Shown here in pieces: positions 1-64,000 of a DNA stretch of 64,000 nt. Under the pieces are notes generated by a model, which saw only the letters and a list, made by a program, of their open reading frames with translations, was not told where the DNA came from and searched no databases. Source of the DNA: Paeniglutamicibacter sulfureus (GTDB lineage: Bacteria > Actinomycetota > Actinomycetes > Actinomycetales > Micrococcaceae); contig NZ_BAAAWO010000001.1 in the NCBI RefSeq assembly GCF_039535115.1, positions 3,844,001-3,908,000 of the forward strand, read 5' to 3'. Position 1 is the stretch's first letter, and each line of letters opens with the position of its first letter. Both the position numbers and the translations under genes were made by a program.

Positions 1-1
1 G

Positions 2-1612
2 CCAGTGCTCATCGTCGGGGTGATCATCTGGGTGCTGGCCAACCCCGTGGGCGCCGCGGCGGCGATCTCCGAAATGCGAACCTTCGTGACCGGCAAGTTC
101 ACCTGGCTGTTCATCCTGTATTCGGTCTTTACCGTGGTGGTGTGCATCTGGCTCGCCGTGAGCAAGGTGGGCAAGGTTCGACTGGGTGGACCCAATGCAA
201 AGCCGCAGCATAGCAAGTTCGCGTGGTACTCGATGCTTTTCGCCTGTGGGCAAGGCATCGGGCTGATCTTCTGGTCGGTCGCCGAACCCATCATGCTGCG
301 TGACGAGAACCCGGTCATCCCGGCCGGGCCCAGCGGCGGTGCCGAGGGCGCCATTGTGTGGACCTACTTCCACTGGGGCCTGACTGCCTGGGCCATGTAT
401 TGCGTGGTGGCGGTCTGTCTGGCCTACTCGCACCACAACCTGGGCAAGACACTGACCTTCCGAGAGGCAACCGTCGATATCCTTCCGCGATGGTCGCGCC
501 GTGGGGCCGGCGTCATTGTTGAACTGCTGGCCATCATAGCCACTGTGCTCGGTCTCGCCACGTCCTTCGGGTTCGCAGCCATGCAGTTCAGCTCTGGCAT
601 CACTTCCTTCACTGGCATTGCAGCCAGTCCGGTGATGTGGTTCATGGTCATCCTGATTTTCGCCGGTATCACCTCGGTCTCGGCCATCGTGGGCATCAAC
701 AAGGGCATGGCCCGGATCAGTAGTGTGAACTCGATCCTCAGCATCGTGCTGGTGGTAGCCGTGCTGATCTTCGGCCCGACGCTGTTTATCATCTCCAATA
801 TGTCCCAAACTTTCGGCAGTTTCATGGCGAACTTCGTGGACATGAGCTTGTGGACGGACTCCGGTTTGGCGGCAACCACTCTCACGAGCTGGCAGGACAG
901 TTGGAATGGCTGGTGGACGGTATTCATCTGGTGCTGGGTCATTGCCTTCTCACCCTTCGTTGCAGGCTTCATTGCCCGGATCTCCCGCGGGCGCACCATC
1001 CGTGAGTTTGTCCTGGGCGTGACCGTCATCCCGACCCTGATCGTCATGGTCTGGGTGGCAGTGATCGGTTCGGCCGCCATCTACTACGACGACAAGTCCG
1101 ACCGCGCCATCAGTGCGGCAGTGGCGGCCGATACCTCTGCCGGCCTGTTCGCGATGCTCGACGCCGTTCCAGTGGTCGGCACCATCCTGCTGGTGGTTGC
1201 CACGATCCTGGTCGCCACCTACTACGTCACCTCGCTGGACTCTGGCATCTACGCGCTGAGCGAGTTTGTCTCGGCACCGCACAAGTCCGGACCCGTGTTC
1301 CGGGTGGTGCTGGTGCTGTCCGTGGGTACGGTCACCACGGTGTTGTTGACGTTGGGCGGAACTGCGGTGGTTGACACCGTTCAAACCGGTACCATCATCG
1401 GGGCATTCCCGTTCTCGTTTGTGATCCTTTTGATGATCGTGAACCTGATCCGAAGGCTGCTCAAGCGTGACAAGGCAATTAGGCAGCTGGAAAAGTTCAT
1501 CAACGACCCCGACCCTACACGGGTGTTCGTTCCCGATCCGAGGGAGGAGGGCGCGATCCGCAGGGTCGCCTCCGAGGTCGACGAGGGAACTGGACTGTCA
1601 GAGAAGAAGTGA
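2..1612 (+). CDS. BCCT-family (betaine/carnitine/choline) transporter, 5' end cut by window edge
   Basis: Secondary transporter of the BCCT family, which carries quaternary or N-methylated amino compounds across the cytoplasmic membrane. The reading frame is open to the first base and the first residues already lie in a membrane segment, so the cytoplasmic N-terminus and true start are upstream. About 12 hydrophobic segments are visible. The family hallmark GQGIGLIFWSVAEP lies near residue 80 of the visible part, and the conserved FSPFVAGFIARISRGRTIRE block near residue 320. The tail is charged, as in osmoregulated members. It is followed by a hairpin and then by creatinase, so creatine, sarcosine or betaine is a plausible substrate, but this is inference from position. 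Confidence 0.93.
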   Translation, partial: PVLIVGVIIWVLANPVGAAAAISEMRTFVTGKFTWLFILYSVFTVVVCIWLAVSKVGKVRLGGPNAKPQHSKFAWYSMLFACGQGIGLIFWSVAEPIMLRDENPVIPAGPSGGAEGAIVWTYFHWGLTAWAMYCVVAVCLAYSHHNLGKTLTFREATVDILPRWSRRGAGVIVELLAIIATVLGLATSFGFAAMQFSSGITSFTGIAASPVMWFMVILIFAGITSVSAIVGINKGMARISSVNSILSIVLVVAVLIFGPTLFIISNMSQTFGSFMANFVDMSLWTDSGLAATTLTSWQDSWNGWWTVFIWCWVIAFSPFVAGFIARISRGRTIREFVLGVTVIPTLIVMVWVAVIGSAAIYYDDKSDRAISAAVAADTSAGLFAMLDAVPVVGTILLVVATILVATYYVTSLDSGIYALSEFVSAPHKSGPVFRVVLVLSVGTVTTVLLTLGGTAVVDTVQTGTIIGAFPFSFVILLMIVNLIRRLLKRDKAIRQLEKFINDPDPTRVFVPDPREEGAIRRVASEVDEGTGLSEKK

Positions 1613-1616
1613 TCGC

Positions 1617-1660
1617 GCGAAGGTCGTGGTGTCCGCAATGGCGGAGACCACGGCCTTCGC
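1617..1660 (+). terminator. Hairpin after the BCCT gene
   Basis: A near-perfect inverted repeat starts five bases after the stop codon. The left arm GCGAAGG-T-CGTGGT-G-TCCGC pairs with GCGGA-G-ACCACG-G-CCTTCGC around a 4-base loop. No T-run follows, so it is either a GC-rich actinobacterial terminator or an RNA-stabilising 3' end. It separates the transporter from creatinase. Confidence 0.6.
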
Positions 1661-1755
1661 CATTGCTGCGCGGGAAAGCGCCCTTGAAGGTACCTGCAAA
1701 AAGGCCCGGTCGAGTCCCGCGAATTGGAAATCTTTCGACGTTAGCCGGAAAGCAC

Positions 1756-1784
1756 TTGACAGTGAGATAGAGCACACATAACCT
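1756..1784 (+). promoter_or_regulatory. Predicted promoter of creatinase
   Basis: A perfect -35 hexamer TTGACA at 1756-1761 is followed after 17 bases by TAACCT at 1779-1784, an acceptable -10. Transcription would begin near 1790, leaving a leader of about 120 bases. The repeat cluster at 1788-1813 sits on the expected start point. Confidence 0.6.
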
Positions 1785-1787
1785 GAG

Positions 1788-1813
1788 TGCAACGGCGTTG
1801 CAATGAATGCAAC
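1788..1813. promoter_or_regulatory. Triple half-site operator (TGCAAC/GTTGCA/TGCAAC), probable IclR target
   Basis: TGCAAC at 1788-1793, GTTGCA at 1797-1802 and TGCAAC at 1808-1813 form two overlapping perfect inverted repeats with 3- and 5-base spacers. They lie directly downstream of the predicted -10 box, where a bound protein would block transcription. The nearest regulator gene is the IclR-type one at 3.8 kb, the likely ligand-responsive repressor. That assignment is inference. Confidence 0.5.
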
Positions 1814-1911
1814 AACCCGAACCTTTCTCCGGCGGTTCCCAAGAATCCACGCAATCCATTGGATTGGGCCGGTCTGCATTGCCACCTGATTACTTCTAAG
1901 GAGTCAATACC

Positions 1912-3168
1912 TTGACCACCACCGCTCACAGCGCCACCAACGTTTCAGACCTCGAGCGCCTCAAGACGCTGCACAACGGCACCAAGCAGCAGCTGACCTT
2001 CTCGGACGCAGAGTTCGAGCGTCGCCTGGCCGGCCTGCGCCGGATCATGGCCGCCAAGGAGCTCGACGCTGTCATCCTGACCAGCTACCACGGCATCAAG
2101 TACTACTCTGATTTCCTGTACACAACCTTCGGCCGCAATTACGCGCTGGTTGTCACCGCCGACAGCTCGACCACCATCACCGCGAACATCGATGCCGGCA
2201 TGCCATGGCGCACCAGCTACGGCGACAACATCGTCTACACAGACTGGAAGCGCGACAACTTCTACTTCGGTCTGCAGGAAGCCCTGAAGCGCAACGGCGT
2301 CAAGGCCTCGCGCATCGGCGTCGAAGACGACGCCCTTCCGTTGATGACCCGCCAGGCCATCGCGGCCACCTTCGACGGAGCCACCCTGGTCGATGTCTCG
2401 CAGGATGCCATGCGCCAGCGCATGATCAAGTCCGCCGAGGAAATAGAGGTCATCAAGCACGGTGCACGCATCGGCGACATCGGCGGCGAAGCCATCAAGG
2501 CCGCGATCCGCGAGGGCATCACCGAGTACGAGGTTGCACTGATCGGCACCGAGGCGATGGTGCACGAGATCGCCAAGACCTTCCCGCACCGCGAAGTGCG
2601 CGACACCTGGGTATGGTTCCAGTCCGGCATCAACACCGACGGCGCCCACAACTGGGCCACTACCCGCAAGCTGGAGCGTGGGGACATCCTCTCGCTGAAC
2701 TGCTTCCCGATGACCAGCGGCTACTACACCGCCTTGGAGCGCACCCTGTTCCTCGGCGAGCCGGACGAGCGCTCGCTGCAGGTATGGAATGCCAACGTCG
2801 AGGTGCACAAGCGCGGCCTGGAGCTGATCAAGCCCGGAGCGGTCTGCAAGGACATCGCCGCGGAGCTGAACGAGATCTTCATTTCGCACAACCTGCTGCC
2901 GAACCGCACCTTCGGCTACGGCCACTCCTTCGGAGTGCTCTCGCACTACTACGGCCGCGAAGCCGGCCTGGAACTGCGCGAGGACATCGACACCGTCCTT
3001 GAGCCGGGCATGGTTGTCTCCATGGAACCGATGGTCACCATCCTGGACGGCGAGCCGGGTGCCGGCGGCTACCGCGAGCACGACATCCTGGTCATCGGCG
3101 AGGACGGCGGCGTGGAGAACATCACCAAGTTCGGCTTCGGTCCGGACAACAACATCATCGGCGCCTAG
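1912..3168 (+). CDS. Creatinase (creatine amidinohydrolase)
   Basis: Hydrolyses creatine to sarcosine and urea in the cytoplasm (EC 3.5.3.3). The 418-residue protein has the two-domain pita-bread fold of M24-family creatinases and follows the Pseudomonas putida enzyme closely. Shared blocks are TSYHGIKYYSDFLY near 58-71, WFQSGINTDGAHN at 235-247, GYGHSFGVLSHYYGREAGLE near 325 and EPGMVVSMEPM near 360. His246 in DGAHN matches the catalytic His232 of P. putida. Start is TTG, chosen because AAGGAG at 1898-1903 lies 8 bases upstream. No sarcosine oxidase or urease is present in the window, so later steps must be encoded elsewhere. It has its own promoter and 3' hairpin. Confidence 0.95.
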   Translation: MTTTAHSATNVSDLERLKTLHNGTKQQLTFSDAEFERRLAGLRRIMAAKELDAVILTSYHGIKYYSDFLYTTFGRNYALVVTADSSTTITANIDAGMPWRTSYGDNIVYTDWKRDNFYFGLQEALKRNGVKASRIGVEDDALPLMTRQAIAATFDGATLVDVSQDAMRQRMIKSAEEIEVIKHGARIGDIGGEAIKAAIREGITEYEVALIGTEAMVHEIAKTFPHREVRDTWVWFQSGINTDGAHNWATTRKLERGDILSLNCFPMTSGYYTALERTLFLGEPDERSLQVWNANVEVHKRGLELIKPGAVCKDIAAELNEIFISHNLLPNRTFGYGHSFGVLSHYYGREAGLELREDIDTVLEPGMVVSMEPMVTILDGEPGAGGYREHDILVIGEDGGVENITKFGFGPDNNIIGA

Positions 3169-3184
3169 GGCCAGCTGGCATGAT

Positions 3185-3224
3185 GGGGGCGGGTGGGGCG
3201 CATGCGTGCACTCCACCCGCCCCC
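3185..3224 (+). terminator. Hairpin after creatinase
   Basis: GGGGGCGGGTGG at 3185-3196 pairs with CCACCCGCCCCC at 3213-3224 around a short GC-rich loop. The stem is perfect over 12 bp and lies 17 bases after the creatinase stop. There is no T-tract. It could also only attenuate, because the deaminase lies downstream on the same strand. Confidence 0.6.
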
Positions 3225-3274
3225 CCGCATTTCACCCGAACGTCGCATCCCGACGAAGAATCGAGCCCCACGCC

Positions 3275-3751
3275 ATGACACTGGATGACCACGACCGCGC
3301 CGGATACGCCATCGCCCTTGAACAGGCCAGCCTGGGTGCCGGAGAGGGAGGGGTGCCCATTGGCTCGAGCATCCTGGAGAACGGGGTGCTGCTGGGTGCG
3401 GGCCGCAACCGCCGCGTGCAAAACGGGGATCCGACGGCGCACGGGGAAATCGACGCACTGCGCAATGCCGGACGCCGTGCCTCCTACGCCGGGACCACCC
3501 TGTACTCCACGCTGGCGCCCTGCGCCATGTGCTCCGGATCGATCATCCTCTTCGGCATCCGGCGCGTGGTGGTCGGCGAGGAGAAGAACTTCCCCGGGGA
3601 ACTCGAGCTGCTGCGGTCCCGCGGCGTGGAGGTCGTGGTCATCGACGACCCGAAGGCCACAGCACTGATGGAGGACTTCGTCGCCGAACACCCGGGCCTC
3701 TGGAATGAGGACATCGGCGTCGACGAGGCCCCGCCGGCCCCGGCGCGGTAG
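3275..3751 (+). CDS. Yeast-type cytosine deaminase (CDA-fold zinc deaminase)
   Basis: 158-residue zinc-dependent deaminase, predicted to convert cytosine (or a related N-heterocycle) to uracil plus ammonia. The zinc/proton-shuttle motif is HGEIDAL near residue 58 and the second is TLAPCAMCSG near 85-94. HGE instead of the commoner HAE, and the C-terminal block ending in WNEDIG, match the Saccharomyces FCY1 type rather than the larger amidohydrolase-type CodA. The ATG at 3275 gives the family's usual length, but only a weak ribosome site (GAAGAA) is visible. Position between creatinase and an IclR gene allows creatinine deamination as an alternative substrate, which is speculative. Confidence 0.85.
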   Translation: MTLDDHDRAGYAIALEQASLGAGEGGVPIGSSILENGVLLGAGRNRRVQNGDPTAHGEIDALRNAGRRASYAGTTLYSTLAPCAMCSGSIILFGIRRVVVGEEKNFPGELELLRSRGVEVVVIDDPKATALMEDFVAEHPGLWNEDIGVDEAPPAPAR

Positions 3752-3802
3752 CGTACAACTGTGAACGCACCCACCAGCACCCCACCCACCGGAGGAATTC
3801 CC

Positions 3803-4597
3803 ATGGTTGCCCAAGCGGCCGAAACCACCACCGCGGAACCGCGCGGCGCCTCGGTCATTGTCAACGTCATCGACGTGCTGCGCTGTTTCACCGTGGAGCA
3901 CCCGGTGCTCGGCGTCACCGAAATCGCCGCGCAGGTGGGCCTGCACAAATCAAGCATCTCGCGGATCCTGGCCACGCTCGAACAGGAACGCATCGTGGCC
4001 CGCGACGAGGCCACCCGGAAGTACTCGCTGGGACTGGGGCTGATCGCCGTTGCCGGTCCGCTGCTGGCAAACCTCGACGTGCGCCGGGTGTCCTACCCCT
4101 TCCTGGCGGAACTGGCCCGGGACACCGGGGAAACCGCGGTGCTGACCATCTGGGACGGCATCGAATCCGTCTCGGTCGAGCAGATCCCCAGCCTCCACCA
4201 GGTCAAGCACACCTCGGCCATGGGCAGCCGCTACAACACCGCGCTGAGTGCCTCGGTCCAGGTCTTTCTGGCCCATGAGGAACCGGACCGCGCCGCGGAC
4301 CTCCTGGAATCCGGTTCCGTGGTTCTGCCCGCGAACACCGCCAGCACCCGCGCTGCCTACCTCAAGCGCCTGGAAGAGGTGCGGGTCCGGGGCTACGCGG
4401 CCAACTACGGGGAGACCTCCGGCGAGGAGGTCGGCGTGGCCGCGCCCATCTTCGACCACCGCGGCACGGTCGTGGCTTGTGCCTTGGTCGCCGCCCCTTA
4501 TTACCGCGTCTCGAAGGAACAACTGGGCAAACTCGGGGCCGCCTGCGTGCATGCGGCCCGGCAAATCAGCACGCGCCTGGGTGCATCGCCGGCCTAG
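3803..4597 (+). CDS. IclR-family transcriptional regulator
   Basis: 264-residue regulator with an N-terminal winged helix (about 20-80; GVTEIAAQVGLHKSSISRIL is the recognition segment) and a C-terminal IclR effector domain (about 95-260). The ATG at 3803 is preceded at 7 bases by GGAGG (3791-3795), so it is chosen. An in-frame GTG at 3761, 6 bases after a TAGCGT hexamer, could instead start a leaderless message and add 14 residues. The gene begins about 50 bases after the deaminase and is followed closely by a cupin gene. The likely target is the repeat cluster before creatinase. The effector is unknown. Confidence 0.9.
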   Translation: MVAQAAETTTAEPRGASVIVNVIDVLRCFTVEHPVLGVTEIAAQVGLHKSSISRILATLEQERIVARDEATRKYSLGLGLIAVAGPLLANLDVRRVSYPFLAELARDTGETAVLTIWDGIESVSVEQIPSLHQVKHTSAMGSRYNTALSASVQVFLAHEEPDRAADLLESGSVVLPANTASTRAAYLKRLEEVRVRGYAANYGETSGEEVGVAAPIFDHRGTVVACALVAAPYYRVSKEQLGKLGAACVHAARQISTRLGASPA

Positions 4598-4635
4598 TTG
4601 AAGCACGGCACAACCGACGAAGAAGGGGGGCGCTC

Positions 4636-5046
4636 ATGTTTGAACCACGAGGCGCGTACACCTTTGACTACGCCCTGCACGAGGGCTCGGGCACCCGAAT
4701 GCAGTTCCATTTCGCCGACGAGATGCGCATGCCCGTCGCCATCCAGACCTGGGAACTCGAACCCGGCGGACACGAGGGCATGCATGCCCACCACCGGGAC
4801 GACATGACCCTCGAGGAGTTTTACCTGGTGCTCGAGGGCACCGCGTCCATGCGCGTGGGCCAGGAGCAGCACGAGCTGAAGGCGGGAGACAGCATCCTGG
4901 CCCCGGCCGGGGTGGAGCACGATCTGCGCAACACCGGGGACGGCACGCTGCGCGTCCTGGTGGTCTGGGGCGAGGAAGGGCACAAGGACTTCTCCGCCTT
5001 CGGGTCCCTCGCCGCGGCGCGGGAAGCCCGGGCCAGGAATGACTGA
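4636..5046 (+). CDS. Small cupin-domain protein
   Basis: 136-residue single-domain cupin. The first cupin motif spans about residues 40-65, with HAHHRDDMTLEEFYLVLEG giving the His-x-His and Glu metal ligands. The second motif is GDSILAPAGVEHDLRNTGDG near 85-104, with the further His. Such proteins bind a metal ion and act as small dioxygenases, isomerases or ligand sensors, and the sequence does not say which. The start is supported by AAGGGGGG at 4623-4630. It lies 38 bases after the IclR gene on the same strand, so it may share that transcript. Confidence 0.85.
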   Translation: MFEPRGAYTFDYALHEGSGTRMQFHFADEMRMPVAIQTWELEPGGHEGMHAHHRDDMTLEEFYLVLEGTASMRVGQEQHELKAGDSILAPAGVEHDLRNTGDGTLRVLVVWGEEGHKDFSAFGSLAAAREARARND

Positions 5047-5060
5047 CCGCGCGGCAATGC

Positions 5061-5873
5061 TCAGGTCGAGGCGCCGTCGCGAAGGGGAAGCAATTCGTCC
5101 ATGCGGGCGATCCATGCTTCGAGCAAGCTGGCGGTGAGCTCGGGTTGGTCCAGGTGCGCGTTGTGTCCTGCCCGCTCGAGGATCGAGAACGTGGAGTTTT
5201 CATAGCGCGCCGCCAACGTGGCCTGGTCCTGGTATCCCACCACGTGGTCCTGCCGTCCCGCGATGACCAGGGTGGGGCCCTTGAAAGTCGATTCACGGTC
5301 CTCGGGCTCGATGGCCAGCGGGTATTTTCCGGCGATCCTGCCGATCGCCTTGCGGTCAAATCTCCGCAGCCCCGGTAGGGCCGAATCGCGGAAACGAGCC
5401 CAGTTCTCCGGGGTTTGGAGTACCGCCATTTCTTGGTAGGCCGCCGCGTCCTCCTGGTCCAGGGAGGCCAACAGGTCCTCATCGGTGTGCAGTACCATCC
5501 GGGGCGGCACCCGCCGGCGTCTGTGTTCGGCCACTGCCACCGGGCAAAGCAGGGCAAGGCCAAGGACCTGGTCGCCGAACTCCGCCACGAGGTGGCGCGC
5601 GATTATTCCACCGAAGGAATTCCCGAGAACCGCGAATCGCTGGATGCCAAAGGCCTTGCGGGCGAACGACGCCACGGCCGCCGCGACGTCATCGGTGCTG
5701 CGGATATCCGGCCCGGCGGCGGATAGGCCCATGCCCGGAAGATCGATGTAGACCCGCCGCCAGCCCCCACGCCCGGCAAGCGCCGGGTCGAGCCCAACCA
5801 GCAGGTGGTGGTCCACGCAGAAGCCATGGATCACCAGCAGCGGGGTCCCGGAACCAATCTCGACAAAATGCAC
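5061..5873 (-). CDS. Alpha/beta-hydrolase
   Basis: 270-residue single-domain alpha/beta hydrolase without signal peptide, so cytoplasmic. The nucleophile elbow is GNSFGG with Ser86, the acid is probably Asp209 (AGRQDH) and the base His237 or His240 (AGHNAHLDQ). An oxyanion-hole segment IHGF is at 15-18. The cap region (about 115-180) is rich in Arg and Asp. The substrate cannot be read from the sequence. Start is GTG at 5873, and TAGCGT 7 bases upstream suggests a leaderless message. It is convergent with the cupin gene. Confidence 0.85.
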   Translation of the reverse strand: MHFVEIGSGTPLLVIHGFCVDHHLLVGLDPALAGRGGWRRVYIDLPGMGLSAAGPDIRSTDDVAAAVASFARKAFGIQRFAVLGNSFGGIIARHLVAEFGDQVLGLALLCPVAVAEHRRRRVPPRMVLHTDEDLLASLDQEDAAAYQEMAVLQTPENWARFRDSALPGLRRFDRKAIGRIAGKYPLAIEPEDRESTFKGPTLVIAGRQDHVVGYQDQATLAARYENSTFSILERAGHNAHLDQPELTASLLEAWIARMDELLPLRDGAST

Positions 5874-6043
5874 CCCTTGAACGCTAGCACCACGCCACGA
5901 CGGCCACCTGTCGCGCGGCCACGCCGGGACGCCCAGGGTGCGGCCCGAGAGGCCAGTCTGTCGAGTGCGCCGTCACGGCACATGCCACGCCTCCGATGAT
6001 GCGGCGCGTGTGGCCCGCGCCACTTCGGCGCTAGGGTGGATCC

Positions 6044-7720
6044 ATGTCGAACATCCCGCATTCGCCACACTTCGATGTCATCGTCGTCGGTGCCGGCCTG
6101 GCCGGACTGGTGGCTGCCACCGAGGCCACCGCGGCCGGGGCACGCGTGCTGCTGCTGGACCAGGAATCCGAAGCGAACCTCGGCGGACAGGCCCACTGGA
6201 GCTTTGGCGGGATCTTCCTGGTCGACTCGCCGGAACAGCGCCGGCTGGGTGTCAAGGACTCCGCGGAGCTCGCGCTGCGGGACTGGGCCAACACCGCGGG
6301 CTTCGACCGCGACGAGGATGAGTGGGCCCGCAAGTGGTCCCGCGCCTACGTCCAATGGGCTGCAGGCGGTAAGCGCGAATGGCTGCGTGAACGCGGCATC
6401 CGCTTCTTCCCGGTGGTCGGGTGGGCCGAACGCGGCGGGGCCGGGGCCCAAGGTCCGGGAAACTCCGTGCCGCGCTTCCACATCACCTGGGGGACCGGAC
6501 CCGGGCTGTTGGCACCCTTCATCCTGGCCGCCCGCACCGCAGAGGCAAAGGGGCAGCTGACTATGCTTTGGCGCCACCAACTCGATGAATTGGTCACCGG
6601 CAACGGTGCAATCACCGGGGTGCGCGGCACGGTGCTTGCGGATGATCCGGCAACGCGCGGGGTTGCAACCAACCGCACCAAGGCCGGGGACTTCGAATAC
6701 TTTGCCCCATCGGTCATCGTTGCCACCGGCGGCATCGGAGGGAACCTGTCCAAGGTACGCGCCGCGTGGCCGAAACGCTTGGGGACCCCGCCGCAGGACA
6801 TGGTCTCCGGGGTGCCCGCCCACGTGGACGGACGCGGCCTGGACATCGCCCGGAGGGCAGGGGCGCGGGTGGTCAACGGGGACCGGATGTGGCACTACAC
6901 CGAGGGAATCGCCAACTGGAACCCAATATGGGAGCGCCACGGAATCCGCATCCTGCCCGGGCCCAGTTCCTTGTGGCTGGATGCCACCGGTCGGCGGCTG
7001 CCGGCTCCGCTGTGGCCTGGCTTCGACACGCTGGGAACCCTCGAATACCTGCGCGGCACCGGGCACGATTACAGCTGGTTCATCTTGAACCGGCGCATCA
7101 TCGGCAAGGAGTTCGCGCTCTCGGGTTCCGAGCAGAACCCCGACCTCACCGGCAAGGACATCCGCGCGGTGCTGGCACGGGCACGCGTGGATGTCCCCGG
7201 CCCGGTCCAGAATTTCCTGGACCACGGCGACGACTTCCTCCAGGCAGCCACGATCGGCGAGCTGGTGGCAAAGATGAATCGGCTCACCGGGGACGACCTC
7301 TTGGATCCGGCGCAGGTCGCCGGGGTCATCGACGACAGGGATTTGGCGGTGGCGAACCGCTTCGGAAAGGACGGGCAGATCTCGGCCATCACGTCGGCCC
7401 GGAACTATCTGGGCGACAAGCTGGTGCGCAGCGTCAAACCTCACCGCCTCACGGATCCAAAGGCCGGCCCGCTGATTGCGGTGCGATTGAGGATCCTGAC
7501 GCGCAAGTCATTGGGCGGGATCCAGACCGACCTTGATTCGAGGGTGCTGGATGCCGCCGGGAATCCGATCCCGGGCCTCTACGCTGCGGGTGAGGCTGCG
7601 GGCTTCGGCGGCGGTGGCATGCACGGCTACCGGGCACTCGAGGGCACGTTCCTGGGTGGCTGCCTCATGAGCGGCAGGATTGCAGGCCGCCACGCCGGCG
7701 AGGCTTGGAAGCGAACATAG
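6044..7720 (+). CDS. FAD-dependent dehydrogenase (fumarate-reductase/ketosteroid-dehydrogenase superfamily)
   Basis: 558-residue flavoprotein. The Rossmann motif GAGLAG is at residues 16-21, followed by a ribose-binding acidic segment (LLLDQE) and GGQAHWSFGG. The C-terminal FAD-contact block is LYAAGEAAGFGGGGMHGYRA near 505-525, followed by LEGTFLGGCLMSGRIAG. Length and layout match the family of putative FAD-binding dehydrogenases found widely in actinobacteria, whose substrate is unknown. There are no haem or iron-sulfur motifs, so the partner electron carrier is unclear. TAGGGT at 6032-6037 lies 6 bases before the ATG, pointing to leaderless transcription. The gene is alone on its strand. 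Confidence 0.88.
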   Translation: MSNIPHSPHFDVIVVGAGLAGLVAATEATAAGARVLLLDQESEANLGGQAHWSFGGIFLVDSPEQRRLGVKDSAELALRDWANTAGFDRDEDEWARKWSRAYVQWAAGGKREWLRERGIRFFPVVGWAERGGAGAQGPGNSVPRFHITWGTGPGLLAPFILAARTAEAKGQLTMLWRHQLDELVTGNGAITGVRGTVLADDPATRGVATNRTKAGDFEYFAPSVIVATGGIGGNLSKVRAAWPKRLGTPPQDMVSGVPAHVDGRGLDIARRAGARVVNGDRMWHYTEGIANWNPIWERHGIRILPGPSSLWLDATGRRLPAPLWPGFDTLGTLEYLRGTGHDYSWFILNRRIIGKEFALSGSEQNPDLTGKDIRAVLARARVDVPGPVQNFLDHGDDFLQAATIGELVAKMNRLTGDDLLDPAQVAGVIDDRDLAVANRFGKDGQISAITSARNYLGDKLVRSVKPHRLTDPKAGPLIAVRLRILTRKSLGGIQTDLDSRVLDAAGNPIPGLYAAGEAAGFGGGGMHGYRALEGTFLGGCLMSGRIAGRHAGEAWKRT

Positions 7721-7722
7721 TG

Positions 7723-7774
7723 CGAGCCACCAACGTCCCGTCCCTTGTCGAGGGAGCAGTAAATTCGTGGCTCG
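7723..7774. terminator. Hairpin between convergent genes
   Basis: CGAGCCAC at 7723-7730 pairs with GTGGCTCG at 7767-7774, enclosing a smaller TCCC/GGGA stem. It fills the gap between two converging genes and could end transcription from both sides. The 36-base loop and absent T-run lower confidence. Confidence 0.4.
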
Positions 7775-7790
7775 GCGTGGGGCGATTCGG

Positions 7791-8003
7791 TCAGTGCGTG
7801 AAGTGGTAAACAGTGCCAAATAGGACAGCTGAAAGGCCGAAGGCGATACCGATCAACATGGGTTCCCACGCGCCTTGGGCGGCAAACAGAAAGACGGCGA
7901 AGACCGCAAAGAGCAACACCGCCAGGATTCCGCCAAGGATGATCGAGCCGCCACCGTGGTGATGCACAGCAGTCTGCGCATGCCGATGAAATAGAGTAGC
8001 CAT
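7791..8003 (-). CDS. Small two-helix membrane protein
   Basis: 70-residue protein. A His-rich N-terminal segment (HRHAQTAVHHH at 6-16) precedes two hydrophobic helices, about 20-42 and 48-65, with a short polar turn between them. Both ends are predicted on the same side of the membrane. The ATG at 8003 has a TGAGGA ribosome site upstream. It is divergent from the DUF2087 gene. No family is recognised and the His cluster is only a hint of metal contact. Confidence 0.65.
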   Translation of the reverse strand: MATLFHRHAQTAVHHHGGGSIILGGILAVLLFAVFAVFLFAAQGAWEPMLIGIAFGLSAVLFGTVYHFTH

Positions 8004-8048
8004 ATCCTCAGGGTAGGCCGAGTATCTAGGAAAAACGAGGGATGGAAC

Positions 8049-8552
8049 ATGAAGGATCCAGTGCAGGAATCCGCGGGCGACTGGCGCCAGGTTTTTGGCG
8101 CATTGGCCAATGAGGAAACACGCCGTTTCTACGCCCAACAAGTCCTGGGGTTGGAGAGCGATCTGCGGCCCGAACGCCAGGCCAAGGCGCAGCTGAACCT
8201 GACCAACGCGGGCCTGCTCGATGGGAAGGGCCATATTGACGGCGAGGTCTTTGCCCGCATCTTGGCCGAGGGTGCACCGCGGGAGCCGCGGACGGGGAAC
8301 GACCGCTTCTTCGACAACGAGGGCCGCATCGACCGCTATCCCAAGAAGCACGAGGAACGTCTGGGCTTGCTGCGTGTGGTGGCAGGTAAGGTGTTGCGGC
8401 ACGGGCAACGACTCACGGAGGCCGAACTGACCTCGAAGCTGGAAGCCTTCAGCGATGACCCGGTGCTCCTGCGCCGCTATCTCGTGGACTACGGGATGCT
8501 GCTGCGCCAGCGTGACGGGTCGGCGTATCGGCTGGCCGACGGATCGGACTAG
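8049..8552 (+). CDS. DUF2087-domain protein, possible transcriptional regulator
   Basis: 167 residues. The C-terminal part (about 88-165) carries the DUF2087 pattern: a basic RIDRYPKKHEERLGLLRVVAG block followed by helices ending in LLRRYLVDYGMLLR and a short strand. The N-terminal part (10-75) looks helical, and WRQVFGALANEETRRFYAQ resembles the first helices of ArsR-type winged helices. DUF2087 often occurs in such regulators, so DNA or RNA binding is possible but unproven. A GAGGGATGG ribosome site precedes the ATG. Confidence 0.8.
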   Translation: MKDPVQESAGDWRQVFGALANEETRRFYAQQVLGLESDLRPERQAKAQLNLTNAGLLDGKGHIDGEVFARILAEGAPREPRTGNDRFFDNEGRIDRYPKKHEERLGLLRVVAGKVLRHGQRLTEAELTSKLEAFSDDPVLLRRYLVDYGMLLRQRDGSAYRLADGSD

Positions 8553-8646
8553 GCCCGGCAATTGTGTCCTGCCCGCGACAGGGAGTAATTTCTTAGGTGA
8601 ACGGTTGCGGCAGCTGCCGCCCCGCCCCGTACCTTTCAGGAGCCAC

Positions 8647-9399
8647 ATGTCTGACCCGTATGCCCGTCCGGGCGGAGATCCCCACCACGGATCGTGGTCG
8701 TCTCCCGGCGGGTACCCGGGGCAACCCGGATCCGGCCAGGAGCCCTACGAGGGCCAATATCCGCCCAACGGGTACTACGGGTACTACGGCAACGGTGGCA
8801 ACCAGCCGCCGCCGCGCACGCATGGGATGACGACATTCGCCATGGTGACTGGAATCGTGGCGGCCGTGATTTCCCTGGTCCCCTTCCTGGGCTTCATTTC
8901 CTTTGTATTGGGTCCACTGGCCATGGTGCTGGGCATCGTCGGCATCGCCAAGCGGTTCAGGAGCCGCGGATTCAGCGTCACGGCATTGGTGACAGGGACA
9001 TTCGGGCTGCTGGTCTCGATTCTCTACGCCGTGTTGCTTTCCACGATCCTCTCGTTTTACGACAATACGCAGAGCTTTGATTTTGAGGCCGAAGGCACCG
9101 GCGAATATGAGCTCTCGCTGACCACCACCTCGGCCCTGCCCGTGACCACCAATGAATCCGGCCGGTACAGAAGCACAGTTGACGCCTCGACGCTCTTTGG
9201 CGGCATCGTCGTCACGAATCTCGACGGCAACCGCGGCACCATCAGCTGCCGGATCTACGATTCGACGGGAAACCTGTTGGTGGAAAACACCGATGTGGGC
9301 ATCGACGCGGTCGCCCAATGCATGCTCAGCGACGTCCTGGTGCGCAAGGTCGAGGACCTGGACTTTCCCGAGGAAATCAGCGCCCGCGGCCTAGGCTGA
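8647..9399 (+). CDS. DUF4190-like membrane protein with Gly/Pro/Tyr-rich N-terminus
   Basis: 250-residue protein in three parts. Residues 1-58 are low-complexity and rich in Gly, Pro and Tyr (PPNGYYGYYGNGG). Residues 60-135 hold two membrane helices with the small-residue loop typical of DUF4190 (LGPLAMVLGIVGIAK). Residues 150-250 form a soluble, probably extracellular beta-rich domain resembling MmpS-type domains, with two Cys (SCRIYD and QCMLSD) that could pair outside the cell. An AGGAG ribosome site at 8638-8642 precedes the ATG. The function is unknown. Confidence 0.75.
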   Translation: MSDPYARPGGDPHHGSWSSPGGYPGQPGSGQEPYEGQYPPNGYYGYYGNGGNQPPPRTHGMTTFAMVTGIVAAVISLVPFLGFISFVLGPLAMVLGIVGIAKRFRSRGFSVTALVTGTFGLLVSILYAVLLSTILSFYDNTQSFDFEAEGTGEYELSLTTTSALPVTTNESGRYRSTVDASTLFGGIVVTNLDGNRGTISCRIYDSTGNLLVENTDVGIDAVAQCMLSDVLVRKVEDLDFPEEISARGLG

Positions 9400-10257
9400 G
9401 CCGACGGAGCCCCGCGCGTTGCGGGCAGCGATGATCCGGTGGATCGATTCGTCCAGCACCGGGTAGTCGGCACCCGGGCCCAACGCCAGGAAGCACGGGG
9501 CCTCGTGGTCGGGCAGCGTGTGCACGTCATAGCGGAAGCCCAGGTACGTGCCACCTGCGCGACGCACCAGCAGCGCACCTGCGGCAACGTCCCAGGGCTT
9601 GGTGTCGAAGCCAATGGTTGCATCGCACCATCCGGCTGCCACATGGGCCAGGGCCATGGCGGCGGAGACCTTGCGGCGGACGGTGGCAAAGGCCCCGACC
9701 CACGCGCCGAACTCGCGCAGGCCCGCCTCCCCGTCGACTTCCAAGGCCTCGGCCGACGGGTAGTCGGTCATGATGTTCGCATGTTTCTGGTCAGGTCTGG
9801 ATCCGGGAGCCAGGATCGTGCCGTTGAGGTAGGCATGTTGCGCGTCAGCGGTGAATTCCAGGTCGGCGATGGGGTCAAGCACGACTGCCGCCAGCAGCAC
9901 CCCGTCGCGGGCCGCGGCAATGGAGATGCAGAAGAAGGCAACCCCGTGGGTGAAGTTGCTGGTCCCGTCTATGGGGTCGACGATCCATTCGATGCTTCCC
10001 GCGCCGGTGCTGCCGCCTTCTTCGCCCAAGACCAGGGAATCGGGCTCGGCCGCCAGCAGGTGTCCGCGAATGATCTCTTCGCTCTGCCTGTCGAACGCCG
10101 TCACCAGGTCGTGGGCATTGGTCTTGTTTTCGCGTGCCACGTCCTGGCGGAATGCCCCGCGCAGGACCGGTGCGGCCAGCCGCGCCGCGTCCAGGGCGAT
10201 CGAGCGCAGCCGTGCAGCCAGGGCGATATCGGGGGTGCTGAAATTTTCGGTGCTCAC
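9391..10257 (-). CDS. Inositol monophosphatase-family phosphatase
   Basis: 288-residue Mg-dependent phosphatase of the IMPase/FBPase/CysQ superfamily. Metal-site motifs are LGEEGG (Glu79/Glu80) and DPIDGTSNFTHG (Asp94 and Asp97), with the C-terminal WDVAAGALLVRRAGG. Likely substrates are inositol-1-phosphate, histidinol phosphate or other small phosphomonoesters, and the sequence does not separate them. GTG at 10257 is preferred over an upstream ATG because it matches family length and has TAGGCT 8 bases upstream. Its end overlaps the converging DUF4190-like gene by 9 bases. Confidence 0.88.
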   Translation of the reverse strand: MSTENFSTPDIALAARLRSIALDAARLAAPVLRGAFRQDVARENKTNAHDLVTAFDRQSEEIIRGHLLAAEPDSLVLGEEGGSTGAGSIEWIVDPIDGTSNFTHGVAFFCISIAAARDGVLLAAVVLDPIADLEFTADAQHAYLNGTILAPGSRPDQKHANIMTDYPSAEALEVDGEAGLREFGAWVGAFATVRRKVSAAMALAHVAAGWCDATIGFDTKPWDVAAGALLVRRAGGTYLGFRYDVHTLPDHEAPCFLALGPGADYPVLDESIHRIIAARNARGSVGSA

Positions 10258-10314
10258 GATCCACCAGCCTAGCCGCTGTGAGATGCGCCAAATTGGTTTG
10301 ACGAGGCAACTAAA

Positions 10315-10361
10315 TTGACCATATGGTTGCCGTGGGCAACATTTGCCTTGGTCAACCATAT
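10315..10361. promoter_or_regulatory. Nested inverted repeats, probable MarR operator
   Basis: ATATGGTTG at 10321-10329 and CAACCATAT at 10353-10361 are perfect inverted copies. TTGACC at 10315-10320 and GGTCAA at 10350-10355 form a second pair. Inside them, GTTGCC/GGCAAC (10326-10340) is a third with a 3-base loop. The region lies just before the marR gene and is the natural site for autoregulation of marR and its exporter. Confidence 0.5.
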
Positions 10362-10381
10362 TTGCGAAGGAGTGCTATCCG

Positions 10382-10882
10382 TTGCAACGCGGTGAAACCT
10401 CAACACTTGAACTGGTCGAGAGCCTGACAGCCCTCCAGCGCACCTTGCGCTGCGTCGGGCACCTGAGCGAAGGAAAGCAGCCGGTGGGCTTCGCGGCCCT
10501 TGGCGTCCTGGCCTACGTCCAGCGCAACCAACCCACTCGAGCCACTGACATTGCCCAGTGGATCGGCATCGGGCCCGCGGCGCTGAGCCGCCAGGTCGTT
10601 GAGCTGGAAAGCTCGGGATTGCTGGTGCGGAGCCCGAGCCCCACGGACGCCCGTGCCCAATTGATTTCCCTCACTCCCCAGGGCGCCGAGGAGGTCGAAA
10701 AGGCCTACGACAGGCGCGCAACGGTGCTGGCCGGGCTGCTCAAGGACTGGGACGAGGCGAAAATCTCTGCGGCGGCAGCCACGATGAACGACATTCAACA
10801 GGTGCTGCGCGCCGGGCTGGACGACATCCACGGAAAAACTACCCCGACGGTCAACGGTCCGGAAGGGGCTCCCATTGTCTGA
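10382..10882 (+). CDS. MarR-family transcriptional regulator
   Basis: 166-residue winged-helix regulator. The core is about residues 30-110; RATDIAQWIGIGPAALSRQVVEL is the helix-turn-helix and SPSPTDARAQLISLT the wing with its conserved D-x-R. TTG at 10382 is chosen because AAGGAG (10367-10372) lies 9 bases upstream. The stop codon overlaps the start of the MFS gene by 8 bases, so the two are translationally coupled and the regulator probably controls the exporter in response to a toxic ligand. Confidence 0.9.
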   Translation: MQRGETSTLELVESLTALQRTLRCVGHLSEGKQPVGFAALGVLAYVQRNQPTRATDIAQWIGIGPAALSRQVVELESSGLLVRSPSPTDARAQLISLTPQGAEEVEKAYDRRATVLAGLLKDWDEAKISAAAATMNDIQQVLRAGLDDIHGKTTPTVNGPEGAPIV

Positions 10883-12440
10883 ACAGCGGCAGTCGGTAGA
10901 CCGGACGCGGGAGCGTCCCGGGGACCAGCCGCAGATGAGCCAGAAGGAAGTGCTGCGCTCCATCACCGGCGTGCTCGCCTCCTTCTTTGCCGCGATGCTG
11001 GCCACCACGATTGTTTCCATCGCCCTGCCGACCATCATGGATGCCCTGGGTGGCACGCAGACCGACTTCAACTGGGTGCTCACCGCGGCCCTGCTGGCCA
11101 ACGCCGCGACCACACCGATCTGGGGCAAGCTGGCCGACCTCTTTGACAAGAAAAAGCTGCTGCAAATCAGCATCGTCATCTTCGTGATCGGTTCCGTGCT
11201 GGCGGGATTCGCCATCAACATCCCCATGCTCATGAGCGCGCGCGTCATCCAGGGCATCGGCATGGGCGGGCTCACCGCCATGGGAATGGCGGTGATCGGC
11301 ACCGTCATTCCGCCGCGCGAGCGCGGCAAGTACTCGGGCTACTTCGGCGGCGTCATGGCCGCGGCGACCGCCGGCGGTCCGCTGCTGGGCGGGCTCATCG
11401 TGGACTCTCCTCTGGGTTGGCGCTGGACCTTCTTCATCGGGGTGCCCATTGCCATCATCTCCATGTGGCTGATCCACAAGACGCTGCACATCGCGCACGT
11501 CCCGCGCAAGGTCTACATCGACTGGGCCGGCGCGGTGCTGGTGACCATCTCGGTCTCGGTGCTGCTGATCTGGGTCTCCTACGTGGGCAAGGAAGGTTTC
11601 TACGAGTTCAACTCCTGGCAGACCTACGCGATGGTCGGCGGCTCACTGGTGCTCATCGCGCTGCTGCTCTGGATCGAGGGCAGGGTTCCGGAACCGGTGA
11701 TCCCGCTGCGTATCATCGCCACCCGCACCACCGCCCTGGCGATCCTGGCCTCGATTTCCATCGGCGTGGCCATGTTCGGATCCGGCGCCTTCCTGGGCCA
11801 GTACTTCCAGGTGGCACGCGAGGCGAGCCCCACGCTGGCCGGGGTCATGACCCTGCCCATGATCGCGGGCAACCTCTTCGGTTCGGTCTTCTCCGGCCAG
11901 CTGATCTCCCGCTTCGGGCGCTGGAAGATCTTCTTGGTCATCGGCGGAATCGTCAATGTCGGCGCCCTGGGACTGCTGGGCATGATGGCCCACGACACCA
12001 ACTACTGGATCCTGGCCACCGGCATGTTCTTCAACGGCCTGGGCATGGGCTTCATGCTGCAGAACCTGGTCCTTGCGGTGCAGAACACCGTGAAGGTCAC
12101 CGACATCGGCACCGCCAGCTCCTCGGTCGCCTTCTTCCGTGCCGTCGGCGGTGCCGCAGGCGTGGCGGTGCTTGGCGCCATGCTCTCGGACAAGGTCGGG
12201 GCGCTGGTGCTCGATGCCTTGAAGTCGGCGCACCTGGTGTCACCCGACGGGTCCACCGGTGTTGCAGCCGGGGGAACGTCGCTGAACCTCACGGAGATGC
12301 CGCCGGCCGTGCGCCTGATGTACGAAACGGCCTTCGGCGACGCCACCGGCGTGGTGTTCATGACCTCGGCAATCGTCGCAGTCGTCGGGCTGGTGTGCAT
12401 CCTGTTCATCAAGGAAGTCCCGCTGCGTCGGACCGTCTAG
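10875..12440 (+). CDS. MFS multidrug exporter, DHA2 (14-TM) family
   Basis: 521-residue proton-coupled drug exporter of the EmrB/QacA type. About 14 membrane helices are visible. Motif A appears as WGKLADLFDKKKLLQ near residue 95 and motif C as AAATAGGPLLGG near 165, typical of antiporters. TTG at 10875 has GGAAGGGG just upstream and overlaps marR. The N-terminal tail (1-25) is charged and cytoplasmic. The substrate cannot be predicted. Confidence 0.92.
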   Translation: MSEQRQSVDRTRERPGDQPQMSQKEVLRSITGVLASFFAAMLATTIVSIALPTIMDALGGTQTDFNWVLTAALLANAATTPIWGKLADLFDKKKLLQISIVIFVIGSVLAGFAINIPMLMSARVIQGIGMGGLTAMGMAVIGTVIPPRERGKYSGYFGGVMAAATAGGPLLGGLIVDSPLGWRWTFFIGVPIAIISMWLIHKTLHIAHVPRKVYIDWAGAVLVTISVSVLLIWVSYVGKEGFYEFNSWQTYAMVGGSLVLIALLLWIEGRVPEPVIPLRIIATRTTALAILASISIGVAMFGSGAFLGQYFQVAREASPTLAGVMTLPMIAGNLFGSVFSGQLISRFGRWKIFLVIGGIVNVGALGLLGMMAHDTNYWILATGMFFNGLGMGFMLQNLVLAVQNTVKVTDIGTASSSVAFFRAVGGAAGVAVLGAMLSDKVGALVLDALKSAHLVSPDGSTGVAAGGTSLNLTEMPPAVRLMYETAFGDATGVVFMTSAIVAVVGLVCILFIKEVPLRRTV

Positions 12441-12563
12441 GTCCGGATGTGCAAGGTCAGCGAGCCGGGTCCTCGGCGCCAGGGAAGAATCCTCGGTGCC
12501 GGGTACCTGCCCCGTCTCAAGCCCCTTCCGCGCGCATGAAATCGATGGTCACGGATGAAATGA

Positions 12564-12580
12564 CCAACGTGTTGGATGAT
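12564..12580. promoter_or_regulatory. CCAAC/GTTGG(ATGAT) element upstream of the CoA-transferase
   Basis: CCAAC at 12564-12568 and GTTGG at 12571-12575 form an inverted repeat, followed by ATGAT. ATCATCCAA, the complement of the right half, recurs in the pucR/aminotransferase intergenic region at 15422-15430, with a variant at 15391-15399. The shared element suggests common control by the PucR-type protein. Inference from sequence likeness only. Confidence 0.4.
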
Positions 12581-12644
12581 CTGTCCGGGATTGATGATGC
12601 CTTTCTTCCGTAGTGTGATTTACGTTGCACCTACGTAAGGAATC

Positions 12645-13850
12645 ATGTTCATGAGCAAGATCCGTCCCCTCGAGGGAATCATCGTCGCCGACTTCTCCAG
12701 GGTCCTGGCCGGCCCGCTGTGCACCATGACGCTGGCCGACCTGGGTGCCACGGTCATCAAGGTCGAGCGTCCTGGCACTGGGGACGATACCCGCGCCTGG
12801 GGTCCGCCCTTCTCCGCCACCGGCTCCACCTACTTCGAATCGGTGAACCGCAACAAGCAATCCGTCACGCTGGATCTCACCGATCCGGCTGACCTTGAGC
12901 TGGCCAGAGAACTGGCGCTGCGGGCAGACGTGCTGGTGGAAAACTTCAAGCCCGGCGGCATGGACAAGCTGGGTCTGGGCTACGCCGAACTCTCCGCCGC
13001 CAACCCCGGACTGGTCTACGCCTCGATCTCCGGATTTGGTTCCGCCGGCGGGGCGCAACTGCCCGGTTACGACTTCATCGTCCAGGCCCTCGGCGGGCTG
13101 ATGTCCATCACCGGCGAGCCGGACCAGGACCCCATGAAGGCCGGCGTCGCCTTGGTGGACGTGCTCACCGCCAAGGACGCAAGCATCGGGGTGCTCGCGG
13201 CACTGACCGCACGGGCCTCATCCGGAGCCGGGGCCCACGTGGAGGTCAACCTGCTTTCCAGTCTTCAGGGCGCGCTGGCCAACCAGGGCCAAGCCTATTT
13301 GGGGGCGGGGAAGGTCGCCACGCGCATGGGCAACGAGCATCCCTCGATCGTGCCCTACCAGCTGCTGGCCTGCGCCGACGGCTCCGTGGCCGTAGCATGC
13401 GGCAACGACGGCCAGTTCGCCAGGCTCTGCGCCGAGATCGGCTTGCCCGCGCTCGCCACCGACCCCCGCTTCGCCACCAACACCGCCCGCGTGGCACACC
13501 GCACGGAGCTCATCCCGCTGCTCGAGGACTCTCTGGGAGCGGACACCGGGGCCAACTGGCAGGCCCGGTTCACCGCCGTGGGCGTGCCGGCGGGCAAGGT
13601 CGCGGGCATCGACGAGGGCCTGGCCTACGCCGATTCCCTCGGGCTCAACCCACTCATCGAGGTGCACAACGCACAGGGGGAGGCCGTGGGACGGCAGGTG
13701 CGCCACCCGATCACCTGGACCCCGGCACTGGATGCCCCGACGATGTCGCCCCCGCAACTGGGCGAACACACCGAGGCCGTCCGCGCTTGGTTGGGCAGCG
13801 ACGTGGGATCCATGGCGGAGTTCCAGGCGCTAGCGCGGCCCCGTCCCTGA
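12645..13850 (+). CDS. CaiB/BaiF type III CoA-transferase, probable glutarate CoA-transferase
   Basis: 401-residue class III CoA-transferase, which moves CoA between acyl groups through an enzyme-bound anhydride. The N-terminal signature RVLAGPLCTMTLADLGATVIK is at 19-39. The catalytic aspartate is probably Asp172 in the VALVDVLTA segment. In this cluster it sits with a glutaryl-CoA-type dehydrogenase and aminotransferase/semialdehyde dehydrogenase genes, so succinyl-CoA:glutarate transfer (the role of human SUGCT, same family) is the best guess. ATG at 12645 has AAGGAA upstream; a second ATG two codons on is possible. The 3' end overlaps pucR by 21 bases. Confidence 0.82.
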   Translation: MFMSKIRPLEGIIVADFSRVLAGPLCTMTLADLGATVIKVERPGTGDDTRAWGPPFSATGSTYFESVNRNKQSVTLDLTDPADLELARELALRADVLVENFKPGGMDKLGLGYAELSAANPGLVYASISGFGSAGGAQLPGYDFIVQALGGLMSITGEPDQDPMKAGVALVDVLTAKDASIGVLAALTARASSGAGAHVEVNLLSSLQGALANQGQAYLGAGKVATRMGNEHPSIVPYQLLACADGSVAVACGNDGQFARLCAEIGLPALATDPRFATNTARVAHRTELIPLLEDSLGADTGANWQARFTAVGVPAGKVAGIDEGLAYADSLGLNPLIEVHNAQGEAVGRQVRHPITWTPALDAPTMSPPQLGEHTEAVRAWLGSDVGSMAEFQALARPRP

Positions 13851-15383
13851 CGCTTCGCGGCGCAGGGCCAGCCACAGGTGTGCAGCGACATCCGGGTCGT
13901 CCAGGTCCACGCCGATGAGGTTGCCCGCCACCGAAATCCGGTGCCGCAGCGAATTGCGGTGGATGCCCAGAGCCCGCGCCGCATCCTCCCAGGTGCCGCG
14001 CGCCGCGAGATAGGCGCGCACCGTGGCCAACAGGTCGGCGCGGTGGTAGCCGGCCAGCAGACGAACCCAGCCGGCGGCCTTGGCATCCTCGCTGGCGTTG
14101 ACGGCAATCAGGCGGCCGGCCGGGGCCTGCAGCACGGCGCGGCGCAACACCGCAAGATTGCCCGGAATCTCGCCCAGGCTCACGGGGTCGCCCAGCGCGG
14201 CGGCCAGCGACCCGGAGACCTCGGGGTCGCCCGGGGCTGAAATCCCCAGCATGGCGTTTTGCTCCAGGGACTCGCCGCGCCCGTCCACGGGCTTGCTGCC
14301 GATCCCGGCTGCGGGCAACACCAGGTACAGGATCTCGTCCTGGACGTGGCGCAGCGTGCAGGCATCCACCGCGGCGGACAATTCGGGCAATCCCGGATCA
14401 GCGGCCAGTCGCGCCGCCGCCCGTGCCGCCAGCCCCGGATCGTCCCCGGGCGAAAGCCTAATGCCCAAAAGGCGGACCCGGTTGGGAAGCTCGGCCAATC
14501 CCACGTCCTCGGCCACCATGTGTGCCGCCTCGGTCTGCCCGTGTAGCAACAGCTTGGTTGTTGCGGCACCCAGCGCATGGGCGGTGCTGACGACCACTTC
14601 GCGTTCCCTGGCCCGCAGGGCCAGCAACGTGGAGACCGTCATGATGATCTGCCGGTCGGCGCGGGTCAGCGTGCGCCCCGAGCCGATGCACAGGAACCCG
14701 TGGATCCGCGCGCCGAGCAAGATCGGGTAAAGCACCACTGGCTGGCCGTGGAGCTCGAAGGTGGCGGCCGAGGGCACCCCGGCCTTGTTGAAGCGGATCG
14801 ACTCGGCCCGCAGGTCCCCGACCAGGGATCCGGCGGAAGCCGGCCACACGGTTTCGGCCCCGGCATCCGCCGGAAGGTAGGCGGCCCAGCCGCCAAGCGC
14901 CTGGGCGAGTCCGCGGACCACGGCGCTGGTGGCGTCGGGGCGCATGGCTGCCCTGGCCAGCGCCGTTTGCGTTCCGAGCGAATCCATGAGGTTCGCTGTG
15001 TCGTCCCGGGTGGACAGCCGCCAATACGCGCGTGAGACATGCTGGAACGGCACGCCGTCAGGGACGAGCGCAAGCTCGATGCCAGCCGCGCGGCTGGCCG
15101 CCAGCACATGCTCGGGCACTTGCCTCAGCCACGGGCCCAGGCCCAGCCCCACGGCACGAACTTCCTTTGCCCCGAGCCGCTTCATGTACGCGAGCGAAAG
15201 CGCCGCCGACTTCGCGAAGGGCATGCCGGTGGTCAGCAACAGCTCGCCGCCCTCCAGATACGGGGTGGGGTCCTCCAGTTCGGAGACATGGACTCCCGTC
15301 ACCGGCTTGGCGCTGAATTCGGCCCCGGGACAGGGCACAAGTTCTGGTCCGAGTTCGGCACCCAACTGCAACAAGGAAATCAT
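13830..15383 (-). CDS. PucR-family transcriptional regulator
   Basis: 517 residues. The N-terminal PucR ligand-binding domain spans about 1-120 (VSELEDPTPYLEGGELLLTTG is characteristic). A central GGDEF/GAF-like region covers about 150-420. The C-terminal CdaR/PucR helix-turn-helix is at about 445-510 (GTWEDAARALGIHRNSLRHRI). Members respond to small nitrogen or carboxylate metabolites. It is divergent from the aminotransferase with 82 bases between start codons, and convergent with the CoA-transferase. It is the obvious regulator of the glutarate genes on both sides. Confidence 0.88.
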   Translation of the reverse strand: MISLLQLGAELGPELVPCPGAEFSAKPVTGVHVSELEDPTPYLEGGELLLTTGMPFAKSAALSLAYMKRLGAKEVRAVGLGLGPWLRQVPEHVLAASRAAGIELALVPDGVPFQHVSRAYWRLSTRDDTANLMDSLGTQTALARAAMRPDATSAVVRGLAQALGGWAAYLPADAGAETVWPASAGSLVGDLRAESIRFNKAGVPSAATFELHGQPVVLYPILLGARIHGFLCIGSGRTLTRADRQIIMTVSTLLALRAREREVVVSTAHALGAATTKLLLHGQTEAAHMVAEDVGLAELPNRVRLLGIRLSPGDDPGLAARAAARLAADPGLPELSAAVDACTLRHVQDEILYLVLPAAGIGSKPVDGRGESLEQNAMLGISAPGDPEVSGSLAAALGDPVSLGEIPGNLAVLRRAVLQAPAGRLIAVNASEDAKAAGWVRLLAGYHRADLLATVRAYLAARGTWEDAARALGIHRNSLRHRISVAGNLIGVDLDDPDVAAHLWLALRREASGTGPR

Positions 15384-15389
15384 GGGTTG

Positions 15390-15431
15390 AATTATCCAAC
15401 ACAGAGGGCCGTGTTGGGCAAATCATCCAAT
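15390..15431. promoter_or_regulatory. Operator region between pucR-type gene and aminotransferase
   Basis: CCAACAC (15396-15402) and GTGTTGG (15411-15417) form a perfect inverted repeat with an 8-base spacer. AATTATCCAA (15390-15399) and AATCATCCAA (15421-15430) are direct repeats exactly 31 bases, about three helical turns, apart. Both features fit a multimeric activator bound between the divergent starts. Confidence 0.5.
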
Positions 15432-15465
15432 GACGCGTGTCACGCTCTCGCATAACGTGGAGCGC

Positions 15466-16827
15466 ATGACCGAAACACTTCTGGCCGTCGACGCCGAGAC
15501 GCTCCCGCAGACCCGCCACCTCGCCACCTCCATCCCCGGCCCGCGCTCCACGGCCATGCACGCCGAACGCACAGCACAGGTGACCAACGGCTTCGGCATC
15601 ACCCTGCCGGTCTTCGTGGCCCGCGCGGACGGCGGCATCGTCGAGGACGTCGACGGCAACCGGCTCATCGACTTCGCCTCCGGCATCGCCGTGACCTCGC
15701 TGGGTGCCAGCAACAAGCGCGTGGCGCAGCGTGTAGCCGCCCAGCTGGAAGCCTTCACCCACACCTGCTTCATGGTCACCGAATACGAATCCTTCACCCA
15801 GGTCTGCAAGTGGCTCAACGCCAACACCCCCGGCGACTTCGACAAGCGCACCGGCCTGTTCTCCACCGGCGCCGAGGCCGTGGAAAATGCCATCAAGATC
15901 GCCCGCGCTGCAACCGGACGGCCCAACGTGCTGGTGTTCGACGAGGCCTACCACGGCCGCTCGCTGCTCACCATGGCCATGACCGCCAAGGTCAACCCGT
16001 ACAAGCTGAACTTCGGCCCGCTTCCCGCGGAGATCATCCGGGCCGCCTCCGCCAATCCGCTGCGCCCCGCAGAGGGGCTGGCCGCAGGCGCCGAAGCGGC
16101 ACTGGAATCCGTGGAGGCCACCATCCTGGAACACGGCGCGGATTCCTTCGCCGCCATGGTCATCGAACCGATCCAGGGCGAGGGCGGCTTCATCGTCCCG
16201 GCCGCAGGCTTCATCCCGGGCCTGCGCAAGCTCGCCGACAAGTACGGCATCGTGCTGGTCATCGACGAAATCCAGGCCGGCATGGGCCGGACCGGAACGC
16301 TCTTCGCCTCCGAGCACGAGGGCGTTGCGGGGGACATGATCCTCACCGCCAAGGCACTGGCCAATGGCGTCCCGCTTTCCGCCGTCACCGGACGCACCGA
16401 GCTGATGAACGCGCCGCACGCGGGCGGCCTGGGCGGCACCTATGCTGGAAACCCGCTGGCCTGCGAGGCCGCGCTGGCGGTCTTCGAGCAGTTCGAGGAC
16501 GGATCGCTGCTGGCCAACGCCCGCCGCATCGAGGCAGTGGCCCGCGAAATCCTGGAGCCCTTGCTTTCTTCCACCGGCATTGTGGCCGAGGTCCGCGGCC
16601 GCGGCGCCATGCTCGCCATCGAGCTGGCAGACGCCGGCACCCTGGCCCCGCGCGCGGACCTGGCCAAGGAAATCTCCGCTGCCTGCCACGCCGCCGGCGT
16701 CATCACCCTGACCTGCGGCACGCACGGCAACGTCGTGCGCCTGCTGCCCCCGCTGGTGATCGGCGAGGACCTGCTGCGCGACGGACTGGCCGTCCTGGCC
16801 CAGGCCATCATCGACGCCGCCAACTAG
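15466..16827 (+). CDS. Class III omega-aminotransferase (GABA / 5-aminovalerate type)
   Basis: 453-residue PLP enzyme moving a terminal amino group to 2-oxoglutarate, giving succinate or glutarate semialdehyde. PLP lysine is Lys296 in LTAKALANG. The cofactor aspartate is in LVIDEIQAG (267), and the STGAEAVENAIKIAR phosphate-binding block is at 133-147. Overall it resembles GabT/DavT. The following glutaryl-CoA-type dehydrogenase favours 5-aminovalerate as substrate, but GABA cannot be excluded. TAACGT at 15453-15458, 7 bases before the ATG, suggests leaderless transcription. It leads an operon with the next two genes (48- and 29-base gaps). Confidence 0.9.
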   Translation: MTETLLAVDAETLPQTRHLATSIPGPRSTAMHAERTAQVTNGFGITLPVFVARADGGIVEDVDGNRLIDFASGIAVTSLGASNKRVAQRVAAQLEAFTHTCFMVTEYESFTQVCKWLNANTPGDFDKRTGLFSTGAEAVENAIKIARAATGRPNVLVFDEAYHGRSLLTMAMTAKVNPYKLNFGPLPAEIIRAASANPLRPAEGLAAGAEAALESVEATILEHGADSFAAMVIEPIQGEGGFIVPAAGFIPGLRKLADKYGIVLVIDEIQAGMGRTGTLFASEHEGVAGDMILTAKALANGVPLSAVTGRTELMNAPHAGGLGGTYAGNPLACEAALAVFEQFEDGSLLANARRIEAVAREILEPLLSSTGIVAEVRGRGAMLAIELADAGTLAPRADLAKEISAACHAAGVITLTCGTHGNVVRLLPPLVIGEDLLRDGLAVLAQAIIDAAN

Positions 16828-16875
16828 CCCCCTTCATCAGCCCCATACCCCCCCCCGAACTTTTTGGAGAACACC

Positions 16876-18069
16876 ATGACCCTCACCATCCATGACCACG
16901 AAACCCACCAGTTGGACCCGGCGGACCTGATCAACTTCGATGCGCTGCTCACCGCCGAGGAGCTCGCGCTGCGCTCCAAGGTCCGCACCTTCGTCGACGA
17001 GGCCATCAAGCCGAACATCGCTTCCTGGTACGCCGATGCCGTCTTCCCGCTGGAGATCGTCCCGGAAATGGCGAAGCTCGGCCTGCTGGGCATGCACCTG
17101 AATGGCTACGGCTGCGCCGGGGGCACCGCGGTGGAGTACGGCCTGGCCGGCTCCGAACTGGAGGCCGGGGACTCGGGGCTACGCACCTTCGTTTCGGTGC
17201 AGGGATCCCTCGCCATGAGCGCGATCTACAAGCATGGTTCCGAGGAGCAGAAGCAGGAGTGGCTGCCGAAGATGGCAGCGGGGCAGGCCATCGGCTGCTT
17301 CGGGCTCACCGAGCCGACCGCCGGCTCGGACCCCTCGGCGATGAAGACCTTCGCCCGCAAGGACGGGAACGACTGGGTCATCAACGGCACCAAGCGCTGG
17401 ATCGGGCTGGCCAACGTCGCCCAGGTCGCGGTCATCTGGGCGCAGACAGATGAGGGCATCCGCGGTTTCGTGGTCCCCACCGAAACGGCCGGGTTCGAGG
17501 CGACCCCGATCGAGCCGAAGCTCTCGATGCGTGCCTCGATCCAGTGCGAGATCGAGCTGACCGATGTGCGCCTGCCCGCAACCGCGGTGCTGCCGAACGT
17601 GGTGGGGCTCAAGGGACCATTCTCCTGCCTGAATGAGGCTCGCTACGGGATCATCTGGGGCGCCATGGGAGCCGCCCGCGACTCCTTCGAAGACGCCCTG
17701 GCCTACTCGCAGCAGCGCATGCAGTTCGACAAGCCGTTGGCCGGGTACCAGATGACCCAGCAGAAGCTGGTGGACATGGCCTTGGAGATCAACAAGGGCT
17801 ACCTGCTGGCGTTGCACATCGGACGCATGAAGGACGCCGGAACCCTGGATCTGCACCAGATCTCGGTGGGCAAGCTGAACAACTGCCGCGAGGCCATCAA
17901 GATCGCCCGCGAGGCCCGCACCATCCTGGGCGGCAACGGCATCACCCTGGACTACTCGCCGCTGCGCCACGCCAACAACCTGGAATCGGTGCGCACCTAC
18001 GAGGGCACCGACGAGGTCCACACCCTGATCCTGGGCAACAAGCTCACCGGCGTCCCTGCCTTCCGCTAA
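16876..18069 (+). CDS. Glutaryl-CoA dehydrogenase-type acyl-CoA dehydrogenase
   Basis: 397-residue FAD enzyme of the acyl-CoA dehydrogenase family. FAD-contact motifs are GCFGLTEPTAGSDP near 139-152 and the C-terminal RTYEGTDEVH, whose Glu376 is the probable catalytic base. LNEARYGIIWGAMGAA and the QQRMQFDKPLAGYQ block match glutaryl-CoA dehydrogenases, which also decarboxylate to crotonyl-CoA. The ATG at 16876 lies within reach of the TTGGAGA ribosome site (16864-16870). Sandwiched between the aminotransferase and semialdehyde dehydrogenase genes, it supports a glutarate route rather than plain GABA breakdown. Confidence 0.87.
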   Translation: MTLTIHDHETHQLDPADLINFDALLTAEELALRSKVRTFVDEAIKPNIASWYADAVFPLEIVPEMAKLGLLGMHLNGYGCAGGTAVEYGLAGSELEAGDSGLRTFVSVQGSLAMSAIYKHGSEEQKQEWLPKMAAGQAIGCFGLTEPTAGSDPSAMKTFARKDGNDWVINGTKRWIGLANVAQVAVIWAQTDEGIRGFVVPTETAGFEATPIEPKLSMRASIQCEIELTDVRLPATAVLPNVVGLKGPFSCLNEARYGIIWGAMGAARDSFEDALAYSQQRMQFDKPLAGYQMTQQKLVDMALEINKGYLLALHIGRMKDAGTLDLHQISVGKLNNCREAIKIAREARTILGGNGITLDYSPLRHANNLESVRTYEGTDEVHTLILGNKLTGVPAFR

Positions 18070-18098
18070 CCCACCTCCAACGTTTCGAGAGGCAAGAC

Positions 18099-19559
18099 AT
18101 GACCGAAACCATGACGCACACCGATACCGTGCCGCTGCGCCTGCTCATTGACGGCGAATGGATCGACGGCGCCGGTGCGGGCCTGGAATCCACCTCGCCC
18201 GCCGATCCCGGGCACGTGGTTGCCGCCGGCGGCACCGCCACCGAGGCCGACGTGCGCTCCGCCATGTCGGCCGCACGCGCGGCGGCAAGCGGCTGGGCTG
18301 CAACGCCCATGGCCGAGCGCGGCTCGTACCTGGCCCGTGCCGCGGCGATCATCACTGCCAACGCCGATGCATGGGGCGCCGAGCTGGCCCGCGAGGAAGG
18401 CAAGACCGCGGCGGAAGGCAAGGGCGAGGTGCTGCGCGCGGCCCAGATCCTTACCTACTATTCGGCCGAGGGCGACCGGCTGGCCGGGGATGTCTTCTCC
18501 TCCCCGCGCCGCGGCGAGCAGATCCTGGTCACCCGCAAGCCGCTGGGCGTCGTGGGCGTGATCACCCCGTTCAACTTCCCCATCGCCATTCCCGCATGGA
18601 AGATCGCCCCGGCGCTGGTCTTCGGCAACACCGTGGTGTGGAAGCCTGCCTCCACCGTGCCGCTGCTGGCCCTGCGCCTGGCGCAGGCACTGGTTGAGGC
18701 GGGGCTGCCGGCGGGCGTGCTGAACCTGGTCATCGGACCCGGTTCGCTCGGCAACGAGATCGTGAACCACCCCGACCTGGACGGACTCACCTTCACCGGA
18801 TCCACCGGGGTGGGCAGGAAGCTCGCCGCGGCGGCCGCCGCGGCCGGAGTCCCGATCCAGGCGGAAATGGGCGGCAAGAACGCCTCCGTCGTGCTGGATG
18901 ACGCGGATGTGGAACTCGCAGTGGAGCAGGTGCTCTTCGGGGCCTTCCGCTCCACCGGCCAGAAGTGCACCGCCACTTCGCGGCTCATCCTGCAGGAGGA
19001 AATCGCCGATGCGTTCCTGGCACGCTTGCACGAACGCCTCAGCGAGTGGAAAACCGGGGACCCGACGGATCCCTCCGTCCACATGGGGCCGGTGGTCTCG
19101 GGCCCGGCCGCGGAGCAGATCCGTGCCGGCATCGCCGCCTCGATCGCCCAGGGAGCGGTCGTCACCTTCGAGGGCGATGTCGCGGGCCTGGGGGATGCCT
19201 TCGTGGCCCCGACGGTCCTTGAGCTGCCCGCCGGGGAGAACAATGCCTGGAGCGAGGAGTTCTTTGGCCCCGTGCTGGCAGTGCGCAGGGTGGCAACCAC
19301 CGAGCAGGCGTTCGAGCTGGCCAACGACTCCGAATACGGCCTGAGTTGTGCGCTGTTCACCCAGGACCTTTCCAAGGCGCTGGCGGCCATGGAGAAAATC
19401 GACGTGGGCATCTTGCACGTGAATTCGGAATCGGCGGGCGCCGACCCGCACGTGCCCTTTGGCGGGGCCAAGAAGAGCGGGTACGGGCCCAAGGAACAAG
19501 GCGGCGCGGCGAAGGAATTCTTCACGCACACCACCACGGTGTACCTGCGCGGAGCGTAG
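18099..19559 (+). CDS. Semialdehyde dehydrogenase (aldehyde dehydrogenase superfamily)
   Basis: 486-residue NAD(P)-dependent aldehyde dehydrogenase. Catalytic Cys290 lies in STGQKCTATSR, general base Glu256 in QAEMGGKN, and the Rossmann-type FTGSTGVGR at 232-240. The C-terminal VPFGGAKKSGYGPKEQGGAAKEFF resembles 2-oxoglutarate-semialdehyde and succinate/glutarate-semialdehyde dehydrogenases. In context it should oxidise glutarate semialdehyde to glutarate (DavD role). An AGAGGCAAG ribosome site precedes the ATG. It ends the three-gene operon at a hairpin. Confidence 0.88.
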   Translation: MTETMTHTDTVPLRLLIDGEWIDGAGAGLESTSPADPGHVVAAGGTATEADVRSAMSAARAAASGWAATPMAERGSYLARAAAIITANADAWGAELAREEGKTAAEGKGEVLRAAQILTYYSAEGDRLAGDVFSSPRRGEQILVTRKPLGVVGVITPFNFPIAIPAWKIAPALVFGNTVVWKPASTVPLLALRLAQALVEAGLPAGVLNLVIGPGSLGNEIVNHPDLDGLTFTGSTGVGRKLAAAAAAAGVPIQAEMGGKNASVVLDDADVELAVEQVLFGAFRSTGQKCTATSRLILQEEIADAFLARLHERLSEWKTGDPTDPSVHMGPVVSGPAAEQIRAGIAASIAQGAVVTFEGDVAGLGDAFVAPTVLELPAGENNAWSEEFFGPVLAVRRVATTEQAFELANDSEYGLSCALFTQDLSKALAAMEKIDVGILHVNSESAGADPHVPFGGAKKSGYGPKEQGGAAKEFFTHTTTVYLRGA

Positions 19560-19571
19560 GAAACGAGGTTT

Positions 19572-19617
19572 GGGGCACCCGCCGTCATCCAGCCTGACCG
19601 GATGCGGCGGATGCCCC
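19572..19617 (+). terminator. Hairpin after the semialdehyde dehydrogenase
   Basis: GGGGCA-C-CCGCCG-T-CATCC pairs with GGATG-C-GGCGG-A-TGCCCC around a 9-base loop, starting 12 bases after the stop codon. No T-run follows. It separates the operon from the next dehydrogenase gene, which therefore probably has its own promoter. Confidence 0.6.
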
Positions 19618-19693
19618 GGGTCATGTCTAGGATGGGCAACGGGCATGGCAGAAACGTGATCCAGCGAACAATTGACGAAAGTGCGGAGCCTAA

Positions 19694-20575
19694 ATGAGCG
19701 CAGAGACCGGCATCGAGAACATTTCCACCATCCTGGTCATTGGAGCGGGGACCATGGGGCGGCAGATCGCGATGACCGCTGCCCTGGCCGGGTTCGCGAC
19801 CATCATCCAGGATATTTCCGCCGACGGCCTTGCCGCGGCGCGCACCGAGCTCGAGGGTTGGGCGGCCTCGCGGGTGGCCAAGGGCAAGCTGGAGCAGGCG
19901 ACAGCCACCGCGGCGCTGGAGGCGCTTGGCTACAGCACCGACCTGGACTCCGTCGCGACAAAAGCCGACTTCATCATCGAGGCCGCCACCGAGCGCCTGG
20001 ACATCAAAACGCAGATTTTCGAGAAGCTCGGCGTGCTGGCACCGGCCCACGCCATCCTGGCCACGAATTCCTCGACCCTCGGTTCCTCCAAGGTCGCCGA
20101 GGCTACAGGCCGGCCCGCACAGGTGTGCAACATGCACTTCTTCAACCCGGCCCTGGTCATGAAGTGCGTGGAGGTCGTGCGCCACGAAACCACCAGCGAT
20201 GCAACGGTGGAAACCACCATGGAACTGGCGCGGCGCCTGGGCAAGGAGCCGGTGCTAATCAATCGCGAGGTCCCCGGATTCATCGCCAACCGCCTGATGG
20301 GCGCGATCCAGCGCGAGGCGCTCTTCCTGGCCGAATCGGGCATCGCCAGCATCGAGGACATCGACACCACCGCCCGCACGGCGCTGGGCCACCCGATGGG
20401 TCCGTTCGCGCTGATGGACTTGGTGGGCCTGGATGTCATCGACTTCATTGCCCAGGCCACCCACGCGGAAACCGGCGCGGTCGAGGACGCCCCCAACGAG
20501 CGCATCGCGGCCCTGGTGGCCGAGGGCAAGCTGGGACGGAAGTCGGGCGCCGGGTTCTACGACTACAAGGGGTAG
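19694..20575 (+). CDS. 3-hydroxybutyryl-CoA dehydrogenase
   Basis: 293-residue NAD(P)-dependent enzyme oxidising (S)-3-hydroxybutyryl-CoA to acetoacetyl-CoA. The dinucleotide motif GAGTMG is at 17-22. The catalytic-site segments are LATNSSTLGSS near 123 and MHFFNPALVMKCVEVV with His148. The C-terminal domain contains GHPMGPFALMDLVGLDV. Length is that of the single-function Hbd/FadB2 type. It completes the crotonyl-CoA end of the glutarate route; the intervening enoyl-CoA hydratase is not in the window. No strong ribosome site is visible. Confidence 0.9.
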   Translation: MSAETGIENISTILVIGAGTMGRQIAMTAALAGFATIIQDISADGLAAARTELEGWAASRVAKGKLEQATATAALEALGYSTDLDSVATKADFIIEAATERLDIKTQIFEKLGVLAPAHAILATNSSTLGSSKVAEATGRPAQVCNMHFFNPALVMKCVEVVRHETTSDATVETTMELARRLGKEPVLINREVPGFIANRLMGAIQREALFLAESGIASIEDIDTTARTALGHPMGPFALMDLVGLDVIDFIAQATHAETGAVEDAPNERIAALVAEGKLGRKSGAGFYDYKG

Positions 20576-21235
20576 TGGGAAACCGTTTTGTCCCGGCCCG
20601 GGCACTGCCGCGTGACAGGCGTCCGGGGTTGCTGACACCGGCGCCGTGGGCCGTGGGCCTTATGGTTTCTGGCGGCGAACTTCCTCGACAAGAGGTGCAG
20701 GGAGGCCGTTCGACAGGGGCGAAATCACGGCACCAGTAGAGAGGGAACTAAGTGTCGCGTGAAGCATGACACAAGTCACAGTCACTGCTATGGTCGGAGC
20801 AAGTCCATGGTGCGCTTTACCCATGGTAGCTATCGACCGGACGCGGGGCTGAGTGGGTGACTGGCGGTTCCGGGCACGGGAGGTTTTCCGGTTCACCCAT
20901 GTGAAACGACCGGGAGTCACAGCTGTGAACCACCAGACGGCCGGCTTTGAGCACAAAGACGGCAGCCGGGGACAGCAGGTCTCCGCAAACTTTTGACTGT
21001 TTTGTGAACCAAGCACATTGATGATCTGAAAATGTCGGAGGACCCCTCATGGGTGGAACGATCGCTTGGCCGAAAGGGCAGATTGCCCACGGAAGCTAAG
21101 CTGGCCTGCACACAGCGAGCCAGCTGACCCGGACTTCGGCTCCTGACGCTGATACGCAGGCCGCTTTGTTGCGTGCCCATCATCGATCGTTCGTACACAG
21201 CGCTTTCCGCTCGGCGGGAAGTAGGAGGAAGCGGC
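20576..21235 (+). other. 660-base non-coding stretch before xdhA
   Basis: No reading frame here has convincing protein character on either strand. A TGAC-N4-GTCA inverted repeat is at 20767-20778 and a TTGACT -35-like hexamer at 20993-20998, without a clear -10. The stretch is long for this genome and is probably the control region of the xanthine dehydrogenase operon. It could also hide a decayed gene. Confidence 0.45.
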
Positions 21236-22744
21236 ATGACCGCCAAACCAACCACAGACTCCCAGTGCTTGATTACCGTTAACGGAGCGGTGCGGGAATT
21301 TACCGGACCAACGCATACCAACGCCCTGGACTTCCTGCGCGGTGAAGGACTTACCTCATGCAAGGAAGGGTGCGCCGAAGGTGAATGCGGGGCCTGTTCC
21401 ATCCTGGTGGCCAGAGCAGACGGCGAAGCCACACGCTGGACCGCACTAAACGCCTGCCTCCTGCCGGCCGCTGCCCTTGACGGGCAGGAGGTGATTACCG
21501 CCGAAGGGCTGGGGGACCGCACCCGCCTGCATCCGGTCCAGCAACAGATGGTCGAGCACGGTGGATCCCAATGCGGTTACTGCACCCCGGGATTCGTCTG
21601 CAGCATGGCCGCCGAATACTATCGACCGGAGCGGGCAACCGCCGCAGGAGCCCCGCCGAATGAAGAGGACGCAGCAGACCAGCACTGCGGGCCAAATGGG
21701 TTTGACCTGCATGCGCTTTCAGGCAACCTGTGCCGGTGCACCGGGTACCGGCCCATCCGTGATGCCGCCTTTGCGCTCGGCACGCCGGCGGTGGATGACG
21801 CGCTGGCTGCCCGCCGCGACCAGCTGGCTCCGGCCGTCGTGCACACAGACCTGTCTCGCGCCGATACCCCCACGGGCCAGCTCGGCCGCTACCGGAGGCC
21901 CGGAACCCTGGAGGAAGCACTGCAGATCCTGTTCGAGGAACCCGGGGTGCTGCCCCTCGCCGGTGGAACCGACTGGGGCGTGGAGGTCAACATCAAGGGG
22001 GCACGGGCCCGTTCCCTGCTGGCCATCGACCGGCTGAGTGAACTGAGGCAACTGGATGTGACTGACACGCACATTGAGATCGGGGCGGCTTGCACGCTCA
22101 GTGAACTGGAACGTGGACTGCACGGACGGATCCCACTGCTGGGCAAGCTCTTTGGCCAGTTCGCTTCCCGGCTCATCCGCAACAGCGCGACCATCGGCGG
22201 GAACCTGGGCACCGGCTCACCCATCGGCGACACGGCTCCGGCCTTGTTGGCCCTGGACGCCGAGCTGGTGCTTGGCTCGGTGACGGGCCAACGGGTGGTG
22301 CCATTGGCCGACTACTTCACCGGGTACCGACAAACGGCCCGTCAGCCCGGCGAGCTGATCACCGTCATCCGCGTCCCGCTGCCCCTTTCCGGATTGACCT
22401 CATTCCAAAAAATCTCCAAGCGCCGCTTTGACGACATCTCCAGTGTGGCCATCGGCTATGCCCTCGCTGTCCAGAACGGCATCATCACCAAGGCGCGGAT
22501 CGGCCTGGGCGGGGTGGCGGCCACCCCGTTGCGCGCGACCGCCACCGAAGCGATGCTCGAAGGCCGGGCATGGGACCTGGAAACCATCCGCGCCGCGGCC
22601 CAGGTCATGGGTGAGGAAGGAACCCCAATGGATGACCACCGGGCCAGCGCCGAATACCGGAAGGCGATGCTCGAATCCTCGTTCGAACGGTTCTTCGCCG
22701 CACAACTGCAAGTCGCCCATTCGTTGAAGGGAGAAGGCAAATGA
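21236..22744 (+). CDS. xdhA: Xanthine dehydrogenase small subunit (2x[2Fe-2S] + FAD)
   Basis: 502-residue subunit carrying electrons from the molybdenum site to NAD. The plant-type [2Fe-2S] domain has Cys46, Cys51 and Cys54 in GCAEGECGAC plus NACLL near 73. The second cluster uses CGYCTPGF near 116 and NLCRCTGYRPI near 168. The FAD domain (about 215-490) has LAGGTDWGVEVN and RNSATIGGNLGTGSPIGDTAPALLAL blocks typical of the CO-dehydrogenase-flavoprotein fold. GGAGG at 21224-21228 fixes the ATG at 21236. It overlaps xdhB by 4 bases. Confidence 0.93.
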   Translation: MTAKPTTDSQCLITVNGAVREFTGPTHTNALDFLRGEGLTSCKEGCAEGECGACSILVARADGEATRWTALNACLLPAAALDGQEVITAEGLGDRTRLHPVQQQMVEHGGSQCGYCTPGFVCSMAAEYYRPERATAAGAPPNEEDAADQHCGPNGFDLHALSGNLCRCTGYRPIRDAAFALGTPAVDDALAARRDQLAPAVVHTDLSRADTPTGQLGRYRRPGTLEEALQILFEEPGVLPLAGGTDWGVEVNIKGARARSLLAIDRLSELRQLDVTDTHIEIGAACTLSELERGLHGRIPLLGKLFGQFASRLIRNSATIGGNLGTGSPIGDTAPALLALDAELVLGSVTGQRVVPLADYFTGYRQTARQPGELITVIRVPLPLSGLTSFQKISKRRFDDISSVAIGYALAVQNGIITKARIGLGGVAATPLRATATEAMLEGRAWDLETIRAAAQVMGEEGTPMDDHRASAEYRKAMLESSFERFFAAQLQVAHSLKGEGK

Positions 22745-25098
22745 GCCGGTTGTCCCAACGTCCCGACCGTCCCATCGTCGGGGAAACCCATCCGCACGAG
22801 TCGGCGGTGGGACACGTCACCGGAAGTGCGTTGTACACCGATGACCTGGACCGGCGGTTGGTCGGAGTGCTGCATGCCTACCCGGTGCAGTCAACGCAGG
22901 CGCACGCAAAAATCCTGAAAGTGGGTATCGACGGGGCCTACCGGGTTCCCGGCGTGGTCCGGGTGATCACGGCATCGGACATCCCGGGGGTCAACGACCA
23001 AGGTGCCAAACGCGACGAACCGATGCTGCCGGTGGACGAGATCATGTTCTATGGCCAGCCTGTGGTGTGGGTGCTCGGCGAGGACCTGGAAGCTGCCAAG
23101 GCCGGGGCAGCCGCCGTTGAAGTGGACTACGAACCGCTCGACTCGTTGATCACCCTGCAGGATGCGATCGCCGCGCAAAGCTTCCACGGAATCCAGCCCG
23201 TGATCGACAAGGGCGACAGCCAAGCCGCCATCAGGGACGCCGCGCAGGTGTTTGAGGGGGAGTTCGAGTTCTCCGGCCAGGAACACTTCTACCTGGAGAC
23301 CCAGAACTCGCTGGCCATGGTGGACGAAATCGGCCAGGTGATGATCCATTCATCCACCCAGCACCCCACCGAAACCCAGGACATCGTCTCCCACATACTG
23401 GGGATCCCCGCGCACCGGGTCACCGTCCAAGTGCTGCGCATGGGAGGCGCCTTCGGCGGCAAGGAAATGCAGTCGCATGGCTATGCCGCGGTGGCAGCCC
23501 TTGGGGCCTTGCTCACCGGGCGGCCGGTACGGGTGCGGCTGGACCGCACGGTGGATATCACCATGACCGGCAAACGCCACGGCTTTCATGCCAGCTGGAA
23601 AATCGGTTTTGACGACGAAGGAAAGATCGTGGGCCTGGATGCGACGCTGACCGCTGATGGAGGGTGGAGCCTGGACCTGTCCGAGCCGGTGCTGACCCGG
23701 GCGCTGTGCCATATTGACAATGCCTACTGGATACCAAATATCCGGGTTCACGGCCGGGTCGCCAAATGCCACAAGACCTCGCAAACGGCTTTCCGCGGTT
23801 TCGGGGGGCCACAGGGCATGCTGGTCATGGAGGACATCCTGGGCCGGGTGGCCCCGCAACTGGGGATGAGTGCCAGGGAACTGCGTCGTCGAAACTTCTA
23901 CGTACAGGGGCAGGACACCCCGTACTACCAACCGGTGCGACACCCCGAACGGATGGAGGCCGCCTGGCAGCAGCTGCTGGACGGTGCGGAGATTGAACGT
24001 CGCGAAGCCGAGATTGCCCGATTCAACGGGAGCCATGAGCATGCAAAGCGGGCCTTGGCCCTGACACCGGTGAAATTCGGGATCTCTTTTAACCTCACCG
24101 CGTTCAACCAGGCCGGCGCCCTGGTGCTGGTTTACAAGGACGGATCGGTGCTGGTGAACCACGGTGGCACTGAAATGGGGCAGGGGCTGCACACCAAGAT
24201 CCTGCAGGTGGCAGCCACCACCCTCGGAGTCCCCCTCGATAGCGTGCGGATCGCACCGACTCGTACCGACAAGGTTCCGAACACCTCGGCTACGGCGGCC
24301 AGCTCGGGCAGCGACCTGAACGGCGGGGCCGTGAAGGATGCGTGCGAGCAGATCCGTGAACGGCTCGCCGAGGTAGCGGCCGTAAAGCTGGGTGTTCCCG
24401 CCCACGAGATCAGGTTTATCCGCGGTACGGTCTCCAGCCTCAGTGGACGCGAATCCATCGGCTGGAATGAACTGGTTCATGCCGCTTACTTCCAGCGGGT
24501 CCAGCTTTCGGCAGCAGGTTTTTACCGGACCGAAGGGCTGCACTGGGACTTGGACATCATGAAGGGGGAACCGTTCAAGTACTTCGCCTATGGGGCGGCG
24601 GCCAGTGAAGTGGAGGTCAGCCGTTTCGACGGTTCGTACACCTTGCGCCGGGTGGATGTGGTGCACGACGTGGGGGATTCGCTCTCCCCGCTGATTGACC
24701 TGGGACAAATCGAAGGCGGATTCGTGCAGGGGACGGGGTGGCTGACCCTGGAGGACCTGCGTTGGGACACCAGCGACCGGCCCACCAGGGGACGGCTGGC
24801 GACTCAGAGCGCCAGCACCTACAAGATCCCGAGCCTGTCGGAAATGCCCGAGGTCTTCAATGTCTCGCTCCTGGACAAAGCCCATGAAGAGGGTGCGGTC
24901 TATGGTTCCAAGGCCGTGGGTGAGCCCCCACTGATGTTGTCACTTTCGGTGCGCGAGGCCCTGCGCCAAGCCATTGCCGGTTTTGCCGAGCCCGGAACCA
25001 GTGTGTGCCTGGCTTCGCCGGCCACGCCCGAAGCGGTGTTTTGGGCGGTTCAGGCGGCCCGCGAGCACAGTGCATTGATCAGCGGGCGATCATCATGA
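22741..25098 (+). CDS. xdhB: Xanthine dehydrogenase molybdenum-binding large subunit
   Basis: 785-residue subunit that binds the molybdopterin cofactor and hydroxylates hypoxanthine and xanthine to urate. Recognised segments are the N-terminal HESAVGHVTGSALYTDD, the GGAFGGKEMQ cofactor contact near 237, AFRGFGGPQG near 350 with the substrate-site Arg, NTSATAASSGSDLNGG near 517, and KAVGEPPLMLS near 725, where Glu728 is the expected catalytic base. Start and stop overlap xdhA and xdhC by ATGA, so all three are translationally coupled. Confidence 0.94.
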   Translation: MSRLSQRPDRPIVGETHPHESAVGHVTGSALYTDDLDRRLVGVLHAYPVQSTQAHAKILKVGIDGAYRVPGVVRVITASDIPGVNDQGAKRDEPMLPVDEIMFYGQPVVWVLGEDLEAAKAGAAAVEVDYEPLDSLITLQDAIAAQSFHGIQPVIDKGDSQAAIRDAAQVFEGEFEFSGQEHFYLETQNSLAMVDEIGQVMIHSSTQHPTETQDIVSHILGIPAHRVTVQVLRMGGAFGGKEMQSHGYAAVAALGALLTGRPVRVRLDRTVDITMTGKRHGFHASWKIGFDDEGKIVGLDATLTADGGWSLDLSEPVLTRALCHIDNAYWIPNIRVHGRVAKCHKTSQTAFRGFGGPQGMLVMEDILGRVAPQLGMSARELRRRNFYVQGQDTPYYQPVRHPERMEAAWQQLLDGAEIERREAEIARFNGSHEHAKRALALTPVKFGISFNLTAFNQAGALVLVYKDGSVLVNHGGTEMGQGLHTKILQVAATTLGVPLDSVRIAPTRTDKVPNTSATAASSGSDLNGGAVKDACEQIRERLAEVAAVKLGVPAHEIRFIRGTVSSLSGRESIGWNELVHAAYFQRVQLSAAGFYRTEGLHWDLDIMKGEPFKYFAYGAAASEVEVSRFDGSYTLRRVDVVHDVGDSLSPLIDLGQIEGGFVQGTGWLTLEDLRWDTSDRPTRGRLATQSASTYKIPSLSEMPEVFNVSLLDKAHEEGAVYGSKAVGEPPLMLSLSVREALRQAIAGFAEPGTSVCLASPATPEAVFWAVQAAREHSALISGRSS

Positions 25099-25901
25099 CC
25101 TGGATTGATGCGGTGATGCGGCTGCGGTCCCAGCGGGTCCCGGCGGTTTTGATCACCGTGGTTGGTGTGCGCGGGCATGCACCGCGCGAGGCCGGAACCA
25201 AGATGGTTGCCACCATTGACGAGCTTTTTGAAACCATAGGTGGCGGCAACCTGGAGATGACCGCGGTGACACGGGCCCGGCAAATGCTCACCGAGTCGCT
25301 GCACGTGCCCGAAACAATGACCTTGCGGCTGAATGACAAGGCTCCGGCGACCTACGGTCGACAATGCTGTGGAGGAGAAGTGACGATCTTGCTTGAACCG
25401 ATGGCCGTACCCCCGACGGTGGCGATCTTTGGCGCTGGCAATGTGGGTCTTGAACTTGCCCGCATTCTTTCTCGGCAGGACATTGAACTGTATTTGAGCG
25501 ATTCCCGCGAGGAAAACCTACAGGGGCTGAACGCACTTGAACCGGCAGTGGCGCGGATTCATCCGAAACTGGCCGTCATTGGCGAAGAAGTGCTCAGTCG
25601 GTTGCCTGGTGGAACACACGTGCTGATCATGACCCATGACCACGCCGAGGATTTCCACCTATGCGATGCTGCGTTGCGGCATCCGAATCTTGGCTCGATC
25701 GGCCTGATCGGGTCCAACGCCAAATGGCAGCGATTCCGCAAGAATCTTGCGCAAAGCGGACATGAGGAAGCTGTGATTGGGAGGATCGACTGCCCCATCG
25801 GAGATCCTGAGGTCGTGGGTAAGGATCCGGCCACCATTGCGGTGAGCGTAGCAGCCGACCTTCTCAAACGCATGATTAAGGTCAACGCCGTCAAGGTCTG
25901 A
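25095..25901 (+). CDS. xdhC: XdhC, molybdenum-cofactor insertion factor
   Basis: 268-residue accessory protein that binds molybdenum cofactor, supports its sulfuration and loads it into XdhB. The N-terminal XdhC/CoxI domain contains GHAPREAGTKM near 28-38 and the invariant GRQCCGGEV near 90-98 with two Cys. The C-terminal Rossmann domain has FGAGNVGLELARIL near 113. It is the last gene of the xdh operon. No uricase, transporter or cofactor-biosynthesis gene follows, so those functions are elsewhere. Confidence 0.92.
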   Translation: MTWIDAVMRLRSQRVPAVLITVVGVRGHAPREAGTKMVATIDELFETIGGGNLEMTAVTRARQMLTESLHVPETMTLRLNDKAPATYGRQCCGGEVTILLEPMAVPPTVAIFGAGNVGLELARILSRQDIELYLSDSREENLQGLNALEPAVARIHPKLAVIGEEVLSRLPGGTHVLIMTHDHAEDFHLCDAALRHPNLGSIGLIGSNAKWQRFRKNLAQSGHEEAVIGRIDCPIGDPEVVGKDPATIAVSVAADLLKRMIKVNAVKV

Positions 25902-26003
25902 TCACCAGCCGTCCGTCCCCGCGGGTGTGGGGCCGCAAACGGCGATATCCAATTAATTCCCATTGAACCGCCGACAACGCCGAAAATAACGCGACTGCAG
26001 TAC

Positions 26004-26435
26004 CTAGTCTGCCTCGGGCTGTGCCCCAAGGACGAAGTGGCGCCCCGAGATGCCGGTGACCTCGATCTTCACCCATGATTCCTTTTGAGTGGGGATCCAA
26101 GGGGATACCCCGGAGCTGCGGGCCACTTCGATTTCCTTGCTGGTTTGCAAGTGGTGTGCCTGGCCGTGCACGACCACCGACCACGCTTCGTCGGAGAGGA
26201 TGCCGTCGGCTTCGAACGCGACCGCATCGTGTACCGTGAGGGCCGCAAGTTTTTCGCCCGGCCCGGTGCGGAGATAGATGGTCTTGTCCAACAGACCGAA
26301 GTTCACCGGGAAGATATCGATGGTGTTGCCCACGGCGGTTGCCAGCCGGCCGTGGCTGGTCCTTCCGAGTAGGCCCCAAGACTCCTCATCTGTCAGCGTT
26401 AGCACGGGCTGGTCTGCATCATGGTTGAACATCAT
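26004..26435 (-). CDS. Pyridoxamine-5'-phosphate-oxidase-like flavin-binding protein
   Basis: 143-residue split-barrel protein of the PPOX/FMN-binding family. The pattern is LLGRTSHGRLATAVGNTIDIFPVNFGL near 22-50, then GEKLAALTVHDAVAFEAD near 60-77, and the final WVKIEVTGISGRHF strand. Such small actinobacterial proteins bind FMN, F420 or haem and act as oxidoreductases or stress proteins, with the cofactor not decided by sequence. Two consecutive ATG codons are available. It is divergent from the APP1-like gene. Confidence 0.85.
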   Translation of the reverse strand: MMFNHDADQPVLTLTDEESWGLLGRTSHGRLATAVGNTIDIFPVNFGLLDKTIYLRTGPGEKLAALTVHDAVAFEADGILSDEAWSVVVHGQAHHLQTSKEIEVARSSGVSPWIPTQKESWVKIEVTGISGRHFVLGAQPEAD

Positions 26436-26563
26436 GCCCCCACACTTCTATGAAGTATGAATAAATACCAGTGTGTCGAGGATTGCCGCCTTATTTCATG
26501 CCATGGCGGCGCGTCATCCTTTCGATCCACCGCATGCCACCAGCTCATGAAAGACTGGGGATC

Positions 26564-27643
26564 ATGGTCAAGGAAACAGGATCAGAACGCGCCCGGCACA
26601 TCGCAGCACGCTTCGAGGATCGCCTTTACGAGCTTCGCGCAGAGAGCGCCCGCGAACGCGGGCTGATCCCTACGGTGCTGCCCTACACTGGATACGGCTT
26701 GTCGGATCCGGAGAACGGCTGGGTGCGCATCTTCGCCCGGGTGCTGCTGGCCAAGCCCGGCGCCTTCGAAGACGGGCGCCACCTCGCGAAGGTCATCACG
26801 GACGGCGTGCGGGGCTGGCGTAACTTCATGTCACCGATCCTGCCCCACGGCGAGATCGAGGCCCACATCAACGGCGAACGCTTCAAGGTGCAGGCAGACC
26901 GCGGGGGAGTGGTCGATGTCCGCGTGGCCGCCTCGCTGGAACCCGGCTGGAACGAGATCAGCCTGCACGTCGAGGGTGGGCCCACCGTCACCGCGCCGAT
27001 TGTGGTCGTTGACGGGAAGCAGGAGTTCGGGGTGCTCTCGGACGTGGACGACACCGTGGTGGTCACCGCGCTGCCGCGCCCGCTGCTGGCGGCGTGGAAC
27101 TCGTTCGTGCTCTCCGAGCACGCCCGCCTGGCCACACCGGGGATGCCGGTGATGATGGAGCGGCTGATGCGAGACAAGCCCGGAGCCCCCACCTTCTATC
27201 TCTCCACCGGTGCCTGGAACGTCGCCCAGACCCTCACCCGATTCCTCTCACGCAACCTCTACCCGCAGGGCCCGTTGTTGCTGACCGACTGGGGAGCCAC
27301 CGAGCGCGGCTGGTTCCGTTCGGGCATGCAGCACAAGGCCGACCAGTTGCGCCGCCTCGCCGCCGAATTCCCGAACATGAAGTGGCTGCTGATCGGCGAC
27401 GACGGCCAACACGACCCCTATCTCTACGCCGAATTCGCCCGCCGCTATCCCCGCCATGTCGAGGCCATCGTCATTCGCCAGCTGACCCCCTCCGAGGCGG
27501 TGCTGGCCGGTGGGCGCAGCCAGGGGATCCTGAATTCCACCCCCGGAGTGCCCTGGGTCTACGAGCCAGACGGGTCGCGCATCGCCGAGAAGCTGGAGGG
27601 CCTGGGCATCATCAGCCCCGACGATCCGGCAAGGATCGACTGA
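26564..27643 (+). CDS. APP1-like phosphatidate phosphatase catalytic-domain protein (DUF2183)
   Basis: 359-residue protein of the App1/DUF2183 family. The HAD-type nucleophile motif DVDDT is at 160-164, followed by LSTGAWNVAQTLTRFL and LIGDDGQHDPYLYAEFARRYP near 290, the usual metal and phosphate contacts. The eukaryotic member dephosphorylates phosphatidate; bacterial members are uncharacterised. The N-terminal half (50-150) is a beta-rich domain. The ATG at 26564 is preceded by CTGGGGA; an ATG ten codons earlier is possible. The thioesterase gene starts on the next base. Confidence 0.85.
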   Translation: MVKETGSERARHIAARFEDRLYELRAESARERGLIPTVLPYTGYGLSDPENGWVRIFARVLLAKPGAFEDGRHLAKVITDGVRGWRNFMSPILPHGEIEAHINGERFKVQADRGGVVDVRVAASLEPGWNEISLHVEGGPTVTAPIVVVDGKQEFGVLSDVDDTVVVTALPRPLLAAWNSFVLSEHARLATPGMPVMMERLMRDKPGAPTFYLSTGAWNVAQTLTRFLSRNLYPQGPLLLTDWGATERGWFRSGMQHKADQLRRLAAEFPNMKWLLIGDDGQHDPYLYAEFARRYPRHVEAIVIRQLTPSEAVLAGGRSQGILNSTPGVPWVYEPDGSRIAEKLEGLGIISPDDPARID

Positions 27644-28108
27644 ATGTCCGGACACAAGATCCGCGTCGAGGTCCCCATGCGCTGGGGAGACATGGATGCC
27701 TACGGACACATCAACAACGTAAACCTGGTCCGCATGATGGAAGAGGCGCGCATCGCCGGCTTCGGGGTGCCCGGCGGCACCGGAAAGCCCGGCATCATGC
27801 CGCAGGTCGACCTGTTCTCCACGGTCCCGGAAAACACGCAGATCCTGGTCGTCGAGCACCGCGTGCGCTACCTCAAACCGTTGGACTACCGCAACGTCCC
27901 GGCGCACGTGGATTTGTGGATCAGCACCATCAAGGCCGCGAGTTTCGACATCAGCTACGAGTTCCACGATCCGGTGGACGGCGGGGTGTGCGTTCGTGCT
28001 GCAACCACCCTGGCATTCTTCTCCGTTGACGAGCAGCGATTGCTTCGACTTAGCCCGGGGAACAAGGAAGCGCTGGCGCAGTACGCGGCCGACCCGATTT
28101 TCCGCTAA
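27644..28108 (+). CDS. Hot-dog-fold acyl-CoA thioesterase
   Basis: 154-residue 4HBT/YbgC-type thioesterase. The N-terminal RWGDMDAYGHINNVNLVRMMEEAR holds the catalytic Asp and the helix entrance of the fold. FFSVDEQRLLRLS closes the sheet. It should hydrolyse short or aromatic acyl-CoA thioesters. It begins directly after the APP1-like stop codon, so it is co-translated with that gene. A lipid-related role for the pair is possible but not shown. Confidence 0.88.
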   Translation: MSGHKIRVEVPMRWGDMDAYGHINNVNLVRMMEEARIAGFGVPGGTGKPGIMPQVDLFSTVPENTQILVVEHRVRYLKPLDYRNVPAHVDLWISTIKAASFDISYEFHDPVDGGVCVRAATTLAFFSVDEQRLLRLSPGNKEALAQYAADPIFR

Positions 28109-28246
28109 TGCTTTCTCTTTCCGGACGCAATGGACAATCGTTGCCGTGCAAGGCCTAATGCCCAGCCCCGCCTAGGAACACGTCGAACCGTCACATTGAG
28201 ACAAGCCTTGGACTCTCCCGTGCAATGCGTTGCTATTGTTCGGAGC

Positions 28247-28615
28247 ATGAGCACCGAAACTGCACCTCAGGCAGACACCGTGTCCTTGGACGGCCGAGTA
28301 TTCTGCGGCGTTGAGAATTCTGCAACAGGAGAAGTAGGGCAATCCACCACATTTACCTACCACCAAGATCACGAAGTGGTTTGGGCAGAGTACTCCGGTG
28401 GTGCAGTCGTCCGAGGCTATCTCGTCGGCACTCGCAATGCGGATAAATTGAACTTTCGCTACGTTCACCTTGGCGCTAACAAGGAAACCTCAACCGGAGT
28501 TTGTGAATCGGTCATCGAGGTCCTTGACGACGGTCGGGTACGTTTCCATGAATCGTGGGCATGGGAATCCCGACCGGAAACGGGAAACAGCATTGTCGAA
28601 GAGCTGAAGCAATAG
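28247..28615 (+). CDS. Conserved small protein, family often mislabelled N-acetylglutamate synthase
   Basis: 122-residue beta-rich protein with the conserved run HQDHEVVWAEYSGGAVVRG and then LVGTRNADKLNFRYVHLG, GVCESVIEVLDDGRVRFHESWAWES. Relatives are short, single-domain and widespread. The frequent label N-acetylglutamate synthase is not supported by any GNAT motif here. TATTGT at 28234-28239 lies 7 bases before the ATG, so the message may be leaderless. Function unknown. Codon use looks slightly less GC-rich than the neighbours. Confidence 0.75.
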   Translation: MSTETAPQADTVSLDGRVFCGVENSATGEVGQSTTFTYHQDHEVVWAEYSGGAVVRGYLVGTRNADKLNFRYVHLGANKETSTGVCESVIEVLDDGRVRFHESWAWESRPETGNSIVEELKQ

Positions 28616-28711
28616 CCCGTTCTAAACCACCGAAAAAGGGGTGGCCCGCCAAGCACCGGTGGACTGCGACCGCCAACTTTGGGTCCACGGCCGTCTCAGC
28701 CGCCCGGAATC

Positions 28712-29212
28712 CTAGGAAAGTTGCAGGTTGCCCGTCAGGGACTCGAAGTCGCGGGCCAATTCCTCATCGCGCTCGAAGGTACATGCAGAGAGCGGTTCGG
28801 TGCTGAAGGAAAAGTAGCGCAGCCCGGCACTGTGGCGCGGATCGGCGGGAAGCGCAATCGCGTTGCTGTGGAAATTCACCCGCCCAAGTGAAATCCCCGG
28901 AGCCGGCTGCGGCGCAATGCGCAGCAGCTGCACAATGACCGGCAGGTCGTGGGCGAACACCTGGTGGTGGGTGCCTCCGGCAAAGACATGCAGTGTCAGG
29001 CCCTGGGTCAGGGACATCGCGACCTCGATGTCAGCGGGCGCCCAAAGCGTGGGGCGGGCCATGAGGCTCCTGATCGCCCGGGGATTGGTGCGGTGTCCGG
29101 AGTGGAACGAGGTACAGGTGTCGATGGAACGTGACTCATTGCGCAAGGTGGTGGCGCCTTTCGTGTGCTCTTGTCCCCAAGGCAGCGGCTGCTGCCAGGA
29201 CCGCTTCGTCAT
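28712..29212 (-). CDS. Hypothetical protein
   Basis: 166-residue soluble protein of unrecognised family. The middle part (about 60-115) alternates hydrophobic strands (LTLHVFAGG, DLPVIVQLLRI), and the C-terminus is acidic (FERDEELARDFESL). There is no signal peptide or membrane helix. The ATG at 29212 has AAGGGTGG 6 bases upstream, which supports it as a real gene. It is divergent from the histidine phosphatase gene and convergent with the small conserved protein. Confidence 0.6.
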   Translation of the reverse strand: MTKRSWQQPLPWGQEHTKGATTLRNESRSIDTCTSFHSGHRTNPRAIRSLMARPTLWAPADIEVAMSLTQGLTLHVFAGGTHHQVFAHDLPVIVQLLRIAPQPAPGISLGRVNFHSNAIALPADPRHSAGLRYFSFSTEPLSACTFERDEELARDFESLTGNLQLS

Positions 29213-29331
29213 CCGAACCACCCTTGAAGCATGGGGTTGGTGTCGCGCCGGGTCGGAGCCCAAAGCTGACGCGTATCTCGTGAAGCTAATTTCATCCTAC
29301 CAAACGCCCGGTGACGTTTTAGAGTGAGTGA

Positions 29332-29937
29332 ATGAGACTCATCTTGATCCGCCACGGGCAGACAGCCTCCAATGTGGCCCAGGCCCTGGACACCGCGGCC
29401 CCCGGCGCGCCGCTGGACGAGACCGGCCTGGCCCAGGCACGGGAACTCGTCCGGAGGCTCGGTGCCGAGGATGTGGACGCGGTCTTCTCCTCGCCGTTGC
29501 TGCGCGCCAAGATGACCGCAACGCCCTTGGCCGATTCCCGCGGACTTGTCCTTGCCGAGCACGTGGGGCTGAGCGAAATCTCCGCCGGTGACCTGGAGAT
29601 GCGCAACGACCCCGAGGCCCAACTTGCCTACCGCGACGTGTTTTTCCGGTGGCTTTCCGGCGACCTTGCCGCCAAGGTTGCTGGCGGCGAGGATGCGCAC
29701 ACGGCACTGGATCGATTCAACTCGGTCATCGAACAGGCGCGCGCAGCTGGGACCGGAAAGCTGGTCGTGGTCAGCCATGCCGCAATGCTGGTGACATGGC
29801 TTGCCTCCCGAAGCACCAACTTCGACCCCGGCCTGCTGAGCCCGCTGCCACTGGCCAACACCGGAGTGGTGACGCTGGATGCGGTAGCAAGATCGCGGTG
29901 GACCATGCGCAGTTGGCAGGACCGGCGTCTGGACTAG
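29332..29937 (+). CDS. Histidine-phosphatase (phosphoglycerate mutase-like) family protein
   Basis: 201-residue cytoplasmic phosphatase. The phosphohistidine motif is LIRHGQT at 5-11, with His8 the nucleophile. The second catalytic His lies in VVVSHAAML near 145-153. FSSPLLRAKMTATPLA near 52-67 is the usual Arg-bearing helix; note Lys59 where many members have Arg or Ala. Substrate unknown. TAGAGT at 29320-29325 precedes the ATG by 6 bases, a leaderless arrangement. Confidence 0.88.
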   Translation: MRLILIRHGQTASNVAQALDTAAPGAPLDETGLAQARELVRRLGAEDVDAVFSSPLLRAKMTATPLADSRGLVLAEHVGLSEISAGDLEMRNDPEAQLAYRDVFFRWLSGDLAAKVAGGEDAHTALDRFNSVIEQARAAGTGKLVVVSHAAMLVTWLASRSTNFDPGLLSPLPLANTGVVTLDAVARSRWTMRSWQDRRLD

Positions 29938-29961
29938 AAAGTCCCGTTCTGCAACCGGCGA

Positions 29962-29999
29962 TGCCGCCCGCACGGCGCCGAAACGTCGTGGGGGCGGCA
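29962..29999. terminator. Hairpin between convergent genes
   Basis: TGCCGCCC at 29962-29969 pairs with GGGCGGCA at 29992-29999. It lies between the histidine phosphatase and the converging APC permease gene and could serve both. No T-run is present. Confidence 0.45.
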
Positions 30000-30013
30000 A
30001 TTCAGGATCGGCG

Positions 30014-31384
30014 TCAGTCCTCGAAGGAAAGCTTCGGCGGGGTGGTGCGGAAGCCCTTGGTGCGGATGGCCAAAAAGCCGATTCCCGCGGCGAACCACAT
30101 CAGTCCCACCACAAGACTGACGCCGGAGAGCGAGGTCCACAACCAAATGGTCAGCGCGAATCCCACCAGGGGCATGAGCAGGTAGAGCAACACCGAACGG
30201 GCACCGCGCGCCTTAGCATCCATGAAGAAGGTCTTGATGACCGAAAGGTTCACCATGGAGAACGCAACCAGGGCCCCGAAGCTGACCACCGAGGCCGCAG
30301 TCTCCAAGCTGACGAAGAGGTAGGTCAGCGACACCGCGGAGACCACGAGGGTGGCATAGACGGGGGTGGAAAAACGGCGATTGAGCATGCCCATGCGGCG
30401 CGGCAGCAATCCGTCACGACCCATGGAGTACAGGATTCGGGTCACGCTGGCCTGCGAGGCCATGGCCGAACCAAATGACCCCACAACGTAGACCGCCACA
30501 AAGATCGCGGTGAGCACCGAACCGCCGACCCCTGCCATGAGCTCGACGCCCGCGGCATCCGGATCGGTGAAGGTGGTGTGGTCCGGGTGGATCAATGCCC
30601 CGGCCCAGCCAACGACGATGAAGATCAGGCCGCCGGCCAAGGTGGTGAGCACGATCGCGGCGGGAATCGTCTTGCCGGGATTCCTCGCATCCTCCGACAA
30701 GGTCGAAATAGCATCGAATCCCAGGAACGAGAGCGAGAGGATGGCAGCGCCGGAGAAGATCGGGCCCAGGCCGTCGGCGCCAAAGGAGAACGGTGCCAAC
30801 AGGCTTGGGGCATCGGCGTTGATGACCTGGTTGAGCACCAGCGCCACGAAGATGCCGATCATGAGCACCGAGGAGGCGACCACCGTGGCGCTGAGCCGGC
30901 CGATGAACTTGATGCCGATGATGTTCAGGCCCAGCACCAGCACGAGGGACACCAGCGAGAACGCCCAGGCGGGGACCGCAGGGAACTGCGTGTTGAGATA
31001 GATGCCGATGAGCAGAAAATTGATCATCGGGATGAACAAGTAGTCGAGCATCAGCGTCCAGCCCGTGGCAAAACCGACAGTTCCGCCGAAGGCCTGCTGG
31101 GTGTAGGCGTAGGCGGATCCGGCCTGCGGCACCGCCCGGGACATCTGGGCGTAGCTGAAGGCCGTGAACAGCATGGTCACCAGTCCCACGATATAAGCGG
31201 CCGGCAGATGTCCGTTGGTCACCCCGGTCACCACGCCGTAGGTGGTGAACACCGTGACCGGCGCCATGTACGTCAGTCCGAAGAGCACCAGGAAAGGTAT
31301 GCCCAGGACCCGCTTGAGCTCAGTGGGACGGGCGCCGTGTATGCTGCCGGATGCCGGAACATGAGCCGAGATCTTGGTATTCAT
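30014..31384 (-). CDS. APC-superfamily amino acid/polyamine permease
   Basis: 456-residue permease with about 12 membrane helices. The start LKRVLGIPFLVLFGLTYMAP and the QAGSAYAYTQQAFG block resemble PuuP-type putrescine importers and related APC carriers. ILSLSFLGFDAISTLSEDARNPGKTIP near 230-255 is the characteristic helix 6-7 region. The ATG overlaps the end of the amidohydrolase gene by 4 bases, so both are co-translated; the permease probably imports the substrate or a relative of that enzyme. Confidence 0.88.
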   Translation of the reverse strand: MNTKISAHVPASGSIHGARPTELKRVLGIPFLVLFGLTYMAPVTVFTTYGVVTGVTNGHLPAAYIVGLVTMLFTAFSYAQMSRAVPQAGSAYAYTQQAFGGTVGFATGWTLMLDYLFIPMINFLLIGIYLNTQFPAVPAWAFSLVSLVLVLGLNIIGIKFIGRLSATVVASSVLMIGIFVALVLNQVINADAPSLLAPFSFGADGLGPIFSGAAILSLSFLGFDAISTLSEDARNPGKTIPAAIVLTTLAGGLIFIVVGWAGALIHPDHTTFTDPDAAGVELMAGVGGSVLTAIFVAVYVVGSFGSAMASQASVTRILYSMGRDGLLPRRMGMLNRRFSTPVYATLVVSAVSLTYLFVSLETAASVVSFGALVAFSMVNLSVIKTFFMDAKARGARSVLLYLLMPLVGFALTIWLWTSLSGVSLVVGLMWFAAGIGFLAIRTKGFRTTPPKLSFED

Positions 31385-33015
31385 CGTATTCCGTCCAATG
31401 CCGGTTCGGGTGTCGTCAGGTGGGTGGGTTTGCCGGCAAGCCAGGTGCCAAGGACCTTCACGCCGGCCACGTCGTGTTCCGCGATGGAGCGTGGATCGCT
31501 CTCCAGCCAGACCAGGTCCGCGATCTGCCCCGCTGCCAGGGTTCCGCGTTCGTGGTCGGCAAAGGCCTGGTAGGCGACCTGGGCGCTGTAGGAGTCCAGG
31601 GCATCGACAACGCCGTAGGGGGCCCCGGCCAGCGGAGGAATGTCGGGGTCGGACAGCCCTGTGCGGGTCACTGCCGTGCCGATGCCCGGCATCGGGTGGT
31701 GGTGTGTGACAGGCCAGTCGCTGCCAAAGGACACCCTGACGCCCGAGGCGGCGACCTCGCTGATCTGGAACTGCCGTGACGCCCGTTCGGCTCCAAGCCG
31801 TGGGAAGGTCAGTTCGGTCATGACGGTGTCCCGCTGGGCCCACAGCGGCTCGAAGTTCGCGATGACGCCCAATTCCCTGAACCGTGGCAGGTCGGTGGGG
31901 GAGATGGACTGCAGGTGGGCCATGACCGGTCGGCGGTCGCGTGGGCCGTTGGCGGCAACGACCGCCGCAATGGTGTCCAGTCCCTGGCGAACGGCGGCGT
32001 CTCCGATGGCGTGCAGGTGCAATTGGAAACCCATGAAATCCACGGCGATCGCCGCATCGATGAGTGAGTGGTCTTCCCAATTGGGCAGGCCGCGGCTGCC
32101 GGGGCAGTCCGCATAGGCATCGATCATGTGGGCCGTGTGCGATTCAACGATCCCGTCCAGGAAGAACTTGATGGTGTTTGCGCCGAGCAGTTCCCCGCCG
32201 GCGGCGATCACGCGGTCCCTGGCTGCGGCAAATTCGGGCAGTTGCCCTGCCCAGCGCAACGGGTCAGCGCGGAAGGCAAGGTTCACCCGGGTGTGCAACG
32301 CCCCCTGTCGTGCGGCGGCGAGGTAGGCGTCGAGGGATTCCGTTTCCACCCATGCGTCTTGCACCCAACTGACACCGGCCCGGGCAAATGCCGAGGTGGC
32401 CCGGCTGAGGGCGGAGACCAAGGTGTCCTGGCCGTGTGCGGGAACATGGGCGGCAACCAGGTCGATGGCGCCGGGTTCGCACAACGTCCCCAGGGGAGAG
32501 CCGTCCGGGCGACGGATGATACGGCCGAGCTCGGGCTCTGGCGTGTCCGAGGTGATCCCGGAAATTTCCAGTGCCCGGGAATTTACCCATACCGTGTGGT
32601 AGTCCCAGGCGCGCAAGAGTACGGGGCGGTCGGAAACGACGCTGTCGAGCCATCGGGCATCGAAGCATCCATCTTCGGACAGTGTTGCGTCGTAGCTGGC
32701 ACCGACGATCCAGTCGTCCCCGGGGTGCTCGTCCGCCCAGCGTGCGACTGCGGCCAGGATTTCGTCGAGGTCCGTGCAGTGGCGGATCTGGGGACCGACG
32801 TCCTCGAGCCCGGCAAAGAGGGGGTGGGCGTGGCCGTCGCCGAAGGCGGGCCCGAGGTAGCCGCCGCGCAGGTCATGGAGGACATCGGCGATCGATGCCA
32901 GGTCCCCGGCGGCCGGACCGATGGCGGTGATGATTCCGTCGGTGACCGCCACGGCGGTCGTTTGCCCCGCAGGGGCACCGGCAACCGAGCCCGAATGAAA
33001 GACTGTCAAGGTCAA
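31381..33015 (-). CDS. YtcJ-like metal-dependent amidohydrolase
   Basis: 544-residue amidohydrolase of the YtcJ/imidazolonepropionase-like (Amidohydro_3) group. The metal motif GDGHAHP holds His62 and His64. QLHLHAIGDAAVRQG near 345 and FGSDWPVTHHHPM near 440 supply later ligands. Such enzymes hydrolyse amides, formamides or cyclic C-N bonds; the substrate is unknown. TTG at 33015 is chosen because GGGAG lies about 9 bases upstream; a longer frame would run into the TetR control region. It is divergent from the TetR gene, which probably represses it. Confidence 0.85.
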   Translation of the reverse strand: MTLTVFHSGSVAGAPAGQTTAVAVTDGIITAIGPAAGDLASIADVLHDLRGGYLGPAFGDGHAHPLFAGLEDVGPQIRHCTDLDEILAAVARWADEHPGDDWIVGASYDATLSEDGCFDARWLDSVVSDRPVLLRAWDYHTVWVNSRALEISGITSDTPEPELGRIIRRPDGSPLGTLCEPGAIDLVAAHVPAHGQDTLVSALSRATSAFARAGVSWVQDAWVETESLDAYLAAARQGALHTRVNLAFRADPLRWAGQLPEFAAARDRVIAAGGELLGANTIKFFLDGIVESHTAHMIDAYADCPGSRGLPNWEDHSLIDAAIAVDFMGFQLHLHAIGDAAVRQGLDTIAAVVAANGPRDRRPVMAHLQSISPTDLPRFRELGVIANFEPLWAQRDTVMTELTFPRLGAERASRQFQISEVAASGVRVSFGSDWPVTHHHPMPGIGTAVTRTGLSDPDIPPLAGAPYGVVDALDSYSAQVAYQAFADHERGTLAAGQIADLVWLESDPRSIAEHDVAGVKVLGTWLAGKPTHLTTPEPALDGIR

Positions 33016-33035
33016 GGGGTGCAGCTCCCAACTAA

Positions 33036-33052
33036 ATTTAATAAGATTAAAT
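33036..33052. promoter_or_regulatory. Perfect TetR-type palindrome
   Basis: ATTTAAT-AAG-ATTAAAT is a perfect 7-bp inverted repeat with a 3-base centre. It sits between the divergent amidohydrolase (start 33015) and TetR (start 33103) genes in an AT-rich island that stands out from the GC-rich background. It is the natural operator for the TetR protein and probably lies over both promoters. Confidence 0.6.
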
Positions 33053-33102
33053 AAACTGTCGCCTACCTTATCTGTGGGCGGAGTCACACGCAAGGGGTTT
33101 TG

Positions 33103-33759
33103 GTGGATTCGTCAGAAGTTCGTCGCGCCGGTCGGCCGCGCACGTCGGTGCTTGACCGCGAAAGGATCCTCGTCGCGGCCCTTAGGCTGCTCAATTCAGT
33201 GGGGCCGGAGAAGTTCTCCATGGCAGCGCTCGCCGGCGAGCTTGGGGTCAAGCCGCCCGCGCTCTACCACCACGTCAAGAACAAGCAGGCGCTGTTGGTG
33301 GGGATGCGCGAGGTAGTCAATGAGAGCATTGATGTCAGTGGTTTCGGAAGTTTGTCCTGGCGGGAAGCCGTGGAGCGCTGGGCTCGGTCCTACCGGGCCG
33401 CATTTTCCGCACACCCAAATGCCATTGCCCTGTTGGCCACCGAGCCCATCACAGGGGCGACTCGAACCTTGGCCATGTATGAATGCGTAGTGCAGGGATT
33501 CCTTGCCGCCGGCTGGGAGGCCTCCGCAGTCATGGGCGACATGGTGGCGTTGGAGTCGTTCATCCTGGGATCCGCGCTTGATGTGGTTGCCCCGGATGAC
33601 ATGTTCGATCCCGGCGACGCCGCTGCGCAAACCCCGGGGCTGGCCGGAGTCCTCGCTGCGCAGTCTGCGCTTGAGGGCTCGCGCGCGAACCATTCCTTTG
33701 AGGTCGGGCTGGCGATCATGATCGACGGTCTGGCCCGGCGCAATGGAGTAGGCATGTGA
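33103..33759 (+). CDS. TetR-family transcriptional repressor
   Basis: 218 residues. The N-terminal helix-turn-helix is at about 15-65 (AALAGELGVKPPALYHHVKNKQALL). The C-terminal ligand domain (80-215) resembles the TetR_C/WHG type. GTG at 33103 is preferred: AAGGGG (33092-33097) is 5 bases upstream, while the TTG one codon earlier is too close. Divergent from the amidohydrolase-permease operon with a palindrome between them, so it probably controls that operon and itself. Confidence 0.88.
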   Translation: MDSSEVRRAGRPRTSVLDRERILVAALRLLNSVGPEKFSMAALAGELGVKPPALYHHVKNKQALLVGMREVVNESIDVSGFGSLSWREAVERWARSYRAAFSAHPNAIALLATEPITGATRTLAMYECVVQGFLAAGWEASAVMGDMVALESFILGSALDVVAPDDMFDPGDAAAQTPGLAGVLAAQSALEGSRANHSFEVGLAIMIDGLARRNGVGM

Positions 33760-33796
33760 AGTTGGCATTGGCTTGGTCGATGCCCCATCGAATAGG

Positions 33797-33815
33797 ATAG
33801 GTTTACCTTCCCTAA
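33797..33815 (+). promoter_or_regulatory. DtxR/IdeR-like iron box
   Basis: The 19 bases match 14 of 19 positions of the DtxR/IdeR consensus TTAGGTTAGCCTAACCTAA, including both AGGTT and CCTAA halves. The box ends 19 bases before the start of the siderophore-interacting protein gene, where iron-loaded repressor would block transcription. Confidence 0.55.
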
Positions 33816-33834
33816 TCCAAGAAAGTGGTAATTA

Positions 33835-34683
33835 GTGAGTACGCAGCGTTCAGCACGTCCGGTTCGGCCCCAGGTAGTCCTCGAGGTTTTGGCGAGCGAG
33901 CGACTGAGTCCCCACATGATGCGACTGACCTTCGGCGGGCCGGGGTTCGTGAACTTCCAGGACAAGGCCGTCTCCGACCGCTACGTCAAGATCCTCTTTG
34001 CCAAGCCCGAACTCGGGCTGGTTCCGCCGTATGACCTCGATGCCCTGCGCGAGCAGCTGGCTCCGGAAGACTTCCCGGTTCGACGCACTTACACCCTGCG
34101 CCACGTGGATCTCGAGGCCCAGACCGTGCAGATCGACTTCGTCATCCACGGCGACCAAGGCCTGGCCGGGCCCTGGGCGCAAAACGCCAAGATCGGTGAT
34201 CAGATCTGCTTCGCCAGCCCGGGCGGGCTCTACACTCCCGACCCGGCATTCGACCGCCACCTGCTGATCGGCGACGAGACAGCGCTTCCGGCGATTTCCG
34301 CAGCCGTCGAGGATATGACGCCGGACATGGTGGGCGACATCTACCTTGAGGTGTCCGGTCCCGAGGACGAGGTTCAGCTGGATGTGCCCGCCGGGGTCAA
34401 CCTCCACTGGTTGCACCGCGGCGGCTACTTCACCCCGGAGAACACCAAGCTCGAGGAAACCGTGCGCAACTCCGACTGGCACGAGGGGACCGTGCAGGTC
34501 TTCGCCCACGGCGAGCGTGAGACCATGAAGTCGCTGCGTGCCTACCTCAACGGGGAGCGAGGGGTGGACCGCAAGGCCATGTCGCTCTCCGCCTACTGGG
34601 CCTACGGGCGTGCTGAGGACGAATTCCAGGCCGAAAAGAAGACGCCCATCGGGCAGATCTACCCCGAGGCGATGAACGCCTAG
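33835..34683 (+). CDS. Siderophore-interacting protein (ferric-siderophore reductase)
   Basis: 282-residue FAD/NAD(P)H flavoprotein of the ViuB/SIP family, releasing iron from imported ferric siderophores by reduction in the cytoplasm. The FAD-binding motif is RRTYTLRH near 82-89, with VIHGDQGLAGPWA near 102-114. The C-terminal SIP domain includes LIGDETALPAISA and ends with AYWAYGRAEDEF. GTG at 33835 follows a GAAAGTGGT ribosome-like site. The iron box just upstream predicts induction under iron limitation. The 3' end overlaps the converging alkA by 4 bases. Confidence 0.9.
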   Translation: MSTQRSARPVRPQVVLEVLASERLSPHMMRLTFGGPGFVNFQDKAVSDRYVKILFAKPELGLVPPYDLDALREQLAPEDFPVRRTYTLRHVDLEAQTVQIDFVIHGDQGLAGPWAQNAKIGDQICFASPGGLYTPDPAFDRHLLIGDETALPAISAAVEDMTPDMVGDIYLEVSGPEDEVQLDVPAGVNLHWLHRGGYFTPENTKLEETVRNSDWHEGTVQVFAHGERETMKSLRAYLNGERGVDRKAMSLSAYWAYGRAEDEFQAEKKTPIGQIYPEAMNA

Positions 34684-35600
34684 CCAGGTTGCAGGCCGGG
34701 GCGACCCCTGTTGTCCGAGGCTCCGGGCTTGGGTGAATCGGTCGACACCGGTGCCAATGGGTCCGAGGCCCACAGGTGGACCATGGCGTAGGACCGGTAT
34801 GGCGCCCAGGATTCCGCCAATCTGGATGCCTCGCGTTCAGTGATCCTGTTGAGGGCTCGCCTCGCAACCAGGTCGCCGGGCACGAATGCATCCGGATCGC
34901 TGCGGCCGCGCATCTGCAGGTAGTCGGCCGTCCAAGGGCCGACGCCGCGCAGTGCCAGAAGTTCGGCGCGTTCCAACGGGATCCCCGCGGTACCGGAAAA
35001 ATTCTTGGCGTCGAAGCTTTCCGCCATGGCGAACAAGGTGGCCGCGCGGGACTTGGTGAGGCCGATGGTTTCACGCAGCATGTCAACTCCGTGCTCGACC
35101 ACCGCAGCCGGGGTGGGGAAGAGGCGAAGGCCGTCTGGCCCGTCGTTGCCGTAGGCGCCGACGAACCGTCCGCCAAAGGTCCGGCCCGCCGCCAGGGACA
35201 CCTGCTGGCCAAGAATGGTGGTGGCTGCGGCCTCGAAGCCGTTGAGGTATCCAATCAGGCGCAGCCATGGCCGGGACCGGACCAGGGGGCCGAGCAACGG
35301 GTCGCGGGCGAAATGCCCTTGCATGGGTGCGAGGTCCGAATCCAGGTCAAGCCACGCTCGAACCACGACCTCCAGCTCGTCAAGGCCCCGGGCGTCGGCC
35401 TCGGCGCAGGAAAGTCCGACCCCGTCCTCGGCAAACTCCAGCCGGACAGACTTCGGCCCCGAAGCCGTCGAAACCGCCCGGGTGTGCCGCAAGGCGTCGG
35501 GTTCGTGGATGTCGAGCGTGGGAATCGAATGGATGCCGAGAGTGCGCATCATGTGCCCGGGGTCCAGCAAGCCGTTGGATTTCAGGAGGCGCGAGCTCAT
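34680..35600 (-). CDS. AlkA-type DNA-3-methyladenine glycosylase II
   Basis: 306-residue base-excision repair glycosylase of the HhH-GPD family, removing alkylated purines. The helix-hairpin-helix is LLALRGVGPWTADYLQMRGRS near 223-243, followed by the catalytic Asp in AFVPGDLVARRALN. An N-terminal AlkA-type sheet precedes it. There is no Ada domain fused, unlike many actinobacterial versions. Its start overlaps the end of tag by 4 bases, making a two-gene alkylation-repair operon. Confidence 0.9.
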   Translation of the reverse strand: MSSRLLKSNGLLDPGHMMRTLGIHSIPTLDIHEPDALRHTRAVSTASGPKSVRLEFAEDGVGLSCAEADARGLDELEVVVRAWLDLDSDLAPMQGHFARDPLLGPLVRSRPWLRLIGYLNGFEAAATTILGQQVSLAAGRTFGGRFVGAYGNDGPDGLRLFPTPAAVVEHGVDMLRETIGLTKSRAATLFAMAESFDAKNFSGTAGIPLERAELLALRGVGPWTADYLQMRGRSDPDAFVPGDLVARRALNRITEREASRLAESWAPYRSYAMVHLWASDPLAPVSTDSPKPGASDNRGRPGLQPG

Positions 35601-36193
35601 GCGGTCCAGATGCCCGAGGTGCCGCGGCGATGGGATCCCAACAAATGGGTGTCCACGATGCCCAATGCCTCCATGAGCGCAAACATGGTCGTGGGTCCCA
35701 CGAAGGCGAAGCCGCGCTTCTTCAGCGCCTTTGACATCGCCACGGATTCGGGGCTGGTGGTGGGGATGTCCTCGAGCGCGTTCGGTGCCGGGGTGGAATC
35801 GGGCTGGAACGACCAGATGAAGTCGGCCAGGCCGCCGTCCTCGCGCAGTGCGATGGTGGCCTTCGCGTTTTTGATGGTCGCCAGGATCTTGGCGCGGTTG
35901 CGGATGATCCCGGCGTTGCCCAGCAGCTCTTCGACCTTCGCATCGCCGAAGCCCTCGATGACCTCGGGGTCGAACCCGGCGAAGGCCTCGCGGAAATTCT
36001 CGCGCTTGCGCAGGATGGTGGCCCAGGACAGCCCGGCTTGGAACGCCTCGAGGCTCAGCCGCTCAAAGACGCCGTGCTCATCACGCACCGGCATTCCCCA
36101 CTCGGTGTCGTAATAGGTGCGCATCATCGGGTCAGTCGCCGCCCAGGACGGTCGGGCGAGGCTGTCTTCGCCAATGATTATTCCGGTGCTCAT
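35597..36193 (-). CDS. DNA-3-methyladenine glycosylase I (Tag family), zinc ligands replaced
   Basis: 198 residues matching Tag: DPMMRTYYDTEWGMPV, LSLEAFQAGLSWATILRKRENFREAF and AFVGPTTMFALMEALGIVDTHL. Tag excises 3-methyladenine from DNA. In the Escherichia coli enzyme a Cys, two His and a Cys clamp a zinc ion. Here the first Cys of RCxW is Pro (RPSW), the YHD His is Tyr (YYD), and the C-terminal Cys is Ser (HLLGSH), so the zinc snap is lost while catalytic segments remain. ATG at 36193 has AGGA 8 bases upstream. Co-translated with alkA. Confidence 0.88.
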   Translation of the reverse strand: MSTGIIIGEDSLARPSWAATDPMMRTYYDTEWGMPVRDEHGVFERLSLEAFQAGLSWATILRKRENFREAFAGFDPEVIEGFGDAKVEELLGNAGIIRNRAKILATIKNAKATIALREDGGLADFIWSFQPDSTPAPNALEDIPTTSPESVAMSKALKKRGFAFVGPTTMFALMEALGIVDTHLLGSHRRGTSGIWTA

Positions 36194-36244
36194 GTTCCAA
36201 TCCTGCCACGGCTCTTCCTCGTTGGCTTTATCGCCACAAATCGC

Positions 36245-36265
36245 TATCATCGTAATATGACGATG
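36245..36265 (+). promoter_or_regulatory. Leaderless promoter and ArsR operator overlapping the start codon
   Basis: TATCAT (36245-36250) lies 6 bases before the ATG at 36257, the spacing of a -10 box for a leaderless message. CATCGT-N6-ACGATG (36248-36265) is a perfect inverted repeat spanning the -10 and start codon. Metal-free ArsR protein bound here would block its own gene and the efflux pump. Confidence 0.5.
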
Positions 36266-36655
36266 CTAGATCGAGCGGACCACGAACGCCAGGACGCCCT
36301 TGAAAGCCATGCAGCAGCAGCGGCCCTTTTCCATGGACTGGCCGACCCCACTCGGCTGATGATCCTGGCGCACCTGCGCACCGGGGAGCACAAGGTCAAG
36401 GAACTCACCGAGCACCTGGGCCTGGCCCAAAGCACCGTGAGCGCCCACCTTTCCTGCCTCCGCGACTGCGGCCTGGTGACCTCGCGGGCACAGGGTCGGG
36501 CCAGCATGTTCTCGCTGGCAAACCCGCAGCTGTTGCTGGAGTTGCTTGGCGATGCGAACCATTACATCGGCATCAGCGAAGACCACGAACTGGACACGCA
36601 CGACTTCACCGCGGTTCATGATCCTTCCCGGGCGCAGGAAGGCGTCCGCCAATGA
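36257..36655 (+). CDS. ArsR/SmtB-family metal-responsive repressor
   Basis: 132-residue winged-helix repressor. The core spans about 22-95 (LFHGLADPTRLMIL, then HKVKELTEHLGLAQSTVSAHLSCLRDCGLV). The C-terminal tail carries HYIGISEDHELDTHDF and further His/Asp residues that could form the alpha-5 type metal site seen in zinc or nickel sensors. It overlaps the CDF transporter gene by ATGA, so it surely reports on the same metal, most likely zinc, cobalt or cadmium. Confidence 0.9.
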   Translation: MTMLDRADHERQDALESHAAAAALFHGLADPTRLMILAHLRTGEHKVKELTEHLGLAQSTVSAHLSCLRDCGLVTSRAQGRASMFSLANPQLLLELLGDANHYIGISEDHELDTHDFTAVHDPSRAQEGVRQ

Positions 36656-37566
36656 GCCACGACCACGACCACGGTTCGGCCACCACCAACCGCAAGAAGC
36701 TGGCCTGGGCCTTTGGCATCACCGCGACGATCCTCATCGCCGAGGTGATCGGAGCATTTCTCACCAACTCGTTGGCGCTACTCGTTGATGCCGCACACAT
36801 GCTCACCGATTCCACCGGTCTGCTGCTGGCACTGACCGCGGCCACGCTGGTCATGCGAAAGCCCACCGCCAAGCGCACCTGGGGATTCCGCCGGGCGGAA
36901 GTGCTCTCCGCGACCCTCCAGTCGGCCTTGCTGCTCGGTGTGGGTGTCTATGCGCTGATCGACGGCGTTCGTCGCCTTTTTGAGCCGACGGAAATCTCCG
37001 GCGGCGGTCTGCTGGTTTTTGGCATCATCGGCCTGCTTGGCAATGTCGCCTCGATGCTGATCCTGGCTTCCGGCAAGGACGACAACCTGAACATGAGGGC
37101 CGCCTTCCTGGAAGTCGTCAACGACGCCCTGGGATCCGTTGCCGTGATCATCTCCGCGATCGTCATCTCCATGACTGGTTGGATGCAGGCGGACTCGATC
37201 GCCGCCATGTTGATAGCAGCGCTGATCATCCCGCGTGCGTTGAAGCTGCTGGGGGAGACCACGCACATCCTGCTGGAATCCACCCCCAAGGGCCTTGACC
37301 TCGAAGACGTCCGCGCCCATCTGGTCGCACACCCGTTGGTGTTGGCGGTCCACGACCTGCACGCCAGCCAGATTGCCACGAACCTACCGATTCTTTCCGC
37401 CCACGTCGTGGTGGAGGACGAGGCATTCCACACCGGCGCCGCGGCAACCCTGCTGGGTGAATTGCAGTCGTGCGTCGCCGAGCACTTCGAGGTGAGCATC
37501 GAGCATTCGACCTTCCAGATCGAGTCACACAGCCACCAGGCCCCGGAGCACGAGCGGCACGACTAG
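36652..37566 (+). CDS. Cation diffusion facilitator (CzcD-like metal efflux)
   Basis: 304-residue CDF antiporter exporting divalent metal in exchange for protons. The tails are His-rich (HDHDHG at the start, HSHQAPEHERHD at the end). Six helices are visible. The helix-2 site is His49/Asp53 (HMLTDS). The helix-5 site reads EVVNDALGS with Glu154/Asp158, where zinc-type members usually have His/Asp, so metal preference may differ. A cytoplasmic ferredoxin-like domain covers about 205-290. It is co-translated with the ArsR repressor and ends at a strong terminator. Confidence 0.92.
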   Translation: MSHDHDHGSATTNRKKLAWAFGITATILIAEVIGAFLTNSLALLVDAAHMLTDSTGLLLALTAATLVMRKPTAKRTWGFRRAEVLSATLQSALLLGVGVYALIDGVRRLFEPTEISGGGLLVFGIIGLLGNVASMLILASGKDDNLNMRAAFLEVVNDALGSVAVIISAIVISMTGWMQADSIAAMLIAALIIPRALKLLGETTHILLESTPKGLDLEDVRAHLVAHPLVLAVHDLHASQIATNLPILSAHVVVEDEAFHTGAAATLLGELQSCVAEHFEVSIEHSTFQIESHSHQAPEHERHD

Positions 37567-37610
37567 GTGATACGCACCTGACGCATGTGGGGGATTTTCG
37601 GTATTGCGTG

Positions 37611-37659
37611 AAGCGCCCGTGGTCTAGTTTTTGAAACTGGACCACGGGCGCTTTGTTTT
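37611..37659 (+). terminator. Strong intrinsic terminator after the CDF gene
   Basis: AAGCGCCCGTGGTC (37611-37624) pairs perfectly with GACCACGGGCGCTT (37640-37653), enclosing a smaller AGTTT/AAACT stem, and is followed by TGTTTT. This is the clearest rho-independent terminator in the window. Confidence 0.85.
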
Positions 37660-38042
37660 GCCGGCACGTTGCTCGACGGCCCACGGACGAGATTCCTCGG
37701 ATCGGTTTGCCTCATGACGGTGGGGTGTTGCGCTCTCGTTGAACTTTACCTTCGGAAATAAAGTTTAAAAGGCCATTCGCATCGCGGGGAAGGCTGGTGC
37801 GATCGTCTTTTTTCTGCATGAAGTTAGGCTTTTCGCCCCGAGGCTGGTGATGTTTGGGGCGAATTGGCCATATTTGGCCATCGATGTCGGCTTGGCCCGC
37901 TGTGGAAATGTTTTCGGAGGCCTTGCGCACTAAATCATTCACAGATACAGTTTTTATTTATCAGAGGTCGCGTGATGTGAATCACAAGGGTGCGTGGCTC
38001 TGTTCACTCGACCCAACCACCGAAATCCAACAAGGAGACGTC
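37660..38042 (+). promoter_or_regulatory. Control region of the P450 cluster, including a CRP/GlxR-like site
   Basis: This gap is more AT-rich than its surroundings. It holds AACTTTA/TAAAGTT (37742-37765), TTGGCCAT repeated at 37864 and 37874 with TTGGCC again at 37892, and CGTGATGTGAATCACA at 37971-37986. The last fits the CRP/GlxR consensus TGTGA-N6-TCACA at all but the first base. The region ends with the AAGGAG ribosome site (38032-38037) of the permease gene. Carbon-state control plus a dedicated regulator seems likely. Confidence 0.5.
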
Positions 38043-39560
38043 GTGTCCATAGAGTCACGTAAAGTACCTGAGGCCTCATCGCATGTGCATGACGAGGACG
38101 CCGCTCACCTGGCATCTCTCGGCTACGAGTATGAAGCCCAGTTCAAGCGAGAAATGACGTTCTGGGGGAACGTCTCGCTGGGGTTCACTTACTTATCGCC
38201 CGTGGTGGGAATTTATTCTCTCTTTGCGATCGCATTGGGCACCGCGGGGCCCCCGATGTTTTGGTCATTGCTCATAGTTGGAGCCGGGCAGATGTTCGTC
38301 GCCATGGTCTTTGGTGAAATCGTGTCGAACTACCCGGTGGCCGGCGGAGTCTACCCGTGGTCGCGACGCCTGTGGGGCCGCAAGTGGGGTTGGATGAATG
38401 GCTGGGTTTACCTTGTCGCGCTTCTGACGACGATCGCCTCCGTGGCTTACGGTGCGGGCCCGTATCTTGCGGCCTTCCTCGGAATGGAAAGCAGTGTCGA
38501 CGCGACCATCGTGGCGGCCTTGGTCATTATCGCGCTGGCAACCTGCCTCAACCTGCTCGGCACCGGCGTATTGAACAAGGTTGCCATGCTCGGCTTGATC
38601 GCAGAACTCGGCGGTGCCGTCGTCGTGGGCCTCTGGTTGATTATCGGACACCGCAACCATGACCTAGGCGTACTCTTTGAAACCTTCGGCGCCGGTGAGG
38701 GGTCCGACTACTTCGTGGCCTTCGCGGCAGCAGGATTGATAGGCATCTTCCAGTACTACGGCTTTGAGGCCTGCGGCGACGTTGCGGAAGAAGTCCCGAA
38801 CCCAGGTCGCACCATCCCCAAGGCCATGCGCATGACAATTTACATTGGGGGAGCGGCAGCGATGTTTGTCTGTCTCTCGCTCATCCTCGCCGTCCCCGAC
38901 TTCGGTGCAGTGATTTCAGGTGCCGACTCCGACCCGCTCGTGGGCGTTCTGATGGCGGCATTTGGCCCTGTTGGATACAAGGTCGTGCTCGGGGTGGTGT
39001 TGGTTTCCTTCGTCTCATGCGTCTTGAGCCTCCAGGCTGCTGCGAGCCGTCTGACCTACTCCATGGCCCGGGACGGAATCCTGCCATGCAGTTCCCTGCT
39101 GAGCCGATTCAGCGATCGCCGCCACGTACCTCCGTATGCGCTGCTGATCGCCGGTGTGTTTCCCGCGCTGGTCGTGATCGGTTCCAAGATTTCCGAAGAT
39201 GCGCTGGTCGCCATCATCTCCTTCGCGGCCATGGGAATGTACCTGGGATTCCAAATGGTCGTGCTTGCCTCACTGCGGGCCAGGCTCAAGGGCTGGAAGC
39301 CTGCAGGCAAGTACCAGCTAGGTCGCTGGGGCGTTCCGGTCAATGTGATGGCCCTACTGTGGGGCGTACTGGGCATGATCAACATGGCCTGGCCGCGGAC
39401 ACCGGAAGCCGGATGGTTCGCCAACTACATCGTCTTGATTTCCTCGATCTTCGTCCTTGGAATCGGGGGGCTGTATCTGGCGCTTCGCAAGCCCCACCTC
39501 AAGGGAGACGCCCCCGCCGCGGATGCCTGCAGCGCTCCCGCAACAGTCGGCGGAAGCTAA
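38043..39560 (+). CDS. APC-superfamily amine/amino acid permease
   Basis: 505-residue permease with about 12 helices, of the GABA-permease/amino-acid-transporter type. Characteristic segments are FTYLSPVVGIYSLFAIAL near 55-72, YPVAGGVYPWSRRLWG near 100-115, FQYYGFEACGDVAEEVPNPGRTIPKA near 235-260 and SRLTYSMARDGILP near 340. GTG at 38043 is chosen because AAGGAG lies 5 bases upstream; the frame extends further upstream but without protein character. It is first in the P450 cluster (71-base gap) and probably imports the amine to be degraded. Confidence 0.88.
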   Translation: MSIESRKVPEASSHVHDEDAAHLASLGYEYEAQFKREMTFWGNVSLGFTYLSPVVGIYSLFAIALGTAGPPMFWSLLIVGAGQMFVAMVFGEIVSNYPVAGGVYPWSRRLWGRKWGWMNGWVYLVALLTTIASVAYGAGPYLAAFLGMESSVDATIVAALVIIALATCLNLLGTGVLNKVAMLGLIAELGGAVVVGLWLIIGHRNHDLGVLFETFGAGEGSDYFVAFAAAGLIGIFQYYGFEACGDVAEEVPNPGRTIPKAMRMTIYIGGAAAMFVCLSLILAVPDFGAVISGADSDPLVGVLMAAFGPVGYKVVLGVVLVSFVSCVLSLQAAASRLTYSMARDGILPCSSLLSRFSDRRHVPPYALLIAGVFPALVVIGSKISEDALVAIISFAAMGMYLGFQMVVLASLRARLKGWKPAGKYQLGRWGVPVNVMALLWGVLGMINMAWPRTPEAGWFANYIVLISSIFVLGIGGLYLALRKPHLKGDAPAADACSAPATVGGS

Positions 39561-39631
39561 AAGCGCGAAGCCACGATCAACCGTTGGGCGACCGCCCAAG
39601 AAGTCCAGTACCACCACGAAAGGATCGCACC

Positions 39632-40843
39632 ATGAGTGTCGAAACCGCCCCGAACCAACTCAACGTCCCCTATCTCGACATCTCGGATCCGAGCTTCGCC
39701 ATGCAGTCCGAAGAGCTCCGCAATGCCCGCGAGGCCAGCTGGTATGCAAAGACCAACTACGGCATCGCCGTGTTGCGCTACGACGAAGTCAGCAAGCTGC
39801 TCAAGAGCCCCAAGCTCATCCAGGGCAGTGCCAAGTGGCCCGCCCACAACGGAGTGCATGGCGGACTGTTCTTTGACTGGTGGACCAAGAATCTGCTCGT
39901 GTTGGAGGGCGAGGACCACCACCGGATCCGGCGTTTGCTCAACCCGGCCTTTTCCCCGCGGCTGATCAAGGACCTGGTTCCACGCTTTCAGGCGCTGGCT
40001 AACGAACTCATTGACGAATTCATTGACAGCGGCTCCTGCGAGTTCATCGGAGATTTCGCCGAACCGTATGCCACCCGCGTGCTGACCATCTTGTTGGGCA
40101 TTCCGGAAAGCGAATGGCCGACCATTGCCCGGCTTGCCTCCACCATAGGTCTGGCACTTGGCGTCACCTTCAAACAGGACCTGGACAAGGTCGACGCGGC
40201 GGTGGCCGAGTTGTACGCCTACGCCGAAGACCTCATCAAGGACCGCCAAGCAAACCCGGGCGAGGATTTTGTCTCCCGGCTGGTCCTGGCCAGCCGGGAC
40301 GGCGACAAGCTTAACGACGAGGAACTGCGCAACGCACTGGTGCTGCTGATTTTCGGGGGCATGGACACCACCCGCAACCAGCTAGGGCTGGCCATGCAAT
40401 CCTTCATGCGCAACCCGGAGCAGTGGGAATTGTTGTCGGCGCGGCCGGAGCTCGGCGCCAAGGCCGTCGAAGAGGTCATGCGCATCAACCCAACCGTCAC
40501 CTGGGTAACCCGCGAGGCAGTCGAGGACTTCACCTATCAGGGACTTGAAATCGCCGCCGGCACCACCGTGCACCTATTCACCCAGGCTTCCGGCACCGAT
40601 CCGCTCGCGTTCCCCAACCCCGAACTGGACCTGCTTGGTGAGCACCCCGCCCACTACGGGTTCGGCGGCGGAGTACACCACTGCCTCGGTCACTTCGTGG
40701 CCCGTGCCGACATGAGCGAGGCACTTCCGTTGTTGGCCAGCCGCCTCGGCAACCCGCACCTGACTGGCGGGGACGAGTGGCTGCCCGACTCGGGCAACAC
40801 CGGTCCGATTCGGCTACCCATCGGTTTCACCAAGCGCAACTAG
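39632..40843 (+). CDS. Cytochrome P450 monooxygenase
   Basis: 403-residue soluble class I P450. The I-helix oxygen-activation motif GGMDTT is at 242-247, the ExxR pair is Glu281/Arg284, and the haem loop FGGGVHHCLG has Cys351 as ligand. It receives electrons from the ferredoxin and reductase encoded next. The neighbouring gamma-glutamyl ligase and hydrolases point to an amine substrate. The gene order matches mycobacterial pipA/morA clusters (CYP151) for secondary cyclic amines, though membership of CYP151 was not tested. A GAAAGGATC ribosome site precedes the ATG. Confidence 0.93.
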   Translation: MSVETAPNQLNVPYLDISDPSFAMQSEELRNAREASWYAKTNYGIAVLRYDEVSKLLKSPKLIQGSAKWPAHNGVHGGLFFDWWTKNLLVLEGEDHHRIRRLLNPAFSPRLIKDLVPRFQALANELIDEFIDSGSCEFIGDFAEPYATRVLTILLGIPESEWPTIARLASTIGLALGVTFKQDLDKVDAAVAELYAYAEDLIKDRQANPGEDFVSRLVLASRDGDKLNDEELRNALVLLIFGGMDTTRNQLGLAMQSFMRNPEQWELLSARPELGAKAVEEVMRINPTVTWVTREAVEDFTYQGLEIAAGTTVHLFTQASGTDPLAFPNPELDLLGEHPAHYGFGGGVHHCLGHFVARADMSEALPLLASRLGNPHLTGGDEWLPDSGNTGPIRLPIGFTKRN

Positions 40844-40895
40844 GCTCCACGCGCCTCCCCACCTCACCACCAGCAGCAAGGAAACGAGCTCCACC

Positions 40896-41087
40896 ATGGC
40901 ACAAATCACCGTTGACCGTAAACTATGCGACAACCATGGCCAGTGCGCCATCGCAGCCCCGAAAGTCTTCACGATGAACGACGAAGGCATCCTCGAATTC
41001 GAGGAGTCCTTCGATGACGCATTGCTGGACGAGGTCGAGGAAGCCATCGATGTGTGTCCCGTCCAAGCCATCTTCGTGCAGGACTAA
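40896..41087 (+). CDS. Small P450-type ferredoxin, probably [3Fe-4S]
   Basis: 63-residue ferredoxin. The cluster ligands are Cys11, Cys17 and Cys54 (CDNHGQC and CP). The position that would hold a fourth Cys is His14, the pattern of actinobacterial P450 partners with a 3Fe-4S or His-assisted cluster. It shuttles electrons from the reductase to the P450. An AAGGAAA ribosome site at 40878-40884 lies 11 bases upstream. The reductase gene starts 2 bases after its stop. Confidence 0.92.
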   Translation: MAQITVDRKLCDNHGQCAIAAPKVFTMNDEGILEFEESFDDALLDEVEEAIDVCPVQAIFVQD

Positions 41088-41089
41088 CG

Positions 41090-42319
41090 ATGGGTCAGCG
41101 GATCATTGTCGCCGGCGCTTCGCTCGGGGGACTGCGCGCCGCAGAACAGCTGCGCGCTGCCGGGTGGGAAGGAGAAATCCTGGTCGTCGGGGAGGAAGCG
41201 CATCCTCCCTATAACCGTCCTCCGCTCTCCAAGGACGTCCTGGCAGCACCGGGAACACCCGAGGAGGCCCTTGCCAAGCTGGCCTTCCGGCCACGGCGCA
41301 GTGCCACCGGAATCCAGTGGCGCTTGGGGACGCGCATTGCTGCTTCCAATCTCACCGACCGCACCATCACCCTCAACGACGGGGAAGAACTTGGTTTCGA
41401 CGGTTTGGTGATTGCCACGGGGTTGCGTCCGGCCCGCGTTGAGGCCCCCGGACCCTTGAGCGGTCGACACGTCTTGCGCAGCATCGATGACGCGCTGGCC
41501 CTACATGCGGTGCTCCTGCCGGGAACCCGGGTAGCGGTGATCGGCTCGGGGTTCATCGGATGCGAAAGCGCGGCCACCGCGGCCTCGCTGGGCTGCGCAG
41601 TGACCCTCGTGGAGGGACGCACTGGCCCCATGGAGCGACCTCTGGGATCGGCACTTTCCGCCGGGGTGCGGGAAATGCTCTCGCGTCGCGGTGTGGACTG
41701 CCGGGAGGCGGTCTCCGTGGTCGCCTATCGGGGAGAAGGAGCCTGCACCGGCATCGAGCTTTCCGACGGCAGCACGGTGTCTGCGGACGTGATCATCGAG
41801 GCCGTGGGATCCCATGCCAATGTCGAATGGCTGCAGGGAAACGGACTGGACCTCGGCGACGGCGTGGAATGCGACAGGTACCTGCGCGTCCTAGCCGTCG
41901 ACGGGCAACCGGTGCCCGGCGTTGTGGCCGTCGGAGACATTGCGCGGTACCCCGATGTCCGCAACGGGCTGCCCGCCCGGCGCGTGGAGCACTGGGCGAC
42001 GCCCACCGACACTGCCAAGATCGCCGCCCCCGCGCTAATCGCCGGGATCGTCGGCCGGACGCCGGCAGAGGCCCCCGCCCCGCTTCCGTCTTTCTGGACC
42101 GAGATCTTCGGAACCCGGATCAACGGCGTCGGTTCCCCTGCCCTCGCCGAGGAAACCCGAATCCTGGAGGGCGACCCCGGCCAGCCCCAGGAGGGAGTCG
42201 CGGTGGGCTACTACCGCGGGAACACGCTCATAGGCGTCGTCAACGCCGGCTTGCCGGCATCGCGGCACTTGCATTACCGCCAGCTCGTGCTCGACGCCGG
42301 CGTACTTGTCACCAACTAA
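41090..42319 (+). CDS. FAD-dependent ferredoxin reductase
   Basis: 409-residue pyridine-nucleotide-disulfide-type reductase like those of P450 and dioxygenase systems. The FAD motif is GASLGG at 9-14 (a variant GxGxxG). The NAD(P)H motif is VIGSGFIGCESA near 149-160. The second FAD block is VAVGDIARYPD near 285, and a C-terminal FWTEIFGTRINGVG domain follows. It passes electrons from NAD(P)H to the ferredoxin encoded just upstream. P450, ferredoxin and reductase form a complete class I electron chain. Confidence 0.92.
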   Translation: MGQRIIVAGASLGGLRAAEQLRAAGWEGEILVVGEEAHPPYNRPPLSKDVLAAPGTPEEALAKLAFRPRRSATGIQWRLGTRIAASNLTDRTITLNDGEELGFDGLVIATGLRPARVEAPGPLSGRHVLRSIDDALALHAVLLPGTRVAVIGSGFIGCESAATAASLGCAVTLVEGRTGPMERPLGSALSAGVREMLSRRGVDCREAVSVVAYRGEGACTGIELSDGSTVSADVIIEAVGSHANVEWLQGNGLDLGDGVECDRYLRVLAVDGQPVPGVVAVGDIARYPDVRNGLPARRVEHWATPTDTAKIAAPALIAGIVGRTPAEAPAPLPSFWTEIFGTRINGVGSPALAEETRILEGDPGQPQEGVAVGYYRGNTLIGVVNAGLPASRHLHYRQLVLDAGVLVTN

Positions 42320-42347
42320 GACTTCCAGAAGAAACGAGTTGAGTCCC

Positions 42348-43763
42348 ATGACCTTGCAAGCACTGAGAACCGAATCCGACGCCATGCTGGACCGCGAGTC
42401 CTTTTCCCGGCACCAGGCACGCAACCTAGAACCCCAGATCGTCAAGGATCTCGCGGCGAAGATCGAGGCCGCCGGGGTCGAGTACATCTACTACGCGCTG
42501 CCCACCATCGGATCGCGCGTGGTCGCCAAGATGGTTCCCGCCAACCACTTCCGCCGCAACCTGGAAAAGGGAATCTGCTTCCACCGCACGGCGCTATCCG
42601 ACCTCCAAAACGACCGCCATGGAAACCTGATCGGCGGCGGCATCGAGGCCCGCGAGTTCTGGGCCCTGCCGGAGCCCGAATCCTTCGTGGTGCTGCCCTG
42701 GGACACCTCGGTCGCCCGAATCTTCTGCACCGCCTACGAGCCCCCGCACCTGCCGGAGGTCGGCGGTCGACCGCTTGCCATCGACACGCGTTCCCTCCTG
42801 GCACGCACCCACGCGGCGTTCACCGAGCGCACCGGTTTCGAAGTGCGCTCGGGCACCGAACCGGAAATGACATGGGAAGGCCCCGGACTCGAGGTCGTCA
42901 AGCGGCCCGGTTCCAGCCCCGCCTACCAGGTGGAAAACCTCGAGCGCATGCGCCCGATCTACAAGAAGCTCGTCACTTACTCCAAGGCCATGGGCCTGGA
43001 CATGATCGAGGGCGACTACGAGGACGACGGACAGCTCGAACTGAACTGGATGTACGACCGCGTGGAAAACACCGCCGACCGGCTGGTCACCTACCGGCAG
43101 ATCTGCAAGCAGGTAGCCCGCGAGTTCGGGGTCACCGCTTCCTTCATGCCCAAGCCCTACAACGGCCAGATGGGCAATGGCTGCCACCACAACCTCAGCC
43201 TCTGGGACGGGGACACCAACGTCATCGAGGACGCCGGACGTTTGGAACTGCACGTCTCGGAAACCGCGCGGCACGCCATTGGCGGCATGCTGGCCCACGC
43301 CCAGGGATCCATGGCCGTGATGGCCTCCACCGTGAACTCCTACAAGCGGTTCTGGGACGCCGGGCAATTTGCTCCCTCCACCGCCAACTGGGGCCTTGAC
43401 TCGCGCGGCTGCCTGATCCGGATCTCTGCCAACGGCCGGATGGAGTACCGAGTGCCGGACGCGGCGGTGAACCCCTACTTGTCCCACACTTTGCTGATCG
43501 CCTCGATGGAGGACGGGATCAACCGCAAGCTCGAACCGGGCGCTCCCGACGAGGCCTGCGACAACGCGCCGGCGCTCGGTGCCCAGTTGCCGCTGACCCT
43601 CGGCGACGCCATCGGCGCGTTCGTTTCGGACACCTACCTGACCTCGCAGCTGCCGGCGGACCTGGTGTCCATCTACACCAAGCTCAAGGAAGAGGAATGG
43701 GCCCGCTACTGCGGCTCGATCACGGAATGGGACCGCGAAATGTACTGGGAGACGATGCCGTAA
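42348..43763 (+). CDS. Glutamine-synthetase-like gamma-glutamyl-amine ligase
   Basis: 471-residue member of the glutamine synthetase fold in its PuuA/GlnA3-like branch, joining glutamate to an amine with ATP. Metal and ATP motifs are GTEPEM at 169-174, EGDYEDDGQLELNW near 221-234, MGNGCHHNLSLW at 275-286 and NSYKRFWDAGQFAPSTANWG near 330-349. The context (amine-opening P450, two gamma-glutamyl hydrolases) predicts protection or activation of an amine or amino acid product rather than ammonia assimilation. A GS-like gene also follows the mycobacterial morABC/pipABC genes. The ATG overlaps no other gene; GAAACGAG is a weak ribosome site. Confidence 0.9.
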   Translation: MTLQALRTESDAMLDRESFSRHQARNLEPQIVKDLAAKIEAAGVEYIYYALPTIGSRVVAKMVPANHFRRNLEKGICFHRTALSDLQNDRHGNLIGGGIEAREFWALPEPESFVVLPWDTSVARIFCTAYEPPHLPEVGGRPLAIDTRSLLARTHAAFTERTGFEVRSGTEPEMTWEGPGLEVVKRPGSSPAYQVENLERMRPIYKKLVTYSKAMGLDMIEGDYEDDGQLELNWMYDRVENTADRLVTYRQICKQVAREFGVTASFMPKPYNGQMGNGCHHNLSLWDGDTNVIEDAGRLELHVSETARHAIGGMLAHAQGSMAVMASTVNSYKRFWDAGQFAPSTANWGLDSRGCLIRISANGRMEYRVPDAAVNPYLSHTLLIASMEDGINRKLEPGAPDEACDNAPALGAQLPLTLGDAIGAFVSDTYLTSQLPADLVSIYTKLKEEEWARYCGSITEWDREMYWETMP

Positions 43764-44485
43764 TGACAACGCTCAAACTGGCCTGCATCGACGCTGACGC
43801 GCCGCCGCTCTTTTCGCTCCTCGATTCCAACGGACAACGCACCGGATACGAACCGGACGCCGCGAAACTTGTGGCCTCGCGCATGGGCAGGACCATCGAA
43901 TGGGTCGTTATGGGATGGGACGAGATGCTGCCCTCGGTACGCGACCACCAGGTGGATGCGGTGTGGTGCGGACAGGGCATCATTCCCGAACGCCAGGCTG
44001 TCGTAGATTTCACCCGCCCGTATGCGGTCTTCGATGAAACGGTGCTGGTGCGCAAGGGAGACCCTGCACGCACCCCGGCCGACATAGTCGGGTACCGGGT
44101 GGCCGCCATCGATGGCAGCGCCAATATGGCATTGGCTCGAACCTTCGAGGGGGCGATCATCGTTCCCTTCAGCGGGGACACCGTCTATGAAGACATGCTG
44201 GCGGCGGTCGCCGACTCCAGCGTCGATGCCATGGTCGACGATGACGTGGTGCTGGTGCCGCTGGGCGATGACCCGCGCTACGACGTGGCCTTTACCGTGG
44301 CAACCCGCAACGCGTGGGGGATCGGGGTCGCCAAGGACAACCTCTTCCTGCGCGAGGAACTCAACGTTGCACTGGCCGCCGTGATTGCCGACGGCAGCCT
44401 GCGCGAGGTGTGGGACACCTGGATGCCAACGCTCGGTTTTCCGTTGGGGCACAGCCTCGAGGCAATCGCGGGCAGCCGGGCATGA
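43763..44485 (+). CDS. Solute-binding-protein-like domain without signal peptide
   Basis: 240 residues with the family 3 solute-binding fold: LACIDADAPPLFSLLDSNGQRTGYEPDAAKLVA, then VWCGQGIIPERQAVVDFTRPYAVFDETVLVRKGD. These are normally secreted ABC-transporter receptors for amino acids or amines. Here the protein begins directly with the first strand: no signal peptide, lipobox or membrane anchor, and no ABC permease or ATPase nearby. It may act inside the cell as a sensor or carrier, or as an enzyme like cyclohexadienyl dehydratase, which shares the fold. The start codon overlaps the ligase stop (TAATG). Confidence 0.82.
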   Translation: MTTLKLACIDADAPPLFSLLDSNGQRTGYEPDAAKLVASRMGRTIEWVVMGWDEMLPSVRDHQVDAVWCGQGIIPERQAVVDFTRPYAVFDETVLVRKGDPARTPADIVGYRVAAIDGSANMALARTFEGAIIVPFSGDTVYEDMLAAVADSSVDAMVDDDVVLVPLGDDPRYDVAFTVATRNAWGIGVAKDNLFLREELNVALAAVIADGSLREVWDTWMPTLGFPLGHSLEAIAGSRA

Positions 44486-45252
44486 CGGACGGTCCAAGCG
44501 CCGCCCGCCGCCCGCTGATAGGCGTCCCGGGCATGTGGTCGGCCAAGGTGCAGGGCATGCGCTTCGCTGGGGCTGCAGTGGCCGTCGGGGTGCTGGCCGG
44601 CATTGACAGGGCCGGAGGGGAACCTGTGGTCCTGTTTCCGGGCAGCAGCGAGTCGGCGGCCGACCAAGTGGCGCGATTGGACGGGGTGGTCATTCCAGGC
44701 GGCGCCGACATCGACCCGCGCCGCTACGGAAGCGAGCCGGACGAGCACTATTGGCCGGCCGACTACCCGGGACAGGACGACTACGAGGCCGGTCTACTAC
44801 GGGCCTGCCTCGATTCAGGGATCCCGACCCTGGCCATCTGCCGGGGTATGCAATTGCTCAACGTCATCCACGGCGGAACGCTGGTGGGCCATTTGGCACC
44901 CGGCGAGATCCAGCACCGCGGTGCCGAGCACCCGGTGACCTGCGAGCCCGGCACTCTCCTTGCCGCGGTCCTGGGGCATGCCCCGGTGCGTACATCCTCG
45001 TACCACCACCAGGCGGTCGAGCGCATCGGCGCGGGGTTGCGGGTTGCCGCCACGGCGCCGGACGGAGTCGTTGAGGCGCTGGAGGTTCCTGGCGCATCGC
45101 TGCTGGCGGTCCAATGGCATCCCGAGGATCTGGCCGAGGCATCGGCCACCGATCATGCACTTTTCAGCTGGGTCGTCGAGGCAGCCCGGACCCGCCGGGC
45201 CACCGAGTCCCACCGCGAGCAGACGAAAACCTTGGAGGTTTTGAGTTTATGA
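44482..45252 (+). CDS. Class-C26 gamma-glutamyl-gamma-aminobutyrate hydrolase (PuuD-like), copy 1
   Basis: 256-residue glutamine-amidotransferase-fold hydrolase that cleaves gamma-glutamyl amides. The nucleophile is Cys120 (LAICRGMQLLNV) and the pair His213/Glu215 is in QWHPED. IPGGADIDPRRYG near 71-83 is typical of PuuD. It should release glutamate after the ligase-bound amine has been processed. Overlaps with both neighbours (ATGA at each end) show tight coupling. It differs strongly from copy 2, so the two are not a recent duplication. Confidence 0.9.
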   Translation: MTDGPSAARRPLIGVPGMWSAKVQGMRFAGAAVAVGVLAGIDRAGGEPVVLFPGSSESAADQVARLDGVVIPGGADIDPRRYGSEPDEHYWPADYPGQDDYEAGLLRACLDSGIPTLAICRGMQLLNVIHGGTLVGHLAPGEIQHRGAEHPVTCEPGTLLAAVLGHAPVRTSSYHHQAVERIGAGLRVAATAPDGVVEALEVPGASLLAVQWHPEDLAEASATDHALFSWVVEAARTRRATESHREQTKTLEVLSL

Positions 45253-46082
45253 GCACCGATCCACGAGAAGACCGGGTATTGACCCTGGACGAGGTCATCC
45301 CGGAAGGGTTTGACTTGCTTCCCCCGGATGCTCCGCTGGTGGCAGTGGTGGTATCACTGACTTTCCCCGGCATGGTTGGCGAAAGCCACAGGATCATGCG
45401 CGACTTCACTCGCAGTGCCTTCGACCAATTACTCGAAAGCGGTGCCCGCGCTGTGCTGATCGACAGCTCCGCGGCGGACCCACAGGCAGCGCTGGCCGCC
45501 GAGGAAGCCGACGGCGTTTTGTTTCTCGGCGGCGGCGACGTGGACGGGTCGCTGTACGAACTTCAAGGGCCGATCCCCAAGGCCTACGGGGTGGACCGCA
45601 CCGCCGATGAATTCTGCATCGCCATGATCCATCGGACCCTGGAGAAGGACCAACCGCTGCTCGCCATCTGCCGGGGATCCCAGCTTTTGAACGTGGCACT
45701 CGGCGGGACATTGGTGCCGGACATCGTTCCCTCGACCCTGCACCAGGGGCAATCCGGCCAGCCGATGTTCCTCGACGAATGGGTGACTCTCGCCGAAGGT
45801 AGCAAGATCCACGGGATCCTTGGCCATGAGCGAGTCACTGTGCGTTCCGGGCACCACCAGGCCGTGGACCGCGTGGCAACTGACTTGGTCGTCAGCGCCG
45901 TGGCCGACGACGGGATCGTGGAGGGCACCGAGCACCCCGGGAAAACCTGGGTCGTGGCCGTGCAATGGCATCCGGAGGACCGGGACGGATCCGCTGAAGA
46001 CCGCCGCGCGATCATCGGAGCCTTGGTGGAACAGGCCGTTCTGCGGCGCCTGCAACTGGCTCGGCACGCGCAGACTGCCTGA
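45249..46082 (+). CDS. Class-C26 gamma-glutamyl hydrolase (PuuD-like), copy 2
   Basis: 277 residues. The nucleophile is Cys141 (LAICRGSQLLNVALGGT) and the catalytic pair His241/Glu243 (QWHPED). It has an N-terminal extension of about 28 residues not present in copy 1 and a different substrate-side region (GGGDVDGSLYELQGP). It is the last gene of the forward cluster and ends at a hairpin. Presence of two hydrolases suggests two gamma-glutamyl intermediates or heteromer formation. Confidence 0.9.
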   Translation: MSTDPREDRVLTLDEVIPEGFDLLPPDAPLVAVVVSLTFPGMVGESHRIMRDFTRSAFDQLLESGARAVLIDSSAADPQAALAAEEADGVLFLGGGDVDGSLYELQGPIPKAYGVDRTADEFCIAMIHRTLEKDQPLLAICRGSQLLNVALGGTLVPDIVPSTLHQGQSGQPMFLDEWVTLAEGSKIHGILGHERVTVRSGHHQAVDRVATDLVVSAVADDGIVEGTEHPGKTWVVAVQWHPEDRDGSAEDRRAIIGALVEQAVLRRLQLARHAQTA

Positions 46083-46087
46083 TGCGA

Positions 46088-46118
46088 GTGGCGGGCAGAC
46101 GTGTATTGGACCCGCCAC
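46088..46118. terminator. Hairpin between convergent genes
   Basis: GTGGCGGG at 46088-46095 pairs with CCCGCCAC at 46111-46118 around a 15-base loop. It fills the gap between the hydrolase and the converging cache-domain gene and probably ends the P450 cluster transcript. Confidence 0.55.
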
Positions 46119-46122
46119 GCGG

Positions 46123-46827
46123 TTACGCAGGAACCAACATGGACAGGCCCAAGTGCGGGACCGCCAGGGGAACGATCCGGCTTTCGCTGGGCGCGGCCTT
46201 GATCCTTTCTCCCACGAGGTAAGCACCGGAGTTGCCGATGATGACCCGATCACTGGAGTTAAGTAAGGCCGCATGGCCGGGGATCGAGCGCAACGCGGGG
46301 AGGAAGATTTCTTCCAGTGCCCGAACTGTCACGTCATAGCCGGCAACCCCCGCAAACTCGCCATGGATCTTGAAAGGGGCGGTGTGCGTGAGAATGTATT
46401 CGTCGGATCCCAGGTAATCGACATACGGTCCCCAGATGGTTGCCTCGCCGGTCCTTTCAGCGGCGCTGAAGAAGGGAAGATGCTCGTAGTCGTAAAAGCG
46501 CTCGCCATCCGGGTCGAGGTCAAATACCAGTTTTTCGGCCCCACTCGGCCCTGGCGTCCACCACTCGAGGACCCCTTGTCCCTCGCTGATCCGAGCCGAG
46601 GAGAACGTTGCCCCGGACCCAACAGCGAATGAATGCCGCTGCAGGAAATCCGATGCCAGTGCCTTCAACCCGGTCAGATCGTGTTTCGTGACCAGTGCGC
46701 CCGGGGTGACATCTCGAGTAAGCAGGTCGGTGACCGCGGCGGCCATCGCATAGGTGTCGGCCGATGCGTCGTTGAACCACCCGGAGATGGACCCCAACGC
46801 TGCGACTGCCGGTTGGGAGAGACTCAT
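46123..46827 (-). CDS. Stand-alone Cache-domain protein, cytoplasmic
   Basis: 234 residues resembling a ligand-binding Cache sensor domain: GEATIWGPYVDYLGSDEYILTHTAPF is the conserved strand-helix region, preceded by a long helix (about 20-75). Cache domains are usually extracellular parts of chemoreceptors and kinases. Here no membrane helix, signal peptide or output domain exists. Its ATG overlaps the end of the gntR gene by 4 bases, so both are co-translated. It could present or sense the amine ligand for the regulator; this is inference. Confidence 0.72.
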   Translation of the reverse strand: MSLSQPAVAALGSISGWFNDASADTYAMAAAVTDLLTRDVTPGALVTKHDLTGLKALASDFLQRHSFAVGSGATFSSARISEGQGVLEWWTPGPSGAEKLVFDLDPDGERFYDYEHLPFFSAAERTGEATIWGPYVDYLGSDEYILTHTAPFKIHGEFAGVAGYDVTVRALEEIFLPALRSIPGHAALLNSSDRVIIGNSGAYLVGERIKAAPSESRIVPLAVPHLGLSMLVPA

Positions 46828-47573
46828 TGGTTTTCCTTCAAATCGGTGGAGTAGCTCAGTGCCAGCTTCGTATCAATGAGGTGGTGCGTGCTGCGTCGGA
46901 TATGGTCAATCACCAATTGCTGCCCTTGTTGGCTGCGGTTTTCGGACACGGCCCGCACCAGTGCCAGGTGTTCCGCGGTGGCCCGTTCCGCATCAAACTC
47001 ATCGACCAACGGTGACCACAACACCTCCACCGTTTCGGCTTGCAACCGAATTTCGGCATTGGCCAGCCGGGTGGATTGGGCAGTCACCGCCAATTCGATG
47101 TGAAAGCGGCTATCGGCCCTTGCCTTGGCCTGGGCGCTGTCGGCCATGACCAACGAGCGGGCCATATCCTGCAGCCTCTCCAGTTCATGCGGCTCGGCCC
47201 GGTCGCATGCCAGGCGGACTGTGGCCGCGGCAATGGCTGACTGCTCGTCGCCCAAATCCCGGATCTCGGCAATCGATGTGGTCATGAGCCACTCTCGCAT
47301 GGCCTCCAACTGGAATTGCGGTTGCTTCAGGATGAAGGTCCCGCCGCTACGTCCGCGCCTGGTCTCGACGATCCCCTGGTCGCGCAGGACGGCCAAGGCG
47401 TCGCGCAGGGTGGCTGCGGCAACGCCGAACATCTCTGACATCTCGATTTCGTTGGGTAGGCGTTCGCCGACGCGCAGCATGCCAAGAGTGATCGCCTTGG
47501 AGATGCGGTTGACGATGGCATCGGAACGTTCCAGATCGGGCAAGGATCGATAGATCTGCGACTGGAAAGACAT
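46824..47573 (-). CDS. GntR-family (FadR/FCD) transcriptional regulator
   Basis: 249 residues. The winged helix spans about 15-80 (GERLPNEIEMSEMFGVAAATLRDALAVLRDQGIV) and an all-helical FCD ligand domain spans about 95-230 with His residues placed for metal or ligand contact (DSRFHIELA, IDHIRRSTHH). ATG at 47573 gives standard length. It faces the P450 cluster. The mycobacterial pip cluster is also controlled by a GntR protein (PipR), which strengthens the parallel. No clear TGGT-N-ACCA operator was seen beside the cluster. Confidence 0.9.
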   Translation of the reverse strand: MSFQSQIYRSLPDLERSDAIVNRISKAITLGMLRVGERLPNEIEMSEMFGVAAATLRDALAVLRDQGIVETRRGRSGGTFILKQPQFQLEAMREWLMTTSIAEIRDLGDEQSAIAAATVRLACDRAEPHELERLQDMARSLVMADSAQAKARADSRFHIELAVTAQSTRLANAEIRLQAETVEVLWSPLVDEFDAERATAEHLALVRAVSENRSQQGQQLVIDHIRRSTHHLIDTKLALSYSTDLKENQ

Positions 47574-47887
47574 ATTTAAAGCCAAACCGGGTACTCCAAG
47601 CCAAACAATCGGAAAGTGTGCCCAGTCTATCGGCACGAACAGGCGAAACGTCGGAGCACGACGTGGTTTGGAACAGCGGCTCGGACATCTCTGTGTCCAT
47701 GCGGGAACTGTCCCGGGGACAGGGAGCTGCAACGTTCCGCTTCCAGGGCACGTTGACTGGAATCAGATCCGTAGCATCTGCTCCGCGACATTGCTAAACA
47801 CGACCCCAATGGCACGTGGAGCTGAAAGCCAGAGTGGAGAATTCAATCCTTTGATCCGATAATTATCGGGCCGTGGACTGCGCGGTG
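47574..47887. other. Non-coding gap upstream of gntR
   Basis: No credible gene. A perfect 15-base palindrome CTGTCCC-G-GGGACAG lies at 47708-47722 and a GTGCC/GGCAC repeat at 47618-47636, either of which could be a gntR control site. The stretch toward 47850 is AT-richer. Promoter elements for gntR are not obvious. Confidence 0.4.
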
Positions 47888-48451
47888 CTACCTCTCCAGC
47901 AGTGAATCCGGGACGGGGGTCTCGGCCGTGGCTTTCCTGTTTCCGATGAGCGAAACGAGCGCCCACCCGATCATTGCCGCAATGAATCCGCCGGCGGTGT
48001 TGGTGATGATGTCGGTGATGTCCGAGGCGCGGTTGTTGCGCAGCGCCAACTGGGTGGCCTCAACGCAGATTGAAATGCCCAGCACCAAGAGGGTGGTTTT
48101 CAGCACCGCGAACCGACGCCAACAAAAGCCCAACATCAATCCCAGCGGGGCAAAGAGCCCGAGGTTCGCCAGCATCTCCACGCCCAGGTCGCGTTCCCGG
48201 TGCGCCAGGAACGGAATCCAATTGAAGGTACCAGCCGGGATTGAAGGGTCAGGCAGGGGAGCGGCGGGCAGCACGGCCACGGCCAGACCAATGGCCCATG
48301 CGGGAATGGCCACGAGCAGCACGCTGCGTTTCGCTCGGACATTGCCCCTGGAAGCGAACCACAGTAGCGCGGCCAGCAGGGCAATGCTGGCAGCAAGGCC
48401 CAGCGTTATGAGCAGGGCAACGGTGGGGACGGCGAAATAGAGCATAGGCAT
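47888..48451 (-). CDS. VanZ-like membrane protein
   Basis: 187-residue protein with about five membrane helices. NWIPFLAHRERDLGVEMLANLGLFAPLGLMLGF carries the VanZ pattern N-x-x-PF and the N-x-x-x-F-x-P-x-G block, with CVEATQLALRNNRASDITDIITNTAGG after it. VanZ of enterococci gives low-level teicoplanin resistance; the function of such homologues is unknown. Two ATGs (48451, 48445) are possible. It is divergent from the ABC transporter with a palindrome between them. Confidence 0.85.
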   Translation of the reverse strand: MPMLYFAVPTVALLITLGLAASIALLAALLWFASRGNVRAKRSVLLVAIPAWAIGLAVAVLPAAPLPDPSIPAGTFNWIPFLAHRERDLGVEMLANLGLFAPLGLMLGFCWRRFAVLKTTLLVLGISICVEATQLALRNNRASDITDIITNTAGGFIAAMIGWALVSLIGNRKATAETPVPDSLLER

Positions 48452-48485
48452 AACAGCGTATCGGTGGACCCTGTGAGGCTGCTGT

Positions 48486-48503
48486 CTCATACCCGGGTAT
48501 GAG
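48486..48503. promoter_or_regulatory. Perfect 18-base palindrome between vanZ-like and ABC genes
   Basis: CTCATACCC directly abuts its exact complement GGGTATGAG. It lies 35 bases upstream of the vanZ-like start and 69 bases upstream of the ABC ATPase start. No regulator gene is adjacent, so the repressor (TetR, PadR or MarR type by symmetry) must be encoded elsewhere. Confidence 0.6.
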
Positions 48504-48571
48504 CCAAGCGGTGGATAAAAGGGTCCCTCAGGATGATCCAAAACCATACAGTGAACACATAACGTGGAACC

Positions 48572-49324
48572 ATGACCATTACTGCACCTCATACCAGCAC
48601 CGATTTCGCTGTCCACGCGACGGGCCTGACCAAGATCTACGGCGAAGGAACCACGCGCGTCGAGGCCCTGCGCGGCGTCGACGTCTCCTTCGCCCGCGGC
48701 AAGTTCACCGCCATCATGGGCCCCTCGGGTTCCGGCAAGTCCACACTCATGCATTGCCTGGCCGGCCTGGATGATGCCAGCGGCGGGCAGATCTTCATCG
48801 GCGGGACGGACATCTCCAAGCTGAATGACGATGCACTGACCAAGATGCGCCGCGAAAAGGTCGGCTTCGTCTTCCAGTCCTTCAACCTTGTCCCCACGCT
48901 CACCGCGGAAGCCAACATCCTGCTGCCGCTGGCCCTGGCCGGCAAGAAGCACGACAAGGAGTGGCTGCAGACAATCGTCACCACCCTGGGGTTGACCGAC
49001 CGCTTGAACCACAAGCCGCACGAACTCTCCGGCGGGCAGCAGCAACGCGTGGCCGTGGCCCGGGCCCTGCTCACCCGCCCCGAGGTCGTCTTCGGAGACG
49101 AGCCGACCGGCAACCTGGACTCGCGCACCGGCGCCGAGGTGCTCTCGCTGCTGCGTTCCTCGACCCGCGAGATGGGCCAGACCATCATCATGGTCACCCA
49201 CGACGCGGTCGCGGCCTCCTACGCGGACACCGTGCTCTTGATGAAGGACGGCGAACTGGTAGGCCAGCTCGAGGATCCGACCGTCGACACGGTCACCCAG
49301 GCGCTTTCCGGGTTGGGTGCATGA
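48572..49324 (+). CDS. ABC transporter ATPase, MacB/LolD type
   Basis: 250-residue ATPase. Walker A GPSGSGKST is at 50-58, the signature LSGGQQQRVAVARAL at 152-166 and Walker B VVFGDEPTGNLDS near 172-184. The last is diagnostic of the MacB/LolD/FtsE group, which work with FtsX-type permeases. TAACGT at 48560-48565 lies 6 bases before the ATG, suggesting a leaderless message. It overlaps the permease gene by 8 bases. Likely role: export of, or resistance to, a peptide or lipid-like compound. Confidence 0.93.
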   Translation: MTITAPHTSTDFAVHATGLTKIYGEGTTRVEALRGVDVSFARGKFTAIMGPSGSGKSTLMHCLAGLDDASGGQIFIGGTDISKLNDDALTKMRREKVGFVFQSFNLVPTLTAEANILLPLALAGKKHDKEWLQTIVTTLGLTDRLNHKPHELSGGQQQRVAVARALLTRPEVVFGDEPTGNLDSRTGAEVLSLLRSSTREMGQTIIMVTHDAVAASYADTVLLMKDGELVGQLEDPTVDTVTQALSGLGA

Positions 49325-51863
49325 CCCCGTGCTGAAACTAGCCCTGGCAAACCTCAAGACGTATTCACGGCGCTTCATCGCCGTGACCCTGGCGGTCATG
49401 ATCGGCACCGCCTTCCTGGCAGCGACGCTCATGGTCAACGCGTCCGCCACCGAATCCCTGAAAGCCAGCATCGGCTCCTCCTACGCCAATGCAGACCTCG
49501 TTGTCACCGGCGACTACATGGCCGACATGGACGCGGACGACAGCGAAAGGCCCGAAACCTACAGCCTCGACGCCAAGACGCTGAAGGCCATCGAGGACAT
49601 TGACGGCGTGGCCGCCGTCCACGGCGTCACCAACTCCGGGGTGAGCGTCAACGCCGGGGGCAGGGACTACTACGCCTCGGCAAACACCGCCGCCACCAAC
49701 ACGAAGCTGAACACCACGACGCTCGCGTCGGGGTCCCTGCCCACCGGCGGAGACCAAGTGGCCGTCGATGCCACGTACGCCGGTGAATACAACATTTCCG
49801 TCGGAGATGTCCTGGAAGTCGGTTCGACCACCGCGGAGGGCAAGGAAGTCAGCCGCCAGGTCAAGGTCTCGGGCATCACCGCTGCCTCCAACGACCCGAT
49901 CACCGGCGCGGCCATGAACCTGACAGTCGGCCAGTCCCTGCTTGAAGCCCTCTCGGGGCCCGGGGATGCCAGCTACGGCAGCATCACCCTCGCGGCCAAG
50001 GACGGAGTTGACCTGCAGGGGCTCAAGGCCCCGCTGGCCACCGCCCTGGAGGCAACCGGCCTGAAATACTTCCACATCAACACCCCGGATGAGCAAATTG
50101 TTGCGGACGTTGCCGCGTTCTCCGGCGGCAGCGACCAACTCACGATCGTGCTGCTGGTCTTCGCCCTGATCGCGCTGGTGGTCACCGGGCTGGTGGTCAT
50201 GAACACCTTCGCCGTGCTCATCGCCCAGCGCACCCGCGAACTGGCCCTCATGCGCACCTTGGGTGCATTGCGCGCCCAGATCCGCTCCTCGGTCCTCATC
50301 GAGGCGCTGCTGATCGGGCTCTTGGCCTCGGCCGCCGGCGTGCTACTGGCCACCGGCATCATGGCGGGCCTGATCGCGATCCTGGGTGCGACCGTTCCCG
50401 AGATGTCCTTTGCCATCCTGGCGGTACCGGCACAGGCCATCATCGTGCCGATCCTGGCCGGAACGCTGATCACCCTGGTTGCCGCCTGGGTTCCGGCCGG
50501 CAAGGCCATGTCAGTCTCCCCGCTGGCTGCCCTGCGCCCGGCCGACGACGCGGCGGTGGGCAACAAGGCCGGCAAGGTGCGCATCGTCTTCGGGCTCCTG
50601 CTGCTCCTTGCCGGCGCCGCCGCCCTGGCCTTCGGCGCGATCCAAGGGAACATCCTCATCGCCTTTGGCGGCGGGATGCTCTCCTTCCCCGGCGTCCTGA
50701 TGCTCGGCTCGCTCTTCTTGCCCAAGACCGTCTCGGCCATCGGCAAGCTGACCTCCGGGTCCAGCGTTCCGGGCAAGCTCGCCAGCCTCAACGCCGTCCG
50801 CAACCCCGGACGCACCACCGCCACCGCCACAGCGCTGCTGATCGGCGTCACCTTGGTCTCGATGATGATGGTCGGCGCGCAGACGGCCAAGACCTCCCTG
50901 GGCGATGCCTTGGGCAGTGAATACCTGGTGGACGTCGAGGTCAACGACTACTCCGGCACCACCTATCCCGCTGACTCCCTGTCCAAGGTCGGGGCCATGG
51001 ACGGCGTCGAGGGCCTGGCCGAACTCACCTTCGTCGGCAACTCCAAGAGCGGCCAGGAAATCTTCGCCACCGATCCCGATAACCTCAAGTCCGTGCTCAA
51101 CAGCGGCAAGCAGGTCCCGGCTGCCGGCCAGGTCCTGGTCTCCTCCAACAACGAGGGCAAGACCATGGAGGCCACCGGTGCCGGTGGCAAGAGCGGCACG
51201 CTGGACATGCTGATCACCGAAAGCAACGCGCTGCAGCCGGTCATCGGCTGGGACACCGCCACGTCAATGCTGGGCGTAACCAAGGAATCCGTGGCGAAGG
51301 ACCAAAACGCCCGCACGGTGCTGTGGCTGAAGGTCGATGACCAGCTCGACGCAGCAGCGGTGCGGTCGCTGCAGACCGACATGGCCGATGAACTGAACGT
51401 CGATGAATTCGCCGTGGGCGGCGGGGTCATGGAGAAGCAGATGTTCAACACCGTCATCGACATGCTGCTGATGATCGTCTCGGGCCTGCTGGCCGTCGCG
51501 GTGCTGATCGCGCTGATCGGCGTCGCCAACACGTTGAGCCTCTCGGTGCTGGAACGGACCCGGGAGAACTCGCTGCTCCGTGCCCTAGGCCTGACCCGGG
51601 GACAGCTCAAGGCCATGCTGGCCACCGAGGCGGTGCTGATCGGCGGGGTCGCCGCCCTGCTGGGCGTGCTGCTCGGATCTGCCTACGGGCTGCTCGGCGC
51701 CCAGTCGGTCATGGGTGCCTTCGGCGCCATGAGCGTGTCGATCCCGTGGTTCCAGCTAGTCGCGGTCATCGCCGTGTCCGTCGTTGCCGCGCTGGCCGCC
51801 TCGATCGTCCCGGCCCGCCGGGCCGCGAAGCTGGCCCCGGTGCAGGGGCTCGCCAGCGAATAG
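49317..51863 (+). CDS. FtsX/MacB-type ABC permease, duplicated
   Basis: 848-residue permease with the layout of tandem FtsX modules: one helix at 17-37, a large extracellular domain (about 40-255), three helices (265-400), a bridging segment, another helix near 500, a second extracellular domain (525-700) and three final helices (715-840). FAVLIAQRTRELALMRTLGALRAQIRSS and LSVLERTRENSLLRALGLTRGQLKAM are the paired coupling loops. GTG at 49317 overlaps the ATPase; a second GTG four codons later is possible. Substrate unknown. Confidence 0.92.
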   Translation: MHDPVLKLALANLKTYSRRFIAVTLAVMIGTAFLAATLMVNASATESLKASIGSSYANADLVVTGDYMADMDADDSERPETYSLDAKTLKAIEDIDGVAAVHGVTNSGVSVNAGGRDYYASANTAATNTKLNTTTLASGSLPTGGDQVAVDATYAGEYNISVGDVLEVGSTTAEGKEVSRQVKVSGITAASNDPITGAAMNLTVGQSLLEALSGPGDASYGSITLAAKDGVDLQGLKAPLATALEATGLKYFHINTPDEQIVADVAAFSGGSDQLTIVLLVFALIALVVTGLVVMNTFAVLIAQRTRELALMRTLGALRAQIRSSVLIEALLIGLLASAAGVLLATGIMAGLIAILGATVPEMSFAILAVPAQAIIVPILAGTLITLVAAWVPAGKAMSVSPLAALRPADDAAVGNKAGKVRIVFGLLLLLAGAAALAFGAIQGNILIAFGGGMLSFPGVLMLGSLFLPKTVSAIGKLTSGSSVPGKLASLNAVRNPGRTTATATALLIGVTLVSMMMVGAQTAKTSLGDALGSEYLVDVEVNDYSGTTYPADSLSKVGAMDGVEGLAELTFVGNSKSGQEIFATDPDNLKSVLNSGKQVPAAGQVLVSSNNEGKTMEATGAGGKSGTLDMLITESNALQPVIGWDTATSMLGVTKESVAKDQNARTVLWLKVDDQLDAAAVRSLQTDMADELNVDEFAVGGGVMEKQMFNTVIDMLLMIVSGLLAVAVLIALIGVANTLSLSVLERTRENSLLRALGLTRGQLKAMLATEAVLIGGVAALLGVLLGSAYGLLGAQSVMGAFGAMSVSIPWFQLVAVIAVSVVAALAASIVPARRAAKLAPVQGLASE

Positions 51864-51876
51864 CGCCCGGCCGAAT

Positions 51877-52458
51877 CTAGCCCAGGGGGTCCTGCTCGAG
51901 ATCGAGCAGGACCTTCTTGGCGTCCAGCCCGCCCAGGTATCCGCCCAGAGACCCGTCGCTGCGCAGCACGCGGTGGCAGGGGACCACGATCGGCAGCGGG
52001 TTGGTGGCGCACGCGGTTCCCACCGCACGCACCGCAGCCGGACGCCCTGTCAGCGCGGCCATTTCCTTGTAGCTCATGGTGTGGCCGTAAGCGATCGAGG
52101 GCAGCGCCAGCTGGACCTGAAGCCGGTAGCCGCTGGAAAGCCGGTGGTCCAGGGACAGCTCGAAGCCCGTCCGCGCATGTGCGAAGTACTCATCGAGCTG
52201 GGCCGCCGCAGCATCCAGCGGGGCGGCGCGGTGCAGCACGCGCACCCCGATCTTCTGCGCCAGGGTTCCGAGCACCGCATCGAAGTCCTGGGCGGCGAAG
52301 GCGACGCGCACGACCCCACGCTCCGTGGCGGCAAGCATCAGCTGCCCCACCGGGGAATCCACCAGCCGGTAGGATACGTCGATCAACCCCTCGGCCGCGG
52401 CCCGCTCGGCCAGTTGCTGCCGCAGGACATCCATCTCGTGCATGGCAAGTTCGCTCAT
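51877..52458 (-). CDS. ogt: Methylated-DNA--protein-cysteine methyltransferase
   Basis: 193-residue suicide repair protein that takes the methyl group from O6-methylguanine. The acceptor is Cys161 in IVVPCHRVL, after the helix-turn-helix MSYKEMAALTGRPAAVRAVGTACATNPLP. An N-terminal extension (about 1-28) precedes the usual domain. The start codon overlaps the sigma factor stop by ATGA. Its far end contains a perfect hairpin (51888-51913). Confidence 0.93.
   Translation of the reverse strand: MSELAMHEMDVLRQQLAERAAAEGLIDVSYRLVDSPVGQLMLAATERGVVRVAFAAQDFDAVLGTLAQKIGVRVLHRAAPLDAAAAQLDEYFAHARTGFELSLDHRLSSGYRLQVQLALPSIAYGHTMSYKEMAALTGRPAAVRAVGTACATNPLPIVVPCHRVLRSDGSLGGYLGGLDAKKVLLDLEQDPLG
51888..51913. 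terminator. Perfect hairpin within the 3' end of ogt
   Basis: GGTCCTGCTC-GAGATC-GAGCAGGACC is a perfect 10-bp stem with a 6-base loop. It lies 25 bases after the converging ABC permease stop and inside the last codons of ogt. It probably ends the ABC transcript, and its position in coding sequence limits it to that job. Confidence 0.5.
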
Positions 52459-52940
52459 GATTCTTCCTCCGCTTCGATAAGTTCCTTGCGCAGGGCCCTG
52501 ATCCCGTCGGACGCGGCCCGGCGCAGGGAAGCTGCGCTGCCGCCCAGGTACGCCGGGATATCCGCGTAGGGGAACCCGAGCAGGTAGTGGTAGCCGATCA
52601 CCTTGCGTTGCAGTTCGCTGAGCGAGCCCAGGGATTCGAGCAGCTCCAGCTGTCCCAGACCTTTGGGTAGCGCCGCGGTTTCCGGGAGCTGCCCGGTGGG
52701 CACGGGATGGTTGGCCCGCAGGATGTCGATGGCCTTGTGCCGGGCAATGGTGATGAGCCACGCCTCGAGGTTGGCGCCCTTGGCCAGGCCCGGATAGGCG
52801 CGCAAGGCCGCCAGAAACGTTTCGCTCCAGGCATCCTGCGCGTCCGCTCCCGGGCCCAGCAGTGCGGTGCACATGCGCAGCACCGTGGTGCCGTGCATGT
52901 GCACCACCAGCTCGAAGGCGGGGTTCGTTGTCATCTCCAT
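52455..52940 (-). CDS. ECF-like RNA polymerase sigma factor
   Basis: 161 residues. Region 2 spans about 10-70 (AQDAWSETFLAALRAYP and LEAWLITIARHKAIDILR), and region 4 spans about 100-155 (LSELQRKVIGYHYLLGFPYADIPAYLGGSAASLRRA). It directs RNA polymerase to a small gene set. No anti-sigma gene is present. It is co-translated with ogt and lies 37 bases after jetC on the same strand, so it may respond to DNA damage or ride on the jet transcript. ATG at 52940 or, two codons later, 52934. Confidence 0.88.
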   Translation of the reverse strand: MEMTTNPAFELVVHMHGTTVLRMCTALLGPGADAQDAWSETFLAALRAYPGLAKGANLEAWLITIARHKAIDILRANHPVPTGQLPETAALPKGLGQLELLESLGSLSELQRKVIGYHYLLGFPYADIPAYLGGSAASLRRAASDGIRALRKELIEAEEES

Positions 52941-52977
52941 ACCCTGTAAACGCGCCGGCGGACCATTTTGTGAGGTG

Positions 52978-55900
52978 CTATCGCAAAATGATGCTCGTGG
53001 CCACGGCCGGGGAGCGGCCCGAGGCCACGAAGCCGGAGACATTGGATTCGGGGTGCTTGATGATGTCGCACACCGAACCCAGGTGCCGGGACAGGTCGAT
53101 CTTGTCCTCCGGGGCCGCGAGCAGCAGCTGGAAGCCGAATTCCTGCAGCGCATTGATGCCGGCTGCCGCATATTCGGAGTTCGCCTGGATGAAGGCCTCA
53201 TCGATCATCACGGTGCCATAGGCGGTGAACCCGGCCGTGGCGAAGCCCAGCTGGTAGGCCAGTGCGGCTCCCATGATGAACGAGGTGAAGCGCTGGCCCT
53301 CGCCGCCCGAAAGCGTGCCGGGCTCCAGGCCGGTCTCGACCTCGCCGTTGGGCTTGTGCTCATTGCAGCTGATGGTCACGTGTTGGCGCACGTCCAGCAC
53401 GGTGTCGCGCCAGGCCGCACGCGCGGAATCATCCAGGGCATCCACCAGGGCCTCGAGCGCCTTGTAGCTCTCGCTGAGTGTCCCCGCCCCGCGCGAGGAA
53501 TACGCACCGGCCAAGGCGTCCTTCAAGGCCTGGCGGAACGCGCGGGCCTCGTCCGGAATCGTCGTGGCGACCTCGAGGGCCAGCTTGGAGCCGTGCTCGA
53601 AGGTGACATCCGCGAGGATCTGGTTCAGCGGGGAGATTCGTTCGGCAATTGACCGGCGTTCCTCTTCCAGCAGCTGCAACAAATCAGAGAAGCGCTCGTA
53701 GGAGCGGTTGGAGAAGTACTCACGGAACTCCTCCTCGTGCTGCGGCAACCCCTGCTCGATGATGCCCTGGTGCAGGGCGACATAATGCTCGGCGGCCTCC
53801 ACCGAGGTGCCGAAGGAGACTGCGGCGGAATTGCCGAATTCGCGGGCAAAGGCCCGGAAGGTGTCCTTCAGCGAGGCTTCCAGCGTGTACGCCTCGCGCT
53901 TGAGCTCGGCCCCGGATTCGGACAGCGACAGGGCCAGTGCGTTCAGCGCGGCCTCCAGCTCGGCGGTGCCCACCGGGGAGCCCTCGTCCAGCCGGCCGAC
54001 CAGCGGCGCCAGCTGTTCGCTGGCGGCAAGCTTCGCCGCTGCCCAGTCCTCGGTAGCCGTGTCGCGCACGCCCGCGGCGCGCAGCGCGGTTTGCGCTTTG
54101 TCCAGGGCGGCGGAGAGCGTCGTGGCTTCGGCGCGGGCCACTGCCAGGGTGCCGACGCATTCCTCGAGTTCGGCACGTGCCGCTTCCAGGGAGCGGCGCA
54201 CGTGGGAGAGGTCCCCGGATTGGGACAGCGCTTCGGCCATGCGCGCTTCGAGGTCCTGCAGGGTGTTCAGGGCGCCGGAGGCATCCAGCGAGGCGAAGCT
54301 GCGGTCATCGCTGGCAAGGGTGCCCAACAGCGCCAGCTTGGCCGCGAGCTGGTCCTTGGCGGCGGAACGGTCATCTGCCACCGCGGCGGCCTTGGTGGTC
54401 TCGGCCTCGAGCTTCGCCAGCTTGGTCTCCAACTCGGAGATCTTCTCGGCGTTGGTGAAGCCGAGCAGGTAGTCGGAGGCCGCCACGCCACGGGTGTCGC
54501 GCTCGAAGGTCCCCGCACCGGTCTTGATGGTTCCGGCCAGGGAGATGGCCTTCTCGTGCACGTGCAAGCCAGCGTCCGAATCGACGCAGGCCAGCGGGTA
54601 GTCGGCGGCGATCTTGGCATGCAGCCAGGTGCCGGCCGGCGAATGCTTGAAATCGAGCTTTCCCACCAGGTCCCCGGGGCCGGCGACGACATCGCGCGGG
54701 GTCTTGGAGATGTCCATCCAACGGATCCGGCCCAGTCCCGAGAGCGAATCAATGGCGCGGGTGACGGCCTTGATGTCTTCGCCGCGCACCAACAGGGTGG
54801 TGGCCAGGGAACGCAGGGCTTTTTCGGCCGCCGGCCGCCATTGGCCGTGGGCGGGGGACAGGTCGATCAGTTCCCCGGCAAAAGGAAGGTCCTCGATGTC
54901 CAGGTTGGTGGAGGCGGCAATGGCGCGGCGGGCGGCAATGGACCTGTCATCGATGTTGGAGCCGCGCTTGGCATAGGAATCGATCTGCAACCGGAGTTTC
55001 TTGGCACGGTCCTTCAAATTCATGACCGAAGCCATGGCCTCGTATTCCATGGTGCGCGCGTCCTTGGCAATCGAAGCCAGGTTCTCGGCGCTGACGGCAG
55101 CCTGCCGGCGCATGGCCTGCAGCCCGGAGGCGGTGAACGTGAATTTCAGGCCCACGGCCTCGAAGTTCTCCCGCAGGGTGCGCAGGACCGATTCACGGTC
55201 GGCCAGGTTCTTGCGGGCGGACTCGGCCTCGCGCTCCAGCAATGCCAGCCCGGCTCCGCCACCGGCCTCGTGCTGCTCGGCGAGCGACGCGACCTTGGCT
55301 TCAAGGGTGGCCTTGCGGATGCCACTTTCCTCGATCAGCGCCGCATTGGTCTCGACCGCGGCGCTGAGCATGGCGGTTTCGCCCCGCAACGCCCGGGTGG
55401 CCAACTGGGCACCGAAGGCCGGAAGCTGGGTGGATACCAGGGTGTTGAGTGTGGCGAGTTCGGCGCTCAGCTCATCGTGGCGCAGCTTCTGCTCGGGTAC
55501 CGAGGCCAGCGCGTCGCGTTGGGCGCGGGCCTCCTCCAGCTGGCGGTGGATGCCCCGCAGGTGTGAGAAGTCTTCGATGGCGCCGGTGGCGGCCTTCATG
55601 GTCGCGGGGATTTCCAGTACTTCGTAGCGGAAGAACTGGTTCACGCCCTTGTCCAGTCCCTTGCCGTTCTGCAGGGTACGCAGCAGGGAAAACGCTTTGT
55701 CGTTGTCGATGCCCAGGCGGCGACGGAACTTCTCGGCGAAGGCGCGGTGAACGTCGAAGGCCTCGAATCCGAGCAGCGACTTCTGCAGCGAGGAGGGGGT
55801 GAAGCGGCGTGCCCCGTGTTCCTCCAGGGCAGCGGTGTCCAACACCCGGTCGCCCATGACGTAGTGCTTTCCGACCTGGCCCTCCAACCCGTTGGCGGGT

Positions 55901-56301
55901 AGGTCGAAGATCGCGCCGATGCACACGTTCGAGCCCAGCCCGTCTTCGTACACCAGCGCCAGGGCGCTCCAGGTGGCGCCGGGGCGCTGGTACAGGGTGC
56001 CGGCCTCGGTCTTGAAGCGGCGCCCGCGCATGTAGGAGTAGGTGGTACGCCGGTCCTTGCGGGTGGAGGCCTCGTGCGCGGACTCGTTGAGCCGCGGGGC
56101 GGCATGGAAGATGTGCCCGATGCCGTCAAAGAGGGTCGACTTGCCCACGCCGGGGTGCCCGGTGAGCAAGGTCCCGGCGCGGTCCACATACAGGGTGTGC
56201 CGGCCGTGGAAGGTTCCCCAGTTGATGACCTGGATCTGGGTCAGCCGGTGCTGCCCGGGGTTCAGCGCGTCAGAGAGCGGAAGGGTCATTTCAATGCTCA
56301 T
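52978..56301 (-). CDS. jetC: JetC/MksB-like SMC ATPase of a Wadjet-type complex
   Basis: 1107-residue SMC-like ATPase. The N-terminal head has Walker A GHPGVGKST at 48-56 after the entry strand TQIQVINWGTFHGRHTLYVD. The middle (about 230-950) is helical with coiled-coil heptads and a hinge-like globular part near 470-640. The C-terminal head has the signature LSGGEGQRFTSF near 1000 and Walker B VMIDEAFIQAN near 1032. In Wadjet systems JetC extrudes DNA loops and JetD cuts circular plasmids. It overlaps jetB by 4 bases. Confidence 0.9.
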   Translation of the reverse strand: MSIEMTLPLSDALNPGQHRLTQIQVINWGTFHGRHTLYVDRAGTLLTGHPGVGKSTLFDGIGHIFHAAPRLNESAHEASTRKDRRTTYSYMRGRRFKTEAGTLYQRPGATWSALALVYEDGLGSNVCIGAIFDLPANGLEGQVGKHYVMGDRVLDTAALEEHGARRFTPSSLQKSLLGFEAFDVHRAFAEKFRRRLGIDNDKAFSLLRTLQNGKGLDKGVNQFFRYEVLEIPATMKAATGAIEDFSHLRGIHRQLEEARAQRDALASVPEQKLRHDELSAELATLNTLVSTQLPAFGAQLATRALRGETAMLSAAVETNAALIEESGIRKATLEAKVASLAEQHEAGGGAGLALLEREAESARKNLADRESVLRTLRENFEAVGLKFTFTASGLQAMRRQAAVSAENLASIAKDARTMEYEAMASVMNLKDRAKKLRLQIDSYAKRGSNIDDRSIAARRAIAASTNLDIEDLPFAGELIDLSPAHGQWRPAAEKALRSLATTLLVRGEDIKAVTRAIDSLSGLGRIRWMDISKTPRDVVAGPGDLVGKLDFKHSPAGTWLHAKIAADYPLACVDSDAGLHVHEKAISLAGTIKTGAGTFERDTRGVAASDYLLGFTNAEKISELETKLAKLEAETTKAAAVADDRSAAKDQLAAKLALLGTLASDDRSFASLDASGALNTLQDLEARMAEALSQSGDLSHVRRSLEAARAELEECVGTLAVARAEATTLSAALDKAQTALRAAGVRDTATEDWAAAKLAASEQLAPLVGRLDEGSPVGTAELEAALNALALSLSESGAELKREAYTLEASLKDTFRAFAREFGNSAAVSFGTSVEAAEHYVALHQGIIEQGLPQHEEEFREYFSNRSYERFSDLLQLLEEERRSIAERISPLNQILADVTFEHGSKLALEVATTIPDEARAFRQALKDALAGAYSSRGAGTLSESYKALEALVDALDDSARAAWRDTVLDVRQHVTISCNEHKPNGEVETGLEPGTLSGGEGQRFTSFIMGAALAYQLGFATAGFTAYGTVMIDEAFIQANSEYAAAGINALQEFGFQLLLAAPEDKIDLSRHLGSVCDIIKHPESNVSGFVASGRSPAVATSIILR

Positions 56302-56957
56302 AGCTCTTCTGTCTCCAACTCGAATTCTTCGGTGTCATCGGTGCCCACGCGTTCAATGGCCTTGATGTAGTCGGGGATTTCCTCGATCGCGGCAAAGGGC
56401 AAGGCCAGCGCCAGCGCCCCGGAGACCTTGTACTCGTCGCCCAGTTCGGTGGGCAGGATGAGCTTCAGGTTCAGCAGCCGGGTCAGGGCCGCATCGGTGT
56501 TTTCTTCCAGCTTCTTGTCGTCGGTGTCCCCGGGGGCACGGTGTTCCAACAGGATCTCCCGTGCGGCTTCCCGGGTGATGACCGCGTCAGTGCCCGAACC
56601 GGCATGGCGTTCAAGAAGCAGCCGCAGGCGCAATGCCAGCAGGGTCTCCTCGCGCTTCAGGGCACGGCGCGGGGCAATCGCGGTGGTGTGGGCCGCTTCC
56701 AGGTCCACGGGGCTCAGCAGCGCGATCTTGCGGTTGGCATCCACCTCGAGCACCAGGAAGATCTCGGCGACGTAGGCGGCGATGTCGGCCCGCCGGTCCA
56801 GCACCAGTTGCCAGAGCCGGGGTTCGGCAACGCCGTCGAGATAGGGGCCGCGCAACAGGCGCACCAGCAGCTGGCGCAGCGGCAGTTCGAACGAACCTGT
56901 GTCACCCTCGAAGAGGCGGCGTTCGTCGATCGCGCCGGTGGGAAGTGGGCTGCTCAT
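56298..56957 (-). CDS. jetB: JetB/MksE-like subunit (DUF4194)
   Basis: 219-residue kleisin-associated subunit. The pattern is LLRGPYLDGVAEPRLWQLVLDRRADIAAYVAEIFLVLEVD, then RREETLLALRLRLLLERHAG-type helices and LLNLKLILPT, typical of DUF4194 winged-helix proteins. It bridges JetA to the JetC heads. Overlaps of 4 bases at both ends place it in one operon with jetA and jetC. Confidence 0.88.
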   Translation of the reverse strand: MSSPLPTGAIDERRLFEGDTGSFELPLRQLLVRLLRGPYLDGVAEPRLWQLVLDRRADIAAYVAEIFLVLEVDANRKIALLSPVDLEAAHTTAIAPRRALKREETLLALRLRLLLERHAGSGTDAVITREAAREILLEHRAPGDTDDKKLEENTDAALTRLLNLKLILPTELGDEYKVSGALALALPFAAIEEIPDYIKAIERVGTDDTEEFELETEEL

Positions 56958-58411
56958 GCGGGATCCTTCGTGAAGCTCATGGCCGGCACCAACGCTGTGC
57001 GCGTGACGCCGTTGACCTGGGTGAAGCTGATTTCCTCGAGGGTGGACTCGTCGATGCGGTCCCCGCCGTTGCGGGCCGCCTCGATGAGGTACCTGATGGT
57101 GTTCAGGTGCCGGTGTTCATCGCCGAGGCTGTTGTAGGTTTCCCTCAGGCCCGCCGAACCACCGGAGGCGGCGCGGACAGCGGCGATCGCGTTCTTCAGC
57201 ACCGGGATGTCGGGACCCGGGGTGGAAGGGGTGCGCCGGATGTCGGCGACCGACAGGGGCGGCGGGGCTGCCAGCTTGGGCGGGGCGACATGTTCGTCGG
57301 GATCGTAGATGCCCAATGCCGCAATGGAGGTGAAGCGCGGGGCATACAGCCGGATGGGGGCCACCGGCGTGCGCGAGTGCAGGACACGCGAGGAGGAAAC
57401 GGCGACTTCCGCTGCCCGCACCGCCTCGCGCAAGATGGCCGCTTCCTTGAACTCGGCCGATTGCACATAGGCGTGCAGCGACTCCGAGAGCCTGCCGTAG
57501 GACTGGTGGACCTCGGAGGCCTGGCGACGCAATTCCCGCAGCAGGTTTGCCAGGGTGTGGCGCTCCTGGTTGTCCAGTGCGTCCACGAAGTCGCGCTCGA
57601 GGACCTCGTTGACCGCCTCGCGGAACCGGACCTGGGCCTCGGGGGAGTTCAGGAACTCCGTGAAGCCGCGGAAGGTCTCTCCTTGCGGAGTGCTGCGCAG
57701 CTGTTTGTCGCCCTCCAGCACCGCGCCAACGGCCACGCCCTTGGCGGAGGAGGACTCCATGATTTCCCCGCGCAGGGCGTGGAGCATCTCTTGGACCCCG
57801 TCGCGCATGCGCTTGAAGTCGGCGGGCAACCCCGAGGCCATGTCCAGCACCGAGCGGGTGGCGGCCAGCGCGCCTTCGCGCGGCAGCACCGCCGGGGAGG
57901 TTCCGTCGCGCAGGGAAGCGATCTTTTCCTGGCGCTGGGCGATCTCCGCCTCCAGCGCACGGATGCGCGCAGCGGGGTCCGGGTCGGTTTCGTGGGCCAG
58001 GGATTCGAGGGAGGTGAGCAGGGTGTTAAGCCGCGAGGAGTTCAGGTTGGTCCGGTCCCCGGAGAAATCGGACAGGAATTTCAGCACTCGGGCCGTTTGC
58101 GCTGTGGGTTCGTAGACGAAGTGCCCGTCGACCAGCGGTCGGGCCAGGAACTGGTTGCGCACCCAGGCATCGGCGTATTGGGCAGCCCCCATTGAGTCGT
58201 TGAAGCCCGGGTCCTCGGAGCGCACGACCTTGAGGAAGGATTCGAGGGAGGCATGGAAGACCTCCAGCCCCACGCGGGGTTTGGCGCTGGTGAACTCGGC
58301 GCGCAGGAAGGCCACGGCCCAGGGTGCGGTTGAGAGCAATTTCCAGGCGGCGGACGACCTGAATTGTTGCGTCTGACTCCACAGCGGGCTCGCCTGGTGG
58401 GTAGGTCGCAT
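56954..58411 (-). CDS. jetA: JetA/MksF-like kleisin (DUF3375)
   Basis: 485-residue kleisin-like subunit of the DUF3375 family: AAWKLLSTAPWAVAFLRAEFT near the start, repeated helical segments with FHASLESFLKVV and ADAWVRNQFLARPLVDG, and a central coiled coil (about 170-215). It is first in the operon, with AAAGGA a few bases before the ATG at 58411. JetA, JetB and JetC match the three structural subunits of Wadjet/MksFEB complexes. The nuclease/toprim subunit JetD (DUF3322/DUF2220) is not found on either side. Confidence 0.87.
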   Translation of the reverse strand: MRPTHQASPLWSQTQQFRSSAAWKLLSTAPWAVAFLRAEFTSAKPRVGLEVFHASLESFLKVVRSEDPGFNDSMGAAQYADAWVRNQFLARPLVDGHFVYEPTAQTARVLKFLSDFSGDRTNLNSSRLNTLLTSLESLAHETDPDPAARIRALEAEIAQRQEKIASLRDGTSPAVLPREGALAATRSVLDMASGLPADFKRMRDGVQEMLHALRGEIMESSSAKGVAVGAVLEGDKQLRSTPQGETFRGFTEFLNSPEAQVRFREAVNEVLERDFVDALDNQERHTLANLLRELRRQASEVHQSYGRLSESLHAYVQSAEFKEAAILREAVRAAEVAVSSSRVLHSRTPVAPIRLYAPRFTSIAALGIYDPDEHVAPPKLAAPPPLSVADIRRTPSTPGPDIPVLKNAIAAVRAASGGSAGLRETYNSLGDEHRHLNTIRYLIEAARNGGDRIDESTLEEISFTQVNGVTRTALVPAMSFTKDPA

Positions 58412-58569
58412 CACGGTCCTTTTGCTGGGGATTGACCAAACAATCCTAGTCCATCGAAGCGGCGGTTTAAGGTTCGGGACCAACCGGGTATGGTCGGTTG
58501 AACCACACCGGTGACGGGGCCGGTGGATGGTTTTTCCTTCATGCCTGGGCTATTTGCGAGGGAAAAGTG

Positions 58570-58815
58570 ATGAAACCGCGTCGTCGGTCGGCAACGACGC
58601 TCGCACTGCCGGCAGCCTCGGGACCGGTCTTTTCCTGGTGCGTCATGGTTCTCCCCAGTCAGGAACAGGAAGGCCCGACCGAGACGGATCGCATCGAACG
58701 GGCGACCAAGCTGGCGGCGGGCTACGACTATGCGGCTGCGACCACGGCCCTGGCCGGAATCGAAGGTGCCCAGGCGCAGAAGGTCATCGACCCCAGGCGA
58801 CCCAAGTCGGAGTAG
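58570..58815 (+). pseudogene. Short ORF, possible N-terminal remnant of an exported deacetylase-like protein
   Basis: 81 residues beginning with a basic tail (KPRRRS) and a hydrophobic stretch (ATTLALPAASGPVFSWCVMV) that looks like a signal peptide with a Cys. ERATKLAAGYDYAAATTALAGIEG then resembles the helical segment found in the N-terminal part of some actinobacterial polysaccharide-deacetylase-like proteins, after which the frame ends. It may be a truncated relic or a small lipoprotein. GAGGGAAAAG precedes the ATG. The family link is from memory and weak. Confidence 0.35.
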
Positions 58816-58825
58816 TCGGTCTTGC

Positions 58826-59824
58826 CTACCTGGCCTCCTGGAATTCCTCGCTGTCGATGGTCTTTTGCTGGTGGACGTTGTACCGCGCCCCGGCAATCGT
58901 GGACTGGTTGATGATCTCCCCGGCCTCCGCCAGCTCGGCGGGGGAAAGCGACAGCCGGAGTGCACCGAGGTTCTCGGCGAAGTGGCCGGGGTTCTTGGTT
59001 CCAGGGATGGCATGGACATGCTCGCCCTGCGCCAGCACCCAGGCCAACGAGAGCGCGGCGGCGGTGGTCCCCAGGCGTGTCGCCAATCGTGCGAGGCGGT
59101 CGACCAGCTCTAGGTTGTGCGGGTAGTTTTCCTCGCTGAAGCGTGGCATGTGATGCCGCATGTCGCCGTCGGCCAGCGCGTCGATGCCACGCAGGTTGCC
59201 CGAAAGGAAGCCCCGGTAGAGCGGGGAGAATGCCACCAACGCCGTCCCCAGCTCGGCGCAGGCCTCCACCATGCCCAGCTCCGGGTTGCGGGTGGCCAGC
59301 GAGTATTCGTTTTGCACCGCGGCAATCGGGTGCACCTCGTGCGCGATGCGCAGCGTGGCGACCGAAACTTCGGAGAGCCCGATGCCGCCGATCTTCCCCT
59401 GGGCCACGGCCTCGGCCAGCGCGCCGACCGATTCCTGGATCGGGACCTTGGGGTCGAGCCGGTGCAGGTAATAGAGGTCGATGTGCTCCGTCTGCAGGCG
59501 CTGCAGCGAGGCGTCGACCTGGGCGCGGAGAGTTTCGGGGCGTCCGTCGATCTGCCCGCGGCCATCGACCAGGGCCAGCCCGCCCTTGGAAGCCAGCAGG
59601 TACTCGCTCCGGCGCTGTTTCAGGTGCTGGCCAATGAGGTTTTCGCTGCGGTGCCCGCCGTACAAGGTTGCTGTGTCAAGGTGGTCGACCCCGGCATCCA
59701 GCACGTCGTGCAGCAGCCGCCCGGCTTCCCGGTCGGTGGGGAAATCCGAGTATCCATGGGCGATGTTCATGGCCCCGAAGCCCAGGGGATTGACGTTCTT
59801 GCCTGCCAGTACACGCGTAGTCAT
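58826..59824 (-). CDS. Aldo/keto reductase
   Basis: 332-residue NADPH-dependent reductase with the TIM-barrel pattern. The catalytic tetrad is visible: Asp in LDTATLYGG, its Tyr, Lys in LLASKGG and His in YYLHRLDP. The C-terminal cofactor segment is HAIPGTKNPGHFAENLGAL. Family members reduce aldehydes or sugars; the substrate is unknown. ATG at 59824 gives standard length. It converges with the short ORF upstream. Confidence 0.9.
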   Translation of the reverse strand: MTTRVLAGKNVNPLGFGAMNIAHGYSDFPTDREAGRLLHDVLDAGVDHLDTATLYGGHRSENLIGQHLKQRRSEYLLASKGGLALVDGRGQIDGRPETLRAQVDASLQRLQTEHIDLYYLHRLDPKVPIQESVGALAEAVAQGKIGGIGLSEVSVATLRIAHEVHPIAAVQNEYSLATRNPELGMVEACAELGTALVAFSPLYRGFLSGNLRGIDALADGDMRHHMPRFSEENYPHNLELVDRLARLATRLGTTAAALSLAWVLAQGEHVHAIPGTKNPGHFAENLGALRLSLSPAELAEAGEIINQSTIAGARYNVHQQKTIDSEEFQEAR

Positions 59825-59872
59825 GGGTTCATTTCTAGCATGCGACGCCGACCGAGCGCCCATCACCGCGCA

Positions 59873-60127
59873 TCACTTCGTCATGCTCGGAGAGCAGGTG
59901 TTTGCCTCGACGCCCGCCGTTCCGGCCTCTCGGTTCGGGTGCATGACGCCGTCTTGGTGGCGCTGGCCCGGAAGCGGTGGGCGTGCTCCGATGCGGGTGG
60001 ACGCCAAGGGAGTGCACATGGCCGCGGACGCACGGGGGCTGCGTCGCAATTCTTCGGCCAACGCGCGCACGGCGACAGGCTGGGTGGCGAAAATGCGGCT
60101 GTCCAGCGGTGCATGTGAATTGGTCAT
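59873..60127 (-). CDS. Doubtful small ORF
   Basis: 84 residues with no recognised family. The first 40 (RIFATQPVAVRALAEELRRSPRAS) look protein-like and the ATG has a good GGAGAAG site 7 bases upstream. The rest is low in hydrophobic residues and rich in Pro, Gly and Arg, as in chance frames of GC-rich DNA. It may be a truncated start of a lost gene. Otherwise the 389-base gap between the reductase and the helicase gene holds nothing clear. Confidence 0.25.
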   Translation of the reverse strand: MTNSHAPLDSRIFATQPVAVRALAEELRRSPRASAAMCTPLASTRIGARPPLPGQRHQDGVMHPNREAGTAGVEANTCSPSMTK

Positions 60128-60213
60128 GCCCAATCTTCTCCAACGGACGTGTCCCACCGGCGAACCGGACATGAATCCCTGGGGGTGCCGCCGGGGGTGG
60201 TCGGCCGGCTGGC

Positions 60214-63200
60214 TCAGGACCCCAGGGCCAGGAACGCCCCGAGCTGTGCGAAGGCAGCGGGAGTGGATGGCAGGAACTGCGTCAGCGCGGGGGAGCGCAC
60301 GATGACCGCCCGCCATTGTCCGCGCGAGACTGCCACATTGATCCGGTTGCGGTTCAGCAGGAAGTCGATGCCGCGGGCCGCGTCATCTGCCGAGGAGCAC
60401 GCCATGGAGACAATGACCACCGGCGCCTCCTGCCCCTGGAACTTGTCGACGGTGCCGACCTTCACGTCTTCCAACCCTGCCGCGTCGAGCTCGGCGCGCA
60501 GCAGGTTCACCTGCGCGTTGTAGGCCGCGACCACCAGGACGTCCTTTGCCAATAGCGGCCTCGGGGACTCTGCCTCGCCTCCAATCCAGGACAATCCCAT
60601 GTGGGCGCGCACCTGGTTGATGACCTCGTGGGCTTCCTCCACGGATTGGGTGGTGTTTCCGCGGTGCTCCACCAGGACGGTGGACACCCCGGCGGGGACC
60701 TGCGAGAGCGAACGCTGTGCGGCCGCGGAGGCCGAATGCAGCTTGGACTCGTAGCTCAGCGCCGAGACCTTGGCACACAGCTCCGGGTGCATGCGCCACG
60801 AATCGGCAAGGAAGTAGCCCAGCTCCTCGGGCAGCGTGGGGTGCCCGGCGCTGAGCCAGCCCAGCGCGGACTCGTCCACCGGCTGCGGGTGCGAACCCTG
60901 GGTGACCTGCGGCAGCTGCTGCGGGTCACCCAGCAGGAGCAGGCGGGTGGCGGCACGGGAGACCGCCAGCGTGTTGGCCAGCGAATACTGCCCGGCCTCG
61001 TCGATGACCAACAGGTCCAGGGAGCCCTCGGGGACCCGCTTGCCGGTCATGGTCCACGCGGTGCCTCCAATCAGTGCCCCCTGGTCCGAGTTCAGCAGAT
61101 CCTCAACCGCGTCGTCGGTGGTGCCGGACCACGGGACCTCGGTTTTGTCCCCGGCCTTCAGCTTCTTGGCGACCTGCTCCGGATGCACCCCGGCGCTGGT
61201 GATGGCCTTGGTCAGCACGTTGTCCACCACCGAGTGGGACTGGGCCACCACACCGACCTTCCATCCCTGTTTCACCAGGGCCGCGATGACGTGGGATGCC
61301 ACGTAGGTCTTGCCGGTGCCGGGGGGTCCCTGGACGGCAAGATAGGAATGGTCGAGGTCACCCAAGGCCTCAATGATGGCACCCACGATGTTGGGGTGCC
61401 CGTTGACGATGGTGGGCACCGGCGGGGTGGAAAGTGTCTTGAAGCGCGGTGCGGACTTGCGCAGGATGTCGATCCCCGGGTGCCTGGGCAGGGAAGGCAG
61501 CGCACCGCCGACGGTGCGGGCCAGCTCGGCCAATGCATCTCGCAATGAGGTGGTGTTGATCGGCTGGTCCGGGGTCAGCGCCACGGGCATGGTGCCGAAC
61601 GGCGGGACCTTGGTGTTGGATTTTTCGGTGATGACGAATCGTTCGTCGTTCTCGTTCACCACGGCGTTAAACAGCCCCGCCCGCCCGGCCATGCTCGGTT
61701 CGAGTTCGGGGGGCAACGGCTGGGAGTACATGGCAAACCAGCTCGAGCCGACCTTGAAGTCCGAACCTTCGGCCATGGTGCCGCTCAGCTCGGTGACACG
61801 GGATTCAACCCTGGCCCTGGTGCTTGCCTTGTGCCAGTCCTCGAGCACTCTTGCCTCGTCGACAACGAACACGTTGCGGGTCTCGGCCCACGCATCGAAA
61901 GGTGCATCGAGCCGGTCGAAGTGCTCCCACCAGAACTGCTTGGCCTCGCGCCGGTGGTAGCCGGTGGCGGCGGCAACCATGGCGATGGCCCGCTCGTCGT
62001 CATCCAGTGCGCGGTCCTGAGGGAGTGATTCGAGGTACTCGCGCAGCGCGATTTCCTCAGCGCTGGGCTCGACGTCGTCGACGCCGGGAAGGGGGGTCTC
62101 GTCCACCCACTCGGTGCGCGTTTCGTGCGGTACCAGGCCCAGCAGCCAGTCGCGCAGCCGCAACGTGGAGAGGCAATCGTATTCGTTGTAGTCGCGGATG
62201 GATTCCAGGATCCGCCCGGCCTCGGCATCGTCAACGCCCAGCTGCTCGGTGTACTTGGCGTAGGCGACGACGGAGGCGCCTGCGTCCTTGACGTCCCCGC
62301 CGCGCAGGTGCTCGCCCATGTAGAGCGGCTCGAGCTTCTTGATCGAATAGGAGCGCTCGGAGATCAGCAGCGAGTGGCGGACGGTGTCGTAGAGGTCCAC
62401 CAGCAGCCCATCGCGCAGCCACTGGTCGATGGTGTCCTCGGCGACCACGTGGCGCAGCGAGAGGTTCCGAAGGGCGCTCTTCTCATAGGGCGCATAGTGG
62501 TAGATCTTCATCTGGGGGAAGACCGCTCGACGGGCCTCGACGTAGGCGACGAAGTCGGTGAAGGCCTTGCGCTCCTCGGCCCGGGAATGCGCCCAGAAGG
62601 GTTTGAACACCGGTTCGGCCGTATCGATCTCGATGACGCCGAAGAGGTATTCCAGTCCCCAGGACTCGTCAAAAGGATCCTGCCACAGCGGATCGCCTTC
62701 GAAGTCGAAGAAGATGTCCCCGGTGTTGGGTTCCGGGAGCCGGGAAATGGTTTGGGTTCCATTGACCTTGTAGGCAACCCCGCCGATGGTTCCGTCGCTG
62801 GTTCCGAGTCCGACCTGCATGCGTGCCTGTTCGGCTAGCTTGTGGTGCGGATCGCGTGCCTTGGTGTTGCCTGCGGCGAGCTCGTCAATGGTGGTGATTC
62901 CGGCTTCCATGAGCTTCCTGCGCTTGACGGTGCTCATGCCGGCGACCAGCAGCAGGTCGCGGTGCTTGGCCACCTGCTCGGCGCAGTAATCGCAGCGTCC
63001 GCACGCGCCGATGCCTTCCTGGCCCCAGATGACGGGGTTTGTTCCCGACCGATGGGCGAAGGTCAACGCCTTGAAACGGGCCCGGCGCTCCTTGAACACC
63101 GGAAGCAGCTCATGCATCTGGTGCACCGAATGCGTCTTGTCCCCGAGCACCAGGGTGGTCTTTGCGGCGACCGGGATTCCGGCGGTGATGAGCTGGTCGC

Positions 63201-63678
63201 CGTAGGCAGCCAGTTGGAGCAGGGCCGTGACGCGGGCGTGGCGGGCCAACTTGGTGTCCCACACCGCGTAGGAGCCGTCCGGTTCACGGACCAGGAAGTC
63301 GGCAAAGCCGACGAATTCCCCGTCGAAGAAGGTCGCCTGGAACACCACGTCGGCGCCCTTGAGCAGCGCCTGGTGCGTTTCCTCGTGTGCCTGCTCCAGC
63401 GAGGCCCGATCCCCGCGGACTCCGGCGGCCAGCATCTTGACGCCGCGGCCGGTGGATGGGTCGTAGTCGCCGAATTGTGCGCGCAGCTCTTCCAGGACCT
63501 TGTGTTCATGGGCGTCGCCAAGCACCGCGGTGCGGTCGAGCATTTCATCGGGTCCGAAGTCGGCCTTGTCGCTGCGCCCCAGGCGTTCGTCGAGCTTGCT
63601 CAGCGAGGCGAATTCGCAGCTTGCTGCCACCACGAGGTCGGATGCGGAGTAGATCAGGTCCTGATCGAGGAAAAACAC
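60214..63678 (-). CDS. TM0106-type RecB-like nuclease fused to DNA2/NAM7-like helicase
   Basis: 1154 residues. The N-terminal third (1-300) is a RecB/Cas4-like nuclease module with VWDTKLARHARVTALLQLAAYGDQL near 155-180 and a Cys cluster GACGRCDYCAEQ near 225. An RNase-H-like region follows (about 315-520; FFDFEGDPLW). The superfamily I helicase part (700-1154) has Walker A QGPPGTGKTYVA near 783, Walker B LLVIDEAGQYSLAN near 890 and VDKFQGQEAPVVIVSM near 1080. GTG at 63678 follows AGGAG. Role: DNA repair, recombination or RNA-DNA processing; not characterised. Confidence 0.9.
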   Translation of the reverse strand: MFFLDQDLIYSASDLVVAASCEFASLSKLDERLGRSDKADFGPDEMLDRTAVLGDAHEHKVLEELRAQFGDYDPSTGRGVKMLAAGVRGDRASLEQAHEETHQALLKGADVVFQATFFDGEFVGFADFLVREPDGSYAVWDTKLARHARVTALLQLAAYGDQLITAGIPVAAKTTLVLGDKTHSVHQMHELLPVFKERRARFKALTFAHRSGTNPVIWGQEGIGACGRCDYCAEQVAKHRDLLLVAGMSTVKRRKLMEAGITTIDELAAGNTKARDPHHKLAEQARMQVGLGTSDGTIGGVAYKVNGTQTISRLPEPNTGDIFFDFEGDPLWQDPFDESWGLEYLFGVIEIDTAEPVFKPFWAHSRAEERKAFTDFVAYVEARRAVFPQMKIYHYAPYEKSALRNLSLRHVVAEDTIDQWLRDGLLVDLYDTVRHSLLISERSYSIKKLEPLYMGEHLRGGDVKDAGASVVAYAKYTEQLGVDDAEAGRILESIRDYNEYDCLSTLRLRDWLLGLVPHETRTEWVDETPLPGVDDVEPSAEEIALREYLESLPQDRALDDDERAIAMVAAATGYHRREAKQFWWEHFDRLDAPFDAWAETRNVFVVDEARVLEDWHKASTRARVESRVTELSGTMAEGSDFKVGSSWFAMYSQPLPPELEPSMAGRAGLFNAVVNENDERFVITEKSNTKVPPFGTMPVALTPDQPINTTSLRDALAELARTVGGALPSLPRHPGIDILRKSAPRFKTLSTPPVPTIVNGHPNIVGAIIEALGDLDHSYLAVQGPPGTGKTYVASHVIAALVKQGWKVGVVAQSHSVVDNVLTKAITSAGVHPEQVAKKLKAGDKTEVPWSGTTDDAVEDLLNSDQGALIGGTAWTMTGKRVPEGSLDLLVIDEAGQYSLANTLAVSRAATRLLLLGDPQQLPQVTQGSHPQPVDESALGWLSAGHPTLPEELGYFLADSWRMHPELCAKVSALSYESKLHSASAAAQRSLSQVPAGVSTVLVEHRGNTTQSVEEAHEVINQVRAHMGLSWIGGEAESPRPLLAKDVLVVAAYNAQVNLLRAELDAAGLEDVKVGTVDKFQGQEAPVVIVSMACSSADDAARGIDFLLNRNRINVAVSRGQWRAVIVRSPALTQFLPSTPAAFAQLGAFLALGS

Positions 63679-63770
63679 GGGACGGGTGCTCCTTTGCCTT
63701 GGCTTGTCTTTGAACCTAGCACCGACCCTCCGTCATTTCGGTTCCGGTGAGGAGCGGCGTGCGCCCTGCG

Positions 63771-64000
63771 CTACTTGACGCCGGGCGCGGACACCGCGGA
63801 TTTTTCGTTTCCTTCTTCCTCCGGCTGCATCGAGGCGCCGCGGGTCATGGTGCACAGGAACAGCGCGGAAATACCGGCCGAGACCAACATTGCGGCGGCC
63901 ATCGGCACCGCGCTGTGCTCGCCGGCCATGCCCACGATCGGGGAGGCGATGGCCGCGAGCGTGAACTGCAAGGCGCCGAGAATCGCCGAGCCGGTGCCGG
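63771..64000 (-). CDS. Bcr/CflA-type MFS drug exporter, C-terminal end only
   Basis: The reverse-strand frame is open to the window edge and ends at 63771. Visible are two membrane helices (ILGALQFTLAAIASPIVGMAG and MAAAMLVSAGISALFLCTM) followed by a charged tail with PEEEGNEKS. The GTGSAILGALQF segment is typical of helix 11 of Bcr/CflA exporters. The start lies outside the window. Confidence 0.75.
   Translation of the reverse strand, partial: GTGSAILGALQFTLAAIASPIVGMAGEHSAVPMAAAMLVSAGISALFLCTMTRGASMQPEEEGNEKSAVSAPGVK

Follow-up and report, generated by a model that had tools for sequence, protein, structure and literature searches.

The question raised by this locus is whether a set of genes for a cytochrome P450, a glutamine synthetase (GS)-like ligase, and two hydrolases in a soil actinobacterium forms a system for the breakdown of ring-shaped amines. 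Such amines (piperidine, pyrrolidine, morpholine, azepane) have industry and herbicides as their sources. We analyzed a 64,000-nucleotide stretch of DNA from Paeniglutamicibacter sulfureus (the window). To judge from its sequence, the cluster is a full version of a type that has long been known. The question is then what the GS-like enzyme and the genes beside it contribute.

Gene content and conservation of the cluster

The first-pass annotation described eight forward genes and a convergent gntR gene, and this inventory stood for all of the genes that it listed (Table 1). Each of the eight is an intact open reading frame of the stated Pfam family, and the minus-strand gntR gene, which encodes an FCD domain, does face them. 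Two parts of the locus had been overlooked: a minus-strand gene for a Cache-domain protein that overlaps gntR and, at 12645-20575, the genes of a candidate lower pathway. The eight forward genes, from the permease to C26 hydrolase b, are separated by 71, 52, 2, 28, -1, -4, and -4 bases, so the group looks like a single transcription unit. We picked the GTG start of the permease gene on account of the AAGGAG just 5' of it; a longer reading frame with a TTG start is also open from 37854. The ferredoxin has the C-x2-H-x2-C...CP pattern of [3Fe-4S] P450 ferredoxins, and C11, H14, C17, and C54 are each conserved in at least 95% of a 66-row alignment.

Table 1. Features of the cluster and of the candidate lower pathway (positions in the window).
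Feature	Position	Strand	Evidence
Class III CoA-transferase, loosely linked	12645..13850	+	best NCBIfam succinate--glutarate CoA-transferase, 355 bits (cut-off 750)
GABA-transaminase-like aminotransferase	15430..16827	+	TIGR00700, 485 bits (cut-off 506.65)
Acyl-CoA dehydrogenase	16864..18069	+	Acyl-CoA_dh domains; NCBIfam FadE-type 256 bits (cut-off 600), glutaryl-CoA dehydrogenase 187 (cut-off 470)
Aldehyde dehydrogenase	18099..19559	+	best NCBIfam alpha-ketoglutaric semialdehyde dehydrogenase, 472 bits (cut-off 770)
3-hydroxyacyl-CoA dehydrogenase	19694..20575	+	3HCDH_N + 3HCDH
APC-family amine/amino acid permease	38043..39560	+	PF13520, 160.9 bits; GTG start
CYP151-type cytochrome P450, 403 aa	39632..40843	+	PF00067
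Small [3Fe-4S]-type ferredoxin, 63 aa	40896..41087	+	Fer4_15/Fer4_13
FAD-dependent ferredoxin reductase	41090..42319	+	PF07992, 180 bits
GS-like gamma-glutamyl-amine ligase (putative non-ammonia type)	42348..43763	+	PF00120 only
Family 3 solute-binding protein (SBP_bac_3), predicted cytosolic	43763..44485	+	PF00497
C26 gamma-glutamyl hydrolase a	44482..45252	+	PF07722, 176.7 bits
C26 gamma-glutamyl hydrolase b	45249..46082	+	PF07722, 153.3 bits
Cache-domain protein	46123..46827	-	PF22673, 30 bits (cut-off 27)
GntR/FCD (FadR-like) regulator, PipR-like	46824..47573	-	PF00392 + PF07729

P450s are assigned to a family when they are more than approximately 40% identical to its known members. The window P450 is 64% identical to both P0257 of Mycobacterium smegmatis and the MorA-type P0273, which places it in CYP151. 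We take P0257 to be PipA and P0273 to be MorA from species name, UniRef entry Q5EGS5, and a matching 53% identity to the Gulosibacter P450 P0093. This value, found for both proteins, fits the 53 and 52% published for PipA and MorA in PMC9477822. In a phylogenetic tree, the window P450 fell in one group with the PipA/MorA-type P450s, the backbone of which was not resolved, and the Ipu P450s of P. aurescens TC1 formed a separate group of their own (100/99). Terpene and fatty-acid hydroxylases were judged as alternatives on identities only. With 64% identity and a shared group in the tree, the earlier assignment of the cluster to cyclic amines holds by homology.

For the comparison we used the 58 CYP151-type loci whose flanks were complete. 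The genome of M. smegmatis was absent from the 80 loci kept and was not recognized in the 297-genome sample described below; a genome (G510) with a P450 97% identical to P0257 represented it. The P450 gene was accompanied by genes for the GS-like protein and the solute-binding protein (55 of the 58 loci each), the GntR regulator (54), the Cache protein (53), a nearby APC permease (49), at least one C26 hydrolase (49; two in 43), and the ferredoxin (46). Because most members recur in most of these loci, the gene set goes beyond chance. Related clusters thus usually encode a probable enzyme for glutamate tagging, probable enzymes that take the tag off, and a signal-less binding protein. In a sample of 297 genomes of the genus Mycobacterium, the solute-binding protein was present in all 34 genomes that have the P450 and in a single further genome, in which the P450 is split. 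The cluster had been described as an extended Arthrobacter-type version of the mycobacterial pip and mor clusters. An extension confined to Arthrobacter is ruled out, because three mycobacterial loci of the PipA/MorA clade (L070, L078, and L119) likewise have genes for the solute-binding protein and C26 hydrolases.

A possible gamma-glutamyl route and its alternatives

The GS-like protein has no Gln-synt_N match in Pfam and thus lacks a mark of a bona fide glutamine synthetase. It has F341 where glutamine synthetases carry a glutamate (the flap residue E327) and where 7cql and IpuC carry tryptophan. Two stronger GS matches are present elsewhere in the genome, so ammonia assimilation need not depend on the cluster gene. 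In the PDB, the ligase is most closely related to 7cql, a type III glutamate--ammonia ligase that we take to be GmaS, and to 9qur, a glutamate--methylamine ligase. Residues C120, H213, and E215 of C26 hydrolase a (64 rows) and C141, H241, and E243 of C26 hydrolase b (57 rows) are conserved at 95% or more. In a Streptomyces locus (L032), an aldehyde dehydrogenase gene lies between the C26 genes, and its best NCBIfam match is PuuC (607 bits, below the cut-off of 850). One aldehyde dehydrogenase of the Paracoccus TOH cluster also has PuuC as best match (576 bits, below the same cut-off). Among the numbered loci, L032 and L014 have a PuuC-like enzyme. The conserved linkage in the 58 loci and these PuuC-like enzymes in operons of some relatives support the earlier proposal of gamma-glutamylation followed by hydrolysis.

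Gene content, homology, conservation, and linkage were established directly; all of the reactions, their order, and the substrates we infer. In the reading that we favor, and consider reasonably probable, the operon belongs in full to the pip/mor type, with ring opening by the P450, then glutamylation by the ligase, oxidation by aldehyde dehydrogenase, and release by the C26 enzymes. The APC permease would import piperidine, pyrrolidine, or a similar amine, and the P450, with its ferredoxin and reductase, would hydroxylate the carbon next to the nitrogen and so open the ring to give an amino-aldehyde. Addition of glutamate to the freed amino group by the ligase would keep the aldehyde from reclosing to the cyclic imine. 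A PuuC-like aldehyde dehydrogenase, encoded in the operon of some relatives and not of the window, would oxidize the glutamylated aldehyde, and the C26 enzymes would then free glutamate and an amino acid (GABA or 5-aminovalerate). The GntR regulator and its Cache partner may sense the amine or a product.

Several observations count against this reading. The reductase was found in only 36 of the 58 loci. The window operon has no aldehyde dehydrogenase gene, and none lies between the C26 genes; the nearest homologue of the PuuC-like enzyme in the genome is unlinked and 51% identical. A single hydrolysis step does not account for two C26 enzymes. Among the matches listed, no NCBIfam model reached its cut-off on any cluster gene, and the same is true of the lower-pathway genes of the window. 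In favor of the reading, a GABA transaminase encoded beside the cluster in locus L101 exceeds the TIGR00700 cut-off (552.5 compared to 506.65), and 20 of the 58 loci had at least three of four candidate lower-pathway genes in their fetched flanks. Against it, 29 of the loci had none (flanks of approximately 10 kb only). The CoA-transferase is present in all 13 other genomes of the genus, eight of which have no close match to the P450, and this weakens the case that the lower pathway proves a C5 substrate.

The order of steps could also be that of the Ipu (isopropylamine) pathway, an analogue that had been overlooked and in which PMC6776027 places glutamylation before the P450 step. The first reaction would be gamma-glutamylation of a primary alkylamine, followed by P450 hydroxylation of the gamma-glutamyl amide and release of an amino alcohol by a C26 enzyme. 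Plasmids pTC1 and pTC2 of strain TC1 both have amidotransferase, P450, ferredoxin, reductase, ipuC, and permease genes, and two TC1 amidotransferases share 38-39% identity with C26 hydrolase a. We consider this order unlikely: identity to TC1 is only 30-31% for the P450 and 26-30% for the GS-like protein, the TC1 P450s group apart, and morpholine itself is oxidized by MorA and its partners, as stated in PMC9477822.

Less probable again is N-dealkylation, in which an acyclic secondary or tertiary amine would lose an alkyl group through the action of the P450, leaving a primary amine for the ligase and hydrolases to process. The PDB relatives of the ligase fit this scheme, but the closest characterized P450s act on cyclic amines (PMC9477822), and the PuuC-like and GABA-transaminase-like neighbors in relatives are in keeping with omega-amino acids rather than methylamine. 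A role in biosynthetic tailoring instead of catabolism seems very improbable. The top PDB sequence match of the P450, at 249 bits, is 3p3l, presumably AurH of aureothin biosynthesis, and other matches, its own variants aside, are at most 171 bits. Against this stand the 64% identity to PipA/MorA-clade proteins, the catabolic appearance of the permease, hydrolases, and regulator, and the Pfam annotation of the cluster genes, which includes no biosynthetic core gene.

Binding proteins without signal sequences

Among the 120 homologues listed, R77 and D160 of the solute-binding protein are present in all. In 117 of them, 1-25 residues separate the first-strand motif from the N-terminus (the pattern was not found in three), and hydropathy is barely above the 1.8 mark in two of the 120. 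The AF2 model has a pLDDT of 92.6, and its best PDB match is 4zv1. By Pfam, the operon contains no ABC gene; the nearest ones (48572-51863) encode an ATPase and an FtsX-type permease rather than an importer of amino acids. We rejected a role as part of an ABC importer, given the absent signal peptide and the operon without a partner gene. The protein, strictly conserved and of the amino-acid-binding type, probably works inside the cell, and its ligand would bear a free alpha-amino-acid head, as does, for example, a gamma-glutamyl intermediate.

The Cache protein also has no visible signal or membrane segment. Its AF2 model (pLDDT 93.7) matches Cache-type ligand-binding domains in the PDB, with TM scores of 0.47-0.71 and 11-19% identity. 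We tentatively suggest, as one possibility and not the likeliest, that both proteins have moved from the outside to the cytosol, the solute-binding protein holding gamma-glutamylated intermediates by their free glutamate head and the Cache protein acting together with PipR to sense amines in soluble form, as a sensor free of the membrane. The solute-binding protein would then be a carrier, a buffer against toxic aldehydes, or an enzyme. If true, it would be a dedicated part of gamma-glutamyl catabolism, and in the two signal-less proteins a pair of very common sensor folds would have been put to a new use.

Comparison with known systems

The Ipu clusters of TC1 share a permease, GS-like ligase, P450, ferredoxin, reductase, and amidotransferase with the window. 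Membership in this type was rejected on the P450 and IpuC identities (26-31%) and the separation of the P450s in the tree; the fetched TC1 regions had no match above 30 bits to the solute-binding protein or the Cache-GntR pair. The Puu putrescine pathway consists of PuuP, PuuA, PuuC, and PuuD (APC permease, gamma-glutamyl ligase, aldehyde dehydrogenase, and C26 hydrolase), and its logic is shared, the dehydrogenase in some relatives of the window operon. Puu uses an amine oxidase, whereas the window operon has a P450, and scores on the PuuA and PuuD equivalog models were far below the cut-offs (NF045547, 195 bits compared to 650; NF008471, 92 and 55 compared to 266).

On the RDX plasmid pGKT2 of Gordonia KTR9, the P450 (gene presumably cyp151C) is 61% identical to that of the window, the GS 56%, the FCD regulator beside the P450 39%, and the Cache protein 29%. 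Unlike in the window, a shortened GS is fused in frame to the XplB reductase; the fetched region had no match to the solute-binding protein or C26 hydrolases.

The bioI/pipA clusters of Gulosibacter molinativorax (azepane from molinate) have a P450 (P0093, either BioI or PipA) 65% identical to that of the window. The species also has a solute-binding protein of the same family (P0159, 61-64% identical). By locus tags in PMC9477822, GS and reductase genes adjoin the P450 gene. Unlike for the window, the probable substrate has a seven-membered ring and transcript data are published. In favor of the reading above, that paper reports a rise of over 6 log2 units for bioI and its reductase gene in molinate medium, and overexpression of GS genes GMOLON4_438/3052. 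Against it, LB was the reference medium, and the second-cluster P450 gene, pipA, had no significant overexpression on molinate.

The closest likeness is to the pip/mor clusters of mycobacteria (piperidine, pyrrolidine, morpholine). We know of no proven role for their GS-like gene since 1999. The titles and abstract openings listed in our literature search, which covered few subscription journals, and the available parts of PMC9477822, PMC6776027, and PMC2018728 gave no description of gamma-glutamylation, C26 enzymes, or a solute-binding protein in these clusters. PipR (MSMEG_6700) is a FadR-like GntR regulator, according to PMC2018728, and the window regulator likewise has GntR and FCD domains. 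The arrangement differs in that gntR and the Cache gene of the window are convergent and downstream, whereas those of L119, in which no reductase of the window's type was found, lie upstream of the P450 gene in the same direction. The window has the core of these clusters in one unit: the CYP151-type P450 (64% identical), the 3Fe-4S-type ferredoxin, and the GS-like gene. The conserved set of ligase, C26 hydrolases, solute-binding and Cache proteins, and in some loci PuuC-like aldehyde dehydrogenase, assigns to the GS-like gene of pip and mor a defined role that can be tested. It also suggests that the clusters published so far make up just a portion of a longer operon.

Genes of the operon and its relatives

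All of the genes listed by the first-pass annotation are intact, with spacings from the APC permease through C26b of 71, 52, 2, 28, -1, -4 and -4 bases. The P450 is a PF00067 match (Pfam).

Features of the window outside the P450 operon
Feature	Coordinates	Remarks
Cache/PDC-domain gene	46123-46827	downstream, convergent with operon; absent from the first-pass list
gntR	46824-47573	downstream, convergent with operon; overlaps Cache gene
CoA-transferase	within 12645-20575	closest: succinate-glutarate CoA-transferase
GABA-transaminase-like gene	within 12645-20575	
Acyl-CoA dehydrogenase	within 12645-20575	closest: FadE; glutaryl-CoA dehydrogenase weaker
Aldehyde dehydrogenase (ALDH)	within 12645-20575	closest: alpha-ketoglutaric semialdehyde dehydrogenase
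3-Hydroxyacyl-CoA dehydrogenase	within 12645-20575	Pfam
PucR regulator	within 12645-20575	
Xanthine-dehydrogenase-type genes with XdhC; minus-strand amidohydrolase and second amino acid permease	21173-25901 and 30014-33093	between the two amine operons (12645-20575 a possible one)

A scan of named genomes gave 435 confirmed stretches. Only the 80 closest to a mycobacterial member were retained, so the sample is biased to close relatives. Neighborhoods were counted in the 58 CYP151-type loci in which the P450 has at least 8.5 kb on each side; the remaining 22 were excluded. Genes were assigned by best phmmer score, above 35 bits. The glutamine synthetase (GS)-like ligase and the family 3 solute-binding protein (SBP) were each present in 55 of the 58 loci, GntR in 54, the Cache gene in 53 and the APC permease in 49. 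At least one C26 gamma-glutamyl hydrolase was found in 49 loci and at least two in 43; ferredoxin was found in 46 and reductase in 36. An ALDH of any kind occurred in 39 loci, one scoring above 440 bits to a Paracoccus or TC1 query in 12, and an aminotransferase resembling that of TC1 in 17.

The cluster had been proposed as an extended, Arthrobacter-type version of the mycobacterial pip and mor clusters. This is not supported, because SBP and C26 genes are also part of loci of the PipA/MorA clade. In the tree the P450 of M. chlorophenolicum locus L078 adjoins P0273, and this locus comprises GntR, Cache, P450, ferredoxin, reductase, ligase, SBP and C26a; M. wolinskyi L070 has the same set plus C26b. 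Locus L119 (G510), where the P450 is 97% identical to P0257, combines GntR, Cache, P450, ferredoxin, ligase, SBP and both C26 genes, and no reductase of the window operon's type was found there. We found no description of the full conserved set, including the C26 genes, SBP and Cache protein, in the searchable literature, and as far as that literature goes it appears to be undescribed.

Several loci depart from this arrangement. L078 begins, ahead of its mor-type cluster, with another pair of SBP and C26a matches and a weak match to GS, possibly a further gamma-glutamyl module. Four halomonad loci (L053, L056, L058, L062) are rearranged, with Cache, GntR, SBP, ligase and ferredoxin on one strand and ALDH, P450 and reductase on the opposite one. 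Plasmid p2 of Paracoccus sp. TOH (L014, 2085-13478) carries two GS genes, two amidotransferases and two ALDHs, with a flavoprotein after the P450 in place of ferredoxin and reductase. On Gordonia KTR9 pGKT2 (L013, 11307-13751) a shortened GS of the window ligase's family forms an in-frame fusion with the XplB reductase, and GntR, Cache and CYP151-type genes lie immediately upstream of XplA; it looks as though a pip-type cluster has been put to new use on RDX plasmids.

Relationships and occurrence of the P450

The P450 and its counterpart in P. sulfureus As4PL (L042) match without a difference across 403 columns. It is 65% identical to Gulosibacter P0093, 64% to both Mycolicibacterium smegmatis P0257 and P0273 (UniRef Q5EGS5, four Mycobacteriaceae members), and 61% to the pGKT2 P450. 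Its top PDB sequence match is 3p3l, which we take to be AurH. P0257 and P0273 are each 53% identical to P0093. PMC9477822 gives about 53 and 52% for Gulosibacter BioI/PipA against PipA and MorA, so the identities fit P0257 as putative PipA and P0273 as putative MorA.

The first-pass annotation had set CYP151 against terpene and fatty-acid hydroxylases as possible affiliations. In a 38-row tree, from which those hydroxylases were left out, the TC1 isopropylamine (Ipu) pair separated at 100/99 and the remaining CYP151-type rows, the window P450 among them, formed one group (99/97). The backbone was without resolution, and the tree does not show PipA/MorA as the sister group of the window P450. 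XplA sat on a very long branch, and its placement carries no meaning.

Searches for the P450 at E 1e-90 matched 3 of 396 genomes sampled from the whole phylum, own genome counted (at most 4 candidates scored per genome). At 1e-100 they matched 34 of the 297 genomes of the genus Mycobacterium (at most 6 candidates scored in the rows listed). Of the 13 other genomes of the window's own genus, 5 have a P450 of 95% identity or more. The SBP occurred in 35 of the 297 Mycobacterium genomes: all 34 P450-bearing genomes, at most 2.9 kb from the P450 (one pair per genome), and G489 (Fisher p 6e-44 for co-occurrence, relatedness ignored). In G489 (L161) a CYP151-type P450 beside the SBP is broken over two frames, and neighboring genes are kept. 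G443 likewise has a CYP151-type gene broken over two frames, with its neighbors kept. In phylum genome G147 (L162, 9608-10687) the SBP lies near a HipA-like gene, and other module parts were not matched within about 10 kb of it.

Ligase, hydrolases and binding proteins

The GS-like protein has no Gln-synt_N match (Pfam). F341 stands at the position of the Glu of the glutamine synthetase motif PGYEAP (E327), which presumably serves ammonia; 7cql and IpuC proteins have Trp there. Two other GS matches in the genome, at 452 and 399 bits, outscore the operon ligase (239 bits). Catalytic Cys, His and Glu are conserved at 95% or more in the alignments of C26a (64 rows) and C26b (57 rows).

The SBP lacks a signal peptide, its sequence starting directly with the fold, and both it and the Cache protein are probably cytosolic. 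Structures matching the AF2 model of the SBP (pLDDT 92.6) are amino-acid-binding proteins, with 4zv1 the top match (TM 0.81). In the SBP, R77, D160 and eleven more checked positions are invariant in 120 of 120 sequences (the best 120 of 856 homologues). R77 and D160 align with the R and D of AncQR, which we assume hold the alpha-carboxylate and alpha-amino group, as in LAO/HisJ. The SBP is proposed to bind a gamma-glutamyl compound, because such a compound leaves that alpha-amino-acid head free. The Cache model (pLDDT 93.7) matches Cache-type ligand-binding domains at TM 0.47-0.71 and low identity, including domains solved with putrescine (McpU), GABA (PctC) and ethanolamine (CqsR). Because other listed matches bind ordinary amino acids, these say nothing firm about its ligand.

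Candidate lower pathway and comparison with known systems

The genes at 12645-20575, which exceeded no listed curated NCBIfam cut-off, are a possible 5-aminovalerate/glutarate operon. In 20 of the 58 loci the fetched flanks hold at least three of the first four, and in 29 they hold none; because these flanks stop at about 10 kb, the window's own genus is scored as lacking them. A search with the aminotransferase of the window finds one in 24 of the 58 loci. In Arthrobacter L035, L040 and L055, as in several Mycolicibacterium loci, the four genes adjoin the P450 operon. The CoA-transferase is present in all 13 other same-genus genomes, 8 of them without a close P450 match, and lies 17-36 kb from the P450 where both occur (own genome and five others). 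The pattern fits, short of proof, piperidine degradation via 5-aminovalerate and glutarate.

No ALDH is present in the window operon, and the nearest homologue of the PuuC-like ALDH in the genome is 51% identical and unlinked. PuuC is the closest model for an ALDH between C26 genes in Streptomyces L032 (607 bits, cut-off 850) and, at 576 bits, for one ALDH in the Paracoccus TOH cluster.

The only expression evidence found for a relative comes from Gulosibacter in minimal medium with molinate vs LB. In PMC9477822, BioI (a P450) and its reductase were up by more than 6 log2 units on molinate and GS genes were overexpressed, while the P450 of the second cluster (pipA) was not significantly overexpressed.

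The window operon belongs in full to a known type of catabolic cluster, and the chemistry proposed for it by the first-pass annotation is plausible, with support now improved. Known systems differ in the order of steps: the ligase acts first in TC1 (PMC6776027), and MorA and its partners oxidize morpholine itself (PMC9477822). Because of the latter, ring opening before glutamylation is favored for the CYP151 type, the window operon included. The window P450 is just 30-31% identical to both TC1 Ipu P450s, and the PuuA and PuuD models of the putrescine pathway score far under their cut-offs on the operon's proteins.
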